A stretch of DNA of 64,000 nt from Pocillopora verrucosa (lineage: Eukaryota > Cnidaria > Anthozoa > Scleractinia > Pocilloporidae), in assembly GCF_036669915.1 (NCBI RefSeq), contig NC_089312.1, positions 26,770,056 to 26,834,055 of the forward strand, in the 5' to 3' direction. Below, piece by piece: positions 1 through 64,000 of this stretch (position 1 is its first letter; every line of letters starts with the position of its first letter). The notes under the pieces were generated by a model, which saw only the letters and a list, made by a program, of their open reading frames with translations, was not told where the DNA came from and made no database searches. The position numbers and the translations under genes were made by a program.

Positions 1-1000
1 ATTACACTCAGTAACCATGAAGCGTACTCATTTCGCGACATTTTAATTCTAATACACTTATTACATTTTTAAATTAAGGTTTTGTTGATGCCTTATACCA
101 AGCTAATGGCAATCGAGAGATAATTGAATTTCCTCGCAAGGTAGACCAGGAGTAGACCTAAATTGTAATGAGACAAATATGAGGGTTGATACCTGACTCC
201 CAGGGGCAGTCATTTTATCATCATCATCATTATTATTATATGATTATTGACTGTTTTTTCCTGTATGATATTTTGGCAATATTTGTCATAAGGTTTGTTT
301 TGTTTCGATCGTTTCATTTTGGTTGTTTCAGTGGTTTTGCTTGTTTTGCTTGTTTCATTTCATTTTGCTGTTTCAAGTTTTAGTACATGCCCAACATTAG
401 GAGTTGAGTGTGGTGAAAAAGGGACACTTGCAGTACTCTTTTAGTCATTTACTTCTGTGATTTAAAAAACTTCGTCATTTCAAATGGAAGTAAAAATTTA
501 CAGACTTTGTGTTAAAAATGATAACTTAATGATAACTCTAAGTTACTCTCAATTACTAACTACTCTGAGACAGAGCTCCTCACCTCTAAGAACATAACCC
601 AGATATTTGACAAGTTTTCAAGAAATGCAAGAAATGGAGATTATAATAAAATGCTTCGTAAAGGAGACTTCAAGACTCATTGTTAAGGGTGACAGGATGT
701 GCAGATCATAGTGAAAGGGTTAAACTCCCTTAGGTTTTTCTGGGTAGTTTGATTCTCATCCCTTAAATTTTAATTTTTTTATCAGGAATTCTTGATACTG
801 TAGACATTATTTTACAATTAGGAAACACAGACAAAACAGCACAATTGTTTAAAGGTTGAGGACCACCAGTGTCATGCTTAGGCACAGCAACAATTACTTA
901 AATGATATTCCAAAACCTATTCACCTGTGTATTTAAGAACAATGCTATGCTCATAACTTTTTTTACTTATGCTGTATTAAAAGTGACTTTTATATTATAG
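1..1000 (+). other. intronic sequence upstream of MS4A-like copy 1
   Basis: No coding exon is visible here. From about position 590 the sequence is clearly homologous to about 16400-16804, which is intron 1 of the second MS4A-like copy, so this stretch is read as intron 1 of copy 1. The stretch 1-590 has no counterpart in copy 2 and shows only T-rich sequence and a short CAT-repeat tract near 220-235. Exon 1 of copy 1 is expected upstream of the window. Confidence 0.6.
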
Positions 1001-3369
<2,369 letters not shown>

Positions 3370-4240
3370 ACTGTCATCACAGTTTATTACATTAGTTTGA
3401 TATTTCCTTTTTTCTAGGTTAAATTTGTTGTAAGTTTCAGTGCATAGTTGGCATTTAACTCAGTGTGCAGTCATAAACTAAAGAATTAGAGCCCTTTGTT
3501 ATCTTTTCACAAAGAAAAATTGATTCAAAATATTTTTTTATGAAGAATGATTCCAGTTTGTTATGGCAGACGGATATTTTCCTCTCCATTGTTTATGATT
3601 TAGCAAAGAAGGCTTTGTTTATTAATGTATGTGATATGTGACTGTATTTAACAGAGTTGCTTTTTGGTAAAAAAGCTGAAAAACTTCCTTTAGCAATTAA
3701 ATTTCTAAGCATTCTTTTAGACACTAGCCTGTCAGATAGGTTTCATTTTATGTTAATAATTTTTTTATAATAGGTTATATAGAGGAGACCAATTGATAGC
3801 TTTGTCCATGACATATATAAAAATTAAGCATTTATTTAGGATCTAGAGTTGCTCTTCAGAAGAGTGTTCTCTTTGTTTAGAAAATTGCTACTGTACTTGA
3901 TGCAGGTTAGTTAAGAATTGAACAAGTGAGGATGAGTGCAGTTTAAATTGTTGCCAGTATTTTTTACCACCTAGAGAAAGAAACGGCAATCATTTTAAAA
4001 GTATTCTGATAACTTAATTATATTTCATTTCGTTAAGAGTAGGCCTGTATGGTGTAGCATTTTATAGATTTAAGTTATATACTACCAAAGGTAGTTTTTG
4101 TATCGGTTTTTTGTGTTAGGTTTTAAATTTAGCCTATATGCCATGTATTTTAGTATATTATACCAAAGTCAGCTTGTTGCAATACTCGATGCAGTGGTGA
4201 TAAAAGTTTAATAAATTGTTTTGTCATCCCATGTCAGACA
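3370..4240 (+). other. 3' UTR of MS4A-like copy 1 with AATAAA
   Basis: This stretch aligns along its length with the sequence after the stop of copy 2 (20643-21565). It ends with AATAAA at 4210-4215, matched by AATAAA at 21539-21544. The shared signal and the end of homology just after it make this the likely 3' UTR of about 0.85 kb. Confidence 0.6.
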
Positions 4241-5371
4241 TTTTGTGAGGAGAATCATAAGTAAGTTCTTGGGAGTGAAAGGGTTTCTTGAAGAGGGGTT
4301 AATGTTTGTGCTCTCAATATCTTCCTGGCTGCCACCAGTGGTTATCGCAATCATGCAATCTCTTGTAGGTATTTTGGTAAACATATAATTTAAATTTTCC
4401 TCCTACCTTATTTTGATGAGCTACTTTGTTTGGTTTATCACATTGATATTTTGGGAATACACACATACTTTGTTTTAGTAGCATACAATGAACAGGGTTG
4501 GACACCTGCTCAGCTGTGTTACAAGCCACCAGACTAGCAATTTCTGAAATTTATTTGCCTGAAAAGGAACTTTGTTGCCCAGGTCAGCTTTCTTCTTGGG
4601 GTCTATTTTATCCTTATTTACATTGCCTTACATGAAAAGGAAAACCCTTAGGGTTTAATTTCAAAATGAAATACAACTGTTTTGTTTAATTTGTATTGCT
4701 TGTGAAAACATTTCCTTTGAAATATTGATGTTAGCAGCTCTTGATGGTCCTCTTCTTGGTCTCTCAACTTATTGTCATTCTCCAACTCATCATAAGAATA
4801 ATAGTCAGACAGATCTCCATGATCAGCCACAGCATTAAGTTGATCGAACTCCATTCTTCCATTCATTCACTTGTATTCTGTTCTTGTAACAGGGCATAAG
4901 TAATAAAGACGGCAAGAAATCACCATGGACACACATTGCAAAATACAAGCTAATGGTGGAACAAGAAATAGCTAAACTTGATGGGCATGAAATAATTGAT
5001 GGAAAATTGAAACTAGCTTTGAATATGATTTTTGTGGTTCAATTTATTCCCTCAGTCCCCTTTCATATACATATACTTTTAGTTTCCCTGTGTTTTACCT
5101 CGTACTTATGGCTGGTGACCAGTTTGAAACACGGAACACAAAGAGAAAACTAAGGGAAACTTTAAGGTTTTGATGGCACTAAGTGATCTACTTTTTGACT
5201 TTTTAGATTAAAGTTTATCACTGCTAGACCTACAATTATTTATGGAAAAGCTGACAGGCAAGGACTGAATGAGTAATTAAAAGTAGCACAGTTGACTGTC
5301 AATGAAGACATCTATCAAACACAGACAGTCACTTCTAAGAAGTATTATATTAAGAACCCATGTAAGCCATG
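4241..5371. other. stretch with two coding-like fragments of uncertain status
   Basis: Two pieces read like protein. On the minus strand 4648-4866 encodes 72 residues rich in Asp/Glu (for example DLSDYYSYDELEND), starting with Met. On the plus strand, after a TGTAACAG acceptor-like site near 4893, an open frame to about 5150 starts GISNKDGKKSPWTHIAKYK and carries a KLDGHEIIDGKLKLAL stretch before turning hydrophobic and low in coding character. Neither is recognised and no complete exon structure could be built. They may be exons of an unknown gene or remnants of a transposed one. Confidence 0.25.
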
Positions 5372-5837
5372 GATGTTAGATACTGTGTGTGCTACCGACC
5401 ATTTACAAAACGTAAACAATCTAGGACATCAAAGTTAGTACCTTTCTGATAGACTATCTTAAGAAAGATTTCAGAATATAGGCCAATATAAATTGATATG
5501 TGTCCTAATAGGCTGTTAGTACTAAGAACTTGTAGGCTGTTTTGGTCTGTAACCCCCTCTAAATGTCTTTAAAAAGTGATGCACTAAACAAATAAAGTGT
5601 TTTTGATGTTAGATACTATGTGTGCTACCGACCATTTACAAAACGTAAACAATCTAGGACATCAAAGTTAGTACCTTTCTGATAGACTATCTTAAGAAAG
5701 ATTTCAGAATATAGGCCAATGTAAATTGATATGTGTCCTAATAGGCTGTTAGTACTAAGAACTTTTAGGCTGTTTTGGTCTGTAACCCCCTCTAAATGTC
5801 TTTAAAAAGTGATGCACTAAACAAATAAAGTGTTTTA
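5372..5837 (+). repeat. 233-bp tandem duplication
   Basis: The unit starting GATGTTAGATACT at 5372 is repeated almost perfectly from 5605 (offset 233 bases). Both copies contain GTGCTACCGACCATTTAC and end in an AATAAAGTGTTTT segment. The copies differ by only a few substitutions, so the duplication is recent. Confidence 0.9.
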
Positions 5838-5978
5838 TTTTTCGTTTTTCTGTCATTTCCTAGTTTTTAAATTTTAATTTTGGGAAGCGAGCTGCTTGTT
5901 CATAACTGCTACGCCCTTCCCTGCATTTATAGTGCTACTACGAATTTCAGCTTTGGTTTGCCTCATTTCTTTCAATAG

Positions 5979-6690
5979 GAACTTCATTATGATAATCACT
6001 TGTTCGTTAACGGATCAAAGATTGAAGAATCGGGTTTTAGCTACAATTATCTCGAACTTACAGCGGAAGTGCTTAGAGAGGTAAGTTTTTTTTTTGCTAG
6101 TCATTTGTTCTCTTTTTGAGCGTCGTGTACATAGTTCTCGCTCTCTGAAGTTGACGTCTGGCGAGTGTAACTGAAGGGGTGTAGAAATTGCACCAATCCG
6201 AAGAAAATCTTGGTGTACAGTTCTATCTCGAAATGTCAGTTCTTGAGGAAGGCTTAGCCGAGGTTTGTCAATTAAATGTCAATTATGTACGACTGGTACC
6301 GCGGTAATAGTGAATCGTGTTACCTCAGAAGCGCGTTTTCCAGTGAAAGAATGCTACCCTTCAGTAAACAAATGTATCGAGAAACGCCAACCGCAAGCAA
6401 ATACAATCTAGACGAGAATGCTTACGACAAAAAGATGCGCAGAGAAATGCTAACTGAAAACAAATTAGTATTAGCAAATATGTACAGCGGTTCTTCGGAG
6501 ACACTTTGTAAAGCCAACATCTCGGCAAGGAGAACCAAGCCCCGGTTTCTTTCGATAACATATGATATTAAACATTTTGCTGCGTGTCAGTTCTGTTGGA
6601 GTGTTAATTCAAACTAATTTTTCTTTGTAGATTCTTGATGACCATGTTGAAACAGGGTTATTTCCACCTTCGCTGGTCCATGCAAGATGA
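5979..6690 (+). CDS. last two exons of an unidentified protein-coding gene or fragment
   Basis: Two exons fit together. Exon 5979-6080 is flanked by TTCTTTCAATAG and GTAAGT, is exactly 34 codons, and reads ELHYDNHLFVNGSKIEESGF then SYNYLELTAEVLRE. Exon 6631-6690 follows TTTCTTTGTAG and reads ILDDHVETGLFPPSLVHAR before a TGA. The joined frame is open and has the composition of a real C-terminus (alternating charged and hydrophobic residues ending in an amphipathic helix). Residues resembling 'vdnskieesGFsYny' are faintly like the C-terminal end of extended NAD-binding epimerase/dehydratase proteins, but this is a weak impression. No upstream exon was found in the window, so this may be a severed 3' end of a gene. 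Confidence 0.5.
6081..6630 (+). other. intron between the two exons of the unidentified gene
   Basis: Starts GTAAGT after 6080 and ends TTTCTTTGTAG at 6630. It contains a 113-residue open frame (6276-6617) that runs straight into the polypyrimidine tract and lacks recognisable domains. It is regarded as chance. Confidence 0.45.
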
Positions 6691-6931
6691 TGACGACATG
6701 ATGGCTATTCGCTAAATTATATTTTTCTTCATGCGACTTCTGATTATCCAGAGGGAAACCTAGAAAAAAAAGATTATTTGAATCCCAATAACCTCGCTAG
6801 GGAATCTGATGTTGATGCCAACTAACTAATAACTAAAGGTTCTTCCCCTGAATCGAGAATGCCTTTACCTAACATGAAAGAGTGTCATTGGCGGCAAATC
6901 TTCTTTTGCCGCGATGTTTCGAGAATTCAGC

Positions 6932-7087
6932 GGCGGATCTAGGGGAGGGGCCCGGGCCCCCTCCCTCCCCCTCCTCTATATTTTGGGTTATAAAAAAAAA
7001 TCGCAGCAGGAAAAAAAGCCGGCAAGGCAAGCGACAAAAAACGCCCTCCCCCCCCCCCCCCCCCCTATGTCAAGGTCTGGGTCCGCC
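6932..7087. mobile_element. short C-rich MITE-like element with GGCGGAYC ends
   Basis: Begins GGCGGATCTAGGGGAGGGGC and ends TGGGTCCGCC, giving imperfect inverted termini (GGCGGATCTAGG against GGCGGACCCAGA). The interior is a purine-rich A tract plus a C homopolymer around 7042-7063. This is the layout of a small non-autonomous DNA element. No clear target-site duplication was found. Confidence 0.5.
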
Positions 7088-7752
7088 AATGTAATTGACT
7101 AGTCAAAAAAAATTTTGTGACCACAACCCGTAGAAATCTGGTTCGAGATAACTGTGTTACTGTGTATATTGTGAATATGAAAGTGATCCTCGCAGTAATG
7201 TACACTACTTAAACACAGGCGGTGTGCCCACTCTGATTGCGTTGCATCATGGTCGTAAAACGAAAAGCGAGTCATTTGCATCCTGTCGCGGTCGAGTGAA
7301 CATCTCTTGTGGCAGCGAGATAGCGGGATTCGCGAAAGGAGAAGCCTTACGCCTCCTAAGACCAAATTCGTTACGCTCAACGTACAGTTTCAAATATGCT
7401 TAAAGAATAAAGAATACCGAGAATAAGGTTTTGAGAAGCGTATCTCTGGAGTTATTTTATGCGGGAGAGACAGTATACCTGAAAACGAAAAAAATAGCGC
7501 ACACAGATAAAAATATTACCTTTGGTAACACAATCTAATCCGGCTTTGACAATCCTCAAGGAGACCAAGAACACACAGATGGAGAAATGACACCTGAAAA
7601 CTAACCTTTACTATCACATCGCGAACGAAAGTCATCAAAAGATATCCTAATAACAGCTTAGCTTTCAGGTCAGAAGATTTAAAAGCACAAGCGAATGGCA
7701 GGAGTCGCACAAGCCTATCAACACCTTTTAACCATCGACTGCCTTCTGCTTT

Positions 7753-8892
7753 CCGGTGTCACAGCGAATTTGGACCCCTTCGCAGATTTGGACCCCCTCA
7801 CCAGACTTTCCTTTTAAGCATCCTTTGTATCATATTTAGTTACTAATTCTATTTGCAAGCTTTTTGTCTATGTTCTTTTCAATCGCAACACAACATCAAT
7901 AAAGGTAAAAAAAAAAACAACACAGCAATTTCGTTCCAATTCTACCGCATTTATTATAGCGAGTCATACATATATGTATATGCAAGAATTAGATGTGAAC
8001 AAACTACTGCATTTGAACCATTGAAATTGTTACAATAAATCTTTGCTTCTTCTGATGCGAATCAACATTGACACGAAACGTCATAAAAATAGTAGACTAT
8101 TGCGTCCTGTCACAAAAATAACTCAGTCTGATTTTCTAAAATAATAACATTAAACAGTTTCTGAACAAGAACGAAGAAACTACTCCTACTACAAGTCGTT
8201 CGCAAAGCCTATGATAAGTAAAAATGTTTCTATTCTGAACTATTGGAACTCTCAGCTTAATTTCAGATGCAAATCAACATTAATGTCCACGTCTTATCAA
8301 AAGTGGAAACTATTACATCGAACTCAATCTTATTTTCTAATTTTAACGATTATTAACTGATGAGAGATCCGAAATAACACCTTAACAATTACGAAGACGT
8401 CTAGAGTCTGGCGATCTGCAGACAATGCAGAGCCACTCGTCCTCCGGGGCAGTCTTAAATCCCTCGCAGCTCATGTGTAACCATTCCTCGCACAACTCGC
8501 ACTGTACCATGTCGTCCCAACACTGGGGCATTGAACAATGACAAAATAAGTTAGTGTCACAAATTTTTCTCTTATTGAATCCAGCGGTGTTCGGCTATCA
8601 CGGAAAAGGTTCAGAAACGACCTTTCTCCAGACATTAAACTAAATTGTTGCCCATTTTCCCTTGGTCAAAAGAAACATTCGACGGGATGCCAGTTCGTAT
8701 GCATTAACGATACGCATGTACTGAATTAAAACATACTTTAGTACGCACTGGAACGTAAAGTATCATCCATGTTTACTAGAACGATAAGGATGATGTTTTC
8801 ACTCAGTTTTGTTGGGGGGTCCAAATCCGCGGAGGGGGTCCATATCCGTTAGCAGATTTGGACCGGGGGATCCAAATCCGCTAGGACACCGG
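7753..8892. mobile_element. 1.14-kb terminal-inverted-repeat DNA transposon remnant
   Basis: The left end CCGGTGTCACAGCGAATTTG and the right end, complemented CCGGTGTCCTAGCGGATTTG, form inverted termini. Subterminal GATTTGGACC/GGTCCAAATCC motifs recur in both orientations (about 7770-7795 and 8818-8880). The interior carries a PHD-finger coding remnant on the minus strand (8382-8594) but no transposase core. No unambiguous target-site duplication is visible (left flank CTGCTTT, right flank CTTACCT). Superfamily not assigned. Confidence 0.7.
8382..8594 (-). pseudogene. PHD-finger C-terminal fragment inside the TIR element
   Basis: The minus frame, bounded upstream by an in-frame stop, encodes 70 residues ending at TAA (8382-8384). 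It contains CHCSMPQCWDDMVQC, then ELCEEWLHMSCEGF, then EWLCIVC, a Cys-His-Cys zinc-ligand series matching a PHD finger (the W two residues before the last Cys pair is typical). PHD fingers bind histone tails. They are also found attached to transposon proteins, and the location between inverted termini favours that origin. There is no start codon or catalytic part in this frame, so it is a truncated exon or decayed gene. Confidence 0.65.
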
Positions 8893-9688
8893 CTTACCTG
8901 GCGTGTCGCCGTGTGCATTGTAGAGTTATTTATTGGTCAAGTGACTCCTTTAGTTACTCTAATTCATCTCTCCTTCATTCAGTGATCAAGATAGTAGATT
9001 TACCATACAATACTCGCCATTAGTAAATTTCCTTTTACTGAGGAAAGTAGATTTACAACACAATTGAGTATACGATAGTAACGCTGTGTAAGGCAACAGT
9101 AGGCCTCTTATAGGCTATAATCGGTCTCAAACACTATCGCTTTAAGTGCGAGAAACACACGTACTGTTGGAGGGCGTTTGAGAGCGTTTGGTCAGAGCTG
9201 TTGAAGAAGGATCAAAGCGGCAGTCCAAATCTTTGAAAGGCTCCAAACTACGACATACATCAACTTTAACCTTCTCGAAAACGATGCATGATGCGACTAT
9301 GAGTATGAATACTCAAGACGAGATTCTAGTCCATCGCAGGTTACTCTTACCTCTCTTCCCTCTTCCCAGCGTTTTTTCAGTCTTCATTCCCCTGAGTGAA
9401 GCATGACTCAGAAAAGATGATAGAATCGCAATCAACCGCGATTTTTACTACAGTTCAGATTCGTATATACTTACAAGATATTTACTATCAAGGAGACTCC
9501 TGATCTCCCGGAAATTTTTTTCCGTGCATTGTGGTTTTTCATTTCTGCCATCTTACCATTCCATCCATGGAGTCGTCCAAAGAATTTTATCTCAAAAGCA
9601 CGCATCTTCTGTTCACATTGAAGGTGATGGAGGGCTCAAATGATTTAAAGAATTACCTATAACGGTTCGTGTGATCACGTGTTCTTGA
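8893..9688. other. gene-free stretch
   Basis: No exon with acceptable splice sites or protein-like composition was found. The longest frame (9188-9406) lacks recognisable features. Confidence 0.5.
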
Positions 9689-9776
9689 CTAGACCCTGTG
9701 AGCAGGGTAACTGGGATACCTGGATGGTACTGGATCCTTGGAATCAAGTGTAGTGATACTACGGGTGTCGGACTAG
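9689..9776. repeat. 88-bp CTAG-bounded repeat, copy 1
   Basis: The block starting CTAGACCCTGTGAGCAGGGT and ending GTCGGACTAG recurs at 11979-12066 with about three differences. It contains a small stem (ACCCTG TGAG CAGGGT). Its second copy sits exactly at the head of the second 1.8-kb repeat unit. Confidence 0.85.
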
Positions 9777-9787
9777 TTGCCCCCGCA

Positions 9788-9817
9788 GGGTTTTTGGCCC
9801 CAGAGGGCCAAAAACCC
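9788..9817. repeat. perfect 13-bp hairpin
   Basis: GGGTTTTTGGCCC, a four-base CAGA loop, then GGGCCAAAAACCC: an uninterrupted 13-bp stem. It lies just downstream of the 88-bp repeat. Probably part of a mobile or foldback element; no function is evident. Confidence 0.8.
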
Positions 9818-9846
9818 GAGGAGGCACCTTAGGACTCCCCGCGTAA

Positions 9847-10143
9847 TATAGAGGAAGACTCGAGAAGAGGGAATGTGGGTATTTTCGGTAGATCATAACC
9901 AGAAAAAATCTCGATTTGATCGCTTGCACGGCCGCAAGGTATCAACGTTTTTCCCGCAAATGGTCATGGGCTGCCAGTAAAAAGACACGCGCGCGAGGAC
10001 TTTTGACACGAGATTTGTCCTAGTATAGAGGAAGACTGGAGAAGAGAGAATGTAGGTGTTTTCGGTTGATCGTAACCAAAAAAAATCTCGATTTGATCGC
10101 TTGCACGGCCGCAAGGTATCAACGTTTTTCCCGCAAATGGTCA
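9847..10143. repeat. tandem repeat, offset 177 bp
   Basis: TATAGAGGAAGACT and the following roughly 120 bases occur at 9847 and again at 10024, each ending in TTTTTCCCGCAAATGGTCAT. The 83-residue minus frame across them is a by-product and contains the same peptide at both ends. Confidence 0.85.
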
Positions 10144-11254
10144 TAACTACACAACTGTAAACAACAAGCCCAACTCAAAAAAAAAAAAAGAAAATGGTAC
10201 TGTAGGGCGGGGGCAGCTCTAGTGAGAACTATAACTAGTATACTGAAATAGTGCGCTCAAGTCTGGCCAAGGGCATACACCAATTTCAAAACATAGGCAT
10301 GCTATGCGTGCAAGAGTTCCTTTTTTGTAGGGTGGGTGGATTACTTGAAACATTGTGAGTGATGTCTACATTCTTACAAAAGGAGAAAAGAATATTAATG
10401 TGGGAAAGAACGAAAATGTCAAATTACCTCACTCACAGGTATTTTGTGGTAGATTATGTATGTTTTGCGAATAAATGTAACCAAAAATAAACTGTATTGG
10501 TGCCACGGATACCTGTTAGTACAAAATGCAGACAGCAGACTGCAGACCGGATACAAAATATAGACTGCAGACTGCAGAGTGGGTACAAAATGTAGACTAA
10601 GAATCTGAAGAGTTTTTACGTCTGGTATATAATAACATGTCATATTACAGCTCACCGAGCGTCACGCAATCGCTCTTCTGCGATCCGCCTTCACGATTAT
10701 TTGCAGTATTGAGGAATATTCCTGGCCCATTTCTTGATGAAAATCGATCGCAATATTATTTCAAGCCTTCAATATAGTCTTCTTACTTTGCGTGCGAGTT
10801 GGTTGGTGTGATGTCTGTACAGATTTTATCAACGTAATAAAAGTAGATGATGTGAACAACAGTGATGGTAAAGCAAGCTTAAAACGGCAGAAATCGCCAG
10901 AAAATACAACGGATACACAGGGTATGATTAATTTTTATTGACTTTACGAGAAAAATGTTCATATTTCGAAATATGAATCGTTGTAAATCGACCATACTTC
11001 GTTCTCTGTACTATTCCTTATAACGTGCAGTTCCTCTCGTAACTTAACACCGAGTCACACAACGCGTGACGCGTTCATAAATTAATCGTTGGCTTTTTAC
11101 CGAGACGTGAGCTTGGGCCGCTTGTGACAAGACAATGGCGTAAACAATATTTAACATAACAACATTATACACAAAAAAACACAGGGTTCTGGATCACATA
11201 TTTATTAAAAAAGAATATCCATACAACTACAATGAAAACAAACGTAAGATTCAC

Positions 11255-11413
11255 CTTTCTGATCGTGAAATTAATACCATTCGTACTGTTATCGTAGCTA
11301 CGTTCCTTGCCATCAAGTGAATCCAACATGTCGTCTTTCTTCACAAGCAGTTTGCATCCCTTATAGCTATGTTCTTCAGTCTCACGGTAGTAGCGTTGTT
11401 CAATAGATTGCAT
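11255..11413 (-). CDS. possible short coding exon in repeat unit A
   Basis: The minus strand starts with ATG and runs 53 codons (MQSIEQRYYRETEEHSYKGC and on to a GINFTIRK end), followed by a donor-like AAG|GTGAAT. The same exon in unit B starts MQSTEQHYYCETEERDSNGC and stays open. Differences are mostly amino-acid changes without frame damage, so the frame may be or have been coding. No partner exon was identified and the protein is not recognised. Confidence 0.3.
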
Positions 11414-11781
11414 AGAGTATATGCAGTTTGGTTTCAGATTTCAGATTTTGCTTTTTACAACAAGTGAACGTTTTTCAACTAAGACATTGGCATACTTAGC
11501 ATACAAGGCATTCAAGGCTTTCATGGCTTTCAAGCGTTCGTGACTCAATCCGTTCCAAAATTACCGCTCAATAACATCTTTCAGTGTGGATTAGCCGCGA
11601 TTAATACGATTTGTATATGCGTCTGTAAGTATTTTGCGCGTTTCCGCTATAATGCTCCAGGAGATCGCAATCCAAATACGTTGAAATATAAGACAACTGA
11701 CCAAAGAGTTTTATAAGCAAAATCTCGTGTTTGTCATGTGACCCGGCCCTGTCTGTGCATGACAAGGTCAATCATCATCAA

Positions 11782-11911
11782 GATAACACGCGTGATCAGC
11801 ATGTGAACACCTCATTGGATCACAGTTAGTTGTCATGGTGTTGAGGGATAACACGCGTGATCAGTATGTGAACACCTCATTGGATCACAGTTAGTTGTCA
11901 TGGTGTTGAGG
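11782..11911. repeat. 65-bp tandem duplication inside unit A
   Basis: GATAACACGCGTGATCAG and the next 47 bases occur at 11782 and again at 11847. Unit B has this segment once, so the duplication postdates the 1.8-kb duplication or was lost in unit B. Confidence 0.9.
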
Positions 11912-11978
11912 GCCCAATGACCTCTGGGTACTATTGCGCAATTTTTCCATTTTGTGGCGGAGGAAAAAAAAAAAAAAA

Positions 11979-12066
11979 CTAGACCCTGTGAGCAGGGTAA
12001 CTGGGATACCTGGAAGGTACTGGATCCGTGGAATCAAGTGTAGTGATACTACGCGTGTCGGACTAG
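11979..12066. repeat. 88-bp CTAG-bounded repeat, copy 2
   Basis: Second copy of the block at 9689-9776, preceded by a poly(A) run (about 11963-11978) and leading directly into unit B of the 1.8-kb repeat. Confidence 0.85.
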
Positions 12067-13783
12067 TATACTGAAATAGTGAGCTCAAGTCTGGCCAAGG
12101 GCATACACCTGTCTCAAAACATAGGCATGCTATGCATGCAAGAGTTATTTTTTCTAGGGTGGGTGGATTACTTGAAACATTGTAAGTGGTCAACATTCTT
12201 ACAAAAGGAAAGAAGATTATTAACGCGGGAAAGAATGAAAATGTCGAATTACCTCACACACAGGTATTTTGTGGTAGATTATGTGTGTTGTGCGAATAAA
12301 TGTAACCAAAAATAAACTGTATTTGTGCCACGGATACCTGTTAGTACAAAATGTAGACAGCAGACTGCAGACCGGATACAAAATATAGACTGCAGAGTGG
12401 GTAAAAAATGCAGACTGAGAATCTGAAGAGTTTTCACGTCTGGTATATAATAACATGTCATCTTACAGCATACCGAGCGTCACGCAATCGCTTTTCCGCG
12501 ATCAGCCTTCACGATTATTTGCACTATTGTGGAAAATTCCTGGCCCATTTCTTGATGAAAATCGATCGTAATATAATTTCAAGCCTTCAACATAGTCTTC
12601 TTACTTTGCGCGCGAGTTGGTTGATGTGATGTCAATACAGATTTTACCAATGTAATAAAAGTAGATGACGTGAATAATGGTGATGGTAAAGCAAGCTTAA
12701 AACGGCAACAATCGCCAAAACTACAACGGATACACAGGGTATGAGTAAGTTTTATTGATTTTTCGAGAAAAATATCCATATTTCGAAATATTTATCGTTG
12801 TAAATCGACCATATTTCGTTCCCTATACTATTCCTTATAACGTGTTCAAATTTTCAACGGTTCCTAGAATAACTTACTCTGAGTCACACAACGCGTGACG
12901 CGTTCGTGAATTAATCGTTGGCTCTTTCTCGAAACGTGACCTTGGGTCGCCTGTGACAAGACAATTGCGTAAACAATACTTGACATAATAACATTATACA
13001 CAAAAAACACGGGATTTTGGATCATGTATTTATTAAAAAAGAATATCCATACAACTACAATGAAAACAAACATAAGATTCACCTTTTTGATCGTGAAATT
13101 AATACCATTCGCACTGTTATCGTATTTTTTTTTATCGTGAAATTAATACCATTCGCACTGTTATCGTAGCTACGTTCCCTGGCATCAAGTGAATCCAACA
13201 TGGCGTCTTTCTTCACTAGCAGTTTGCATCCATTTGAATCTCGTTCTTCAGTCTCACAGTAGTAGTGTTGTTCAGTAGATTGCATAGAGTATATGCAGTT
13301 TGGTTTCAGATTTCAGATTTTGCTTTTTACAACGAGTTTACGTTTTCAACTAAGACATTGGCATACTTGGCATACAAGACATACAGGGCATTCAATGCTT
13401 TCATGGCTTTCAAGCGTTCACGATTCTGTCCGATCCAAAATTACCGCTCAATAACATCTTTTTGTGTGGATTGGCCGCGAACAATACGACTTGTGTATGC
13501 GTCTATAAGTATTTTGAGCGTCTGCCCCATAATGCTCCAGATGATCGTAATCTAATTACGTTGAAATACAAAACGACTGACAAGATAGTTTTATGGGCAA
13601 AAATCTCGTGTTCGTCATGTGACCCGGCCCTGTCCGTGCATGACAACGTCAATCATCATCAAGAGAGCACGCGTGATCAGCATGTAAACACCTCATTGGA
13701 TCACAGTTAGTTGTCATGGTGTTGAGGGCCCAATGACCTCTGGGTACTATTGCGCAATTTTTCCATTTTGTGGCGGAGGAAAA
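12063..13783. repeat. 1.83-kb tandem repeat, unit B
   Basis: Homologue of 10235-11963. It contains an extra 44-bp tandem duplication near 13090-13177 (ATCGTGAAATTAATACC twice) absent from unit A. It is followed by an A-rich tract and the 55-bp tandem repeat just upstream of MS4A-like copy 2. Confidence 0.9.
13079..13285 (-). CDS. possible short coding exon in repeat unit B
   Basis: Paralogue of the minus-strand exon at 11255-11413. It starts MQSTEQHYYCETEERDSNGC, keeps the KLLVKKDAMLDSLD core, and then reads through the 44-bp duplication to a stop. Whether either copy is expressed cannot be judged from sequence. Confidence 0.25.
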   Translation of the reverse strand: MQSTEQHYYCETEERDSNGCKLLVKKDAMLDSLDARERSYDNSANGINFTIKKNTITVRMVLISRSKR

Positions 13784-13807
13784 AAACAACAAAAAAAAAA
13801 AAAAGAC

Positions 13808-13917
13808 GACAAAAAAACAAAGGCATTTTATGACTGGGCTACCACAGGTATCCCAGTAAAAAGACAAAAAAACAAAGGCATTTTATGACTGGGCTACCAC
13901 AGGTATCCCAGTAAAAA
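13808..13917. repeat. 55-bp direct repeat upstream of MS4A-like copy 2
   Basis: GACAAAAAAACAAAGGCATT through ATCCCAGTAAAAA occurs at 13808 and again at 13863. It ends about 100 bases before the ATG of the gene, so it lies in or next to its promoter or 5' UTR. Confidence 0.9.
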
Positions 13918-14018
13918 AACGTCAATCAAGTGCCAGGGGGTTTCAACGTCGTCTTCAAAGCTTGTCTTTGGCAATAGCTGGTCTCGAGGAAGGAAGAAAA
14001 CGAGAATCAGCGTATAAA

Positions 14019-17000
14019 ATGGGAATGACGAGAGGCCATTCTGTCGCTGCCATTTCTATTGGTATTCTGCAGTTGTTGTTTTCCGTTGCTTTGATCATTC
14101 CCTCTTTCGTTCTTTCGAGCTATGGCCACGGCGTCAACACATCCTCAACGCCATATTGGTGTGGGTTCCCGGTGAGTGTGAAAAGATTTCGTTTCGTTTA
14201 CGTGCAAATCTGTGGTGTAGTTAGAGGGTTTTCGAAATTGATTTCTGTTCTGGAAAGGGTTTTAGATGTCAGTGAAACCTGTAAATTAATTTATTTCCTC
14301 GAAACCTACGGTTTAACCTGCGATTTCATTTTTTCCGGGTGACATTTGAGGATACGCGTCTGCCGAGCGCCCCTTAGGAACTGAGTTGTTAAAGTTTCTC
14401 ACGCAAGAAGCTTCCATGGAAAGCCATTTTAGAGCGTCGAGAGACCATGACGGACATTGCAACTTAGAGCTATCATGTCTTCGAGGCAATAGGCACTTAG
14501 TCATTTGCACCCCTTTGGCTAACCAGAAAGTGTTGAAACGTCTGAAGCTATTTTCCCACCGTAGTGCTAATGCCGTCGATAATACCTTTGTAATCAAGTG
14601 GAGCTACGCCTTTTATTTCGATGATTAATGTCGCCGTTGTCCCCTAATATGTGGATCTCATCCTCATCGCTAGTGTTAAATATCAAGTCTTTTTTCAATT
14701 GATCTCTAAATAGCTAGAATTGTTTTCTATGCGTGTTTAAAATGTCGGGAAGAGGATGACGTTTCTTGCGGATTGAACATGCAAATAGTCTCCATGAAAC
14801 GTTTCGTGTTCAGAATAAATGTGTAATACACACAGTGATCACATGATCCATAGACTATATACTACCAGAGTTGCTGTGCACATTCAAAATCTATATGTGA
14901 AGAAAACCATTTTGATCAAAATTACCATATGCACTTTGAATACGTTTCAACTTAAATTAATTCAGACTTTGCTTATCTTTTATTTTGAATTATTTATGAA
15001 TGACGAGAAATAAATCAGGATCATTGGCCAAGTGCATGTCACCTGAATCCCCTAGAAGGAGGACATGAAAATGGAATATGAGTCTAACTCTGCAAAAAGT
15101 GGAAGATTTGTTGTTCTTTGTTACACTCAATTTTCCCATTGACACCTGAAGCGCCCGTGCTGCGCGGTGGACTCGCGCGAGAGACGCTTTCCCCCTACCT
15201 CCCCCACTAAGAAGAATTTTGTCTCCAAACTTTCTCTGTTGTTTGAGGATCTATAAACTTATCAGAATCCGTGTTTTGCGCAGTTATTTTGATGACTCTA
15301 TGGGGCACTAGAAAGGCGTCATTTTATGCGTTCACAAGATGGAAAAAATGGCGTCCTCACGGCCGACTTTCAATATTTTCAAGTCGGATTTTCCGTTTCT
15401 TTCCGATCACTTTAGACCTTCTGGAACAGAAAGAAAAAGTAAAAATGTTATAGAATAATCTTCTTGGAAGATAATGGATATCAAAGTCTTAAGAGCGACA
15501 AATCAAACTTTCGAGCCGACAACACCACGATTCTCTGAAGCGATGCGAATTGGGGCCGTAAAGTGAAAACCGAACTTTCAGACTTCAAGTAAGGCCTAGC
15601 GACATTATGAAGATTCCAAGGCCCGGTAAATATCATGTGTGAGTAATGAGATGTCCAAAAAGTATTGTTTAATAGATGATTTGTGTCAAAACGTAGAACT
15701 TTCAGAATTTTCAACATAACGCTGCGCAATTTACCAGCCGTGAATTCAAATAAACAATGATCTAAGGAGATTAATTCTTCCTCGTGGGTTTCGTACACGT
15801 AAGAAATTCGCACGTTTTTCGCTACTAACAGATAATCAAGAACCGTTTTGAATAAAACCATCTTCCAGAAACGTTCCTCGGTCAGTTTCGTCTTGCTTCT
15901 TATTTTTAAATTCCATAAAACATGAGGTCTCTCTACACACTGATAAATTTGCATATTCACTTTGAAATTAGATTCGCACACCTGTTTACACACGTCTTTT
16001 GTCTTGATTTTAGAGTAAAAACTCAATATACATCTATTGTCTTCTTCGTTGAAAGTAAGTTATTAAATGACCTTCTTTCACTGGAGCTTGATTTTGGGAA
16101 AAGATGATTCATATAAAAATTTACCATGCATTGTGTTTGCTTCTCCGGTTTCTCCAAAATGTTAACTTTTGGATAGGCACGCGTTAGGGTCCGTTTAAAT
16201 AGTTTCAACATTTGCTTCAACATGCATTCAACGCTTTATTGAACTAAATGTTTGGTGCGTTTGAACAGGTCGTCCAACATTGTTGAAAACGTAAAAATGT
16301 TGAAAGCTTGTGGAAAGCGTGTTGAATCAAGTTTAAAATTGGTTTAAACTTTCATTCAACATCTATTCAACTTTTCCTCTGTTCTCGAAAATATTGAATG
16401 GCCCCAGATATGTGACAACTTTCTAAGAAATGCAAGAACTGGAGATCAAAATGAAATGTTTTGTAAAGGAGACTTCAAGACTCATTGTCAAGGATGACAG
16501 GATGTGCAGATCATAGAAAAAGGGTTAAACACCCTCAGGTTTTTCTAAGTACTATTTGATTCTCATCCCTTAAATTTCGATTTTTTAATCAGGAATTCTT
16601 GAAATTCTTGACATTGTTTTACAATTAGGAAACACAAGCAAAACAGCACAACTGTTGGCTGAGAACCACCAGTATTGTGCATAGACACAGCAATGATTAC
16701 TCAAAATGTAACTAAAAAATCTCTACACCTGCATGTTTAAGAACAATGTTATGCCCATAACTTCTTTTACTTTTGCTGTAGTAAAAGTGACTTTTATATT
16801 TTAGTTCTTTCTCTGTGGAATTTTTGGCATTTGTGGAGGTGTTACCAAGAACCATTGTTGTGTAAGTGTTACTCTTTGCAAATATTTTGTTTTTGTGAAG
16901 CTTTTTTTGTGGTTATTCTGAAAGAAAAGCACGAAACTTTATTGTCATCTGGTGACTCTGAAAATTTTCAGAAAATTAAATTTCCTTACATTTTTTATAT

Positions 17001-20000
17001 TGACTTTTTCATGTTTGTATAGTCACAATGATCTAAACATGAGGGGTTGGGGTATTTGGGAAAGTTATGCAAATCTGAGACACAGAATTCTCTGGATTCA
17101 GATGACTATTTAGTACCCTCAGATAGCCACATTCAAGAATATTTTTTTGCAAATTGTGGGACAGCTTTGTTTATAGCCTTAAAGGTATGAGAAAATGTTT
17201 TGATAAATGATTATTTTGAGAGTCAAAACAATGCTATTAATTTAAATTGTATTTTGTAATTTATTCCAGATGATTACATTTTTGGTCTTCAGCATTATTG
17301 TCACAGTCATTTCTGCATCAGCATCGCTTATTGTCACTTTAGCTCTGTCCTACTGGGATGTTGCAGTTGATCTTTCTGACTGTACCACTGTTGGAGACTC
17401 TTGCGTTTGTCCAGGTGACCAAATTTATGAAGGTATGTTAGACTCTACTATTTAATTACATTTATTTTGTAATGGTGTAATTTTTCATTTCTCCTATATC
17501 TTCGAATGTTTCAGTAATTCAAAACAAAATCTGGCTTTTCTGAAATTCTGCATCCTGTCCTAAAATCAGAGGTGCTTTGTTAATGTCACTTTTATTATAA
17601 TATTGGTGAAAATTTGCACTATTGGTGTCTCAAAGTGGTAATTAATCAAATTGTATTGTGATCTGTCCATATTTAATGATGATCAAGAAAATTTTGCACT
17701 GTTGATCATTCTCTAAATTGCAGTAGGCCACTTCTGAGTTCTCGCAGTTCGGTGATCTGGTACCAAAATTACAGTGTGAGGTCAAGGCTAAGTGCAAAGT
17801 ATAAGGAATACAGTGGCATGGTTAAGAAAATGAGCAAAAATTTCTCAAAATTCAATGTGGGAGAGTGAAAAATTATTTGTGAGAGAGGTATCCAGTAAAG
17901 TGATGGCAGCAAAGAAAAAAAAACCAGAACTGTTTGATTTATGCAAGAAAGCTGCAGCAATGAAGCAGATCAAAATTGCTTCTTCTGCCAAAGACCCCCA
18001 AAAAAAATGTAGGAGGAGAAATTAGAAGCAAGTGAGAGAAAATTTCAGGTACCAAAAATTTTTAATGTGCAGAGGTACCACTTTTCTAACATTCCAGAGC
18101 TCAGCCTTGCCTTAGTTGTTTTGATGTTTTGATGTCATCATATAACTGTTGTTTACTTCTTGCTGAATCGTAGTGAGGGCTCACTGTAGTTTGTGAAATG
18201 AACACAAAGAAATTGAAAGCTGTAAATTATGAAATGAACTCAAAAACCTGTAATTCTGCAATTTGCTGATGGAAATCTGTAGATCTGTTGTTTGCAACAA
18301 GAAATGTGGAAAACTTATGACCTCGAGCTGGAAGGATGAATCGGTCAGTTCACTGCTATTGCAGATAACATACGTAACTTTGAAATAATAACCATTAGAG
18401 AAAGTGTGAAAGGAAAATCGTCGTAGTTTACTTTGCGAAATATTCACAGGAACATTTATAATGAATTATTCAAATGTGTGACATGACACTTTACTTGAAC
18501 TGGAAGGGTCACACATTCCCTGGGCTCATCGAGAAACCATGGCAGTTATCTCTGACCATTCCTTTTTTACAACAAAAATCTTCAAATATGGAATGAAATC
18601 AGAAGGAATTTTAGCTTGGGGTTCAAATGTAAATTTTAGTTTATATTGTATGCTAAGTTTTATTTGCAATCTATGCTAGTAATGAACTGAACAATTCATC
18701 CTCCCGGGCAGAGGAGTTTACCACATGACTCCTGCTTTGGTAAATGACACATTTCTCCTTATTACCTCATGCAGTCTTTAGCAGAGCTGCTATTTGGATC
18801 TGCTTCATTGTTGCAGCTTTCTTGCATAAATCAAACAGTTTTGCCGTTTTCTTTCCTTTGTGTCCATCACTTAGCTGAATGCCTCTCTCCCACAAATAAT
18901 TTTTCACTCTCTTACCCTGACATTCGGGAAATTTTCTCTCATTTTCATCACCAGGGCACTTTATTCTTTATACCAATGAAAACAACTTTGCACTTAGCCT
19001 CATCCTCACGCTGTAATTTTGGCACCAGATCACTGTGAGAACTCGGAAGTGGCCTATTATAGTATTGTATCTGGATTTTGTGTTTTGTTTTATAAAAATT
19101 TTGCTCAAACTACAAACACTTCTCTTCAAAAACTTCTCAGCAGGATCAACTGCAGAGGTTTATTGCAGAGTGTCACAAGATCAACATTCTGAAAAATCAA
19201 CTTGTTTGCTATAATTGAGAGGAAGACACCTGGTTGCACAATTAATTAAAGGCATATAAAGTTGCAATTTGCATCTTTCTCTACTTTAGTAACACTTTTC
19301 TTTCTTGCTCTTTGGATTTTTTGGAGTCCTGCAAAACTTCCCCACGGCTACACATTGTTGCACAATGCTTTGTGTAAATATTCTTTTTAAGTTAACCTTT
19401 TAACTCCCATGAGTGACCAGGACAGACGTTCTCCTTACAATATCAATATGATATCAACTAGATGAGTTATGAGAATAAAGAAAAAAAATCAATCAGGGGA
19501 AGATTCGTTGATCCAATACTAAGTTCTCTAAACTAACATTATAGGAATTGTATGGTTGACAGTAAGGAGAATTACAAATTTGATCTGGGAACTAAAGGGT
19601 TGAGTGAATTTATAAGTGGGGTGAAGAACCCATTTCAGTAACTTGGTGTCAAAATTTTAAGTTTCTAGCCAACACAGACTGCGAAAGGGGAACAAAAATA
19701 CTGTATATATGTAATCCTTTATAACTCTTGTCTGCAAAATTACAGGAGAATGGCAATGCAAATAATGATAAGAGTAGTTCAATAATAAAAATAGTAGCAA
19801 TTAAGGTAATTTTTACATTATTGAAGTTTTACTTCATCTCTATAAAGCTCAATAAACCACCTCTCTGATCACTGTTAGAGGTAATATCTCTAAAATAACA
19901 CTCTTTACTGCAGTGGATGACTGCTCCTACCTGAGCAGCATCAGAGCTGTGATTGTTGTGATCATGATTGTCTGCTACATCTCCACTGCTTTGGCCCTGG

Positions 20001-20642
20001 CTGGATCAATTTTGGGCTGTGTTACAACTTGCTGTGCCCCACCTGTAAGTAGAGAGGCATTTAGAGATTTGTAGGATTGAAAGCACTAAATGATGCATGA
20101 ACATTAGAAATCTTAATAGCATATAATTTTGTTGAAAATATTGTTGAAAAGAAACTGCTAAGAAAGATGTTCAGTTTTTGAGGAGTGGTGGACAAGAAAG
20201 AATCTGAGTTCACCTCAAGCAATTGAGCCTCATATCTTTGTATTTTGTAGTCCATTGCTACTAGTAATGATATCATTTTTAAATACCTCATTGAGTTATT
20301 GACAACATGTTCTTGTATGACAGGCATTCTGTTTGTAAGTTATTTATGCTGGCCAGTTATTTTGAAAACAGCAGTGAGTAACATAATGACTGAGCAAATC
20401 TTTGCTTCTCTTAGGATCCCCCCATGATGGTTATTGCTCAGCCAACAATGGCCCCCACTGGTGTGGTGGTCTCTCATTCATCCATGCAGGTTAGCGGAGG
20501 GGCTCCAATGGCTTACCCCCAAGGGGCTTACCCCCAAGGTGCTTACCCTCAGGGTGCTTACCCTCAGGGTACTTATGCTGGACAGGCCATGTTCACAGAG
20601 CAAACAGCAAAGACTCATGACAAGGCTCCCTTGGTTGTGTAA
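14019..20642 (+). CDS. MS4A/CD20-like four-helix membrane protein, copy 2 (complete)
   Basis: Five exons: 14019-14171, 16805-16861, 17270-17432, 19914-20044 and 20415-20642 (TAA), encoding about 243 residues. Introns are GT-AG with phases 0, 0, 1, 0, identical to copy 1. The start is ATG at 14019 (a second ATG is two codons later). Helix 1 is AAISIGILQLLFSVALIIP (about residues 10-28). A loop with PYWCGF leads to helix 2 (FFLCGIFGICGGV), helix 3 (MITFLVFSIIVTVISA), a large loop with several Cys, and helix 4 (VIVVIMIVCYISTALALAG) followed by a CxxxCC turn. The tail has four AYPQG repeats. The loop/helix-2 pattern PYW-x-G-x-FF-x-x-GIxGI is typical of MS4A/CD20 tetraspans, which sit in the plasma or endosomal membrane. 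Residues of the extracellular loop differ most between the copies (an added DCTTVGDSCVCPGD here). Confidence 0.85.
15481..16026 (-). CDS. 181-residue open frame of unknown function in intron 1 of MS4A-like copy 2
   Basis: The minus strand has an uninterrupted ATG-started frame of 181 codons, unusually long for this AT-rich DNA. It is basic and Phe/Leu/Val-rich, with segments such as ERFWKMVLFKTVLDYLLVAK and HEEELISLDHCLFEF. No domain is recognised and no signal peptide is seen. A second minus frame (16023-16223) lies directly upstream. It could be a single-exon gene nested in the intron, a transposon remnant, or chance. Confidence 0.3.
   Translation of the reverse strand: MSFYSKIKTKDVCKQVCESNFKVNMQIYQCVERPHVLWNLKIRSKTKLTEERFWKMVLFKTVLDYLLVAKNVRISYVYETHEEELISLDHCLFEFTAGKLRSVMLKILKVLRFDTNHLLNNTFWTSHYSHMIFTGPWNLHNVARPYLKSESSVFTLRPQFASLQRIVVLSARKFDLSLLRL
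16180..16400. repeat. repeat rich in TTCAACA/TGTTGAA words
   Basis: Within intron 1, just before homology with copy 1 begins, words such as TTTCAACATTTGCTTCAACA, CCAACATTGTTGAAAA and CATTCAACATCTATTCAAC recur in both orientations between GGGTCCGTTT and GAATGGCCCC. The internally inverted layout suggests a small DNA element sitting at the edge of the duplicated segment. Confidence 0.5.
17726..19054. mobile_element. 1.33-kb foldback DNA element in intron 3 of MS4A-like copy 2
   Basis: The ends are GGCCACTTCTGAGTTCTC and its inverse GAGAACTCGGAAGTGGCC, both flanked by TA (17724-17725 and 19055-19056). The inverted homology extends about 280 bases inward on each side (17726-18000 against 18775-19054). 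Copy 1 lacks the insert: its intron runs from AAATTGCA straight into the GTATCTGGATTTTG segment found after the element here. The interior, about 0.75 kb, shows no intact transposase. Fragments such as KKKKPELFDLCKKAA on the plus strand hint at a former coding region. Confidence 0.8.
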
Positions 20643-21565
20643 ACTGTTGTCACAGTTTTGATATTTCCTTTTTTCTAGATTATAGTTGTTGTAAGTTTCA
20701 ATGCATAGTTGGCATCTAACTCAGTGTGTAGTCATAAACTAAAGAATTAGAGCCTTTTTTTATCTTTCCAAAAAGAAAAATTGATTCAAAAGTTTTTTTT
20801 TTTCATATCAAGAATGATTCCAGTTCGTTACAGGTTAGGTACCACATGGCAGATGGATATTTTCCTCTCCATTGTTTATGATTTAGCAAAGAAGGCTTTG
20901 TTTATTAATGTATGTGCTTTGTGACTGTACAACGGGTTTGCTTTTTGGTAAAAGAGCTGAACAACTTCCTGTAGCAATAAAAGTTCTTAGCATTCTTTTA
21001 GACATTAGCCTGTCAGACAGATTTCACTATATGTTAGTCATATTATAAAGGTTATATAGGGGAGACCGATTAAAAGCCTTTTCCATGACGTATACAAGAG
21101 TAAAAAAATTTTTCAGGATCAAGAGTTGCTTTTCAGAAGAGTGTTATCTTTGTCTAGAAAGTTGCTATTGTACTGAATGCAGGTCAGAAGAGTGTACTCT
21201 TTGTTAAGAAAGTTGCTATACTGTACTGGATGCAGGTTAGATAAGAATTCTACAAGTCAAGATGAGTGCAGTTGAAACTGTTGCCAGCATTTTTTACCAT
21301 CAAGAGAGGGAAACAGCAATCATTTTATTAATGTTCTGATAATTTAAATGTGTTTAATCTCGTTGAGAGTAGGCCTGTACGGTGTAGCATTTGATAGATT
21401 TAAGTTATATAGTCCAAAGGTAGTTTTTGTTTCGGTTTCTCGTGTAAGGTTTTAAATTTTGCCTATATGCCATGTATTTTAGTATATTATATCAAAGTCA
21501 GCTTATTGCGATACTTGATGCACTGGTGATAAATGTTAAATAAATCATTTTGTCGTCTCATGTCA
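20643..21565 (+). other. 3' UTR of MS4A-like copy 2 with AATAAA
   Basis: Homologous to 3370-4240. AATAAA at 21539-21544 is in the equivalent place. Homology with copy 1 stops about 20 bases later, marking the end of the duplicated unit. Confidence 0.6.
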
Positions 21566-24198
21566 GACATTTTTTTTCTGCTGATTCTCATGCCAGAGAT
21601 TAAGATCTTTAAGTCAACGTCAGATTTATTTTTTCACCGGTCTCAAATTCAGTAGCATGCAGGTTTGTTATCCACGCAAGATTGTGATCTTGCACTGGAA
21701 AGAGAAGGGAAAAAAACAAATAAATAATGAAGGTCAGGAGGTAAAGAGGAATAGTAGAACACCTATGATCGCCTGCGTGTTGCGTGGATTTTCTAATTCA
21801 CTTTCATCCTGCATGCTAACTACCCACGTGCTGCTTGGTCAACGCACGGTTGCATGACACGGGTAATTTCCATTAAATTTATTTAAGATTGAACGGCTGA
21901 TCGTTGATCAGCTTTGAGGTTCTCCGTTTCCTCGCCTGATAGGCCTAACTCTACTTCAATCTTAAGGTTACTTCCTACCTTCGGTGAAAATTCGTACGCG
22001 CGCTAGTTTCACTAAAATCCTAGCAAAGGATATATCGGAAGAAAGCTTAATAACTGCGGTTTACGATACAAATATAATTTAAGCGAGTTTTCCTTTTAGG
22101 AAGTGTCAGGAGCCGGTAAGACGTGAAACGACCGAGGGTTCTTTTGTTGAATTTATCGGGTATTGGATACTGCAGCACGAGCAAATTGGCTGCCCAGTCT
22201 TATTCATTTTCGATTTTCTGATTGGTTGTCTAGATATCAAAATTTAAAGTTGGAGTTGTTAAAAATATGGGAGGCGTTGCGTAACTGGACGCTACTGGAC
22301 AAATATTTCAAATATCAAAATTTCCTGATGCTTTCGTTTGTTATTATTCTTGGGATGTTTTGGCGAAATTTGACGAAAATTGGTCAAATTTATATACCCT
22401 ATAAATTCGCTCAAAGCGGATGTATTCGTCCCCAAATCAAACGCGAGATTTTAGCTCGTCAGTATAAAAGGTTCGCAAACAACTCGCGCCACGCCAGGTG
22501 ATTATCTCGCCTCCAATGGGATGATGGGACCTCCTAGCGTCGCTGACGCTAGATCAGGATTTCGCGGGAAGAGTAAACCGTAACAGAAGCTTTTTTTTCA
22601 TCTCGATTGCTCAGTGGGGCGTTCAGGAGGACGACACAACGGGCAAAGTTCCCACAGGCAAAGAAAAGACCCGCAGCAAAAATGGATAATCGGAAAATTT
22701 GCTGAGAAGCAAGACAAAGAATCGAGGCGATTGTTAATGTTTTTGTATCACGGCTAATACTTGCATAAATGAAAGGAAACCTCGTTTTTAGCATTATGTT
22801 TGACAATTTAGATTTGACGGCGACTTCTTTGTTCGAAATCTGGACGCCAGCGTAGAGCTCCGCCAGCACCAATGGCTTCATAAAGGATTTTTTTCTTTTC
22901 TAGACAGAATGGTACTCTTCTTTGGGTCTGTTTTTTTTTCCTGTTTTTTTTTTTGTTTACTTTTAAGTTAACTTTCTTCCGCTTTTGATTTTTCCGTGAG
23001 TAAAGATTTTTCCATAAGTAAAGAGCTTCCACATGTGAATTTGTAAAGTTCGCGACGCAAAAAAATGTGCAAATGAATTGAAAAACTGACACTAAGATGA
23101 GCGGCTGCCGCGAAAATTTCATCAAGAGACTCACCCAGGTACGATATTATGGCACCTTCCTGATTTAAAAACTATTACTTGAAAATACGTTTTTCAAGTT
23201 TTTTCGGTAACTTTAGGTTAAATGTTTGAAATCAGTTTAGTAAAATAAAAGAAAAAACGATTTTTTTCGGCATCTGAAGGTGGGAAGTAAGCTTAATCAA
23301 CCTGTGCAGGTGGATGCCATGACTATGTCCTTCAAACTTTTTGGTCCTCAAGTCCCTGCACTGGACTTGAAACGGAAATCTTTTCTGGATAGCTAAGGCG
23401 AAGTTATTACTTTCAGGTCTTAACTTGACCCTTTGCACTGCCTTACACACGTGTGACGTATCGCATCACGTGACCTGGATCGGAACGTTTTCAAAATGAT
23501 TGTCAATGAAGCGTCCAAAATTTAGTTTTGCACAATATATCATTTAATTGCTCTTTTAGGATTCTTTAACCTAAAAGGAATGAACTGGGACAAAAAGGGG
23601 GAAAATTTGTCGCCAGTTACCATGTTAAAGAGAAACTGTTATCCGTATCACAATTTTTCTCTCCAGTGTTCACTGTCAATCTTTTTTTTTTTTTTTTGAC
23701 GTTTCTAGAGATCAGTGGTACAAAAGAGGTGACAGCCTCACACACCGAAATTATGAAAAGAAATAGAAAATTGTAAGAACGGTGAGAGGATTAAATGATT
23801 CTCTCAGCTATCAATGAACGTAAATTATGTAAATGAAAGCACAAGTAGGTGAGGTGTGTAATCTGCATATGAACTTGAAGTGAAGTGAGGCAAATTTGAA
23901 CGCGACCTCGCTTTAAAGAGCCCTAAATTAGAGAAGAATGGGCCAAAAATTACCCTCCAGTTTATTAAGATCAGGGACCTTCTCTGACTTTTTATCTTAA
24001 TCATACACTTAAAAAATTACTTTCGAACCTTTTCTTTCCTAACGAAAAAAACGAGATTCCACCACAGTGCATTTTTTATTCGAACTCGCAGCTCAATCAT
24101 TTGGAAGCTTGATATACTTTAATCATTCAAAAAATCTACTGACAATTTTGTTTGTTTTTTTACATCAAAGATGACAATTATTTAATAGTGAAATATCC
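21566..24198. other. gene-poor stretch
   Basis: No confident exons. On the minus strand 22808-23122 is an ATG-started frame whose first 30 residues resemble a secretion signal (MKFSRQPLILVSVFQFICTF) followed by a Lys/Arg-rich region. It overlaps another minus frame at 22549-22881. Both depend on low-complexity poly(T)/poly(A) tracts near 22930-22955 and are not accepted as genes. A poly(T) tract lies near 23682-23697. Confidence 0.4.
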
Positions 24199-24202
24199 AA
24201 AG

Positions 24203-25240
24203 ATGTCAACAATCCTTCATCAACTTACCCCGAAACTTCACATCACTCTGTCCACGCTCTTGGTAAAAAGCGCTGTCATTGTCGTAATCTTTGCCATTTC
24301 ATACCCTGCCGTTCTGCCAACACCGTTCTCTGCCAAACGATATCAAAAGCTGATTGGGCCAGGGTTTTCTACAAACTGATTCAAGACGAAGAGCCCAATG
24401 CATTAGAATTTTTAGCAGAATATCAAAGACATCCGTGATAAAGGCTTCAAAAACTTAAGGCTTCGATGCAGGTAAGACCTGTACTCTCATAATTACACCG
24501 CGGCTAACTGCTCTAACTGCTGTGATTCCAATCATGTCCTGGATTCATCACCAAGCAGAGGTCTATGCCACAGAGGAAGATCACAACGGTTATATGTCTT
24601 AATGGAAAGCAGTAGCAAAGCAGTTAAAAGACCGGGACTATAGACTATTTTATCGAACTGGGAATCGATGAATGTCGGAGCAACTGCGACAAATACAGCC
24701 GATGGACTGCGGATGTAGTGGCAGCAAGAGAAACAGGTGGCATGAACGCCCAGAGAGTACTGATTTTGGTATCTCCAGGAAAAACCGCCAAGGATTTACT
24801 ACAATAAATCAATCAATTTATATTAATGATCCTCATATGATGGCCGAGTGGCACATTTATGCCTCAGGGCCAAACAAAAATCCAGATGGGCAGAAATTTT
24901 GGAGAGGAGAAGGTGTCCCTTAAGGCCAAACTAAAGTTAGAAAAACGATTTCCGAGGCAAACAATTCTCGAGCGACACAGGTCTACTGACGTATCTTGGT
25001 GCATGGATGTCACAAGATAATGAGGATGGAGATTTAAGAGAGGAAGAAGTAATCAATTTTGCTCGTTTCTTTGTTTCTGAGCTGCGTTCTGTCAACATAC
25101 CATGGTCTTTGAACGTCCTAGATCGCTATTATGATACGAAAGAAAATACATGGTAAACGGAAGGACAGGTAATTAGAGATCGAGCTCTAACGATTTCCTG
25201 AGTGTTGGACAACATTCGTGAGGTAATGCCATGGACTTAA
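24203..25240 (+). pseudogene. decayed GH5-like (cellulase-family) gene, copy 1
   Basis: The ATG at 24203 begins a hydrophobic leader (VKSAVIVVIFAISYPAVLP), then PFSAKRYQKLIGPGFSTN aligns with PISPKEYQAKIRAGFSTN of the intact gene at 54350. The next codon, Trp in the intact gene, is TGA. Further homologous pieces appear in shifting frames: GFKNLRLRCR near 24450, LISPGKTAKD-type sequence near 24770, MMAEWHIYASGPNKNPDGQK (24838-24897), TYLGAW near 24990-25010, FARFFVSELRSVNIPWSLNV near 25055-25120, and LDNIREVMPW ending at TAA 25240. Several stops and frameshifts make this a dead copy. Its leader differs from that of the other GH5-like genes and is not on a separate exon, so it may represent an independent branch of the family. 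Confidence 0.88.
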
Positions 25241-27700
25241 GCTTCCACATTGACCACATTTATTATTCATCGGACCTATTGTAAGGGCTTAAGCAAATGA
25301 AAACTCACGTCATTAACTGATTTTCTTTTTCCCTTTTAATTTGATGAGAACTTCTTAATTCCTGAGTATTCATTTACCGTGACCTACCTTTTGTGGCGAA
25401 TTCAAACCCTGGTTTCCTTCTCAAAACGAAAATTACATCAGCTTTCAAGAATGTGTTGAAAACGCAGAAACTGAACAATCAAAACCACAGGAAGTCATCT
25501 TCCACAAGGAAAGGTCATTGTTACAAGAGGGCCCTAAACGTGGGGGGGAGTTTTACATGTCACACGGTTCATTTTTTATCTGGATCTCCGCCCCATTCTT
25601 TGTTTTTTTTTTTTTTCGTTTGGGATTGAACCAGTAAAAATAAAAAAAGGAAAAGTACCCTGTTCTCCTTCGCATACTGTAAAGAATATGACTTGACTTG
25701 AAATTGTAGTTTGACTGTATGACCAAGAAAGAAGAGTAGTTTTTCTTACTATAACATCCCTGTTCCACCTAATGACAAGGAATGACATCCAAAACTAAAT
25801 AACAGGGAAAAGAATCTTAGAATAAAGGCTACGATTATTATAGTTTACATGGGTAAGCCCGAATTCTGAAGAGTAAGCATTGTCAACCTCTGACAGCTGA
25901 GAGATTTTCATGTCATAAAAGGGACATGCAAAATATGATCAAATAAAATTCCCCTCCTTGTATTTGGAGATTATAACATCCCAAAGAAAGAACACAAGGG
26001 AAGTGTGAAATAGCATCGTTGATCAGCTGTTTCTACCGTTGAGATCTCCTAATTCCTTCATAAGCGATAAAAGAATGAAGTACGACTGTGAACGATTATG
26101 AGTATCGAACAAAGAAACTTTACCCTCAAGTCGTCGTGTGTGTGTCAAAAAAGAATCAGGAAAGATGCCTAAATTAAAGCTCTGTCAACGAAATAAGTGA
26201 GATGTTAGTCGCAAAGTTTGGCAAGAGAGTGGGAAGAGGACAAAATATGAGTTCCCATAAAGATTGAAATATCAGACCTCTCTATTTCGCGACCGGCACA
26301 CTAATTGGTTAGAATGGTTGGTGGTGAGATAGAACAGAAGCTTGAAACTTATTGGTGACTCATTACATGCATTGAGTTCATATCTTTGGATGAGGGGTTT
26401 CGAATCTATGTTATGCAAGTTGATACTATTTCCAAACCTAAGAACGAAACCAATTTTTGACTTCTCCCTCGGTTTTGTGATTTGCATTCTTGGTTAAAAA
26501 TTAAATGAAACTGAGAAAGTAATGGTATTTTAACATTGAAACTTGAAAGTCTTTCCTATCTTGCTCATGGCTAGGAATGCCCTGTCCAACATCGCAGAAT
26601 TCGAAATATGCCATCGCCTTTTCTCAAAAGATCCTTTTGTTTTTCACTGTCCCTCAGCCCCTACTGTCGTGCGGAGTGAGATGATGTTCATCATGGAAAA
26701 GTCGGCGTCATCGCCACATGGAGAAAAAAAAATGACGATTTGTATCGAAAGTCAAAGAACTTTGATGCAATTTATTGCAACATTCCACCGCTAAACCACT
26801 CCACGCTTCACCCTGATGATGGGTTTTCATCAGGGTAACGAAACACTGGTAACTGTCACCGAAACTTTCTTTAAAGAAATTTATTTTTCTTTCGCTTTAG
26901 CGGACGATAATATTGATTTACTATTATTATAAAACTAAGTTAAAACCTGTTGTTCAGGACACGCTTGACATAGTCGTGCTTTTTTTCAACAGCGTACTTG
27001 TGACAGCCAGCGCTACAGCCTACTTAAAAGAAGTAAATAAAAAGATGACATGTAGATACGGTTGTCATAGTTCTAATAGCTCTGAGTGTCTATTGTATAC
27101 AGGTGTATACCGCCCGTTTCTTTTTTAGCTCTTTTACATCTTTGCATGAATTTGCAGAGTTTGAATCGTATTTCGGGGAAATAGCTTTGAAATATCAATT
27201 CCTCTAGCTATCTTTTAAGATAAAAACTCCGCAATAGCAAGAAAAGATCATTAGATTGAGAGATTAGAGAGAAATTTATCGCTATCGCAAAAATTTCAGC
27301 TCTGCGAGAACGGACAACAGCAACCATTTGTTGTTCATCTGCATGTACCAGCGAGATCACCACGTGGGCCACTGCCTGCTCAACAATGGAACAGATTTTT
27401 TTACTCTATCTCAGTCATAAATAATAATGAAAATCGTGAAATATAGTTAGAGTAAAGGCACGTTTCTTCAAATTGTTAAGAACGTTTACAGTATACCTTA
27501 GATCTTAGTTGTCTACAAGGAGATACATTTTAAATCAAGGCATATGAAAAGATTCTGTGGTAATTCGTGGAAAAATAAGAGGAAAGTTCAACTCAATGGA
27601 GGAAGAACTAGTCAATATAGCGTCACAAGTGCCAAATATCTCATGGGGGCGTCCTTTCATTCTACACCTGTAAACTTGTCATGGAGATAATTCTGCCCTG
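25241..27700. other. gene-free stretch
   Basis: No exon could be supported. It contains a poly(T) tract (25605-25617) and a short hairpin at 26811-26835 (CCCTGATGA and TCATCAGGG around a seven-base loop), followed by GTAACGAAACACTGG, a layout common in dispersed invertebrate repeats. Confidence 0.5.
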
Positions 27701-27741
27701 CTGTAACACTGATTCAATGATGAGTCATTTGAAAGACAAGG

Positions 27742-27748
27742 TATAAAA
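27742..27748 (+). promoter_or_regulatory. candidate TATA box for lyase A
   Basis: GGTATAAAAAG lies about 700 bases before the signal-peptide exon of lyase A. A transcript starting about 30 bases downstream could include a 5' non-coding exon ending at CAAG|GTTAGT near 27890. This is only a sequence match. Confidence 0.3.
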
Positions 27749-28444
27749 AGCACCAAATATTTCTTTATTACTCAACGTTCTTAGCTCTTATGACTGGGCG
27801 TGGAGCCTGAAAAAAGAGACACGGAGCAAGTTTAACACAGCTGTCGTGGTTATCAAACATTGCGGCAAAAAATAAAACACCAAGGTTAGTTAAGTAGTCC
27901 TGCAAATCCTGTGAGGTAAGTTGAACAACTGATGTGATCTTGTTTCCTTTTAAACAAAAGGGTTTGAGTTATTAAACATCAAACATCAAAGACCAAGGCC
28001 AGCCAAGATAAGTTTATTCGTTGTCGCCATCCTGTTTTTCTTTGAGATAGACGATTTAATGTAGAGTTATAAAATTATATGGCCAAAAGAAGGAAAAAAA
28101 CATCAAGGCTAGCGATGGAATCTTGTAAAATTTCAAACTGTAACTATAATTAACTTGGGGCATTGTTGTTCATGTAAAAAATTTAGATCTTGACTATGAT
28201 GATCATCTCCAGAATGCTTTAAATTATAATCGTTAGTGAATCAATGGATTTGCGAGAAGCGTTTATCACAGGAGTTAGATTTTGATTGGCATGTCAAACG
28301 TACATTTATCCCATCACAATCTGCACATCAATAGGCAAATACATATTCCTGATATGGTTCAATTTATGGCAATCATCCGACTGGTCCTATGGGCCACAAA
28401 TAAATAAGAAAATTGTTACCCATCGACAGGCCCAAACAAAGAAG

Positions 28445-31400
28445 ATGTTCAGCTTCTTGGTTTTGCTGCAAATATTCCTCCTGTTCCTGACGGTTTTTAA
28501 AACTTGCGTTCGAGGTGAGTCTGTTGTCACTTTTAAAAGGCATCTTAACGGTAGAACCTATGCGGGGCAGACAAGCTAGTGTAGCACCATACCCAAGAGA
28601 ATATGGTATCATAATTAAATCATAAAGCCAAGATGATAGTAATCGCCGAACACAGCAAGATACGTCTCCTCAAAATATGAGAATCGCATTGAAAACTTTT
28701 TAATAATTTGCTATTGTCAACTGAATTGGTAATGCAAATTACGCATCTACAGATTTTCTAAAGCTGATCTTTCGACTGTGAGCCCTTCGTCAAAGAGAAT
28801 GGAATGAAAACTTGACAGCCAAGCACATATCTTTTGGAGATCTTCATTTGCCATTATTCAGGTTAATTTTCAGCACATTGGAGTTTTGCCTTATAGTATA
28901 TATAAAAAAAAAACCCGGTTAAAATCCGCTTAACAGACGTCCGAACTAGACAGAAAGTCCTAAATGAGAGTAGGGCTTCACTAATAACCAACCATTTGCC
29001 TTTAACCCAAGAGGGGTAATTTCAAAGCTGTGGTGCATCGATTGAATTTCACTTTTTCATGCAACTATGATATGATGAGTTAAACGAATAGGCACTTTAT
29101 TTGTGATACTGAAAATGATGTTTAATTGCCGTCAAGGAGGCATAGAGAAAATCATTACTACTTCTTGACCACTAGCTTAGATCACTTGGTATAAGGGTTA
29201 TCTTTTGAATCAGAAAGGCTAAAGAACGTTGTTAAATGCCAATCCGCTCGTACGCCTCTTCTTTCAGCCCAATCTCCATCTACTTGCCCTTTCAATGTGC
29301 CATTTGATTTTGAAAGTGCAGCGCAGTTAGGATGCTTTCAGACCATTGCCTCGCCATCGACTGGAACGATAAGCCTTTCTAACCATAAAAAGACTGTGAA
29401 ACACGGATCATCATCTCTGAGATGGGTAACCACTGGCGCATCAACGTTGCAGTTAAGATCGTCAACGTTTACCATTCCTAACAGTTGTCTGAGAAATGGG
29501 GGCGTGAAAGTCTGGATCTACAAAGGATCGACGTCAGGACATACATTGCAAGTGGAATTCAAAAATTCTGCTACCACTGTTGGAGGTTTTACAGCAAATG
29601 ACTTTGAAGGATGGCGTGGGATTTGGGTAACGTTTGCAGAATGCAAGACACAAAGTAATAGCTTACAAAGCCCAACTGTTATCGATGAGGTCAACTTTAT
29701 CGGAAACGGAGCTCAAACTGTTTATATAGACAAGCTCGAGTTCAATTGTAATATTAGAAAGCAATCACGGGACAAAATAGTTCCTCCCATCAGTCCATTT
29801 GGTGAGGATTTGTACGACAACTCAGATTTTTGGCAACAGACTTATAGGTGGGGTGCCACGAGAGTCCCTGACCCACCTACTACTATTGAAACACAAAAAA
29901 GAAACCATTTGGATCATATAAAAAGCCGGCTAAAGAACTGGTATTCGGATGAGACTGTAACGTCGCCTAACTACCCTAGTCGCAGCCCGGCTCTAGAAAA
30001 ACGATGGAGTGATCTTGTAAGAAAATTCAAGAGAGCGCATGATGAGTACGATAACTTAAGCTTTGATGCGGTAACTGGAGACATTGTAGGACCTCCTTTG
30101 TTCTGCAGAAATTGTGAGCCTAGAACAAAGTTTGGAGATATCATGATTAAAAATCTTTTACCATTAGCACTAGAATACCATCTAAGCTCTCGTCCGAATG
30201 AGATTACAGATGTTGCCACAGAACAGCAGTCAGAGTTAAACAATGCAGGTAGAAGGAGAACAAGAGCGATAAAGACCATTGCTGGAAAAAACGCCAATAT
30301 GAAGGCATTTTTTGAGTCGAGCCTACCTAGCTCTTCTACGCTGACTGTGGATCAAATAAAGACTGCAATAGAAACCCTTAACAGCCATCGGCTGAGTAGG
30401 ATAAACAAGCTTCTTGATTTTGTTAAAGATCAAGGATTTACAGATGGTAGTGGATTAGGATCCCTGGACCATGAAATGAACCTTGACGGTGCTGGGTTCA
30501 TGCACTCTCTGTTTCTCCTCAGTGAATCGCTGAGTAGAAGCACATTGATGGATTTGATAAATACAGCAAAGTGGTTCACCGACTTTGGAGAGATCTATCA
30601 AACGCCAACTTTTGAATTTCAAGGAACAACTGCTGACCGTATGATCACGCTAATGCTTTATAGACTTATTATTGTGCTTGTGATGCCGACTGATACCGAT
30701 GACGCCATCAAAGAAAAAATCCGTGATATGGATGCCTTAATTCGGTGGCAGAATAATGCGTTATCTATCAATAAAGGTCTTGGAGGACTAATAAAGCCAG
30801 ACTACTTGGTATATCACCATAAATCGTTTTATGGATCAGCCTACGGCCCACCAGCCCTTCAAAATGCAGCTCTAGTTCAATATCTTCTGGGAGGGACTGT
30901 GTTCGCCCTATCTTCAACAAGCGAGAACCATATCAAAGGAGGACTAGAAGCACTGCGACTCATGGCAGTCAAATACTCCACTCCACCCAGTGTAAGCGGA
31001 CGTTACCCAGAATACTCGAACAAGGTTCTCGTGAAGAATCTACCGGCCTATGCTTACATCAGTGTGGCTTATCCTACTACTTTACCGACTTCAGTGCCAA
31101 CAGGTGTAAGTGTAAGCAGTTTGAATAATCCAGAATGGTTCCTGAGATTGTACAATGACCCATCTGTCGAAAGTTTTCTAGAAGATGGAGCACCGAACAA
31201 AAATAAGTACTATTTCAACAGTCTGGGATCTCTGCAAATAATGGAAGCGGTAAGTATCGTTCCCCTTTAAAAATGGAACTTATTGATGTTCATTATTAAT
31301 TGGCGATGACCCTCTCTGCTATAAAACATGATGCCAACAGCACCATCCGTGCTTTGCATACACCATTGTCCGTCACAAAAAATGAAATAAATGAAATAAG

Positions 31401-33231
31401 AAAGGTGGTGAAATTGGAGCTTGGTTGAGAAACAGAGAAAGATGTTTTTCGTCTTCTAACGAGCGTGGTACAGAGAATAAATTCTGAGTCTTCATGAGGA
31501 ATCGAACCTCAGACCCATAGATGCCGCGCTCCGATGCTCTACCACTGAGCCACATACTCTATGGTGAGCAAGGCCCATTACGAAGTTCTAATATCGCACG
31601 CGTCCTGCAAACTGCCAGGATCAACAATGTCGATAGTGTCATATCTTGGAAAATAAAATAAGAAAGATGGTTGATATTGAGCTCGGTGAAGAAATCGAAA
31701 AAAACTAAAAATAGATTGTAAAAAAATGAAATGTAGCGTAACAATCAAATTGAATTTCCATGAAGCATTCATCACTCAAAATGAAACATGCTCAAAATGT
31801 TATTTTAGTCTGCTTTTACCTTAATAGGTGAATTCTACTGCCGTATCACAAGGCAAATCACAAGAGCAGTCCCCTGAAGGTCATTGGTCCAAGAACTTCG
31901 CCGCTCTTTCCATACATCGGCGTAAGAACTGGGCAGTGACTGTAAAAGGTTTCAATAACTTTGTCTGGGATTATGAAACCTCAGCGAACGAAAATGTGTT
32001 TGGATTATTTGCCAGTCATGGTGCTCTCCTTATCGCAAATGACGAAGCAGCCCTTCAGCATCATGATATTGATACCGGATGGGATTGGTCCAAAATTCCC
32101 GGGGCTACTACTATCGCCTTGGGGAATCCAAACATAGATGAATTAAATATAGGTACAACCGGGAGATTCTACAATAAACGCGGATTTGCGGGAGGACTCA
32201 CTTTTGGGGGCACTATGACCTCGAAGAACGGACTGTTTGGCATGAATTTTAAGCAACCGGAATATGATGTCTCGGACTGGCGAGGGAACATCAGATTTCA
32301 ATTCAAAAAGTCAGTTTTCATGTTTGAAAACCTTTTAGTTGGCTTGGGAAGTGATATTTTACTTCAAAGAAATAACATGAAAATTGCTCAAACAACATTA
32401 TTTCAAGACAAGCTTTCTTCCTCGCAGTTTATCAAGGTTGATGGATCACGAAAGGACGCTTCGTCTAATTATAATCACGTCTCATCGACGTCCTCCAGCA
32501 CTTCTCTTACAGATGCAAAAGGAAACTTCTATTACATACCCAGGACCAGTAGTCCAATATTAAAGGTAAATGTCTCAACTCAGACCTCCAAAAAAGATGA
32601 TGGAAGTACTAGCACATCTGGAAAGTATGGTACGGCGTGGTTTGAACATAGTTCGGCTAACCCCAGCTACGAGTATGCTGTCTTGATACCGACTGCAGCT
32701 TATCATACGCAACTGAGTGACCTCCAAACGGCCCAAGACACCGCAGGTAACAAGGTCTACAAAGTCTTGAGGATGGATGATCGCGCACACATTGTTCAAT
32801 TTCTCAAATCACCCAAGTCTTGGTCAGGCCTCAGTCATCCAGTTACAGGTTACGTCATGTTTAGAAGTGCGAGCTCTTTGCCAAGTGATGGGCCAATAAC
32901 AGATGTGAATTCCGGAAAGTGTCTTATAATGGTGGAGGAAACAGCGCAATTCATCCATCTCGCGATCACCTATCCCGACTTAGCTTTGAGTGGTGCAGGT
33001 ACTCTGACTGATTCAAGAGATGTGGGAGAAAGTTTGCTGTACACCTCTGAAAGTACAGAAAAAATTGTATCAGTAACGCTCAGGAATCAAGTACAAACAA
33101 CTGTTGCCGATACCATAGTCCATGGTACACCTGCAAGTTACATACCTAACGTGGATATAAGTGGCCAAACCGTTCACTTTAGAAATTTGAAAAATGGGTT
33201 TAGTGTCGAAGTGAAACTGACGAGGATATAG
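28445..33231 (+). CDS. secreted chondroitinase-ABC-like polysaccharide lyase (PL8), lyase A
   Basis: Exons 28445-28514, 29268-31249 and 31828-33231 join in frame (phases 1 and 0) to about 1151 residues, close to bacterial chondroitinase ABC (about 1000). Exon 1 is a signal peptide, MFSFLVLLQIFLLFLTVF. Residues 35-190 fit the N-terminal jelly-roll lyase domain (FDFESAAQLG and later GWRGIWVTF). Residues about 200-685 fit the alpha-helical catalytic domain, with DGAGFMHSLF. The family's catalytic residues appear present: His540/541 and Tyr549 in YHHKSFYGSAYGP, Arg602 in SGRYP, and Glu734 in YETSANENVFG. The C-terminal beta domains begin with GWDWSKIPGATT (768). PL8 enzymes cleave chondroitin, dermatan or hyaluronan by beta-elimination; substrate here is unproven. 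The bacterial-type body in only two large exons behind a signal exon suggests horizontal origin (inference). AATAAA follows at 33401. Confidence 0.93.
31435..31560 (-). repeat. tRNA-derived SINE in intron 2 of lyase A
   Basis: On the minus strand a polymerase III A box (TGGCTCAGTGGTAGAGCA, 31535-31552) and B box (GGTTCGATTCC, 31498-31508) are about 26 bases apart, but the arms do not fold into a proper tRNA. The element trails into ACTCAGAATTTATTCTC and a CTCGTTAGAAGACGAAAAAC tail. Lyase B carries the same insertion in its intron 2 with the B box deleted, so it predates the lyase duplication. Confidence 0.75.
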
Positions 33232-33400
33232 TACCCCAAGTTCTATTTGGAAATGTCTCAGCCCTCAAATGTTTTTCCAAGGTGCAGGATGGCTTATTAA
33301 TGCCTGTCACTAGACTTTCTCGAGCTGACGGAGTAGCCAAAAATTGGAAATTATTTGCTATTTGTGTAATCAAATTAAATCACTAGATTGAAAATTGAAG

Positions 33401-33406
33401 AATAAA
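33401..33406 (+). terminator. AATAAA polyadenylation signal of lyase A
   Basis: AATAAA lies 170 bases after the lyase A stop. The equivalent segment is deleted downstream of lyase B (about 44690), so lyase B must use a different signal. Confidence 0.55.
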
Positions 33407-34207
33407 CATTACAATGAACGTTCTGTTTTTTTCTGTCACTAAAAAGGCGCATGGAAAAGAGAGAGGGTGAAAGAGAGAGGGAGAGAGAGACTGACTCTAC
33501 ATTTTTTATCTTTATTCTTCAATTTGTTTCTTAACTAATTCTGTACATTTTTCTCGTATGTCTCATTGGGCCCCGGAAAACAACCTATCACGTACTGCGT
33601 TAAAATATGTTGCATGCGGCTATACCGCGAGCAACTGTTACACTTCTTATTTTATCTAAAACCTCCCACGTGCTTTATATGGATGTGCATACGCTGACGA
33701 ACGAACTAATTGCTAAGTGTTTTATTGAAAAACATATTTCCCTCACCAATGGACAGGGTTTGATGTGCCCTTAAAGGGGCTGAGACGAACAAATAGATTT
33801 TAACTTCATCATGAATTTCTTTGCCGTGACCTTGCATGACTAGGTTTCTTAGTTTGCGCCTAGCCTTCATTTTTTTAGGTAGCCACTAAAACTTCTAAAT
33901 AGACAAAACTGGAGTGACTTGCCTCAGCTTTCAGAAAATGACCAGATGAGCTCAGGCAGGCCGCAAACATTGACATTTGAGCATATATTTCTTTAACATC
34001 ACGATATTCTTTTAATCTTCCCAATGAGAGTTGGCTTCAGGTTATCATTCCTCTGTTTCACATAAAAAATCACAAAATATGTCAAATTGTATCTCAGTTT
34101 TCAAAATGACAAACTCGCCCACGGCGAAACAGCTACAGCAGGCTCATACTGAAATTCATTTCATGAAGATGGCTTAAATGATCTCTGCTCTTTTTGCTCC
34201 GAGACGA
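33407..34207. other. intergenic DNA downstream of lyase A
   Basis: No coding sequence. It includes a GA-rich tract at about 33458-33491. From about 33490 it is nearly identical to 44720-45454 in unit 2, much closer than the lyase exons are to each other. Confidence 0.6.
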
Positions 34208-34213
34208 AATATT

Positions 34214-35117
34214 GTGACGATAGGTTTTCGCTCACTAACTGGAAAACTGAATCTTCGCGGATGGAACAATGACAACTGGGGGAAATAACTCTGTAGAGAC
34301 GACTTGGCAGCGAGAACGGAAACTCGTCACGATTTCCTGGTACACGGAGATCTACTTCGAGCGAGCTTTTACGGACGTCAAGGATAAGACAATCTTTGGT
34401 TCCACAGTACTTTTATTCTAGGTCAGGCCAACAAGCGACATGACCTCTAGCATACTCTAGTTTGTAATCATTAAAGCTGTACAAGGTACTTGCTTAAGAA
34501 GTAACTGGTGTGAAGTGCTATTGTTATCCAAATCGCAATATTTGAATAAGGACACAAAGGAGCGGAAAAAGTCTCTTTGAAGTTAAACGAAAACTACTTA
34601 AATATTCCATCTGTTTCCACGACGGAAAGAATCTCAAAATTAAAAAGACGGATGCAATAAACTCTAGGCCATTAACGTAGGAAACTTAGGTGCGAATTTA
34701 CAGCTCTGATATAGAAAACAATACCTATCTTAATTGCAGTAGCGCAGCTCAGGAAAAAGCAATTAAAAGTTTCTGCTTATCTATGCAAGATTGGTTTGGA
34801 AACCATCGCATGAAAAGAAATTAAAGTTACGAGTATAAACTCAGCTGCTAACTACCATGAAAACCAATGTTTCCAGAAAGACCATTAACACTTATATTTA
34901 CCTAAAAAAACCGTGTAATAAATAGCAAAAGTGCCGACAACCAGGTGCATATGATGAAAGCGAGTAACAACAAAAACTATTCAAAAGCTAACGGTGCTTT
35001 TTATGCATTTTTTGCATTATTAAAATGAAAGGACTTGAAATGGTTAAATGTGAAAGTTTACGAATAAATATGTTTCGAATAACACACACGGGAAAAGTCA
35101 GTAAATTTTCCCGTAAC
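34214..35117. mobile_element. 904-bp non-autonomous element with 6-bp target duplication (AATATT)
   Basis: The element starts GTGACGATAGG, ends TTTTCCCGTAAC and is flanked by AATATT at 34208-34213 and 35118-35123. Unit 2 keeps the empty site, a single AATATT at 45455-45460, between the same flanks. Inverted copies occur at 39560-40405 (truncated) and 52527-53344. Near the CGTAAC end is a hairpin, ACGGGAAAA against TTTTCCCGT. No open frame suggests a transposase. The 6-bp footprint does not settle the class; a non-autonomous DNA element or a solo terminal repeat are both possible. Confidence 0.82.
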
Positions 35118-35123
35118 AATATT

Positions 35124-37275
35124 TATAATTCTAATGCAAACCAATTAACTATGTTGTAAGGGAAATTTACAAATCTCCATTAAGGGATATGTAATCGACT
35201 CGGTTTTCAGTGATCAGTCACAGAATTAGTATCAATTAGCGAGATATTGCTTCGTAATAACATGACTTCATATTAGGGGAAACCAAAAATATCATAACTA
35301 GAACGTTTAGGTTGCTAAAAAGACTTTTTGAAAGTTTTTTGAAACCAGACCCTCATCAAAGTTTACTGGGAAGCAAGCAGGCAGCTCTCTCCCATTTCAT
35401 AGATAGCACCCTGCAGCTAAAACATTTGCGCTACTACGACGTCACTTTGATGAAATTTTTGCTGAAGAAAAAAGTTGAAGTTGCGCTTCGTTGTGACACT
35501 TAGGTTGTCTCAAAGATTTCCTGACCAAAATTTGAGGAAAAGTTTTCCAAGATTAAACTCCCTTGTCACAGCTTATGGAAGCAGGCAGGTACTTTTATCC
35601 TTCCAACATGGGAACCTGTAGCGGAAACTTCGTGTCACGATGACATTAATTTGTTCATATTTTTTGTCGAAAAAAGTGAAAGTGGCGCTTCCTGTCATGC
35701 TCTTTGCCGTCGATTTTGAGTTCTTGAACATTTAAGATAGTTTTCAGGAATTGCACCTTTAAACTCATCATCAAGTAGTGAGTAGTTTATTTTTTTTGCG
35801 GTGCGATACTTCGTTGTTGAAAATGTAACCACACCCTATTTATTCTTCATATGACCCTCACCAAATAGCCCTTTATTTTCCGTGACAAGTAAGATTTGTC
35901 ATAAAAAATATCTCAAGTAGCGATCCTCTATCGTGAAGACAATGGGCATTTTTACCTTCTGTGAACTTAAAATAGCGCAATATTCCAACATTTTAGAATC
36001 TATTGCCCTTTGGCTAACCTGTTATGGCTACAGGTCTTGATGAGGTCGGACGTCGAGGCCGCGGGCCTAAATTTAGTAACACCCATTTCCTTAAAACGTA
36101 GCTCATCTTAGATGGTCTTAGATCATTAGTGCCTCGGTAGCTGAGCAATTCCAGACCTCAGAGGGTAAGTTTCTTGAGAAACTTAGTATGATGCTGTGTC
36201 GGCTGGGGATATAACAAGATAATTGGCTTATGTAAATAGCCCTTTATTTTCAAAGCGAGCCCTGGTCCACAACCCTTCATAGGACTATAAGTTTTTATTC
36301 ACATGCAAATTAAACTCATTTTCATACAAGCACCAGGCCTTGTTATGAAAAAGAGGCTAAAGGTAATTTGGAAATAGCCCATTGGCCAAAGTAAACTGGC
36401 CAACGTAAAGGGTTTCTAAAGCAGACGTTTGAAGGGTTAGCCCTCCAGATCTCATTTGCTTGATCTACATACTTATGTCAGCAGCAACACCTTGACAAGT
36501 GAGTAACTACACTAGGGACAAACACTATCACTCTTCAAAACCATTTTTTACTTAATAGGCAACTAGATTTTATCTACTATCCTATGAAATACTTGGGATC
36601 AGGGATCGAAAATGATGGTTTTGGTTGAGTATGTAGTGACGGAAATGTCTATCATGTTCAGAAATGTGATACACTTTGAAACCGTTATGTTTTAGTGTGG
36701 TATCTGGTGGTTATCCTATTTGAAGTCCAATAATAATAATATAATAAATATAATTATGTGTCATTGTAACCGATGGTTCACGGGAAAAAAGGTCTTCAAT
36801 GACTTGAAATCAGTTCTCCTCTGAACAGGCACATAAGTTGCATGTTTTTTGTCTGAAATATCTAAGCGAACACAGCCATAATTCCTCGGTTAGAGACAAA
36901 ACCAACCACAAGATTCCTTTGTTTTAAATCCGATTCTATGAATTTGATATAAACTTAAGTGAGCATAAAGACAAACCACACGTCTCGGATACTTGCTAAT
37001 TTCATGAAGAGTAGTCGATAATGTCGGATGTCACGCTAGAGTGAATTCAACAAAGCTCAACTTTGAAACTTTAGTGCTATCTTGGAGTAATTGTGCCAAA
37101 AAAGAGCTCGCTCCCGTGACATTAGCGGTTTATTTATTTCAATCAACTTAGAGCCAATTCTAAAACATACTCAGGGCTACAATTGGTATAGAATAACAAA
37201 GTTATCTTTAAAACTCTTCTTCGTACTGGCCCACGCTCTTTACCAAGACCTTAAAGATTTGGTTCATGCCTAGCA
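35124..37275. other. intergenic DNA with repeat remnants in unit 1
   Basis: No gene. A repeat word block (CAGGTCTTGATGAGGTCGGA to AGATGGTCTTAGATCATTAG, about 36030-36130) recurs at about 46995, 48440 and 48810. Short open frames such as 37091-37273 recur in unit 2 only because the DNA is duplicated. Confidence 0.6.
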
Positions 37276-37418
37276 TGCGTATATTGAATCATGGATGCAC
37301 GCGGGAAGTTTGGAGAGCAATCAAGAAGCTTAAGTTGCTCTTGGCTGTGCCTTCAGCAACTATAGCGCTTCCCTGGTGCTTTCAAAGTCTCCAGCGTGTA
37401 TTCATAACTCGATCTACG
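37276..37418. repeat. foldback repeat (GCGTATAT..GAGTTATG family), copy in unit 1
   Basis: The left arm GCGTATATTGAATCATGGAT through TTTGGAGAGCA pairs with the right arm TGCTTTCAAAGTCTCCAGCG through ATAACTCGATCTACG around a roughly 60-base loop. Family members are at 50043-50189, 51088-51308 and 56971-57105. Confidence 0.75.
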
Positions 37419-38770
37419 AACAGCTAAAAGCATGATTGTGCTGGAAGAAAGAGTTTTTTAAAATATCACTATTGTGTCGGGTTTCCCAGGTAATCGCGAT
37501 CTACCCGAAAGCTATGACTTTATGATAAGGCAAAGACGACCAAGAAATATATTAGACCAAAAATGTATTTGAAGGATTTTAAGTATGATGATAAAAAGCT
37601 TAAAGAGAAAAACGAATCTTTTGCATGTGCGTGAACACGTCGTTCAACATGCTTGAATCGTTGTTTACTAGAATTCACGGCCAGAAAATTGTGTAGGTTT
37701 GTGATGAAAATTCTGAAATTGTACGGTTTGAAATTAATATCATCTATTTAACAATACTTTTGGGGCATAGCAAGATTTAAAAGCAATACTCACTGTTCGA
37801 AAAACAAAGCGAAAAACGTACGAATTTTTTGTCTTTACGAGACCCGCCAAGTTGATTCGCCTTACTTGAATTTGCGTTTACTAGAAGTTACGACTCGAAA
37901 ATTGCAAGGCTTTGCGCTGAAATTTTTGAAAAACGTACGATTTAAGTCAAAATCTCCTATTGAAAATTACTTTTGGGACATGTCAATACTTAAAATAATA
38001 TTAACCGTTCTAAAGAATTGACCCCTACGTCGCAAAGCCTCACTTAAAGTCAGAGAGATGACTTTCATTCTCATAAGTTTTGTTTAGTATATCTGCTTTT
38101 CATTTTGAGCTCCAAAAGGTCTATCTCAATCAAGGAGGAATGGAAACAAAATTTTGAAAGGTTTGAAACCTCGCGGCTATACTCAACGGGCACTTGCAGC
38201 TATAAGAGATAAGCGTAAGAGATAAGCGTAAGAGTTACTCTCGGCCGCGCCTCGAACAACTTTAGCTTCTTGAGTGCTCTCCAAACTTTCCAAGTGCATC
38301 CATAACTCGATATACGCATAACTAAAAGCACGAACCAGCTCTTTTATAACATAACGGACTCAACCCGTGCTTGAAGAAAGGGTTTTATCACTATTGTGTC
38401 GAGTTTACCACTTAATCGCGATCCGGCCCAAAAACTATGAATAAAAGAAAAGGCAAAAACGACCAAAAAAATATTTTGAGACCAAAATTTTATTTCTAAA
38501 ATGTAAATTTGCTTAAGACGCTAAAAAACAAATGAATTTCTTGCATACTGAAGGCTGCGTAGTAGATTCAGTTTGCTTAAATCTTTGTTTAATAGAACTC
38601 ACCGCCAGTAAATTGCGTAAGTTTGTGATGGAAATCGTGAATTTGTACGATTCTAAAATTAAAATATCCTATTGAATTCTGCTTTAGGGCATATCAACAT
38701 TTTCAATGTTTGAAAAACGAAGCGGAAAACGTACGAATTTCTTGCGTTTACAAGACCCGTGTCACATGTT
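37380..38770. repeat. diverged roughly 480-bp repeat blocks upstream of the lyase B signal exon
   Basis: The block 37380-37855 is homologous to 38270-38760, sharing ATCACTATTGTGTCG, TTGCGTAAGTTTGTGATGGA-type and AAAACGTACGAATTT words. A shorter, more diverged block lies at about 37860-38010. The same arrangement is in unit 2 (50170-51725). In unit 1 an AAGAGATAAGCGT word is duplicated at about 38203-38231 where unit 2 has the left arm of a foldback repeat. Confidence 0.7.
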
Positions 38771-38900
38771 AGAATAATTGTTACTACACTTTGCAATCCT
38801 ATGACACACCAAACGACACTTTCCTCTCGGACACAAGGCCTTAAATGTATCTCTTAAATTCCCTTATACAGATCGACAGGAATCAACGAAAGGAAACGAC

Positions 38901-41900
38901 ATGTTTGGATCATTGGTCCTGTTACCTTCAGCTTTCCTGCTGTTTATGGTTTTCATAACAAGGGAAACAGGTGGGTCCATCGACAATTTTTTTATTAAAT
39001 TGTGACGTGAAGAGTTTCTTGAACAAATACATAGAAAAGCCTCGACTGTGCTTTGTTCTGTTGTAAAGCACGTAGAAAGCAACTGGAGCACGAAAGAAGA
39101 GCAGGGAGAAACACTAATGGTAGTCGAGTGTTTCTCCCTACTTCTTGAGTCAAAGCACTCCATTTGTTTTATAGTAAAGAATCCGTTAAACTCCCCAGGC
39201 ATCACATTCAATTTTCAGAGCAAAGTTTATTTCTAAAGCGAACAACAGTGTCGTTAGCTTGCTCTTTACTCTCATAAAGCACGCAACAACAAGCCAATTA
39301 CAATCCTTGTTAGAATGGTTCAAATAAACTGATTGGTCGCATATCTGCAATAATTCACAAACTGAAATAGTTCGGCAGGTCAAATTTAACACTTTTTCCT
39401 ACAAGTTTTTAGTTTTAATACTGAATCAAAAAGTGAAATGTGCAGTGAGATTCGGTCGAATTGTGGCTCATAAAAAACTCCTCTTTTTTTCATGACAATT
39501 AAAAAAAAAATTGCTCAAATTATTATTCATTTATGAATGAACGACAGCCGAATTCACATGTTACGGGAAAATTTACTGATTTTCCCGTGTGTGTTATTCG
39601 AAACATATTTATTCGTAAACTTTCACATTTAACCATTTCAAGTCCTTTCATTCTAATAAATCAAAAAATGCATAAAAACCACAGTAGCTTTTAGAATAGA
39701 TTTTTGTTGTTACTCGCTTTCATCACATGCACCTGCTTTTCGGCACTTTTGTTATTATTACATGGTTTTTTTAGGTAAATATAAGTGTTAATGGTCTTTC
39801 TGGAAACATTGGTTTTCATGGTAGAAAGCAGTTGAGTTTATACGCGTAAATTTAATTTCTTTTCATGCGATGATCCAAACCAATCTTGCATAGATAAGCA
39901 GAAACCTTTAATTGCTTTTCCGTTTTTATTTCCTGAGCTGCGCTACTGCAATTCAGATAGGTACTGTTTTCTATATCAGAGCTGTAAATTCGCACCTAGG
40001 TTTCCTACTTTAATGGCCTAGAGTTTATTGCATCCGTCTTTTTAATTTTGAGATTCTTTCCGTCGTAGAAACAGATGGAATATTTAAGTAGTTTTCGTTT
40101 AACTTCAAAGAGACTTTTTTCCGCTCCTTTGTGTCCTTATTCAAATATTGCGATTTGGATAACAATAGCACTTCACACCAGTTACTTCTTAAGCAAGTAC
40201 CTTGTACAGCTTTGATGATTACAAACTAAAGTATGCTAGAGGTCATGTCGCTTGTTGGCCTGACCTAGAATAAAAGTACTGTGGAACCAAAGATTGTCTT
40301 ATCCTTGACGTCCGTATAAGCTCGCTCGAAGCAGATCTCCGTGTACCAGGAAATCGTGACGAGTTTCCGTTCTCGCTGCCAAGTCGTCTCTACAGAGTTA
40401 TTTCCCTATGATGCATCGCTTGAATTTCACTTTTTCACGCAACTATGATATGATGAGTGAACCGAATTTGTACTTTACTTGTGATATTAAAAATGATGAT
40501 TAACTGCCGTCAAGGAGGCATAGATAAGATTATTTCTACTAATTGACAACTAGCTTAGATCACTTGGTATTAGGGTTATCTTTTGAATAAAATAGGTGAA
40601 AGAAAGTCGTTCAATGCAAATCCGCACGTACTCTTCTTCTTTCAGCCCAATCTCCACCTAATTGCACTTACAATGTGACATTTGACTTTGAGAGTGCAGC
40701 GCAGTTAGGATGCTTTCAGACTATTGCCTCGCCGTCGAATGGAATGATAAGCCTTTCTAACCACGCAAAGACTGTGAAACACGGATCATCATCTCTGAAA
40801 TGGGAAACCACTGACGCATCAACGTTGCGGTTAACATCGCCAACGTTTACCATTCCTAACAATTGTCTGAAAAAAGGGGGCGTGAAAGTCTGGATCTACA
40901 AAGAATCGACGTCAGGACATACATTGCGAGTGGAATTCAAACATTTTTCTACCACTGTTGGAGGTTTTACAGCAAATGACTTTAAAGGGTGGCGTGGGAT
41001 TTGGGTCAAGTTTGCAGAATGCAAGACAAAAAATAATAGCTTACAACGCCCAACTGTTATCAATGAGGTCAACTTTATCGGAAACGGAGCTCAAACTGTT
41101 TATATAGACAAGCTCGAGTTCACGTGTGATATTAGAGAGCAATCACGGGACAAAATCGTTCCTCCAATTAGTCCATTTGGTGTGAATTGGTACGACAAAG
41201 CAGAATTTTGGCAACAGACGTATAGGTGGAGTAACGCAAACGTCCCTGCACGACCTATAACTATTGACACACAAAAACGAAACCATTTGGATCATATCAA
41301 AAGCCGGTTAAAGAACTGGTATTCGGATGAGACTGTAACATCACCTAATTACCCCAGAGGCAGCCCTCTGGAAAAACGATGGAGGATGCATGTAGAAACA
41401 TTCAAGACAGCACATGATGAGTACGATAACTTAAGCATGGATCAGCAAACTGGAAAAATTGTAGGACCTCCTTTATTTTGCAGGAATTGCAAGCCCGAGC
41501 CTAATACAAAGTTTGGAGATATCATGATTAAAATTCTTTTACCATTAGCACTAGAATACCATCTAAGTTCTCGTCCGAATGAGATTACAGATGTTGCCAC
41601 AGTACAGCAGTCAGAGTTAAACAATGCAGGTAGAAGGAAAACAAGAGCGATAGAGACCATTGCTGGAAAAAACGCTAATATGAAGGAAATTTTTGAGTCG
41701 GAGCTGCATAACTCTTCTGCGCTGACTGTGAATGAAATAACGGCTGCAATAAGAGGCCTTAACGACGAACGTCTGGTTAGGATAAACAATGTTCTTGATT
41801 TCGTTAAAGATCAAGGATTTACAGATGGTAGTGGATTAGGATCCCTGCACCATGAAATGAACCTTGATGGTGCTGGGTTTATGCACTCTCTGTTTCTCCT

Positions 41901-44562
41901 CAGTGAATCGCTGAATAGAAGCACATTGATGGATTTGATAAATACAGCAAAGTGGTTCACCGACTTTGGAGAGATCTATCAAACGCCAACTTTTGAATTT
42001 AAAGGAACGACTGCCGACCGTATGATCACGCTTATGCTCTCTAGACTTATTATTGTGCTTGTGATGCCGACTGATACCGAGGACGCCATCAAAGATAAAA
42101 TCCGTGATATGGATGCCTTAAGTCGGTGGCAGAATAATGCGTTATCTATCAATGAAGGTCTTGGAGGACTAATAAAGCCAGACTACTCGGTGTATCACCA
42201 TAAATCGTTTTATGGATCAGTCTACGGTCCAACAGCCCTTCAAAATGCAGCTCTAGTTCAATATCTTCTGGGAGGGACTGTGTTCGCCTTATCTTCAACA
42301 AGCGAGAACCATATCAAAGGAGGACTAGAAGCACTGCGACTCATGGCAGTCAAATACTCCACTCCACCCAGTGTAAGCGGACGTCACCCAGAATACTCGA
42401 ACAAGGTTCTCGCGAAGAATCTACCGGCCTATGCTTACATCAGTGTGGCTTATCCTACTACTTTACCGACTTCAGTGCCAAAAGGTGTAAGTGTAAGCAG
42501 TTTGAATAATTCAGAATGGTTTCTGAGGTTATACGATGACCCATCTGTCAATAGTTTTCTGGAAATTGGAGCACCAAAACGAAAAAAGTGCTATTTCAAC
42601 AGTCTGGGATCTCTGCAAATAATGGAAGCTGTAAGTATCTTTCCCCTTAAGATGGAACTTATTGATGTTCATTATTAAATACATGATTTACTCAATGACG
42701 ATTATCCTCTTTGTTTTGCAACATGATGCCAGCAACACCATCTGTGCTTTGCATAAATTATTGTCCATCACAAAAATAAAATAAATAAAATAAGAAAGAT
42801 GGTGAAATTGGAGCTTGCTGAAGAAATAGAAAAAGATGGCATTCGTCTTGTAACGAGCGTGATACATGTTGCGCTCCGATGCTCTACCACTGAACCACAT
42901 ACTCTATGGTGAGCAAGACTCATTACGAAGTTCTTATATCAAACTGTTAGGATCAACAATGTCGATAGCGTCATATGTGTGTAAATGAAATAAGGAAGAT
43001 GGTTAATTTTGAGCTCGGCGAAGAAATCGTAAAAAATGAAAATAGAACGTAAAAAAAATTAAATGTAGTATAACAATCAAATTTGAATTTCCATGAAGCA
43101 TTCATCAGTCAAAATATGCTCAAAATGTTATTTTGGTCTGTTTTTACGTTAATAGGTTAATTTCACTGCCGTATCACAAGGCATATCACAAGAGCAGTCC
43201 CCCGAAGGTCATTGGTCCAAGAACTTCGCCGCTCTTTCTATACATCGGCGTAAGGACTGGGCAGTGACTGTGAAAGGTTTCAATAACTTTGTCTGGGACT
43301 TTGAAACTTCAGCGAACGAAAATGTGTTTGGATTATTTGCCAGTCATGGTGCTCTCCTTATCGCAAATAACGAAACAGCCCTTCAGCATCATGATATTGA
43401 TAACGGATGGGATTGGTCCAAAATTCCTGGGGCTACTACTATTGTCTTGGAGAACATAGATGACTTAAATATAGGTAAAACCGGGAGATTCTACAATAAA
43501 CGCGGATTTGCGGGAGGACTCACTTTTAAGGGCACGATGACCTCGAAGAACGGACTGTTTGGCATGAACTTTCGGCAACCGCATTACGATGTATCAGACT
43601 GGCGAGGGAATACCGGATTTAAATTCAAAAAGTCAGTTTTCATGTTTGAAAACCTTTTAGTTGGCTTGGGAAGTGATATTTTCCTTCCGCGAGGAAATAG
43701 ATTGAAAACTACTCAAACAACATTATTTCAAGACAAGCTTTCTCCCTCGCACTTTATCAAGGTTGATGGATCACGAAAGAACGCTTCGTCTAATTATAGT
43801 CACGTCCCATCGCCTTCCTCCAGCACTTCTCTTACAGATGCAAAAGGAAACTTCTATTACATACCCGGATCCAGTAGTCCAATATTAAAGGTTAACGTCT
43901 CAACTCAGATCTCCAAAACACATGATGGAAGTACTATCGCATCTGGAAAGTATGGTACGGCGTGGTTTCAACATAGTACGGTTGACAACGACTACGAGTA
44001 TGCTGTCTTGATACCGACTGCATTGTATCATACGCCACTGAGTGACCTCCAAACGGCCCAAGACACCGCAGGTAACGAGGTCTACAAAGTCTTGAGGAGG
44101 GATGAGCGCGCACACATTGTTCAATTTCTCAAATCACCCAAGTTTTGGTCAGGCCTCAGTCATCCCGTTACAGGTTACGTCATGTTCAGAAGTGAGAACT
44201 CTTTGCCAAATGATGGGCCAATAACAGATGTGAGTTCCGGAAATTGTCTTATAATGGTGGAGGAAACAGCGCAATTCATCCATCTCGCGATCACCTATCC
44301 CGACTTAGCTTTGAGTGGTGGAGGTGTTCTGACAAATTCAAGAGATGTGGGAGAAAGTTTGCTGTACACCTCTGCAAGTGTAGAAAAAAGAGTATCAGTA
44401 ACGCTCAGGAATCAAGTACGAACAACTGTTGCCGATACCCAAGTCCATGGTACACCTGAAAATTACACACCTAACGTGGATATAAGTGGCCAAACCGTTT
44501 ACTTTAGAAATTTGAAAAATGGGTTTAGTGTCGAAGTGAAACTGACGAGGATAATACCCTAA
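38901..44562 (+). CDS. secreted chondroitinase-ABC-like polysaccharide lyase (PL8), lyase B with swapped signal exon
   Basis: Exons 38901-38970, 40646-42630 and 43156-44562 join in frame (phases 1 and 0) to about 1153 residues. Exon 1 encodes MFGSLVLLPSAFLLFMVFIT, unlike that of lyase A but almost identical to the exon at 51865 in front of the GH5-like gene. The body parallels lyase A: FDFESAAQLG, DGAGFMHSLF, His541/542 and Tyr550 in YHHKSFYGSVYGP, Arg603 in SGRHP, Glu735 in FETSANENVFG (Phe instead of Tyr before Glu) and GWDWSKIPGATT. The N-terminal jelly-roll region differs from lyase A at roughly a fifth of residues, the helical core at far fewer. The role is expected to be extracellular glycosaminoglycan-type polysaccharide cleavage. 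That exon 1 belongs to this transcript is inferred from phase, signal-peptide quality and position; RNA data are lacking. Confidence 0.9.
39560..40405. mobile_element. inverted copy of the 0.9-kb element, truncated at the duplication junction
   Basis: Starts GTTACGGGAAAATTTACTG, the reverse complement of the right end at 35117, and runs collinear with 52527-53278. It stops at TTATTTCCC (40405), after which the sequence is lyase intron 1 DNA. The missing terminal part (to CGTCAC) is present in the copy at 52527-53344. Confidence 0.85.
42840..42905 (-). repeat. truncated tRNA-derived SINE in intron 2 of lyase B
   Basis: The A box (TGGTTCAGTGGTAGAGCA, complement of 42880-42897) is kept, but the segment with the B box seen in lyase A is deleted. 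It is at the same intron position as in lyase A. Confidence 0.7.
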
Positions 44563-45454
44563 GTTTTATTTGGAAATATCTCAGCCCTCAAATGTTTTTC
44601 CAAGGTGCAAGATGGCTTATTGATGCCTGTCACTAGACATTCTCGAGCTGATGGAATAGCTAAAAATTGGAAATTATTTGTTATTTGTGTAATTTTCTTC
44701 AAAAAGAGAGAGGGGGAAAAAGAGAGGGAGAGAGAGACTGACTCTACATTTTTTATCTTTATTCTTCAATTTGTTTCTTAACTAATTCTGTACATTTTTC
44801 TCGTATGTCTAATTGGGCCCCGGAAAACAACCTATCACGTACTGCGTTAAAATATGTTGCATGCGGCTATACCGCGAGCAACTGTTACACTTCTTATTTT
44901 AGCTAAAACCTCCCACGTGCTTTATATGGATGTGCACACGCTGACGAACGAACTAATTGTTAAGAGTTTTATTGAAAAACATATTTCCCTCACCAATGGA
45001 CAGGGTTTGATGTGCCCTTAAAGGGGCTGAGACGGACAAATAGATTTTAACTTCATCATGAATTTCTTTGCCGTGACCTTGCATGACTAGGTTTCTTAGT
45101 TTGCGCCTAGCCTTCATTTTTTCCGGTAGCCACTAAAACTTCTAAATAGAAAAAACTGGAGTGACTTGCCTCAGCTTTCAGAAAATGACCAGATGCGCTC
45201 AGGCTGGCCGCAAACATTGACATTTGAGCATATATTTCTTTAATATCACGGTATTCTTTTAATCTTTCCAATGAGAGTTGGCTTCAGGTTATCATTCCTT
45301 TGTTTCACATAAAAAATCACAAAATATGTCAAATTGTATCCCAGTTTTCAAAATGACAAACTCGCCCACGGCCAAACAGCTACGGCAGGCTCATACTGAA
45401 ATTCATTTCATGAAGATGGCTTAAATGATCTCTGCTCTTTTTGCTCCGAGACGA
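44563..45454. other. intergenic DNA downstream of lyase B
   Basis: No gene. The first 150 bases match lyase A 3' flank at about 93 per cent by eye, then a small deletion removes the AATAAA present after lyase A. From about 44720 the match rises to roughly 98-99 per cent. Confidence 0.6.
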
Positions 45455-45460
45455 AATATT
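45455..45460. other. empty insertion site (AATATT) of the 904-bp element
   Basis: ACGAAATATTTATAATTC here corresponds to the two flanks of 34214-35117, with a single AATATT. It supports a 6-bp target-site duplication at the filled site. Confidence 0.85.
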
Positions 45461-46180
45461 TATAATTCTAATGCAAACCAATTAACTATGTTGTTAGGGA
45501 AAATTACAAATCTCCAGTAAGGAATAGCCACAGAATTAGTATCAATTAGCGAGATATTGCCTCGTAATTACATGACTTCATATTAGGGTAAACCAAAAAT
45601 ATTATAACTAGAACGTTTAGGTTGCCACAAAGACTTCCTTCTCAAAAGTGAGAAAAGTTTGTTGAAACCAGACCCTCATCAAAGTTTACTGGGAAGCAAG
45701 CAGGCAGCTCTCTCCCATTTCATAGATAGCACCCTGCAGTTAAAACATTCGTGCTACTACGATATCACTTTGATGAGATTTTTGCTGAAGAAAAAAGTTG
45801 AAGTTGCGCTTCCCTGTCACACTTAGGTTGTTTCAAAGATTTCCTGACCAAAATTTGACGAAAAGTTTTCCAAGATTAAACTCCCTTGTCACAGCTTATA
45901 GAAGCAGGCAGGTACTTTTATCCTTCCAACATGGGAACCTGTAGCGGAAACTTCGTGTCACGATGACATTAATTTGTTCATATTTTTTGTCGAAAAAAGT
46001 GAAAGCGCTTCCTGTCATGCTCTTTGCGGTCGATTTTGAGTTCTTGAACATTTAAGATAGTTTTCAGGAATTGCACCTTTAAACTCATCATCAAGTAGTG
46101 AGTAGTTTATTTTTTTTGCGGTGCGTTACTTCGTTGTTGAAAATGTAACCACACCCTATTTATTATTCATATGACCCTCT

Positions 46181-48290
46181 GGATTCACCCCGCACTCAGA
46201 TGGGCAGGCACTAGGGTATCACTCTGCTCATAAAATTATTCTAGTCTTGGTGATTTTTATATCTCTGCTATGTCGCATCAGGGTTGATTTTCAAATAAAA
46301 AATTCGCTGACAGCCATTTTACGAGTTGTTATTATGACCCCATCAATATAAATATCCATCGGATAAATATAATGTTCGAGGGAAATAAGCCTGTCATTTC
46401 ATTATTAATAGGCCTTGCCTGTAAGTCGTCTTGGTCCCAATAGCGAATAATCCACCGCCGAAAAACATCGATAAGCTGCACTTAGGAATGACTAAAACCT
46501 CCCCTTTATTTCAAAAACAGGGAAAGGTAGACAAATGCTTTGTTTGAGTAATGAGCTTCTTCAATGCCTGTTATCAAGTTGTGAGCAGCTTCCATGTCTT
46601 AATCAGAGCGATATTTTTTAACTGAAAATGCCGTCACATTATGTTGATTATTCAATTTCCATTCAGGTTTCACTTTGCGCTCAGAAGGGCAGACACCAGG
46701 GTATTACACCTTTCAAAGGACAAGGCTGTGACAAGTCGCTACAGGAATGACTTTCCATTCTCTTTGTGGCCGATCTTTTCAATTTCCCTGTTTTGCCGAA
46801 AAACGTCAATCTGTCCGGCAGGAAAGACTTTCATTTCATTCCCTGAACAATCAGCACCAAAGTTTTATGGGCTGATAATCTGGAAAAAAAAAGTAACATA
46901 TAAAACCCTAGAGAATTTTCCACATGTGAACTTAACAGACCATAAGATTCGAAGTCTTTCGAGTGCGTTGGCCTCAGGTCAACCTGTTATGGCCTGGGGA
47001 CCTTGATGAGGTAAGACGTGGGCCGCAGGCCTGATTTTAGCAACACCCACTACTCTAAAATGTAGTCCCCACCTCAGATGGTCTTAGATAATTAGTGCCT
47101 CGCTGTAACTGAACTGCTCCAGATCTCAATTGCCTGATCTTCAAAAAAATAAGTCAGCACCGTGACAAGTAAGTAACTTCACGATGAAAAACTCTTTCTC
47201 TCTTCAAACTCATGATATTCTGCGTATATTATTTTCTTTTATCGCTTTACTGACAGATCTCTCAAGATTAGATTTAATGTTTACCTTTCGCGGCTTTCCA
47301 GCTTCATGGTGGATGATCGCGCTGAAATTCTAGAACGTTTTGCGATTGGGAATCCTAGCAGGAATGAAAAAGCTAAATAATCAATTTTTACAATATTTTC
47401 TAAAGTTCTGCCTACACTACTGCAAATTCAGCTTGAAAATGAGTATTCACGCGTTAACACGGTCTTCACTTCCCGATCGTGCTTTGTTCTGAGAACGACT
47501 TAGAATGCACAATAATTTCTCAAGCATTAAGAAACTCTGTTTACTTTAACTGGGCGCTGGGTTATTTTTCAATTCAAAAATATGGTCAAAATTCACTTCT
47601 GAGTTGTTGTTAGGACCAAAAATTCAATCTTCCCTCCGTCGGATAAATATATCGCTCAATGGCTATAAGCCGACTCACATTTAATTATTTAGATGCCTTG
47701 TATATACATCTTGGTCCCAAAATTGAATGCATGAACGTCGAAAACACAAAATCGATGAGCTGCTCTCAGGCATGATTAGAACCTTCCCTTTTTGCAAAAG
47801 CTGGGAAAGGAGAGACAAACGCTGTGCTTCGGTAATGGCTGCTTAAATGTCGATTTCTGCGCAATAAATGGTGCTGTTCTGAAAAAAAACAGAAAAACGT
47901 GTATTTTAATTGGAGAAGAAATCGTCATCACTTGGAATCGCTCCTGGGACCTTTCACTTGAGCGGGGTTGTACTGTCCATTGCCAAAGTATGTAATATAT
48001 TTCTATGTGATAACATGTTTCCGCTAGTAGACTGATATTGATAAAACATTTTCTTCCTTATACGGGTAGATTTTAAAATATTAAGTCCTTTCAGTGGCCT
48101 CGAAGTTTCAACCCTCCGGGATAGTTCAATTTACGAGCCTAGGGGTTCGCTGCCACTTCGATTTGCTCTCTAAGTGGACGATTTTGGAATTATTTCGGAC
48201 TGAGTTAAGACTGAATTAAACGTTTTCGGTAACGGGGTTTTGGGTTAATTTCTGCGTTGACCAAAAATCACATTTGTCTTATAAATTGGA
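46181..48290. repeat. 2.1-kb block found only in unit 2, with internal diverged duplication
   Basis: After CATATGACCCTC unit 1 and unit 2 diverge, and homology resumes at TGTGACAAGTAAGATTTGTC (48293). Inside the block, 46290-46560 resembles 47560-47850 (GAGTTGTTRTTA, CGGATAAATATA, TCTTGGTCCCAA, GGGAAAGGWGAGACAAA-type words). A 121-residue frame at 46641-47006 is not accepted as a gene: it has no start context or domain and overlaps this repeat DNA. Confidence 0.65.
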
Positions 48291-48292
48291 TC

Positions 48293-49032
48293 TGTGACAA
48301 GTAAGATTTGTCACCAAAAATTCTCAAGTAGCGATCCTCTATTGTGAAAACAATGGACATTTTTGCCTTCTGTGAACTTAAAATAGAATAAGATCCCAAC
48401 ATTTTAGAATCTATTGCCCTTTGGCCAACCTGTTATGGCCACAGGTCTTGATGAGGTCGGACGCCGGGGCCGCGGGCCTTAATTTAGTAACACCCATTTC
48501 CTTAAAACGTAGCTCATCTTAGATGGTCTTAGATCATTAGTGCCTCGGTGGCTGAGAAATTCCAGATCTCAGGGGGTAAGTTTCTTAAGAATCATATTTT
48601 GATGCTGTGTCGGTTGGGAGTATAACAAGATAATAAGCTTATGTAAATAGCCCTTTATTTTCTGTGACAAGTAAGATTTGTCACCAAAATTTCTCAAGTA
48701 GCGATCCTCTATCGTGAAAACAATGGACATTTTTACCTTCTGTGAACTTAAAATAGCGCAATATTCCAACATTTTAGAATCTATTGCCCTTTGGCTAACC
48801 TGTTATGGCTACAGGTCTTGATGAGGTCGGACGTCGAGGCCGCGGGCCTAAATTTAGTAACACCCATTTCCTTAAAACGTAGCTCATCTTAGATGGTCTT
48901 AGATCATTAGTGCCTCGGTAGCTGAGCAATTCCAGACCTCAGAGGGTAAGTTTCTTGAGAAACTTAGTATGATGCTGTGTCGGCTGGGGGTATAACAAGA
49001 TAATTAGCTTATGTAAATAGCCCTTTATTTTC
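48293..49032. repeat. 370-bp tandem duplication in unit 2
   Basis: TGTGACAAGTAAGATTTGTC and the following 350 bases occur at 48293 and 48663, each ending near TAAATAGCCCTTTATTTTC. Unit 1 has the segment once (from 35882), so one copy arose after, or was lost since, the large duplication. Confidence 0.85.
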
Positions 49033-50042
49033 AAAGCGAGTCTTGGTCCACAACCCTTCATAGGATTATAAGTTTTCATTCACATGCAAATTTCATTTTC
49101 ATACAAGCACCAGGCCTTGTTATGAAAAAGAGGCTAAAGGTAATTCGGAAATAGCCCATTGGCCAAAGTAAACTGGCCAACGTAAAGGGTTTCTAAAGCA
49201 GACGTTTGAAGGGTTAGCCCTCCAGATCTCATTTGCTTGATCTACATACTTATGTCAGCAGCAACACCTTGACAAGTAAGTAACTACACTAGGGACAAAC
49301 ACTATCACTCTTCAAAACCATTTTTTACTTAATAGGCAACTAGATTTTATCTACTATCCTATGAAATACTTGGGATCAGGGATCGAAAATGATGGTTTTG
49401 GTTGAGTATGTAGTGACGGAAATGTCTATCATGTTCAGAAATGTGATACACTTTGAAACCGTTATGTTTTAGTGAGGTATCTGGTGGTTATCCTATTTCA
49501 AGTCCAATAATAATAATATAATAAATATAATTATGTGTCATTGTAACCGATGTTTCACGGGAAAAAAGGTCTTCAATGACTTGAAATCAGTTCTCCTCTG
49601 AACAGGCACATAAGTTGCATGTTTTTTGTCTGAAATATCTAAGCGAACACAGCCATAATTCCTCGGTTAGAGACAAAACCAACCACAAGATTCCTTTGTT
49701 TTAAAATCCGATTCTATGAATTTGATATAAACTTAAGTGTGCATAAAAACAAACCACACGTCTCGGATACTTGCTAATTTCATGAAGAATAGTCGATAAT
49801 GGCGGATGTCACGCTAGAGTTAATTCAACAAAGCTCAACTTTGAAACTTTAGTGCTATCTTGGAGTAATTGTGCCAAAAAAGAGCTCGCTCCCGTGACAT
49901 TAGCGGTTTATTTATTTCAATCAACTTAGAACCAATTCTAAAACATACTCAGGGCTACAATTGGTATAGAATAACAAAGTTATCTTTAAAACTCTTCTTT
50001 GTACTGGCCCACGCTCTTTACCAAGACCTTGGATCGTGCTTA

Positions 50043-50189
50043 GCGTGCGTATATTAAATCATGGATGCACGCGGGAAGTTTGGAGAGCAATCAAGAAGCT
50101 TTAGTTGCTCTCGGCTGTGCCTTCAGCAACTATAGCGCTTCCCTGGTGCTTTCAAAGTCTCCAGCGTGTATTCATAACTCGATCTACGA
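50043..50189. repeat. foldback repeat, unit 2 counterpart of 37276-37418
   Basis: Near-identical to the unit 1 copy, with the same arms and loop. Confidence 0.75.
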
Positions 50190-51087
50190 ACAGCTAAAAG
50201 CATGACTTGTGCTGGAAGAAAGAGTTTTTTAAAATATCACTATTGTGTCGGGTTTCCCAGGTAATCGCAATCTACCCGAAAGCTATGACTTTATGATAAG
50301 GCAAAGACGACCAAGAAATATATTAGACTAAAAATGTATTTGAAGGATTTTAAGTATGATGATAAAAAGTTTAAAGAGAAAAACGAATCTTTTGCATGTG
50401 CGTGAACACGTCGTAGATTCAACATGCTTGAATCGTTGTTTACTAGAATTCACGGCCAGAAAATTGTGTAGGTTTGTGATGAAAATTCTGAAATTGTACG
50501 GTTTGAAATTAATATCATCTATTTAACAATACTTTTGGGGCATAGCAAGATTTAAAAGCAATACTCACTGTTCGAAAAACAAAGCGAAAAACGTACGAAT
50601 TTTTTGTCTTTACGAGACCCGCCAAGTTGATTCGCCTTACTTGAATTTGCGTTTACTAGAAGTTACGACTCGAAAATTGCAAGGCTTTGCGCTGAAATTT
50701 TTGAAAAACGTACGATTTAAGTCAAAATATCCTATTGAAAATTACTTTTGGGACATGTCAATACTTAAAATAATATTTACCGTTCTAAAGAATTGACCCC
50801 TACGTCGCAAAGCCTCACTTAAAGTCAGAGAGATGACTTTCATTCTCATAAGTTTTGTTTAGTATATCTGCTTTTCATTTTGAGCTCCAAAAGGTCTATC
50901 TTAATCAAGGAGGAATGGAAACAAAATTTTGAAAGGTTTGAAACCTCGCGGCTATACTCAACGGGCACTTGCAGCTAAAATAAGGTGAAACTGCACACGT
51001 CGTGTTATGGATGCATGGCAGTGCGTACATAAGGATTTTTTTACCATAGTAGCTCCTTAGGAATTACGTAGGACTTGCCCCCTTTAT

Positions 51088-51308
51088 ATGTTATAAGAAA
51101 ATTGGGGAGTTGGCTCATTCTTAGCGTGCGTATATCGAGTTATGAATGTACGCGGGAAGTTTGGAAAGCACGAGATAAGCGTAAGAGTTACTCTCGGCCG
51201 CGCCTCGAGCAACTTTAGCTTCTTGAGTGCTCTCTAAATTTTCCAAGTGCATCCATAACTCGATATATGCATAACTAAAAGCACGAACCAGCTCTTTTAT
51301 AACATAAC
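51088..51308. repeat. full-length foldback repeat with TATGTTATAA ends
   Basis: The left arm from TATGTTATAAGAAAATTGG through CGTATATCGAGTTATGAATG pairs with a right arm ending CATAACTCGATATATGC through TTATAACATA. Unit 1 retains only the right arm (about 38286-38350), so the left part was deleted there. This copy shows the family's true ends best. Confidence 0.75.
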
Positions 51309-51864
51309 GGACTCAACCCGTGCTTGAAGAAAGGGTTTTATCACTATTGTGTCGAGTTTACCACTTAATCGCGATCCGGCCCAAAAACTATGAATAAAAG
51401 AAAAGGCAAAAACGACCCAAAAAATATATTGAGACCAAAATTTTATTTCTAAAATGTAAATTTGCTTAAGACGCTAAAAAACAAATGAATTTCTTGCATA
51501 CTGAAGACTGCGTAGTAGATTCAGTTTGCTTAAATCTTTGTTTAATAGAACTCACCGCCAGTAAATTGCGTAAGTTTGTGATGGAAATCGTGAATTTGTA
51601 CGATTCTAAAATTAAAATATCCTATTGAATTCTGCTTTAGGGCATATCAACATTTTAAAATAATATTCAATGTTTGAAAAACGAAGCGAAAAACGTACGA
51701 ATTTCTTGCGTTTACAAGACCCGTGTCACATGTTAGAATAACTGTTACTACACTTTGCAATCCTATGACACACCAAACGACACTTTCCTCTCGGACGCAA
51801 GGCCTTAAATGTATCTCTTAAATTCCCTTATACAGATCGACAGGAATCAACGAAAGGAAACGAC

Positions 51865-54800
51865 ATGTTTGGATCATTGGTCCTGTTACCTTCAGCTTTC
51901 CTGCTGTTTATGGTTTTCATAACCGGGGAAACAGGTGGGTCCATCGACAATTTTTTTTATTAAATTGTGACGTGAAGAGTTTCTGGAACAAATACATAGA
52001 GAAGCCTCGACTGTGCTTTGTTCTGTTGTAAAGCACGTAGAAAGCAACTGGAGCACGAAAGAAGAGCAGGGAGAAACACTAATGGTAGTCGAGTGTTTCT
52101 CCCTACTTCTTGAGTCAAAGCACTCCATTTGTTTTATAGTAAAGAATCCGTTAAACTCCCCAGGCATCACATTCAATTTTCAGAGCAAAGTTTATTTCTA
52201 AAGCGAACAACGGTGTCGTTAGCTTGCTCTTTACTCTCATAAAGCACGAAACAACAAGCCAATTACAATCCTTGTTAGAATGGTTCAAATAAACTGATTG
52301 GTCGCATATCTGCAATAATTCACAAACTGAAATAGTTCGGCAGGTCAAATTTAACAATTTTTCCTACAAGTTTTTAGTTTTAATACTGAATCAAAAAGTG
52401 AAATGTGCAGTGAGATTCGGTCGAATTGTGGCTCATAAAAAACTCCTCTTTTTTTCATGACAATTAAAAAAAAAAAATTGCTCAAATTATTATTCATTTA
52501 TGAATGAACGACAGCCGAATTCACATGTTACGGGAAAATTTACTGATTTTCCCGTGTGTGTTATTCGAAACATATTTATTCGTAAACTTTCACATTTAAC
52601 CATTTCAAGTCCTTTCATTTTAATAAATCAAAAAATGCATAAAAACCACAGTAGCTTTTAGAATAGATTTTTGTTGTTACTCGCTTTCATCACATGCACC
52701 TACTTGTCGGCACTTTTGTTATTTATTACATGGTTTTTTAGGTAAATATAAGTGTTAATGGATAGATAAGCAGAAACTTTTAATTGCTTTTCCGTTTTTA
52801 TTTCTTGAGCTGCGCTACTGCAATTCAGATAGGTATTGTTTTCTATATCAGAGCTGTAAATTCGCACCTAGGTTTCCTACTTTAATGGCCTAGAGTTTAT
52901 TGCATCCGTCTTTTTAATTTTGAGATTCTTTCCGTCGTAGAAACAGATGGAATATTTAAGTAGTTTTCGTTTAACTTCAAAGAGACTTTTTTCCGCTCCT
53001 ATGTGTCCTTATTCAAATATTGCGATTTGTGTAACAATAGCACTTCACACCAGTTACTTCTTAAGCAAGTACCTTGTACAGCTTTGATGATTACAAACTA
53101 GAGTATGCTAGAGGTCATGTCGCTTGTTGGCCTGACCTAGAATAAAAGTACTGTGGAACCAAAGATTGTCTTATCCTTGACGTCCGTATAAGCTCACTCG
53201 AAGCAGATCTCCGTGTACCAGGAAATCGTGACGAGTTTCCGTTCTCGCTGCCAAGTCGTCTCTACCGAGTTATTTCCCCCAGTTGTCATTGTCCCGTCCG
53301 CGAAGATTCAGTTTTCCAGTTAGCGAGCGAAAACCTATCGTCACACACAGGAATAGGGGCACACTTCTTTTCTTACCACAAAGCTTGCGTTTTCCTTATC
53401 CAAATTGAAGAAAGTCTAATGGTAATGATGTTTTTTTTGCCTTCATTGTGCAGGCTAAACTTTCTCTTGAGCTTCATCGTGATTTCAGCTTGGATTCCTT
53501 GTATCACCGCGCTCATTGATTCGGTCGCACTCGCCGGTTGTTCGCCGGTTGTTCGCCGGTTGTTCGCGCTTTTTGACCGGTTTATTGAGAATCAGCGAAT
53601 TGATTTTCAAAGTAAGTGATAAATGTCTAGGTCGCTCTCCTAAACCTAATAAACGGTTATGCCATAACAGCCATAGAGCACATCTTCGAAGGTTTTAAAT
53701 CGGTGCCAACCCACTTTAGATGCTAAAAGAACACTCGAAAGTTAAAAAAGCACCCGCCCCACGGCTGATGAGTTTTGTTTTATCACGTTATAGACCCAAG
53801 GAAAATGCGTTCGTTTGATTCATTTCTCGCTCAAGATTAGTCAATGTAAAAACAGGTTATGGCGAGTAATAAGGAAATTACCTGTTTTACCCTCTCGTAA
53901 TTCAAGCTTTTCAAATTAGATAATGCACGATAATTTCTGAAATACTAAAAATAATCAAGCTTAGTTTGTTTGCCGCAGTTATTATTGAAAATGCCGGTAA
54001 ATTCAGATAACTCATTGGAAATGTTTTTTTTTTCTGTCGTGTCACAAGTGTGTGACAAAAAGAAATTCCAAATCTTTAAGGAGTCAAACCTTATACCGAC
54101 GGATTCCGCACCCTGATGCTTGAGACCAGATTTTTAAAGCAAATTGAGTGTTTTTGTCTGGTTTGGGGTATTTTTAAAAATTGAAATTGTTTTTTAAACG
54201 TTTCGATGTGTATCTCTTGTCTTCTCAAGGTATTGTATTAAAAATCAATATTGGGGATCGTTGTTTTGCTTGGTGAACGAACTCTGAGGCATACTGAACA
54301 TACAATAACATTCTATCTAATGCTCTCGGTCGATTCAATTTTTTTGCAGTAGTGAACGTGAATAATCCCATTTCTCCGAAAGAGTACCAAGCTAAGATTC
54401 GAGCAGGATTTTCCACAAATTGGTTCAAATCGAAGCCGCCACTGAAAAAGTACTCGGAACAGAACATCATAGACGTCCATGAGAAAGGCTTTAGTAACTT
54501 AAGGCTTCGATGCAGGGCAGATCTGTACTCATACGACTTCTCCACTGTCGAATTCAAACGGTTTCTTGGCTCTCTGACGACCGTTGTCGACGATTGTCTG
54601 AAACACGATGTGATTCCAATTATCTCCTGGATACACCACCACGCAGAAGCCTACGCTACAGAGAAGGATCGTGTCGCCTATGTTGGTTGGTGGACAGCTG
54701 TGGCACGCCAGTTAAAGGACAAGGACTACAGACTGAGTTTTAATCTCTTCACAGAACTTGGAATTGACACTTGTAAAGAGGAAGGCAAAAGTTGTGACAA

Positions 54801-55371
54801 AAGTCTTCGCAGGAGAACAGACAAATACAACGAGTGGACAAAAAATGTAACAAAAGCGATTCGAGGTACGGGTGGAAATAACGCAAAGCGAATACTCATT
54901 CTTGGGTCACCAGGAAAAACTGCCAAGGACTTACCTAAAATCGATTCAGAAATTTACAAAAGTGATCGGTATATGATGGTTGAATGGCATCTTTATGCTT
55001 CAGGGCCAAACAAAGAGAAGGATTCCCAAAAGTATTGGAGTGGTGATGGTAAATCTGGAGGCCAAGCAAATGTCGAAGAAGCAATTAGCTACGCAACGAG
55101 TTTTTCGAACAAGACTGGTCTGCTGACCTATCTTGGTGCTTGGATGCCTCACGATAACGCAAACGGAGGCATAACAGAAACAGAAGCCATAAAATTTGCC
55201 CGTTTCTTTGTTAAGGAGCTGCGTAAGGAGAACATACCGTGGTCCCTGAACGTTCTGGACAACTATTACGACACCAAGAAAAGCAAATGGCGGACAGAGA
55301 CTCAAGTCATCAAAGGTCAGCAGTTAAAGATGGCCAAGATTTTGAACAATATTCGTAAAGAAATGCCATAA
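51865..55371 (+). CDS. secreted GH5-like (cellulase-family) protein, intact copy 2
   Basis: Exon 54350-55371 is one open frame of about 340 codons after a TTTTTTTGCAG acceptor. With signal exon 51865-51934 (phase 1, ending G, joined to TA to make Val) the product is about 363 residues. The frame fits a GH5 barrel: RLRCRADLY (75-83), HHH (119-121), WWTAVARQLKDKDYRLSFNL (137-156), acid/base-type Glu159 in FTELG, GGNNAKRILILGSP (198-211), EWHLYASGPN (235-244) and a late NIPWSLNVLDNYY. The usual nucleophile motif GEFGA is TYLGAW (283-288), so Glu is replaced by Tyr284. Cellulase-type hydrolysis is therefore doubtful; carbohydrate binding or altered chemistry is possible. An alternative first exon (53419-53610, phase 1, hydrophobic start MVMMFFLPSL) cannot be excluded. 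AATAAA at 55570. Confidence 0.85.
52527..53344. mobile_element. inverted copy of the 0.9-kb element in the intron of the GH5-like gene
   Basis: Runs from GTTACGGGAAAATTTACTG to CCTATCGTCAC, the full inverse of 34214-35117 apart from an internal deletion of about 86 bases. It contains the subterminal hairpin ACGGGAAAAT / ATTTTCCCGT. A clean target-site duplication is not visible here. Confidence 0.82.
53533..53569 (+). repeat. 11-bp tandem repeat GCCGGTTGTTC x3
   Basis: Three direct copies of GCCGGTTGTTC lie in the alternative first-exon candidate of the GH5-like gene. In either reading frame they add short Arg/Phe/Cys-rich repeats, which argues mildly against that exon being coding. Confidence 0.7.
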
Positions 55372-55569
55372 GGCTATTTATTAGTTAACTTTACATCGGT
55401 ACATTTGAGCTACTTTATTAAGTAAGCCCAGATCGTGTCAACCATTGTTTTCGTCTGGGTCTCAAAAAGTAATAAGTTAGAGTAATTTTAGTCGTGTTTT
55501 GGGCATTTTGTAGTCTGTATGAAAACTTCAGTGAAGGACTTAGAATGATGCAAACTGCTGAAGAATCGT

Positions 55570-55575
55570 AATAAA
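55570..55575 (+). terminator. AATAAA signal of the GH5-like gene
   Basis: AATAAA lies about 200 bases after the TAA stop at 55371. It is the first such signal downstream. Confidence 0.5.
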
Positions 55576-56970
55576 TCGTTTTAAAAGGAGTACTGACGCA
55601 TTCGTTTTCTGCATAAATCATCATGTTGGGAGTAATTTCTGGGCACTTAAAGATATAAAAGTTTCAGTCTAAATTCTCTTTTTTCGTTATTTGTTGCTTT
55701 TAAGGAAGATATGACTGTTTGCGGAATTATTTACAAATCATCGATTAATTTTGATAAACCAACCGAAAAAATAGACCTTCAACCGTAGACTTTATTCCCT
55801 TACAACCTTGGTGGTTTTGACTGTCTAGATAGAGATCAGAACTTGTGACAAACCTTTTTGGTCCCTTTTTTCAGAAAAAAAATCTTCCTTCTCATGACTG
55901 GGGGTTCTCTCAATTTTAAGGACTTTTTCAGAAAGCTTGCTGTCTTGCTGCTTGATGTCTTCATAGCCTCTAGTACAGTTGGAGGTGCATGGGTTAAGGG
56001 TTGTAACACGCCTCTTCCGGCTCATAACTGTTGCGTGTCTAGGCGAGAGGTACAAAAAAAAAAATTTTCAATTTAGATTTCCGATTAATACAATAACAAC
56101 AACAACAACAACAACAACAACAAGAAGCAATTGAGTACTGTAGGTTCAAAATGCTTACAAGTTATTGACTAAGTGAGATGTTAGTTTGAACCAATGTTAT
56201 GCCAGAACATCAAGGTTGTTATTATTTCAAGAGAGAGAAAAAAAACAAACACAACAAAAAGGAACTTATTCGTCTTTACAGCAACAAACTTTAATTCCTT
56301 TGCCTTTCGTTCGTTCACAAGAGTCGTGTGCTGATCCCACATTCACGAGAAATTTCACTGTTACCGTGGCCAGGGAAGCTGCAGGCGCACTACCATGGCC
56401 GACAGGACGATAACTTCTCACTCCATGGAAAATGGTGTATGTCTCAAATTTAATCATGGAGCAGAATGTGAAGGATCCCCTTGTCTCTGAGTGCTACTAA
56501 ATAGCGTGTGTCTTTGTAGAGTTCATAATTACTTTCAAATAGTCGATTCAAAATCGCGAATGGCGCCTCTAACCGTCTCTTTAAGCATTTTGTAATTAAA
56601 CTCTGAGAAAAGACAAATTCTTTAGCTCGTCGAGGACCGAGAACTATACTCACTGGGAAGTTTCATAAAGCCTGCAGATAACATGGAAGTCAAAGAGAGT
56701 TCGCACTTAAAAATATGGCCCAATTCTTACATCCCGACATAAGAAAGAGGACTACATCAGTTCTAGTTTTTAACCACTAAAGAAATGGAATAAGATTTGG
56801 TTAGCAAACAAAAATGAAACAGTGTTTCGGTTGCATGTCGGTTTGTTGGCTTGACAGTGCACGTCAATAACGCATAATGACATGCCATAATTTATTGTCA
56901 CCATCTGTTCCTTTAGGTGGCTGTTCCACTAGAAAACGATAGTAAAACCCATGAATCAAGAATCGGTTAG
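55576..56970. other. gene-free stretch with (CAA)n microsatellite
   Basis: No exons recognised. A CAA trinucleotide repeat spans about 56095-56122. Short frames on both strands lack domains or splice signals. Confidence 0.5.
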
Positions 56971-57105
56971 CGCGCGTGTATCGAATTATAAATGCACACG
57001 GGAAGTTTTGAGGGGCACAAAAGAAACGTAAAAACTGTTATCGCTGCACCCCTCGAGCAGCTCCCAAGCTTGTCTCGTGTGCGTCCATAACTCGATATAC
57101 GCACG
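56971..57105. repeat. foldback repeat, copy outside the tandem units
   Basis: CGCGCGTGTATCGAATTATA through GGGAAGTTTTGAGGGGCAC pairs with GCTTGTCTCGTGTGCGTCCA through TAACTCGATATACGCACG. Same family as 37276-37418 and 51088-51308. Shortly downstream, ACGTTTCGAGCGTTAGCCCTTCGTCAGAG (57235-57263) resembles a dispersed word at 28770-28795. Confidence 0.7.
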
Positions 57106-57639
57106 TCAATCAAGAACCAATTCTTGATTTATAGGTTTTATTATCGTTTTCAAGTGAAACAATCATCCAATAGTTAATTTATTATCATCTGAGTTAATAA
57201 CGTGAATTAGCCACCGTAAAGAGTTAAAAAACTGACGTTTCGAGCGTTAGCCCTTCGTCAGAGCCAGTGCACTTTTCCACATTATTCAGGTTAAAGTGTT
57301 GATGAGTAATAGTCTTGTAGTTCACCAGAAGCTGTGCCTGTGTTTGTCTCGCCTTTCGTTTTTCTTTTTATTTACTAACTCCTGTATGTGTGCATTCCAT
57401 TTAAGATCACAATTATCGTGTAGACCTATATCTTTAACGCTGCTGTCTCTAACTGTTTGTCGTTCAGAAAACGTATTTCATTTTCCTTTTTTTCTCTCCT
57501 TTTTTTGACCACAAAATTACGAAAACGTAAACTATACCAGTAACTAATATGTAATGACGATAACTGGCCTAATCTGGCGTAAATTTTAATTTTAAGGCTA
57601 TTTTGGCATAACTTCACATATGTTTACCAAACTCCTGGA

Positions 57640-59838
57640 CAAGTTTAGTGCTTAGTTTTTGATGTTCTGAGTCCCTCTCTTTTATTCGCACGTTTGGTGT
57701 CGTAGTAGTGTTCCAGAGCGTAAAAGGACCATGATATGTTGACTTGCTGCAGCTCTGTAATGATAAAACGGGCAAAGTTGACAGCTTCCGATTCCGTTGT
57801 CACACCAAATAAGTTATCATGCGCCATACACGCACTAAAATACGTCAGCAGACCTGATTCCTTCGTGGAATTAGTCGCTTTTTCAATTGCATTTCTGACA
57901 TTTGTTCGGCATTTAGAACTACCATTTCCTCTCCAGTACACTGACAAATTATCTCTTTTGTTTGACCCTGAAGTATAAATCGGTGCCACTTAGCCATCAT
58001 ATATGTATCATTTTGGTTATCATGCCCCTTTTATTCTCTCATTGGCTCTTTTGGTATTTACTTTGCTCTCATTGGCTGTTGTAATTTCTTTGGTTTTCGC
58101 TCTCAAATAAGTACTTTTTGATTAAAGCGGTGATGCAATTCCCTCATTAAGTAGTATTTCTCAGATTATCGTAATTGTGGATTATCAGCCGCTTCGTCTC
58201 AGTAAACATTCGACTATACCAGCTCCTCAACACAATACGAAAGACGAGTGTTTTATCACCTGATGCCTTAACCAAGGTATGTTCTCAGACATGACCAGGT
58301 TTTCATTATAGGACCATAATGAAGATAAACGACTTGCACAAACGTGATGGTATACTTCGCTCGAAACTGACGATAAAAAAGAAGCTTGTGGAAGGCTAGC
58401 TTCGTCTTGCATGAAATTTCCTCTCATGCATTTGTGCAATTTTGCACAACATGAGGCACCACTCTTTTTGACTCTTAGGCTCAGTCCCCGCATCAAGAGG
58501 ACTCAATATTCTACCTATTTGCAGGAACCCATTTGTCCTGATTTTAGCCTTTTCCAGGCTCTCTTTCAGTAGAGGATAAGAGGTCTAGGATAAGCGAACG
58601 AAGAAAGCAGCCTCCGACGAAATAAAAACTGAATCTGGCAAGTGATTTAACATGCATTAAATACTGGCCGATTTTAACCTGTAACTCCCAGAAGTGATAA
58701 ACATTAAACTTCTCCCTACGAGATCCATACATTATCCAGCAAAGGACTAATGAGAATACCCAAACTTATCAGGTAAAAGTTGTTATCTTGATCTAAAACC
58801 AAATTCGCCTAACTTATTTGCCGGGAATTGTGTAAAAGCTAGAGAGGAGAATTAACAATCAGATCTTGGGAGTTAAAGGGTTAATGGGACAGGCCGATTT
58901 CATCTTCATTTCCCTGTTGTTTTGACTCGAAAAAGTGTCAAAAAGAGAGGGAAAAAAAAACAAGATACTGACAAGTACGGCAGTTCGCAGCCAACTCTAG
59001 AACATCAATGTCTCTCGTTCGCAACAGACAGAGTTACTTCCTCCTCAGCTATTCTGTTCACTACCAGCTGTGGCTACACGCTATACTACAGAACTCTTGG
59101 TAGCCTACGTGTGGCCGTACTTCCCCCCCCCCCCCAAGTGAAACGGAAGCGTTTCACCTTGGGGGAGGGAGGGAGGGTACAGCTGCACGTAGGCTAAACT
59201 CTACACATTTATTTCTTTATTCTCTTGATTAATTGTTGAATTGATTTTAGATGAATCCTTAGCAGTTTTTCCTGGCGATACCAGAATAAGTATTCGCTGA
59301 GCGTTCTTTCTTTCTTTCGCTTGGATTGCTTCTGTTACATTCTTGAGTGTATTTGACGATATTTTTTCGAGGACTATTTTTGCAACGTATTCCATTAGTT
59401 CTACACGCGCCAAATCCCAGTTCTGTGAAAAGATTAAGACAGTCTATAGTCCCTGTCTTTTAACCGTCGTGCCACGGCTGTCCTCCAGGCAACATAAGCG
59501 ATGCGATCCTTCTCTATGGCGTAGGCCTCCGACCTTACGGTGAAACTAAGAGATAATTGAAACTATATCACGTTTCAGACAGTCATCAACAGTGGTCGTC
59601 AAGTTGCCAAGAAACCATGTAAAATTTAGGGCGAAGTAGTTGTTTGGGTACAAATCTGCCCTACATCGAATTCGTAAGTTGGTAAACCCTTTATTCATGG
59701 ACGTCTGTAACTTGCTTCTCAGAGTACCTTAGTGGGTCATCGTGAGTCCAATTCTCATTTGGCTTGAGCCAGTTTTTACCGAACTCAGCTCGAATTATCC
59801 TTTGATAGCTTGCCGGTGGAATCGGCAAACTACCAAAT
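57640..59838 (-). pseudogene. decayed GH5-like gene, copy 3, interrupted by a 1.2-kb insertion
   Basis: Reading the minus strand from about 59838: GSLPIPPASYQRIIR, NWLKPNENWTHDDPLRYSEK, then frameshifts and stops, a VARRLKDRDYRLS piece near 59470, AQRILILVSPGKTAKDSSKI (about 59312-59253), the insertion (about 58015-59222), then MAKWHRF and VYWRGNGSSKCRTNVRNAIE, TYFSACMAHDNLFG (against TYLGAWMPHDNANG in the intact gene) and NISWSFYALEHYYDTKRAN. Several stops and frameshifts show it is not functional. Its closest relative is copy 5 (62330-63369), with which it forms the inverted pair. Confidence 0.87.
59101..59196. repeat. cruciform-type inverted repeat inside the insertion
   Basis: TAGCCTACGTG (59101-59111) pairs with CACGTAGGCTA (59186-59196), and the inner CCCCCAAGTGAAACG pairs with CGTTTCACCTTGGGGG. 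A C homopolymer lies on the left arm. It is close to the boundary of the 1.2-kb insertion and may be one end of it or a separate foldback insertion. Confidence 0.75.
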
Positions 59839-59955
59839 CAGTGTAGACAAATGAAGGCAGAATATTTACTCCTAACTACCGAGCCCAAGGGTCGCACTCA
59901 AGAATTTTGGCCCGATTTTGGCCCGTAAAAAAACAGTCCATTCAATTTTTTGCAG

Positions 59956-61004
59956 TAGTGAACGTGAATAATCCGATTTCTCCGAAAGAGTACCAAGCGA
60001 AGATTCGAGCAAGATTTTGCACAAACTGGTTCAAATGGAAGTCGCCACTGAAAAAATACTTGGAACAGAACACCATAGACGCCCATGAGAAAGGATTTGG
60101 TAACTTATGGTTTCGATGCAGGGCAGATCTATATTCATACGACTTCTCCGCTGTAAAATTCACATGATTTCTTGGCAACCTGACGACTGTCAACCATTGT
60201 CTGAAACACGATGTGATTCCAATCATCTCCTGGATTCCCCCATCAAGCAGAGGCCTGCGCCATGAAAGAGGACTTTATAGCTTACCGGCGTGGATTGGTG
60301 GACAGCGGTGGCAAAGCAGTTAAAAAAAAGGACTACAGACTGAGTTTTAATCTTTCTACAGAACTTGGAAAAGACACTTGCGAACGAAACAACAGAAGTA
60401 GCGAGAGTCTTCGCGAGAAAACCGACAAATACAACCTCTGGACCAGGAATGTGACAAAAGCGATCCGGAAAACAGGAGGGAACAACGCTCAGCGAATACT
60501 GATTTTGGGATCTCCTAAAAAACTGCCAAGGACTTATCTGAAATCGATCCAGAAATCTATGAAAATGATCACTATACGATGGCTGAGTGGCATATTTATG
60601 CATCTGGTCCAAACAAAGTGCTCGGTTCCAAGAAGTACTGGAGCGACAATGGCACTTCTGGAGGCCGAAACAATGTCAAAACAGCAATTAAACACGCAAC
60701 AGATTACACAAAGAAATCTGATTTGCTGACATACCTCGGTGCGTGGATGCCGCAAGATAACGCAAATGGTTCGATAACGGAATCAGAAGCCATCAACTTC
60801 GCACGGTTCTTTGTTGCCGAGCTGGGCAAAGTCAACATACCATGGTCTTTGAACGCCCTGGATAACTACTATAACACTAAAAACAAGACATGGTTGACAG
60901 GGGACCAGGAGATCCAAAAGAGAAAATTGAATATGTCCATGATTTTGGACAATATTCGTGAACTAATGCCACAAATTCTGAGAACATACTGTAGACGAAT
61001 CTAG
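59956..61004 (+). pseudogene. broken GH5-like gene, copy 4
   Basis: The TTTTTTGCAG acceptor and the next codons (VNVNNPISPKEYQAKIRA) match the intact gene almost exactly. A TGA interrupts at about 60165, where the intact gene reads KRF. A frame change follows near 60240, the frame continues with KKDYRLSFNLSTELG (60330-60374), and another frameshift near 60512 breaks GSPGKTAKD. The last frame reads MAEWHIYASGPNKVLGSKKY (60579 on) and keeps TYLGAWMPQDNANG to a TAG near 61004. No signal exon is visible just upstream. The damage is limited, so loss of function is recent relative to copies 1, 3 and 5. Confidence 0.88.
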
Positions 61005-62287
61005 ATTAGCAATCGTCTGCACATCAAACGCAACTCGGATAATTTCAGTTACTACAACACGACTGTAACTAGAATAAGATCAAATACATTGAAAACCAAA
61101 TTCAGAGGAAACTAATACTGTATCCTTCTTTTCTGTGGTCTCTAGTTTGGTTAGATCCTGTATGGCAATCCTCGTCAATTACAAAATCGGCATCATCGAT
61201 CATTTGGGTTGAGAAACCATGACAGAGCATAGACCTGCTCTGACTGAGGGGTGCTGAACCGGATGGATAAAGTACCCATTCGCTATGAGATTTTCGTTAT
61301 TTTTGTTTAGATTCCTTTCGCATTAAATTGCATATGAATAAGAAAGGGATCAGTTTTCATCCAATGCTTCACTTGAGATGGTCGATTTTAGCTCCACTAC
61401 TCAGTATGCAAAATAAACAGAAAAACCATTACGTTTATTTGGCAGTTTGGGCCGAGCCCCCGGCACCTTATTACATATGATTACACTACCGTACCATACA
61501 GAGCCGGGAACTTTGACAACGTTGTAGCATGTTACAACTTTAGTTCTTACAGTTCTATGCGAGTGAAAAGAGTAACACTGTAAAAGAAAGAGTAGTGCTA
61601 AGCGACAGAAATAGTTATTGCCTCAACGAAGGCTAGAAAAAAAACCTGCCGGAAAAATCCTCTAGGAACCATGGCTCACGCTCTGAATAACCCATTCCAC
61701 GAAGGCCACACTGCTAAAACAGAAATGAAAACATTTACTACTACGTACACTATGGTCTAGAGTGGTCTCTCACGTGACAAACCTGTCTTACCTAACTCTC
61801 ATCATATCCCATGATGCACTGACCAGGCACGGTCCTTACTGCTCTCGTGCCGTAGAAATATTTAATTTCCGGCCGATTCAAATTCAACGCCGGAAATGAC
61901 CATATCGTCGTACGTGAATTCTATTTCCCAATAGAGTAAATAGATCCCTTTTTGTAGGGTGGTGACACTTCCAAGTGTTCTAAGCCACAGTCGGACAGAA
62001 GCTTTTGAAGTTTAGGTTCAATTTCGTGTCCTGTTAAATTTTTCCGACAAAGGAACGGCTCAATTAAGGCTAGGTAGTCCCGAGGTAGATCATAGCATAT
62101 TGACTGGTCAGTATTTTGTCATACGGACCGTCTCCACGGAAACGGTAATAAGCCGTGTATTTTTGTTTTCGAAAGCCAGCAAATTTAGTAAACAACTTTG
62201 GTCCGAATGCTTGCTCTAGCCGTTCTGGGGGAATATTGGCCCTCGGTCGTTTTTGTACGGGTTAAAATTCTCCAGCGCGCGCTCGGT
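61005..62287. other. gene-free stretch
   Basis: No exon, RNA gene or repeat with clear ends was recognised between GH5-like copies 4 and 5. Confidence 0.5.
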
Positions 62288-63480
62288 TGGTCAGGAGTAA
62301 TATTCTGCATTCATTTGTCTAACTTTGGTAGCTTGCCGATTCCACCGACAAGCTCTCAAAGGATAATTCGAGTTGGGTTCAATACAAACTGGATCAAGCC
62401 GAATGAGAATTGGACTCACAATGACCCTCTAAGGTACTCTGAGAAGAAAGTTACAGACGTCTGCGAGAAACGGTTTACCAACTTACGAGCTAGATGCAGG
62501 GCAGATTTGTACCATACAACTACTCCGCCCTCAACTTTACATGGTTTCTTGACAAACTGACGACCATAGTTGATGACTGTTTGAAACATGATGTGGTTTC
62601 AACTATCTCTTAGTTTCATCTTCAAGTCGGAGGCTAACGCCACAGAGAAGGATCGCATCGCCTTTGTTGCCTGGTGGTCAGCCATGGCACGACGGTTAAA
62701 AGACAGTGACTATAGAATGAGTTTTAATCTTCTCATAGAACTGGGATTTGGTGCGCGTAAAACTCATGGAATACGTTGCAAAAATAGTTATCGCAAAAGT
62801 GTCGTCAAATACACTCAATGGACCAAAAATGTAACAGAAGCAATCTGAGCTACAGGTGGAAAGAACGCTCAGTGAATACTTATTTTGGCGTCGCCAGGAA
62901 AAAAAGCCAAGGAGTTATCTAAATATAATTAGATTCAACGGTTTATCAAAATGATGCATATATGATGGCTAAGTAGCACATTTTTACTTCAGGGTCAAAC
63001 TAAAAAGATAATTTGTCAGTGTACTGGAGAGGAAATGGTAGTTCTAAATGCCGAACAAATGTCAGAAATGCAATTGAAAAAGCGACTAATTCCACGAAAG
63101 AAACAGGTCTGCTGACGTATCTTAGTGCGTGTGTGGCGCACGATAAGTTATTTGGTATGACAGCGGAGTCGGAAGCTATCAACTTTTCCCGTTTTTTATA
63201 TATCATTACAGAGCTGCATCAAGTCAACATATCATGGTCCTTTTTACGCTCTGGAACACTTCTACGACACCATAACGCGCGAATGGAAGAGGGGGAATCA
63301 GAACATCAAAAACCAAGCACTAAACATGCCCAGGAATTTGGAGAATATTTATGAAGTTATACCAAAATAGCCATAAAATTATAATTTACGCCAGATTAGT
63401 TTAGTTATCGTCATTACGCCTCAGTTGCTGGTATAGTTTATGTTTTCATAATTTTGTGGTCCAAAAAAAAAAAAAAGGGA
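62288..63480. repeat. right arm of the inverted duplication (GH5-like pseudogene, plus)
   Basis: Inverse of 57440-59880 without the 1.2-kb insertion. It ends in an A-rich tract (63464-63475) matching the T-rich tract at about 57486-57507. Confidence 0.8.
62330..63369 (+). pseudogene. decayed GH5-like gene, copy 5
   Basis: GSLPIPPTSSQRIIRVGFNT, NWIKPNENWTHNDPLRYSEK and LRARCRADLY open the homology. Frameshifts and stops follow (about 62520-62620). DRIAFVAWWSAMARRLKDSD with YRMSFNLLIELGF keeps the GH5 block and its Glu. Further stops lie near 62846, 62875 and 62930, then VYWRGNGSSKCRTNVRNAIE and TYLSACVAHDKLFG. It diverges from the intact gene at the same sites as copy 3, so the two share an ancestor distinct from the 54-kb gene. 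Confidence 0.87.
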
Positions 63481-64000
63481 AAAGAAAAGAGAAAAAAGGG
63501 AAAATGAAATACGTTTTCTGAACGGCAAACAGTTAGAGACGGTAGCATGTAAGATATGGGCTTTCACATTAGTTGTCATCTTAAATAAAATACATACATA
63601 CAGGAGTTAGTGAAGAGGGCCTCCGCCAGATTGTTTCTTTACCCTTTGGTGTAGAGCCTAACTAACGATTTCATATCATGTTTTCCTAAATCATCATAAA
63701 ATGGTTCAAGAACTCCGAAATGAAACATTTTCTGGAACAGCTCAATAGATAGACGTCTAAAAACCTGATTTGCTTCAGCGTCAATGGATTTTCATTGATT
63801 CATCCAAGATCACTATAGTTCAATATATTTCGCATTTTATGAAATGCAGACAATCTAAACTAAAATTCAGGACTCGTCTTTAGCAAAAAGATATTTTTGG
63901 AATTACCATGACGCTATTATTGTTATTACGGAATTACGCTTCCTTTCAAGTCCTTACTATTTTTCTGTATGGAGCTTTTGCCATTTAGATTACTACAGGG
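63481..64000. other. gene-free stretch at the window end
   Basis: No exon or repeat with clear limits recognised. Confidence 0.5.

Follow-up and report, generated by a model that had tools for sequence, protein, structure and literature searches.

A coral PL8 lyase gene carrying the signal-peptide exon of a neighbouring GH5-like gene at a tandem-duplication-type seam

Passages of PMC5460883 describe chimeric genes in which the 5' end of one gene and the 3' end of its neighbour were united at the seam of a tandem duplication. Lyase B, a predicted lyase gene of the coral Pocillopora verrucosa, is put together in the same manner. In passages of PMC10236652 tandem gene duplication is reported as pervasive in Pocillopora and Porites, and 'chimeric genes' and 'gene fusions' are treated there as prediction errors to avoid and not as real products, unlike what we describe here for lyase B. 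Within the window, by which we mean the whole 64,000-nucleotide stretch of DNA that was analysed, lyase B is a real chimeric gene structure of the assembly; the direction of the leader transfer that made it is supported, and its history took at least two steps.

Lyase A, lyase B and the GH5-like gene all lie on the + strand. Lyase A begins with leader exon L1 at 28445-28514 (70 nt: an ATG, 23 codons and 1 nt, followed by a GT phase-1 donor); its intron 1 spans 28515-29267 and is homologous to lyase B intron 1 from 29028 on, and exon 2 (29268-31249) and exon 3 (31828-33231) encode the PL8 domains. Lyase B has the same three-exon layout, with a leader exon at 38901-38970 (70 nt, GT donor) that is a copy of the GH5 leader L2, and PL8-encoding exons 2 and 3 at 40646-42630 and 43156-44562. 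The GH5-like gene has two exons, namely leader exon L2 at 51865-51934 (70 nt, GT donor) and a body exon at 54350-55371 (Pfam Cellulase, PF00150), separated by an intron of 2415 nt. AG precedes 29268, 40646 and 54350 as acceptor, and all three spliced frames are open with a single terminal stop, giving proteins of 1151 (lyase A), 1153 (lyase B) and 363 aa (GH5). A phase-1 intron follows each of the three leaders, and the codon at the join encodes Ala in both lyases. Thus, the exon coordinates and splice sites of the initial annotation were right, as was its view that phase-1 introns keep a swapped exon in frame.

Both lyases contain the N-terminal, catalytic and super-sandwich domains of PL8 (Lyase_N, Lyase_catalyt and Lyase_8; PF09092, PF09093 and PF02278) above the curated Pfam cut-offs, and PF00150 was found in the GH5-like protein with E = 9.7e-16 and 58.5 bits against a cut-off of 23.5. 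The sole solved relative of the lyases at E <= 0.001 was the chondroitinase 2q1f (E = 7e-23), a member of the PL8 family with the same three domains, whose HH...Y and SGRHP stretches align with the coral lyase; in contrast to that family, the coral gene is an animal copy with introns, and its role as a lyase is predicted. Lyase B matches the Stylophora pistillata protein P0002 at 79% over its full length, and the GH5-like protein matches P. meandrina P0095 at 95% across 89% of its length.

The leader of lyase B differs from that of the GH5-like gene at only 2 of 70 nt, one change being silent and the other replacing G by R. With 68/70 positions shared with the GH5 leader and only a distant likeness to that of lyase A, it was rejected as a diverged copy of L1, and the near-identity that had first drawn attention to this exon was borne out. 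BLAST self-comparison placed the leader within a block, 38219-39794, that is 97.7% identical to 51172-52761 and extends 682 bases upstream of the exon, to 38219, which indicates that the upstream region travelled along with the leader. Further downstream, 39887-40406 is 98.1% identical to 52759-53278, and 40406-44693 is 89.0% identical to 29028-33370; for these repeats of the window chance is ruled out (E = 0). No further strong match to L1-, L2- or MSRFL-type leaders was detected in the window beyond the three leaders.

These alignments meet at a seam at 40405/40406 (+ strand), where GH5-intron DNA, homologous up to 53278, gives way to lyase intron 1 DNA, homologous from 29028. The seam can be placed to within about 1 nt, and base by base the two sides share a single base, at 40406; with so short a shared stretch, homologous recombination at the seam was rejected. 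The identity to the GH5 intron holds right up to this point, with 217 of the final 220 bases identical. The self-comparison thus resolves into two head-to-tail units, 29028-40405 and 40406-53278, the end of a unit being joined to the start of a unit at the seam, as in a tandem duplication. Furthermore, the downstream parent supplied the 5' end of the fusion and the upstream parent its 3' end, and both parents are intact. A search with the exact seam pattern returned 0 matches in viral, bacterial and archaeal DNA collections. Structure, seam and frame are direct observations, and they uphold both the fused gene structure proposed for lyase B and the junction as initially placed, including its GH5 side at 53278; only the lyase side shifts, from 29030 to 29028 by BLAST.

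The GH5-side breakpoint falls within mobile-element-like sequence. The GH5 intron contains an element-like sequence at 52527-53344 (+), and an inverted relative of about 0.9 kb lies at 34214-35117 (+) in the repeat copy upstream of lyase B only. This insert is flanked on both sides by a 6-bp target-site duplication, AATATT, and the corresponding position downstream, at 45455-45460, holds a single AATATT as an empty site. The two element copies share their ends, in that identity starts and stops at the same points; the match between the two ends is limited to GTGACG / GTTACG, and the copy in the GH5 intron has no exact target duplication. A fold-back copy of the GH5 intron was considered as the source of 34214-35117; as this sequence extends past the seam point and has defined ends and a duplicated target, a MITE-like mobile element fits better. 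Upstream of lyase B, the element copy is cut off by the seam some 66 bp short of one end. Elsewhere, in the left part of the window, a repeat group at 9688-13794 is 86-98% identical, and a direct repeat pairs 598-4244 with 16403-21573 at 82-87% identity.

A single undisturbed duplication would be expected to leave equal divergence along both copies, and this was not what we found. The leader-bearing repeat exists as two copies on the + strand: S1 at 33450-40405, made up of intergenic DNA, the GH5-type upstream region, the leader and part of the GH5 intron, and S2 at 44697-53278, which includes a stretch (46180-48290) that is absent from S1 and is followed by a 0.37-kb tandem copy. In 20 of 25 intervals of ~250 alignment columns each, the identity of S1 to its counterpart within 44697-53278 was 96.8-100%, and over five aligned segments the copies differed by 130 substitutions in 5895 positions (2.2%). 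Lyases A and B, in comparison, differ at 34/240 positions of intron 1, 67/508 of intron 2, 170/1979 of exon 2 and 101/1398 of exon 3, so that the lyase introns (101/748, 13.5%) are far more diverged than the S repeats (Fisher p = 1e-37, odds ratio 6.9). The step between these levels, which we observe directly, is sharp. It lies at a second discontinuity at 44693-44697 (+; against 33370-33450), where lyase-type divergence ends and the 98% repeat starts, and it coincides with 76 bp (33372-33447) that follow lyase A but are missing behind lyase B; lyase B is therefore flanked by discontinuities at both ends. The missing 76 bp include the AATAAA that lies 170 nt past the lyase A stop. In 44563-46300, past the lyase B stop, ATTAAA first occurs at 45875 and AATAAA not before 46294.

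The gap between 13.5% and 2.2% calls for two events at the least, or for later homogenisation. Thus, of the tandem-duplication origin proposed in the initial annotation, the seam of tandem-duplication type stands and the single event does not: either the lyase bodies would be older paralogues than the leader-bearing repeats, or the repeats would have been homogenised later. According to the second course, lyase B and the fusion arose together in a single old tandem duplication, and S1 and S2 were later evened out by gene conversion or unequal crossing-over. This takes the fewest rearrangements and agrees with the fact that the homology between the lyases and that between S1 and S2 both stop exactly at the seam. 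It also suits the uneven divergence of the S repeats, with 53/1470 differences near the lyase and 77/4425 elsewhere (p = 6e-5). However, conversion tracts should fade towards their ends, and the identity is still 217/220 directly before the seam; the homogenised stretch would need to span several kb; and gene conversion is reported as very rare in corals in passages of PMC10236652, which leans to a recent duplication over homogenisation. We regard homogenisation as a serious possibility but as the less probable course.

Another reading of the low divergence of S1 and S2, merely 2.2%, is that they are alleles of one region misjoined in series during assembly, and allelic duplications were indeed reported for the first P. 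cf. effusa assembly, at a heterozygosity of 1.14% (passages of PMC10236652). The divergence of S1 and S2 is, however, about twice that allelic value, bearing in mind that other species may differ from P. cf. effusa, and the lyase bodies are much more diverged still (dS 0.11). In addition, the window contains no N, and the two sides of the seam are non-homologous DNA sharing a single base, without the overlap expected of a false join. Judged from the sequence, an assembly artefact is therefore very improbable, although a margin of only about twofold over the allelic value counts somewhat against the fusion.

Relatives of the three genes bear on the direction of transfer. An L1-type leader directly precedes the lyase body in two of the three closest Stylophora lyases: P0002 has MFSFWVLLQIVPLFLTVFKTCIQ after five residues and P0004 has MFGTLILLQIPPLFLTVFITCVR after 40 residues. 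These leaders match that of lyase A at 18/23 and 17/23 positions and L2 at 9/23 and 11/23, respectively. In the third, P0003, neither leader type was seen, the L1 type thus being absent, and its gene model may start elsewhere. On the GH5 side, P0097 begins with MFRSLVLLSSAFLPFMVFITGET, 20/23 identical to L2, followed by a GH5 body; among the best 120 of 210 GH5 relatives it was the only one with a leader close to L2. P0097 is 76% identical to the GH5 protein of the window and so probably stems from another species, and its source contig, only 1806 nt long, could not hold an intron like the 2415-nt one of the window's GH5 gene and probably represents cDNA. The leaders of P0002, P0004 and P0097 are plain observations, and they argue that L1 is probably the earlier leader for lyases, as L2 is for the window's GH5 gene. 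The proposal that a lyase took over a GH5 leader is thus supported by these outgroups, whereas its premise, that lyase A and the GH5 gene each have one leader, was shaken: the P. meandrina model P0095 joins a different leader, MSRFLVLLPSLFPLFMVSVV, to a body nearly the same as that of the window's GH5 gene. MSRFL-type leaders occur in P0095 and in the Stylophora GH5 protein P0128. The P0095 model also bears a receptor domain (PF02932), so it may be a mis-joined prediction; leaders may otherwise have been swapped among GH5 paralogues as well.

A tree of lyases A and B with 8 of 91 lyase relatives recovered the two as sisters (support 1.00) beside the three Stylophora genes, the branch of lyase B (0.124) being about twice as long as that of lyase A (0.066). 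A-type and B-type bodies fall into separate clusters of public sequences, P0012 with 226 members and P0007 with 160. The B-type relative P0010 differs from lyase B at 39/652 residues, which suggests that the B body is an established gene with variation of its own. In some B-type relatives, stretches of A-type residues appear towards the end of exon 2; five of the relatives in this comparison do not cover exon 1 and the first diagnostic sites. Along the gene, dS between the two lyases ranges from 0.03 to 0.31 per 75 codons, and together with these residues this makes exchange between the lyase copies possible. Such residues would fit the homogenisation of repeats discussed above; they may also be old states, as Stylophora often has the same ones.

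We also considered whether lyase B might be a pseudogene or start elsewhere, leaving the exon at 38901-38970 unused. A leader-focused protein search (6 candidates) found no spliced L2-lyase product; its single match, P0213, has the end of intron 1 read as coding and lacks the leader. Together with the lack of AATAAA in the 1.7 kb past the lyase B stop, where ATTAAA occurs at 45875 and where lyase A has its AATAAA at 170 nt, this speaks for an unused exon. However, the spliced frame of 1153 codons is open, with a GT donor and an AG acceptor, the body of lyase B is under some constraint (dN/dS ~0.73 against lyase A, 0.080/0.109), and B-type exon 2 persists across the cluster of 160 public sequences. 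We consider an unused exon unlikely.

The two leaders themselves may share an older history. L1 and L2 are both 70 nt long, end in phase 1 and are identical at 39/70 positions. Their coding match of 38/69 was reached by 1 in 20,000 codon shuffles (mean 23.8), and the encoded peptides are identical at 10/23 residues against a shuffle mean of 3.9 (p = 0.00075). When the 5' UTR and donor were included, the local score was 42, compared to 20.4 +/- 3.3 for shuffled sequences (0/1000 shuffles); the upstream part alone was matched by 18/1000 shuffles, and no similarity was detected at the intron start (550/1000) or further upstream (633/1000). Homology of L1 and L2 is thus probable, not proven, since shuffles do not model the constraint on signal peptides. 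We then ranked GH5 leaders by similarity to five hand-chosen lyase leaders (L1 and those of P0002, P0004, P0005 and P0006), using the window's L2 and 78 distinct leaders drawn by a rough motif rule from the best 120 of 210 GH5 proteins. L2 came first of these 79 (34.4) and P0097 second (26.8), while the other 77 had a mean of 5.9 (sd 5.0) and a maximum of 23.6. Next in rank were two MSRFL-type leaders, P0102 (23.6) and P0095 (18.8), so L2 may be no more than a GH5 leader with a likeness to those of lyases.

The weak but significant similarity of L1 and L2 hints at an earlier exchange. PL8 and GH5 genes may also have been linked for long: P0004 (PL8) and P0128 (GH5) of Stylophora have source contigs of equal recorded size (1000252), as do P0009 (ACROYT_G007551) and P0116 (ACROYT_G007545) of Oculina (46518285) and P0051 and P0100 (158018), equal sizes suggesting placement on the same contig. 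On this basis, the first exon, with 5' UTR, signal peptide and phase-1 donor, could be a cassette that moved more than once between clustered coral PL8 and GH5-like genes, L2 being an old lyase-type copy handed back to a lyase. We offer this reading tentatively and rather doubt it; if it were true, a shared first exon would place enzymes with different folds under common control.

The GH5-like group has a feature of its own. Of the two catalytic glutamate positions of GH5, the second presumably being the nucleophile, the first is Glu in 120/120 of the best 120 of 210 GH5 relatives (P0093-P0212). At the presumed second site the same relatives have Ala in 113 cases, Glu in 5 and a gap in 2, and two solved GH5 relatives aligned there also lack Glu, perhaps as mutants. 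The group may be a conserved branch of GH5 whose mechanism is altered or lost. More GH5-like copies or fragments occur on both strands of the window (24251-25231, 57601-58017, 59216-59884, 59936-60974 and 62281-63367), several of which look broken, judged by their frames.

Taken together, we consider it likely that lyase B is a duplication-made fusion that uses L2, a judgement that leaves the order of events aside. The ancestral order would have been L1, lyase body, spacer, L2 and GH5 body. A duplication reaching from lyase intron 1 to the GH5 intron would have set another lyase body downstream of another L2, leaving both parent genes whole and the fusion at the seam. L2 would have replaced L1 in frame owing to the phase-1 introns. 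Lyase B would then consist of the GH5 upstream region, 5' UTR, signal-peptide exon and the first part of the GH5 intron, joined to a paralogue of lyase A; its expression is predicted to follow GH5-type control and its secretion to rely on the GH5 signal. As to timing, the divergence step shows that lyase bodies A and B had separated long before the S1 and S2 repeats reached their ~98% likeness. We favour an order in which the lyase was duplicated long ago and the leader-bearing segment, comprising spacer and leader, only recently, the recent step either entailing the loss of an intermediate copy or forming a compound event.

Lyase B thus offers a case in which duplication within a gene cluster seems to have equipped a coral gene with a new leader for secretion and, probably, with a new promoter, and its divergence step allows a test of whether the lyase duplication or the leader swap came first. 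If leaders of clustered enzymes swap repeatedly, the swapping of signal exons would be a route to co-regulation. Some of the fused models in coral tandem arrays that passages of PMC10236652 class as errors may likewise be real. In our literature search on coral and cnidarian chondroitin lyases and on signal-peptide-exon shuffling, no title concerned this locus. The chimeras described in passages of PMC5460883 are expected to change in regulation, and the same is predicted for lyase B. In contrast to them, lyase B is a diverged coral gene known from its sequence; its fused part and the remainder differ in divergence by a step, and a breakpoint lies in element-like sequence. The mechanism is nonetheless of the kind described in those passages, and lyase B is a well-preserved example of a known gene-making route.
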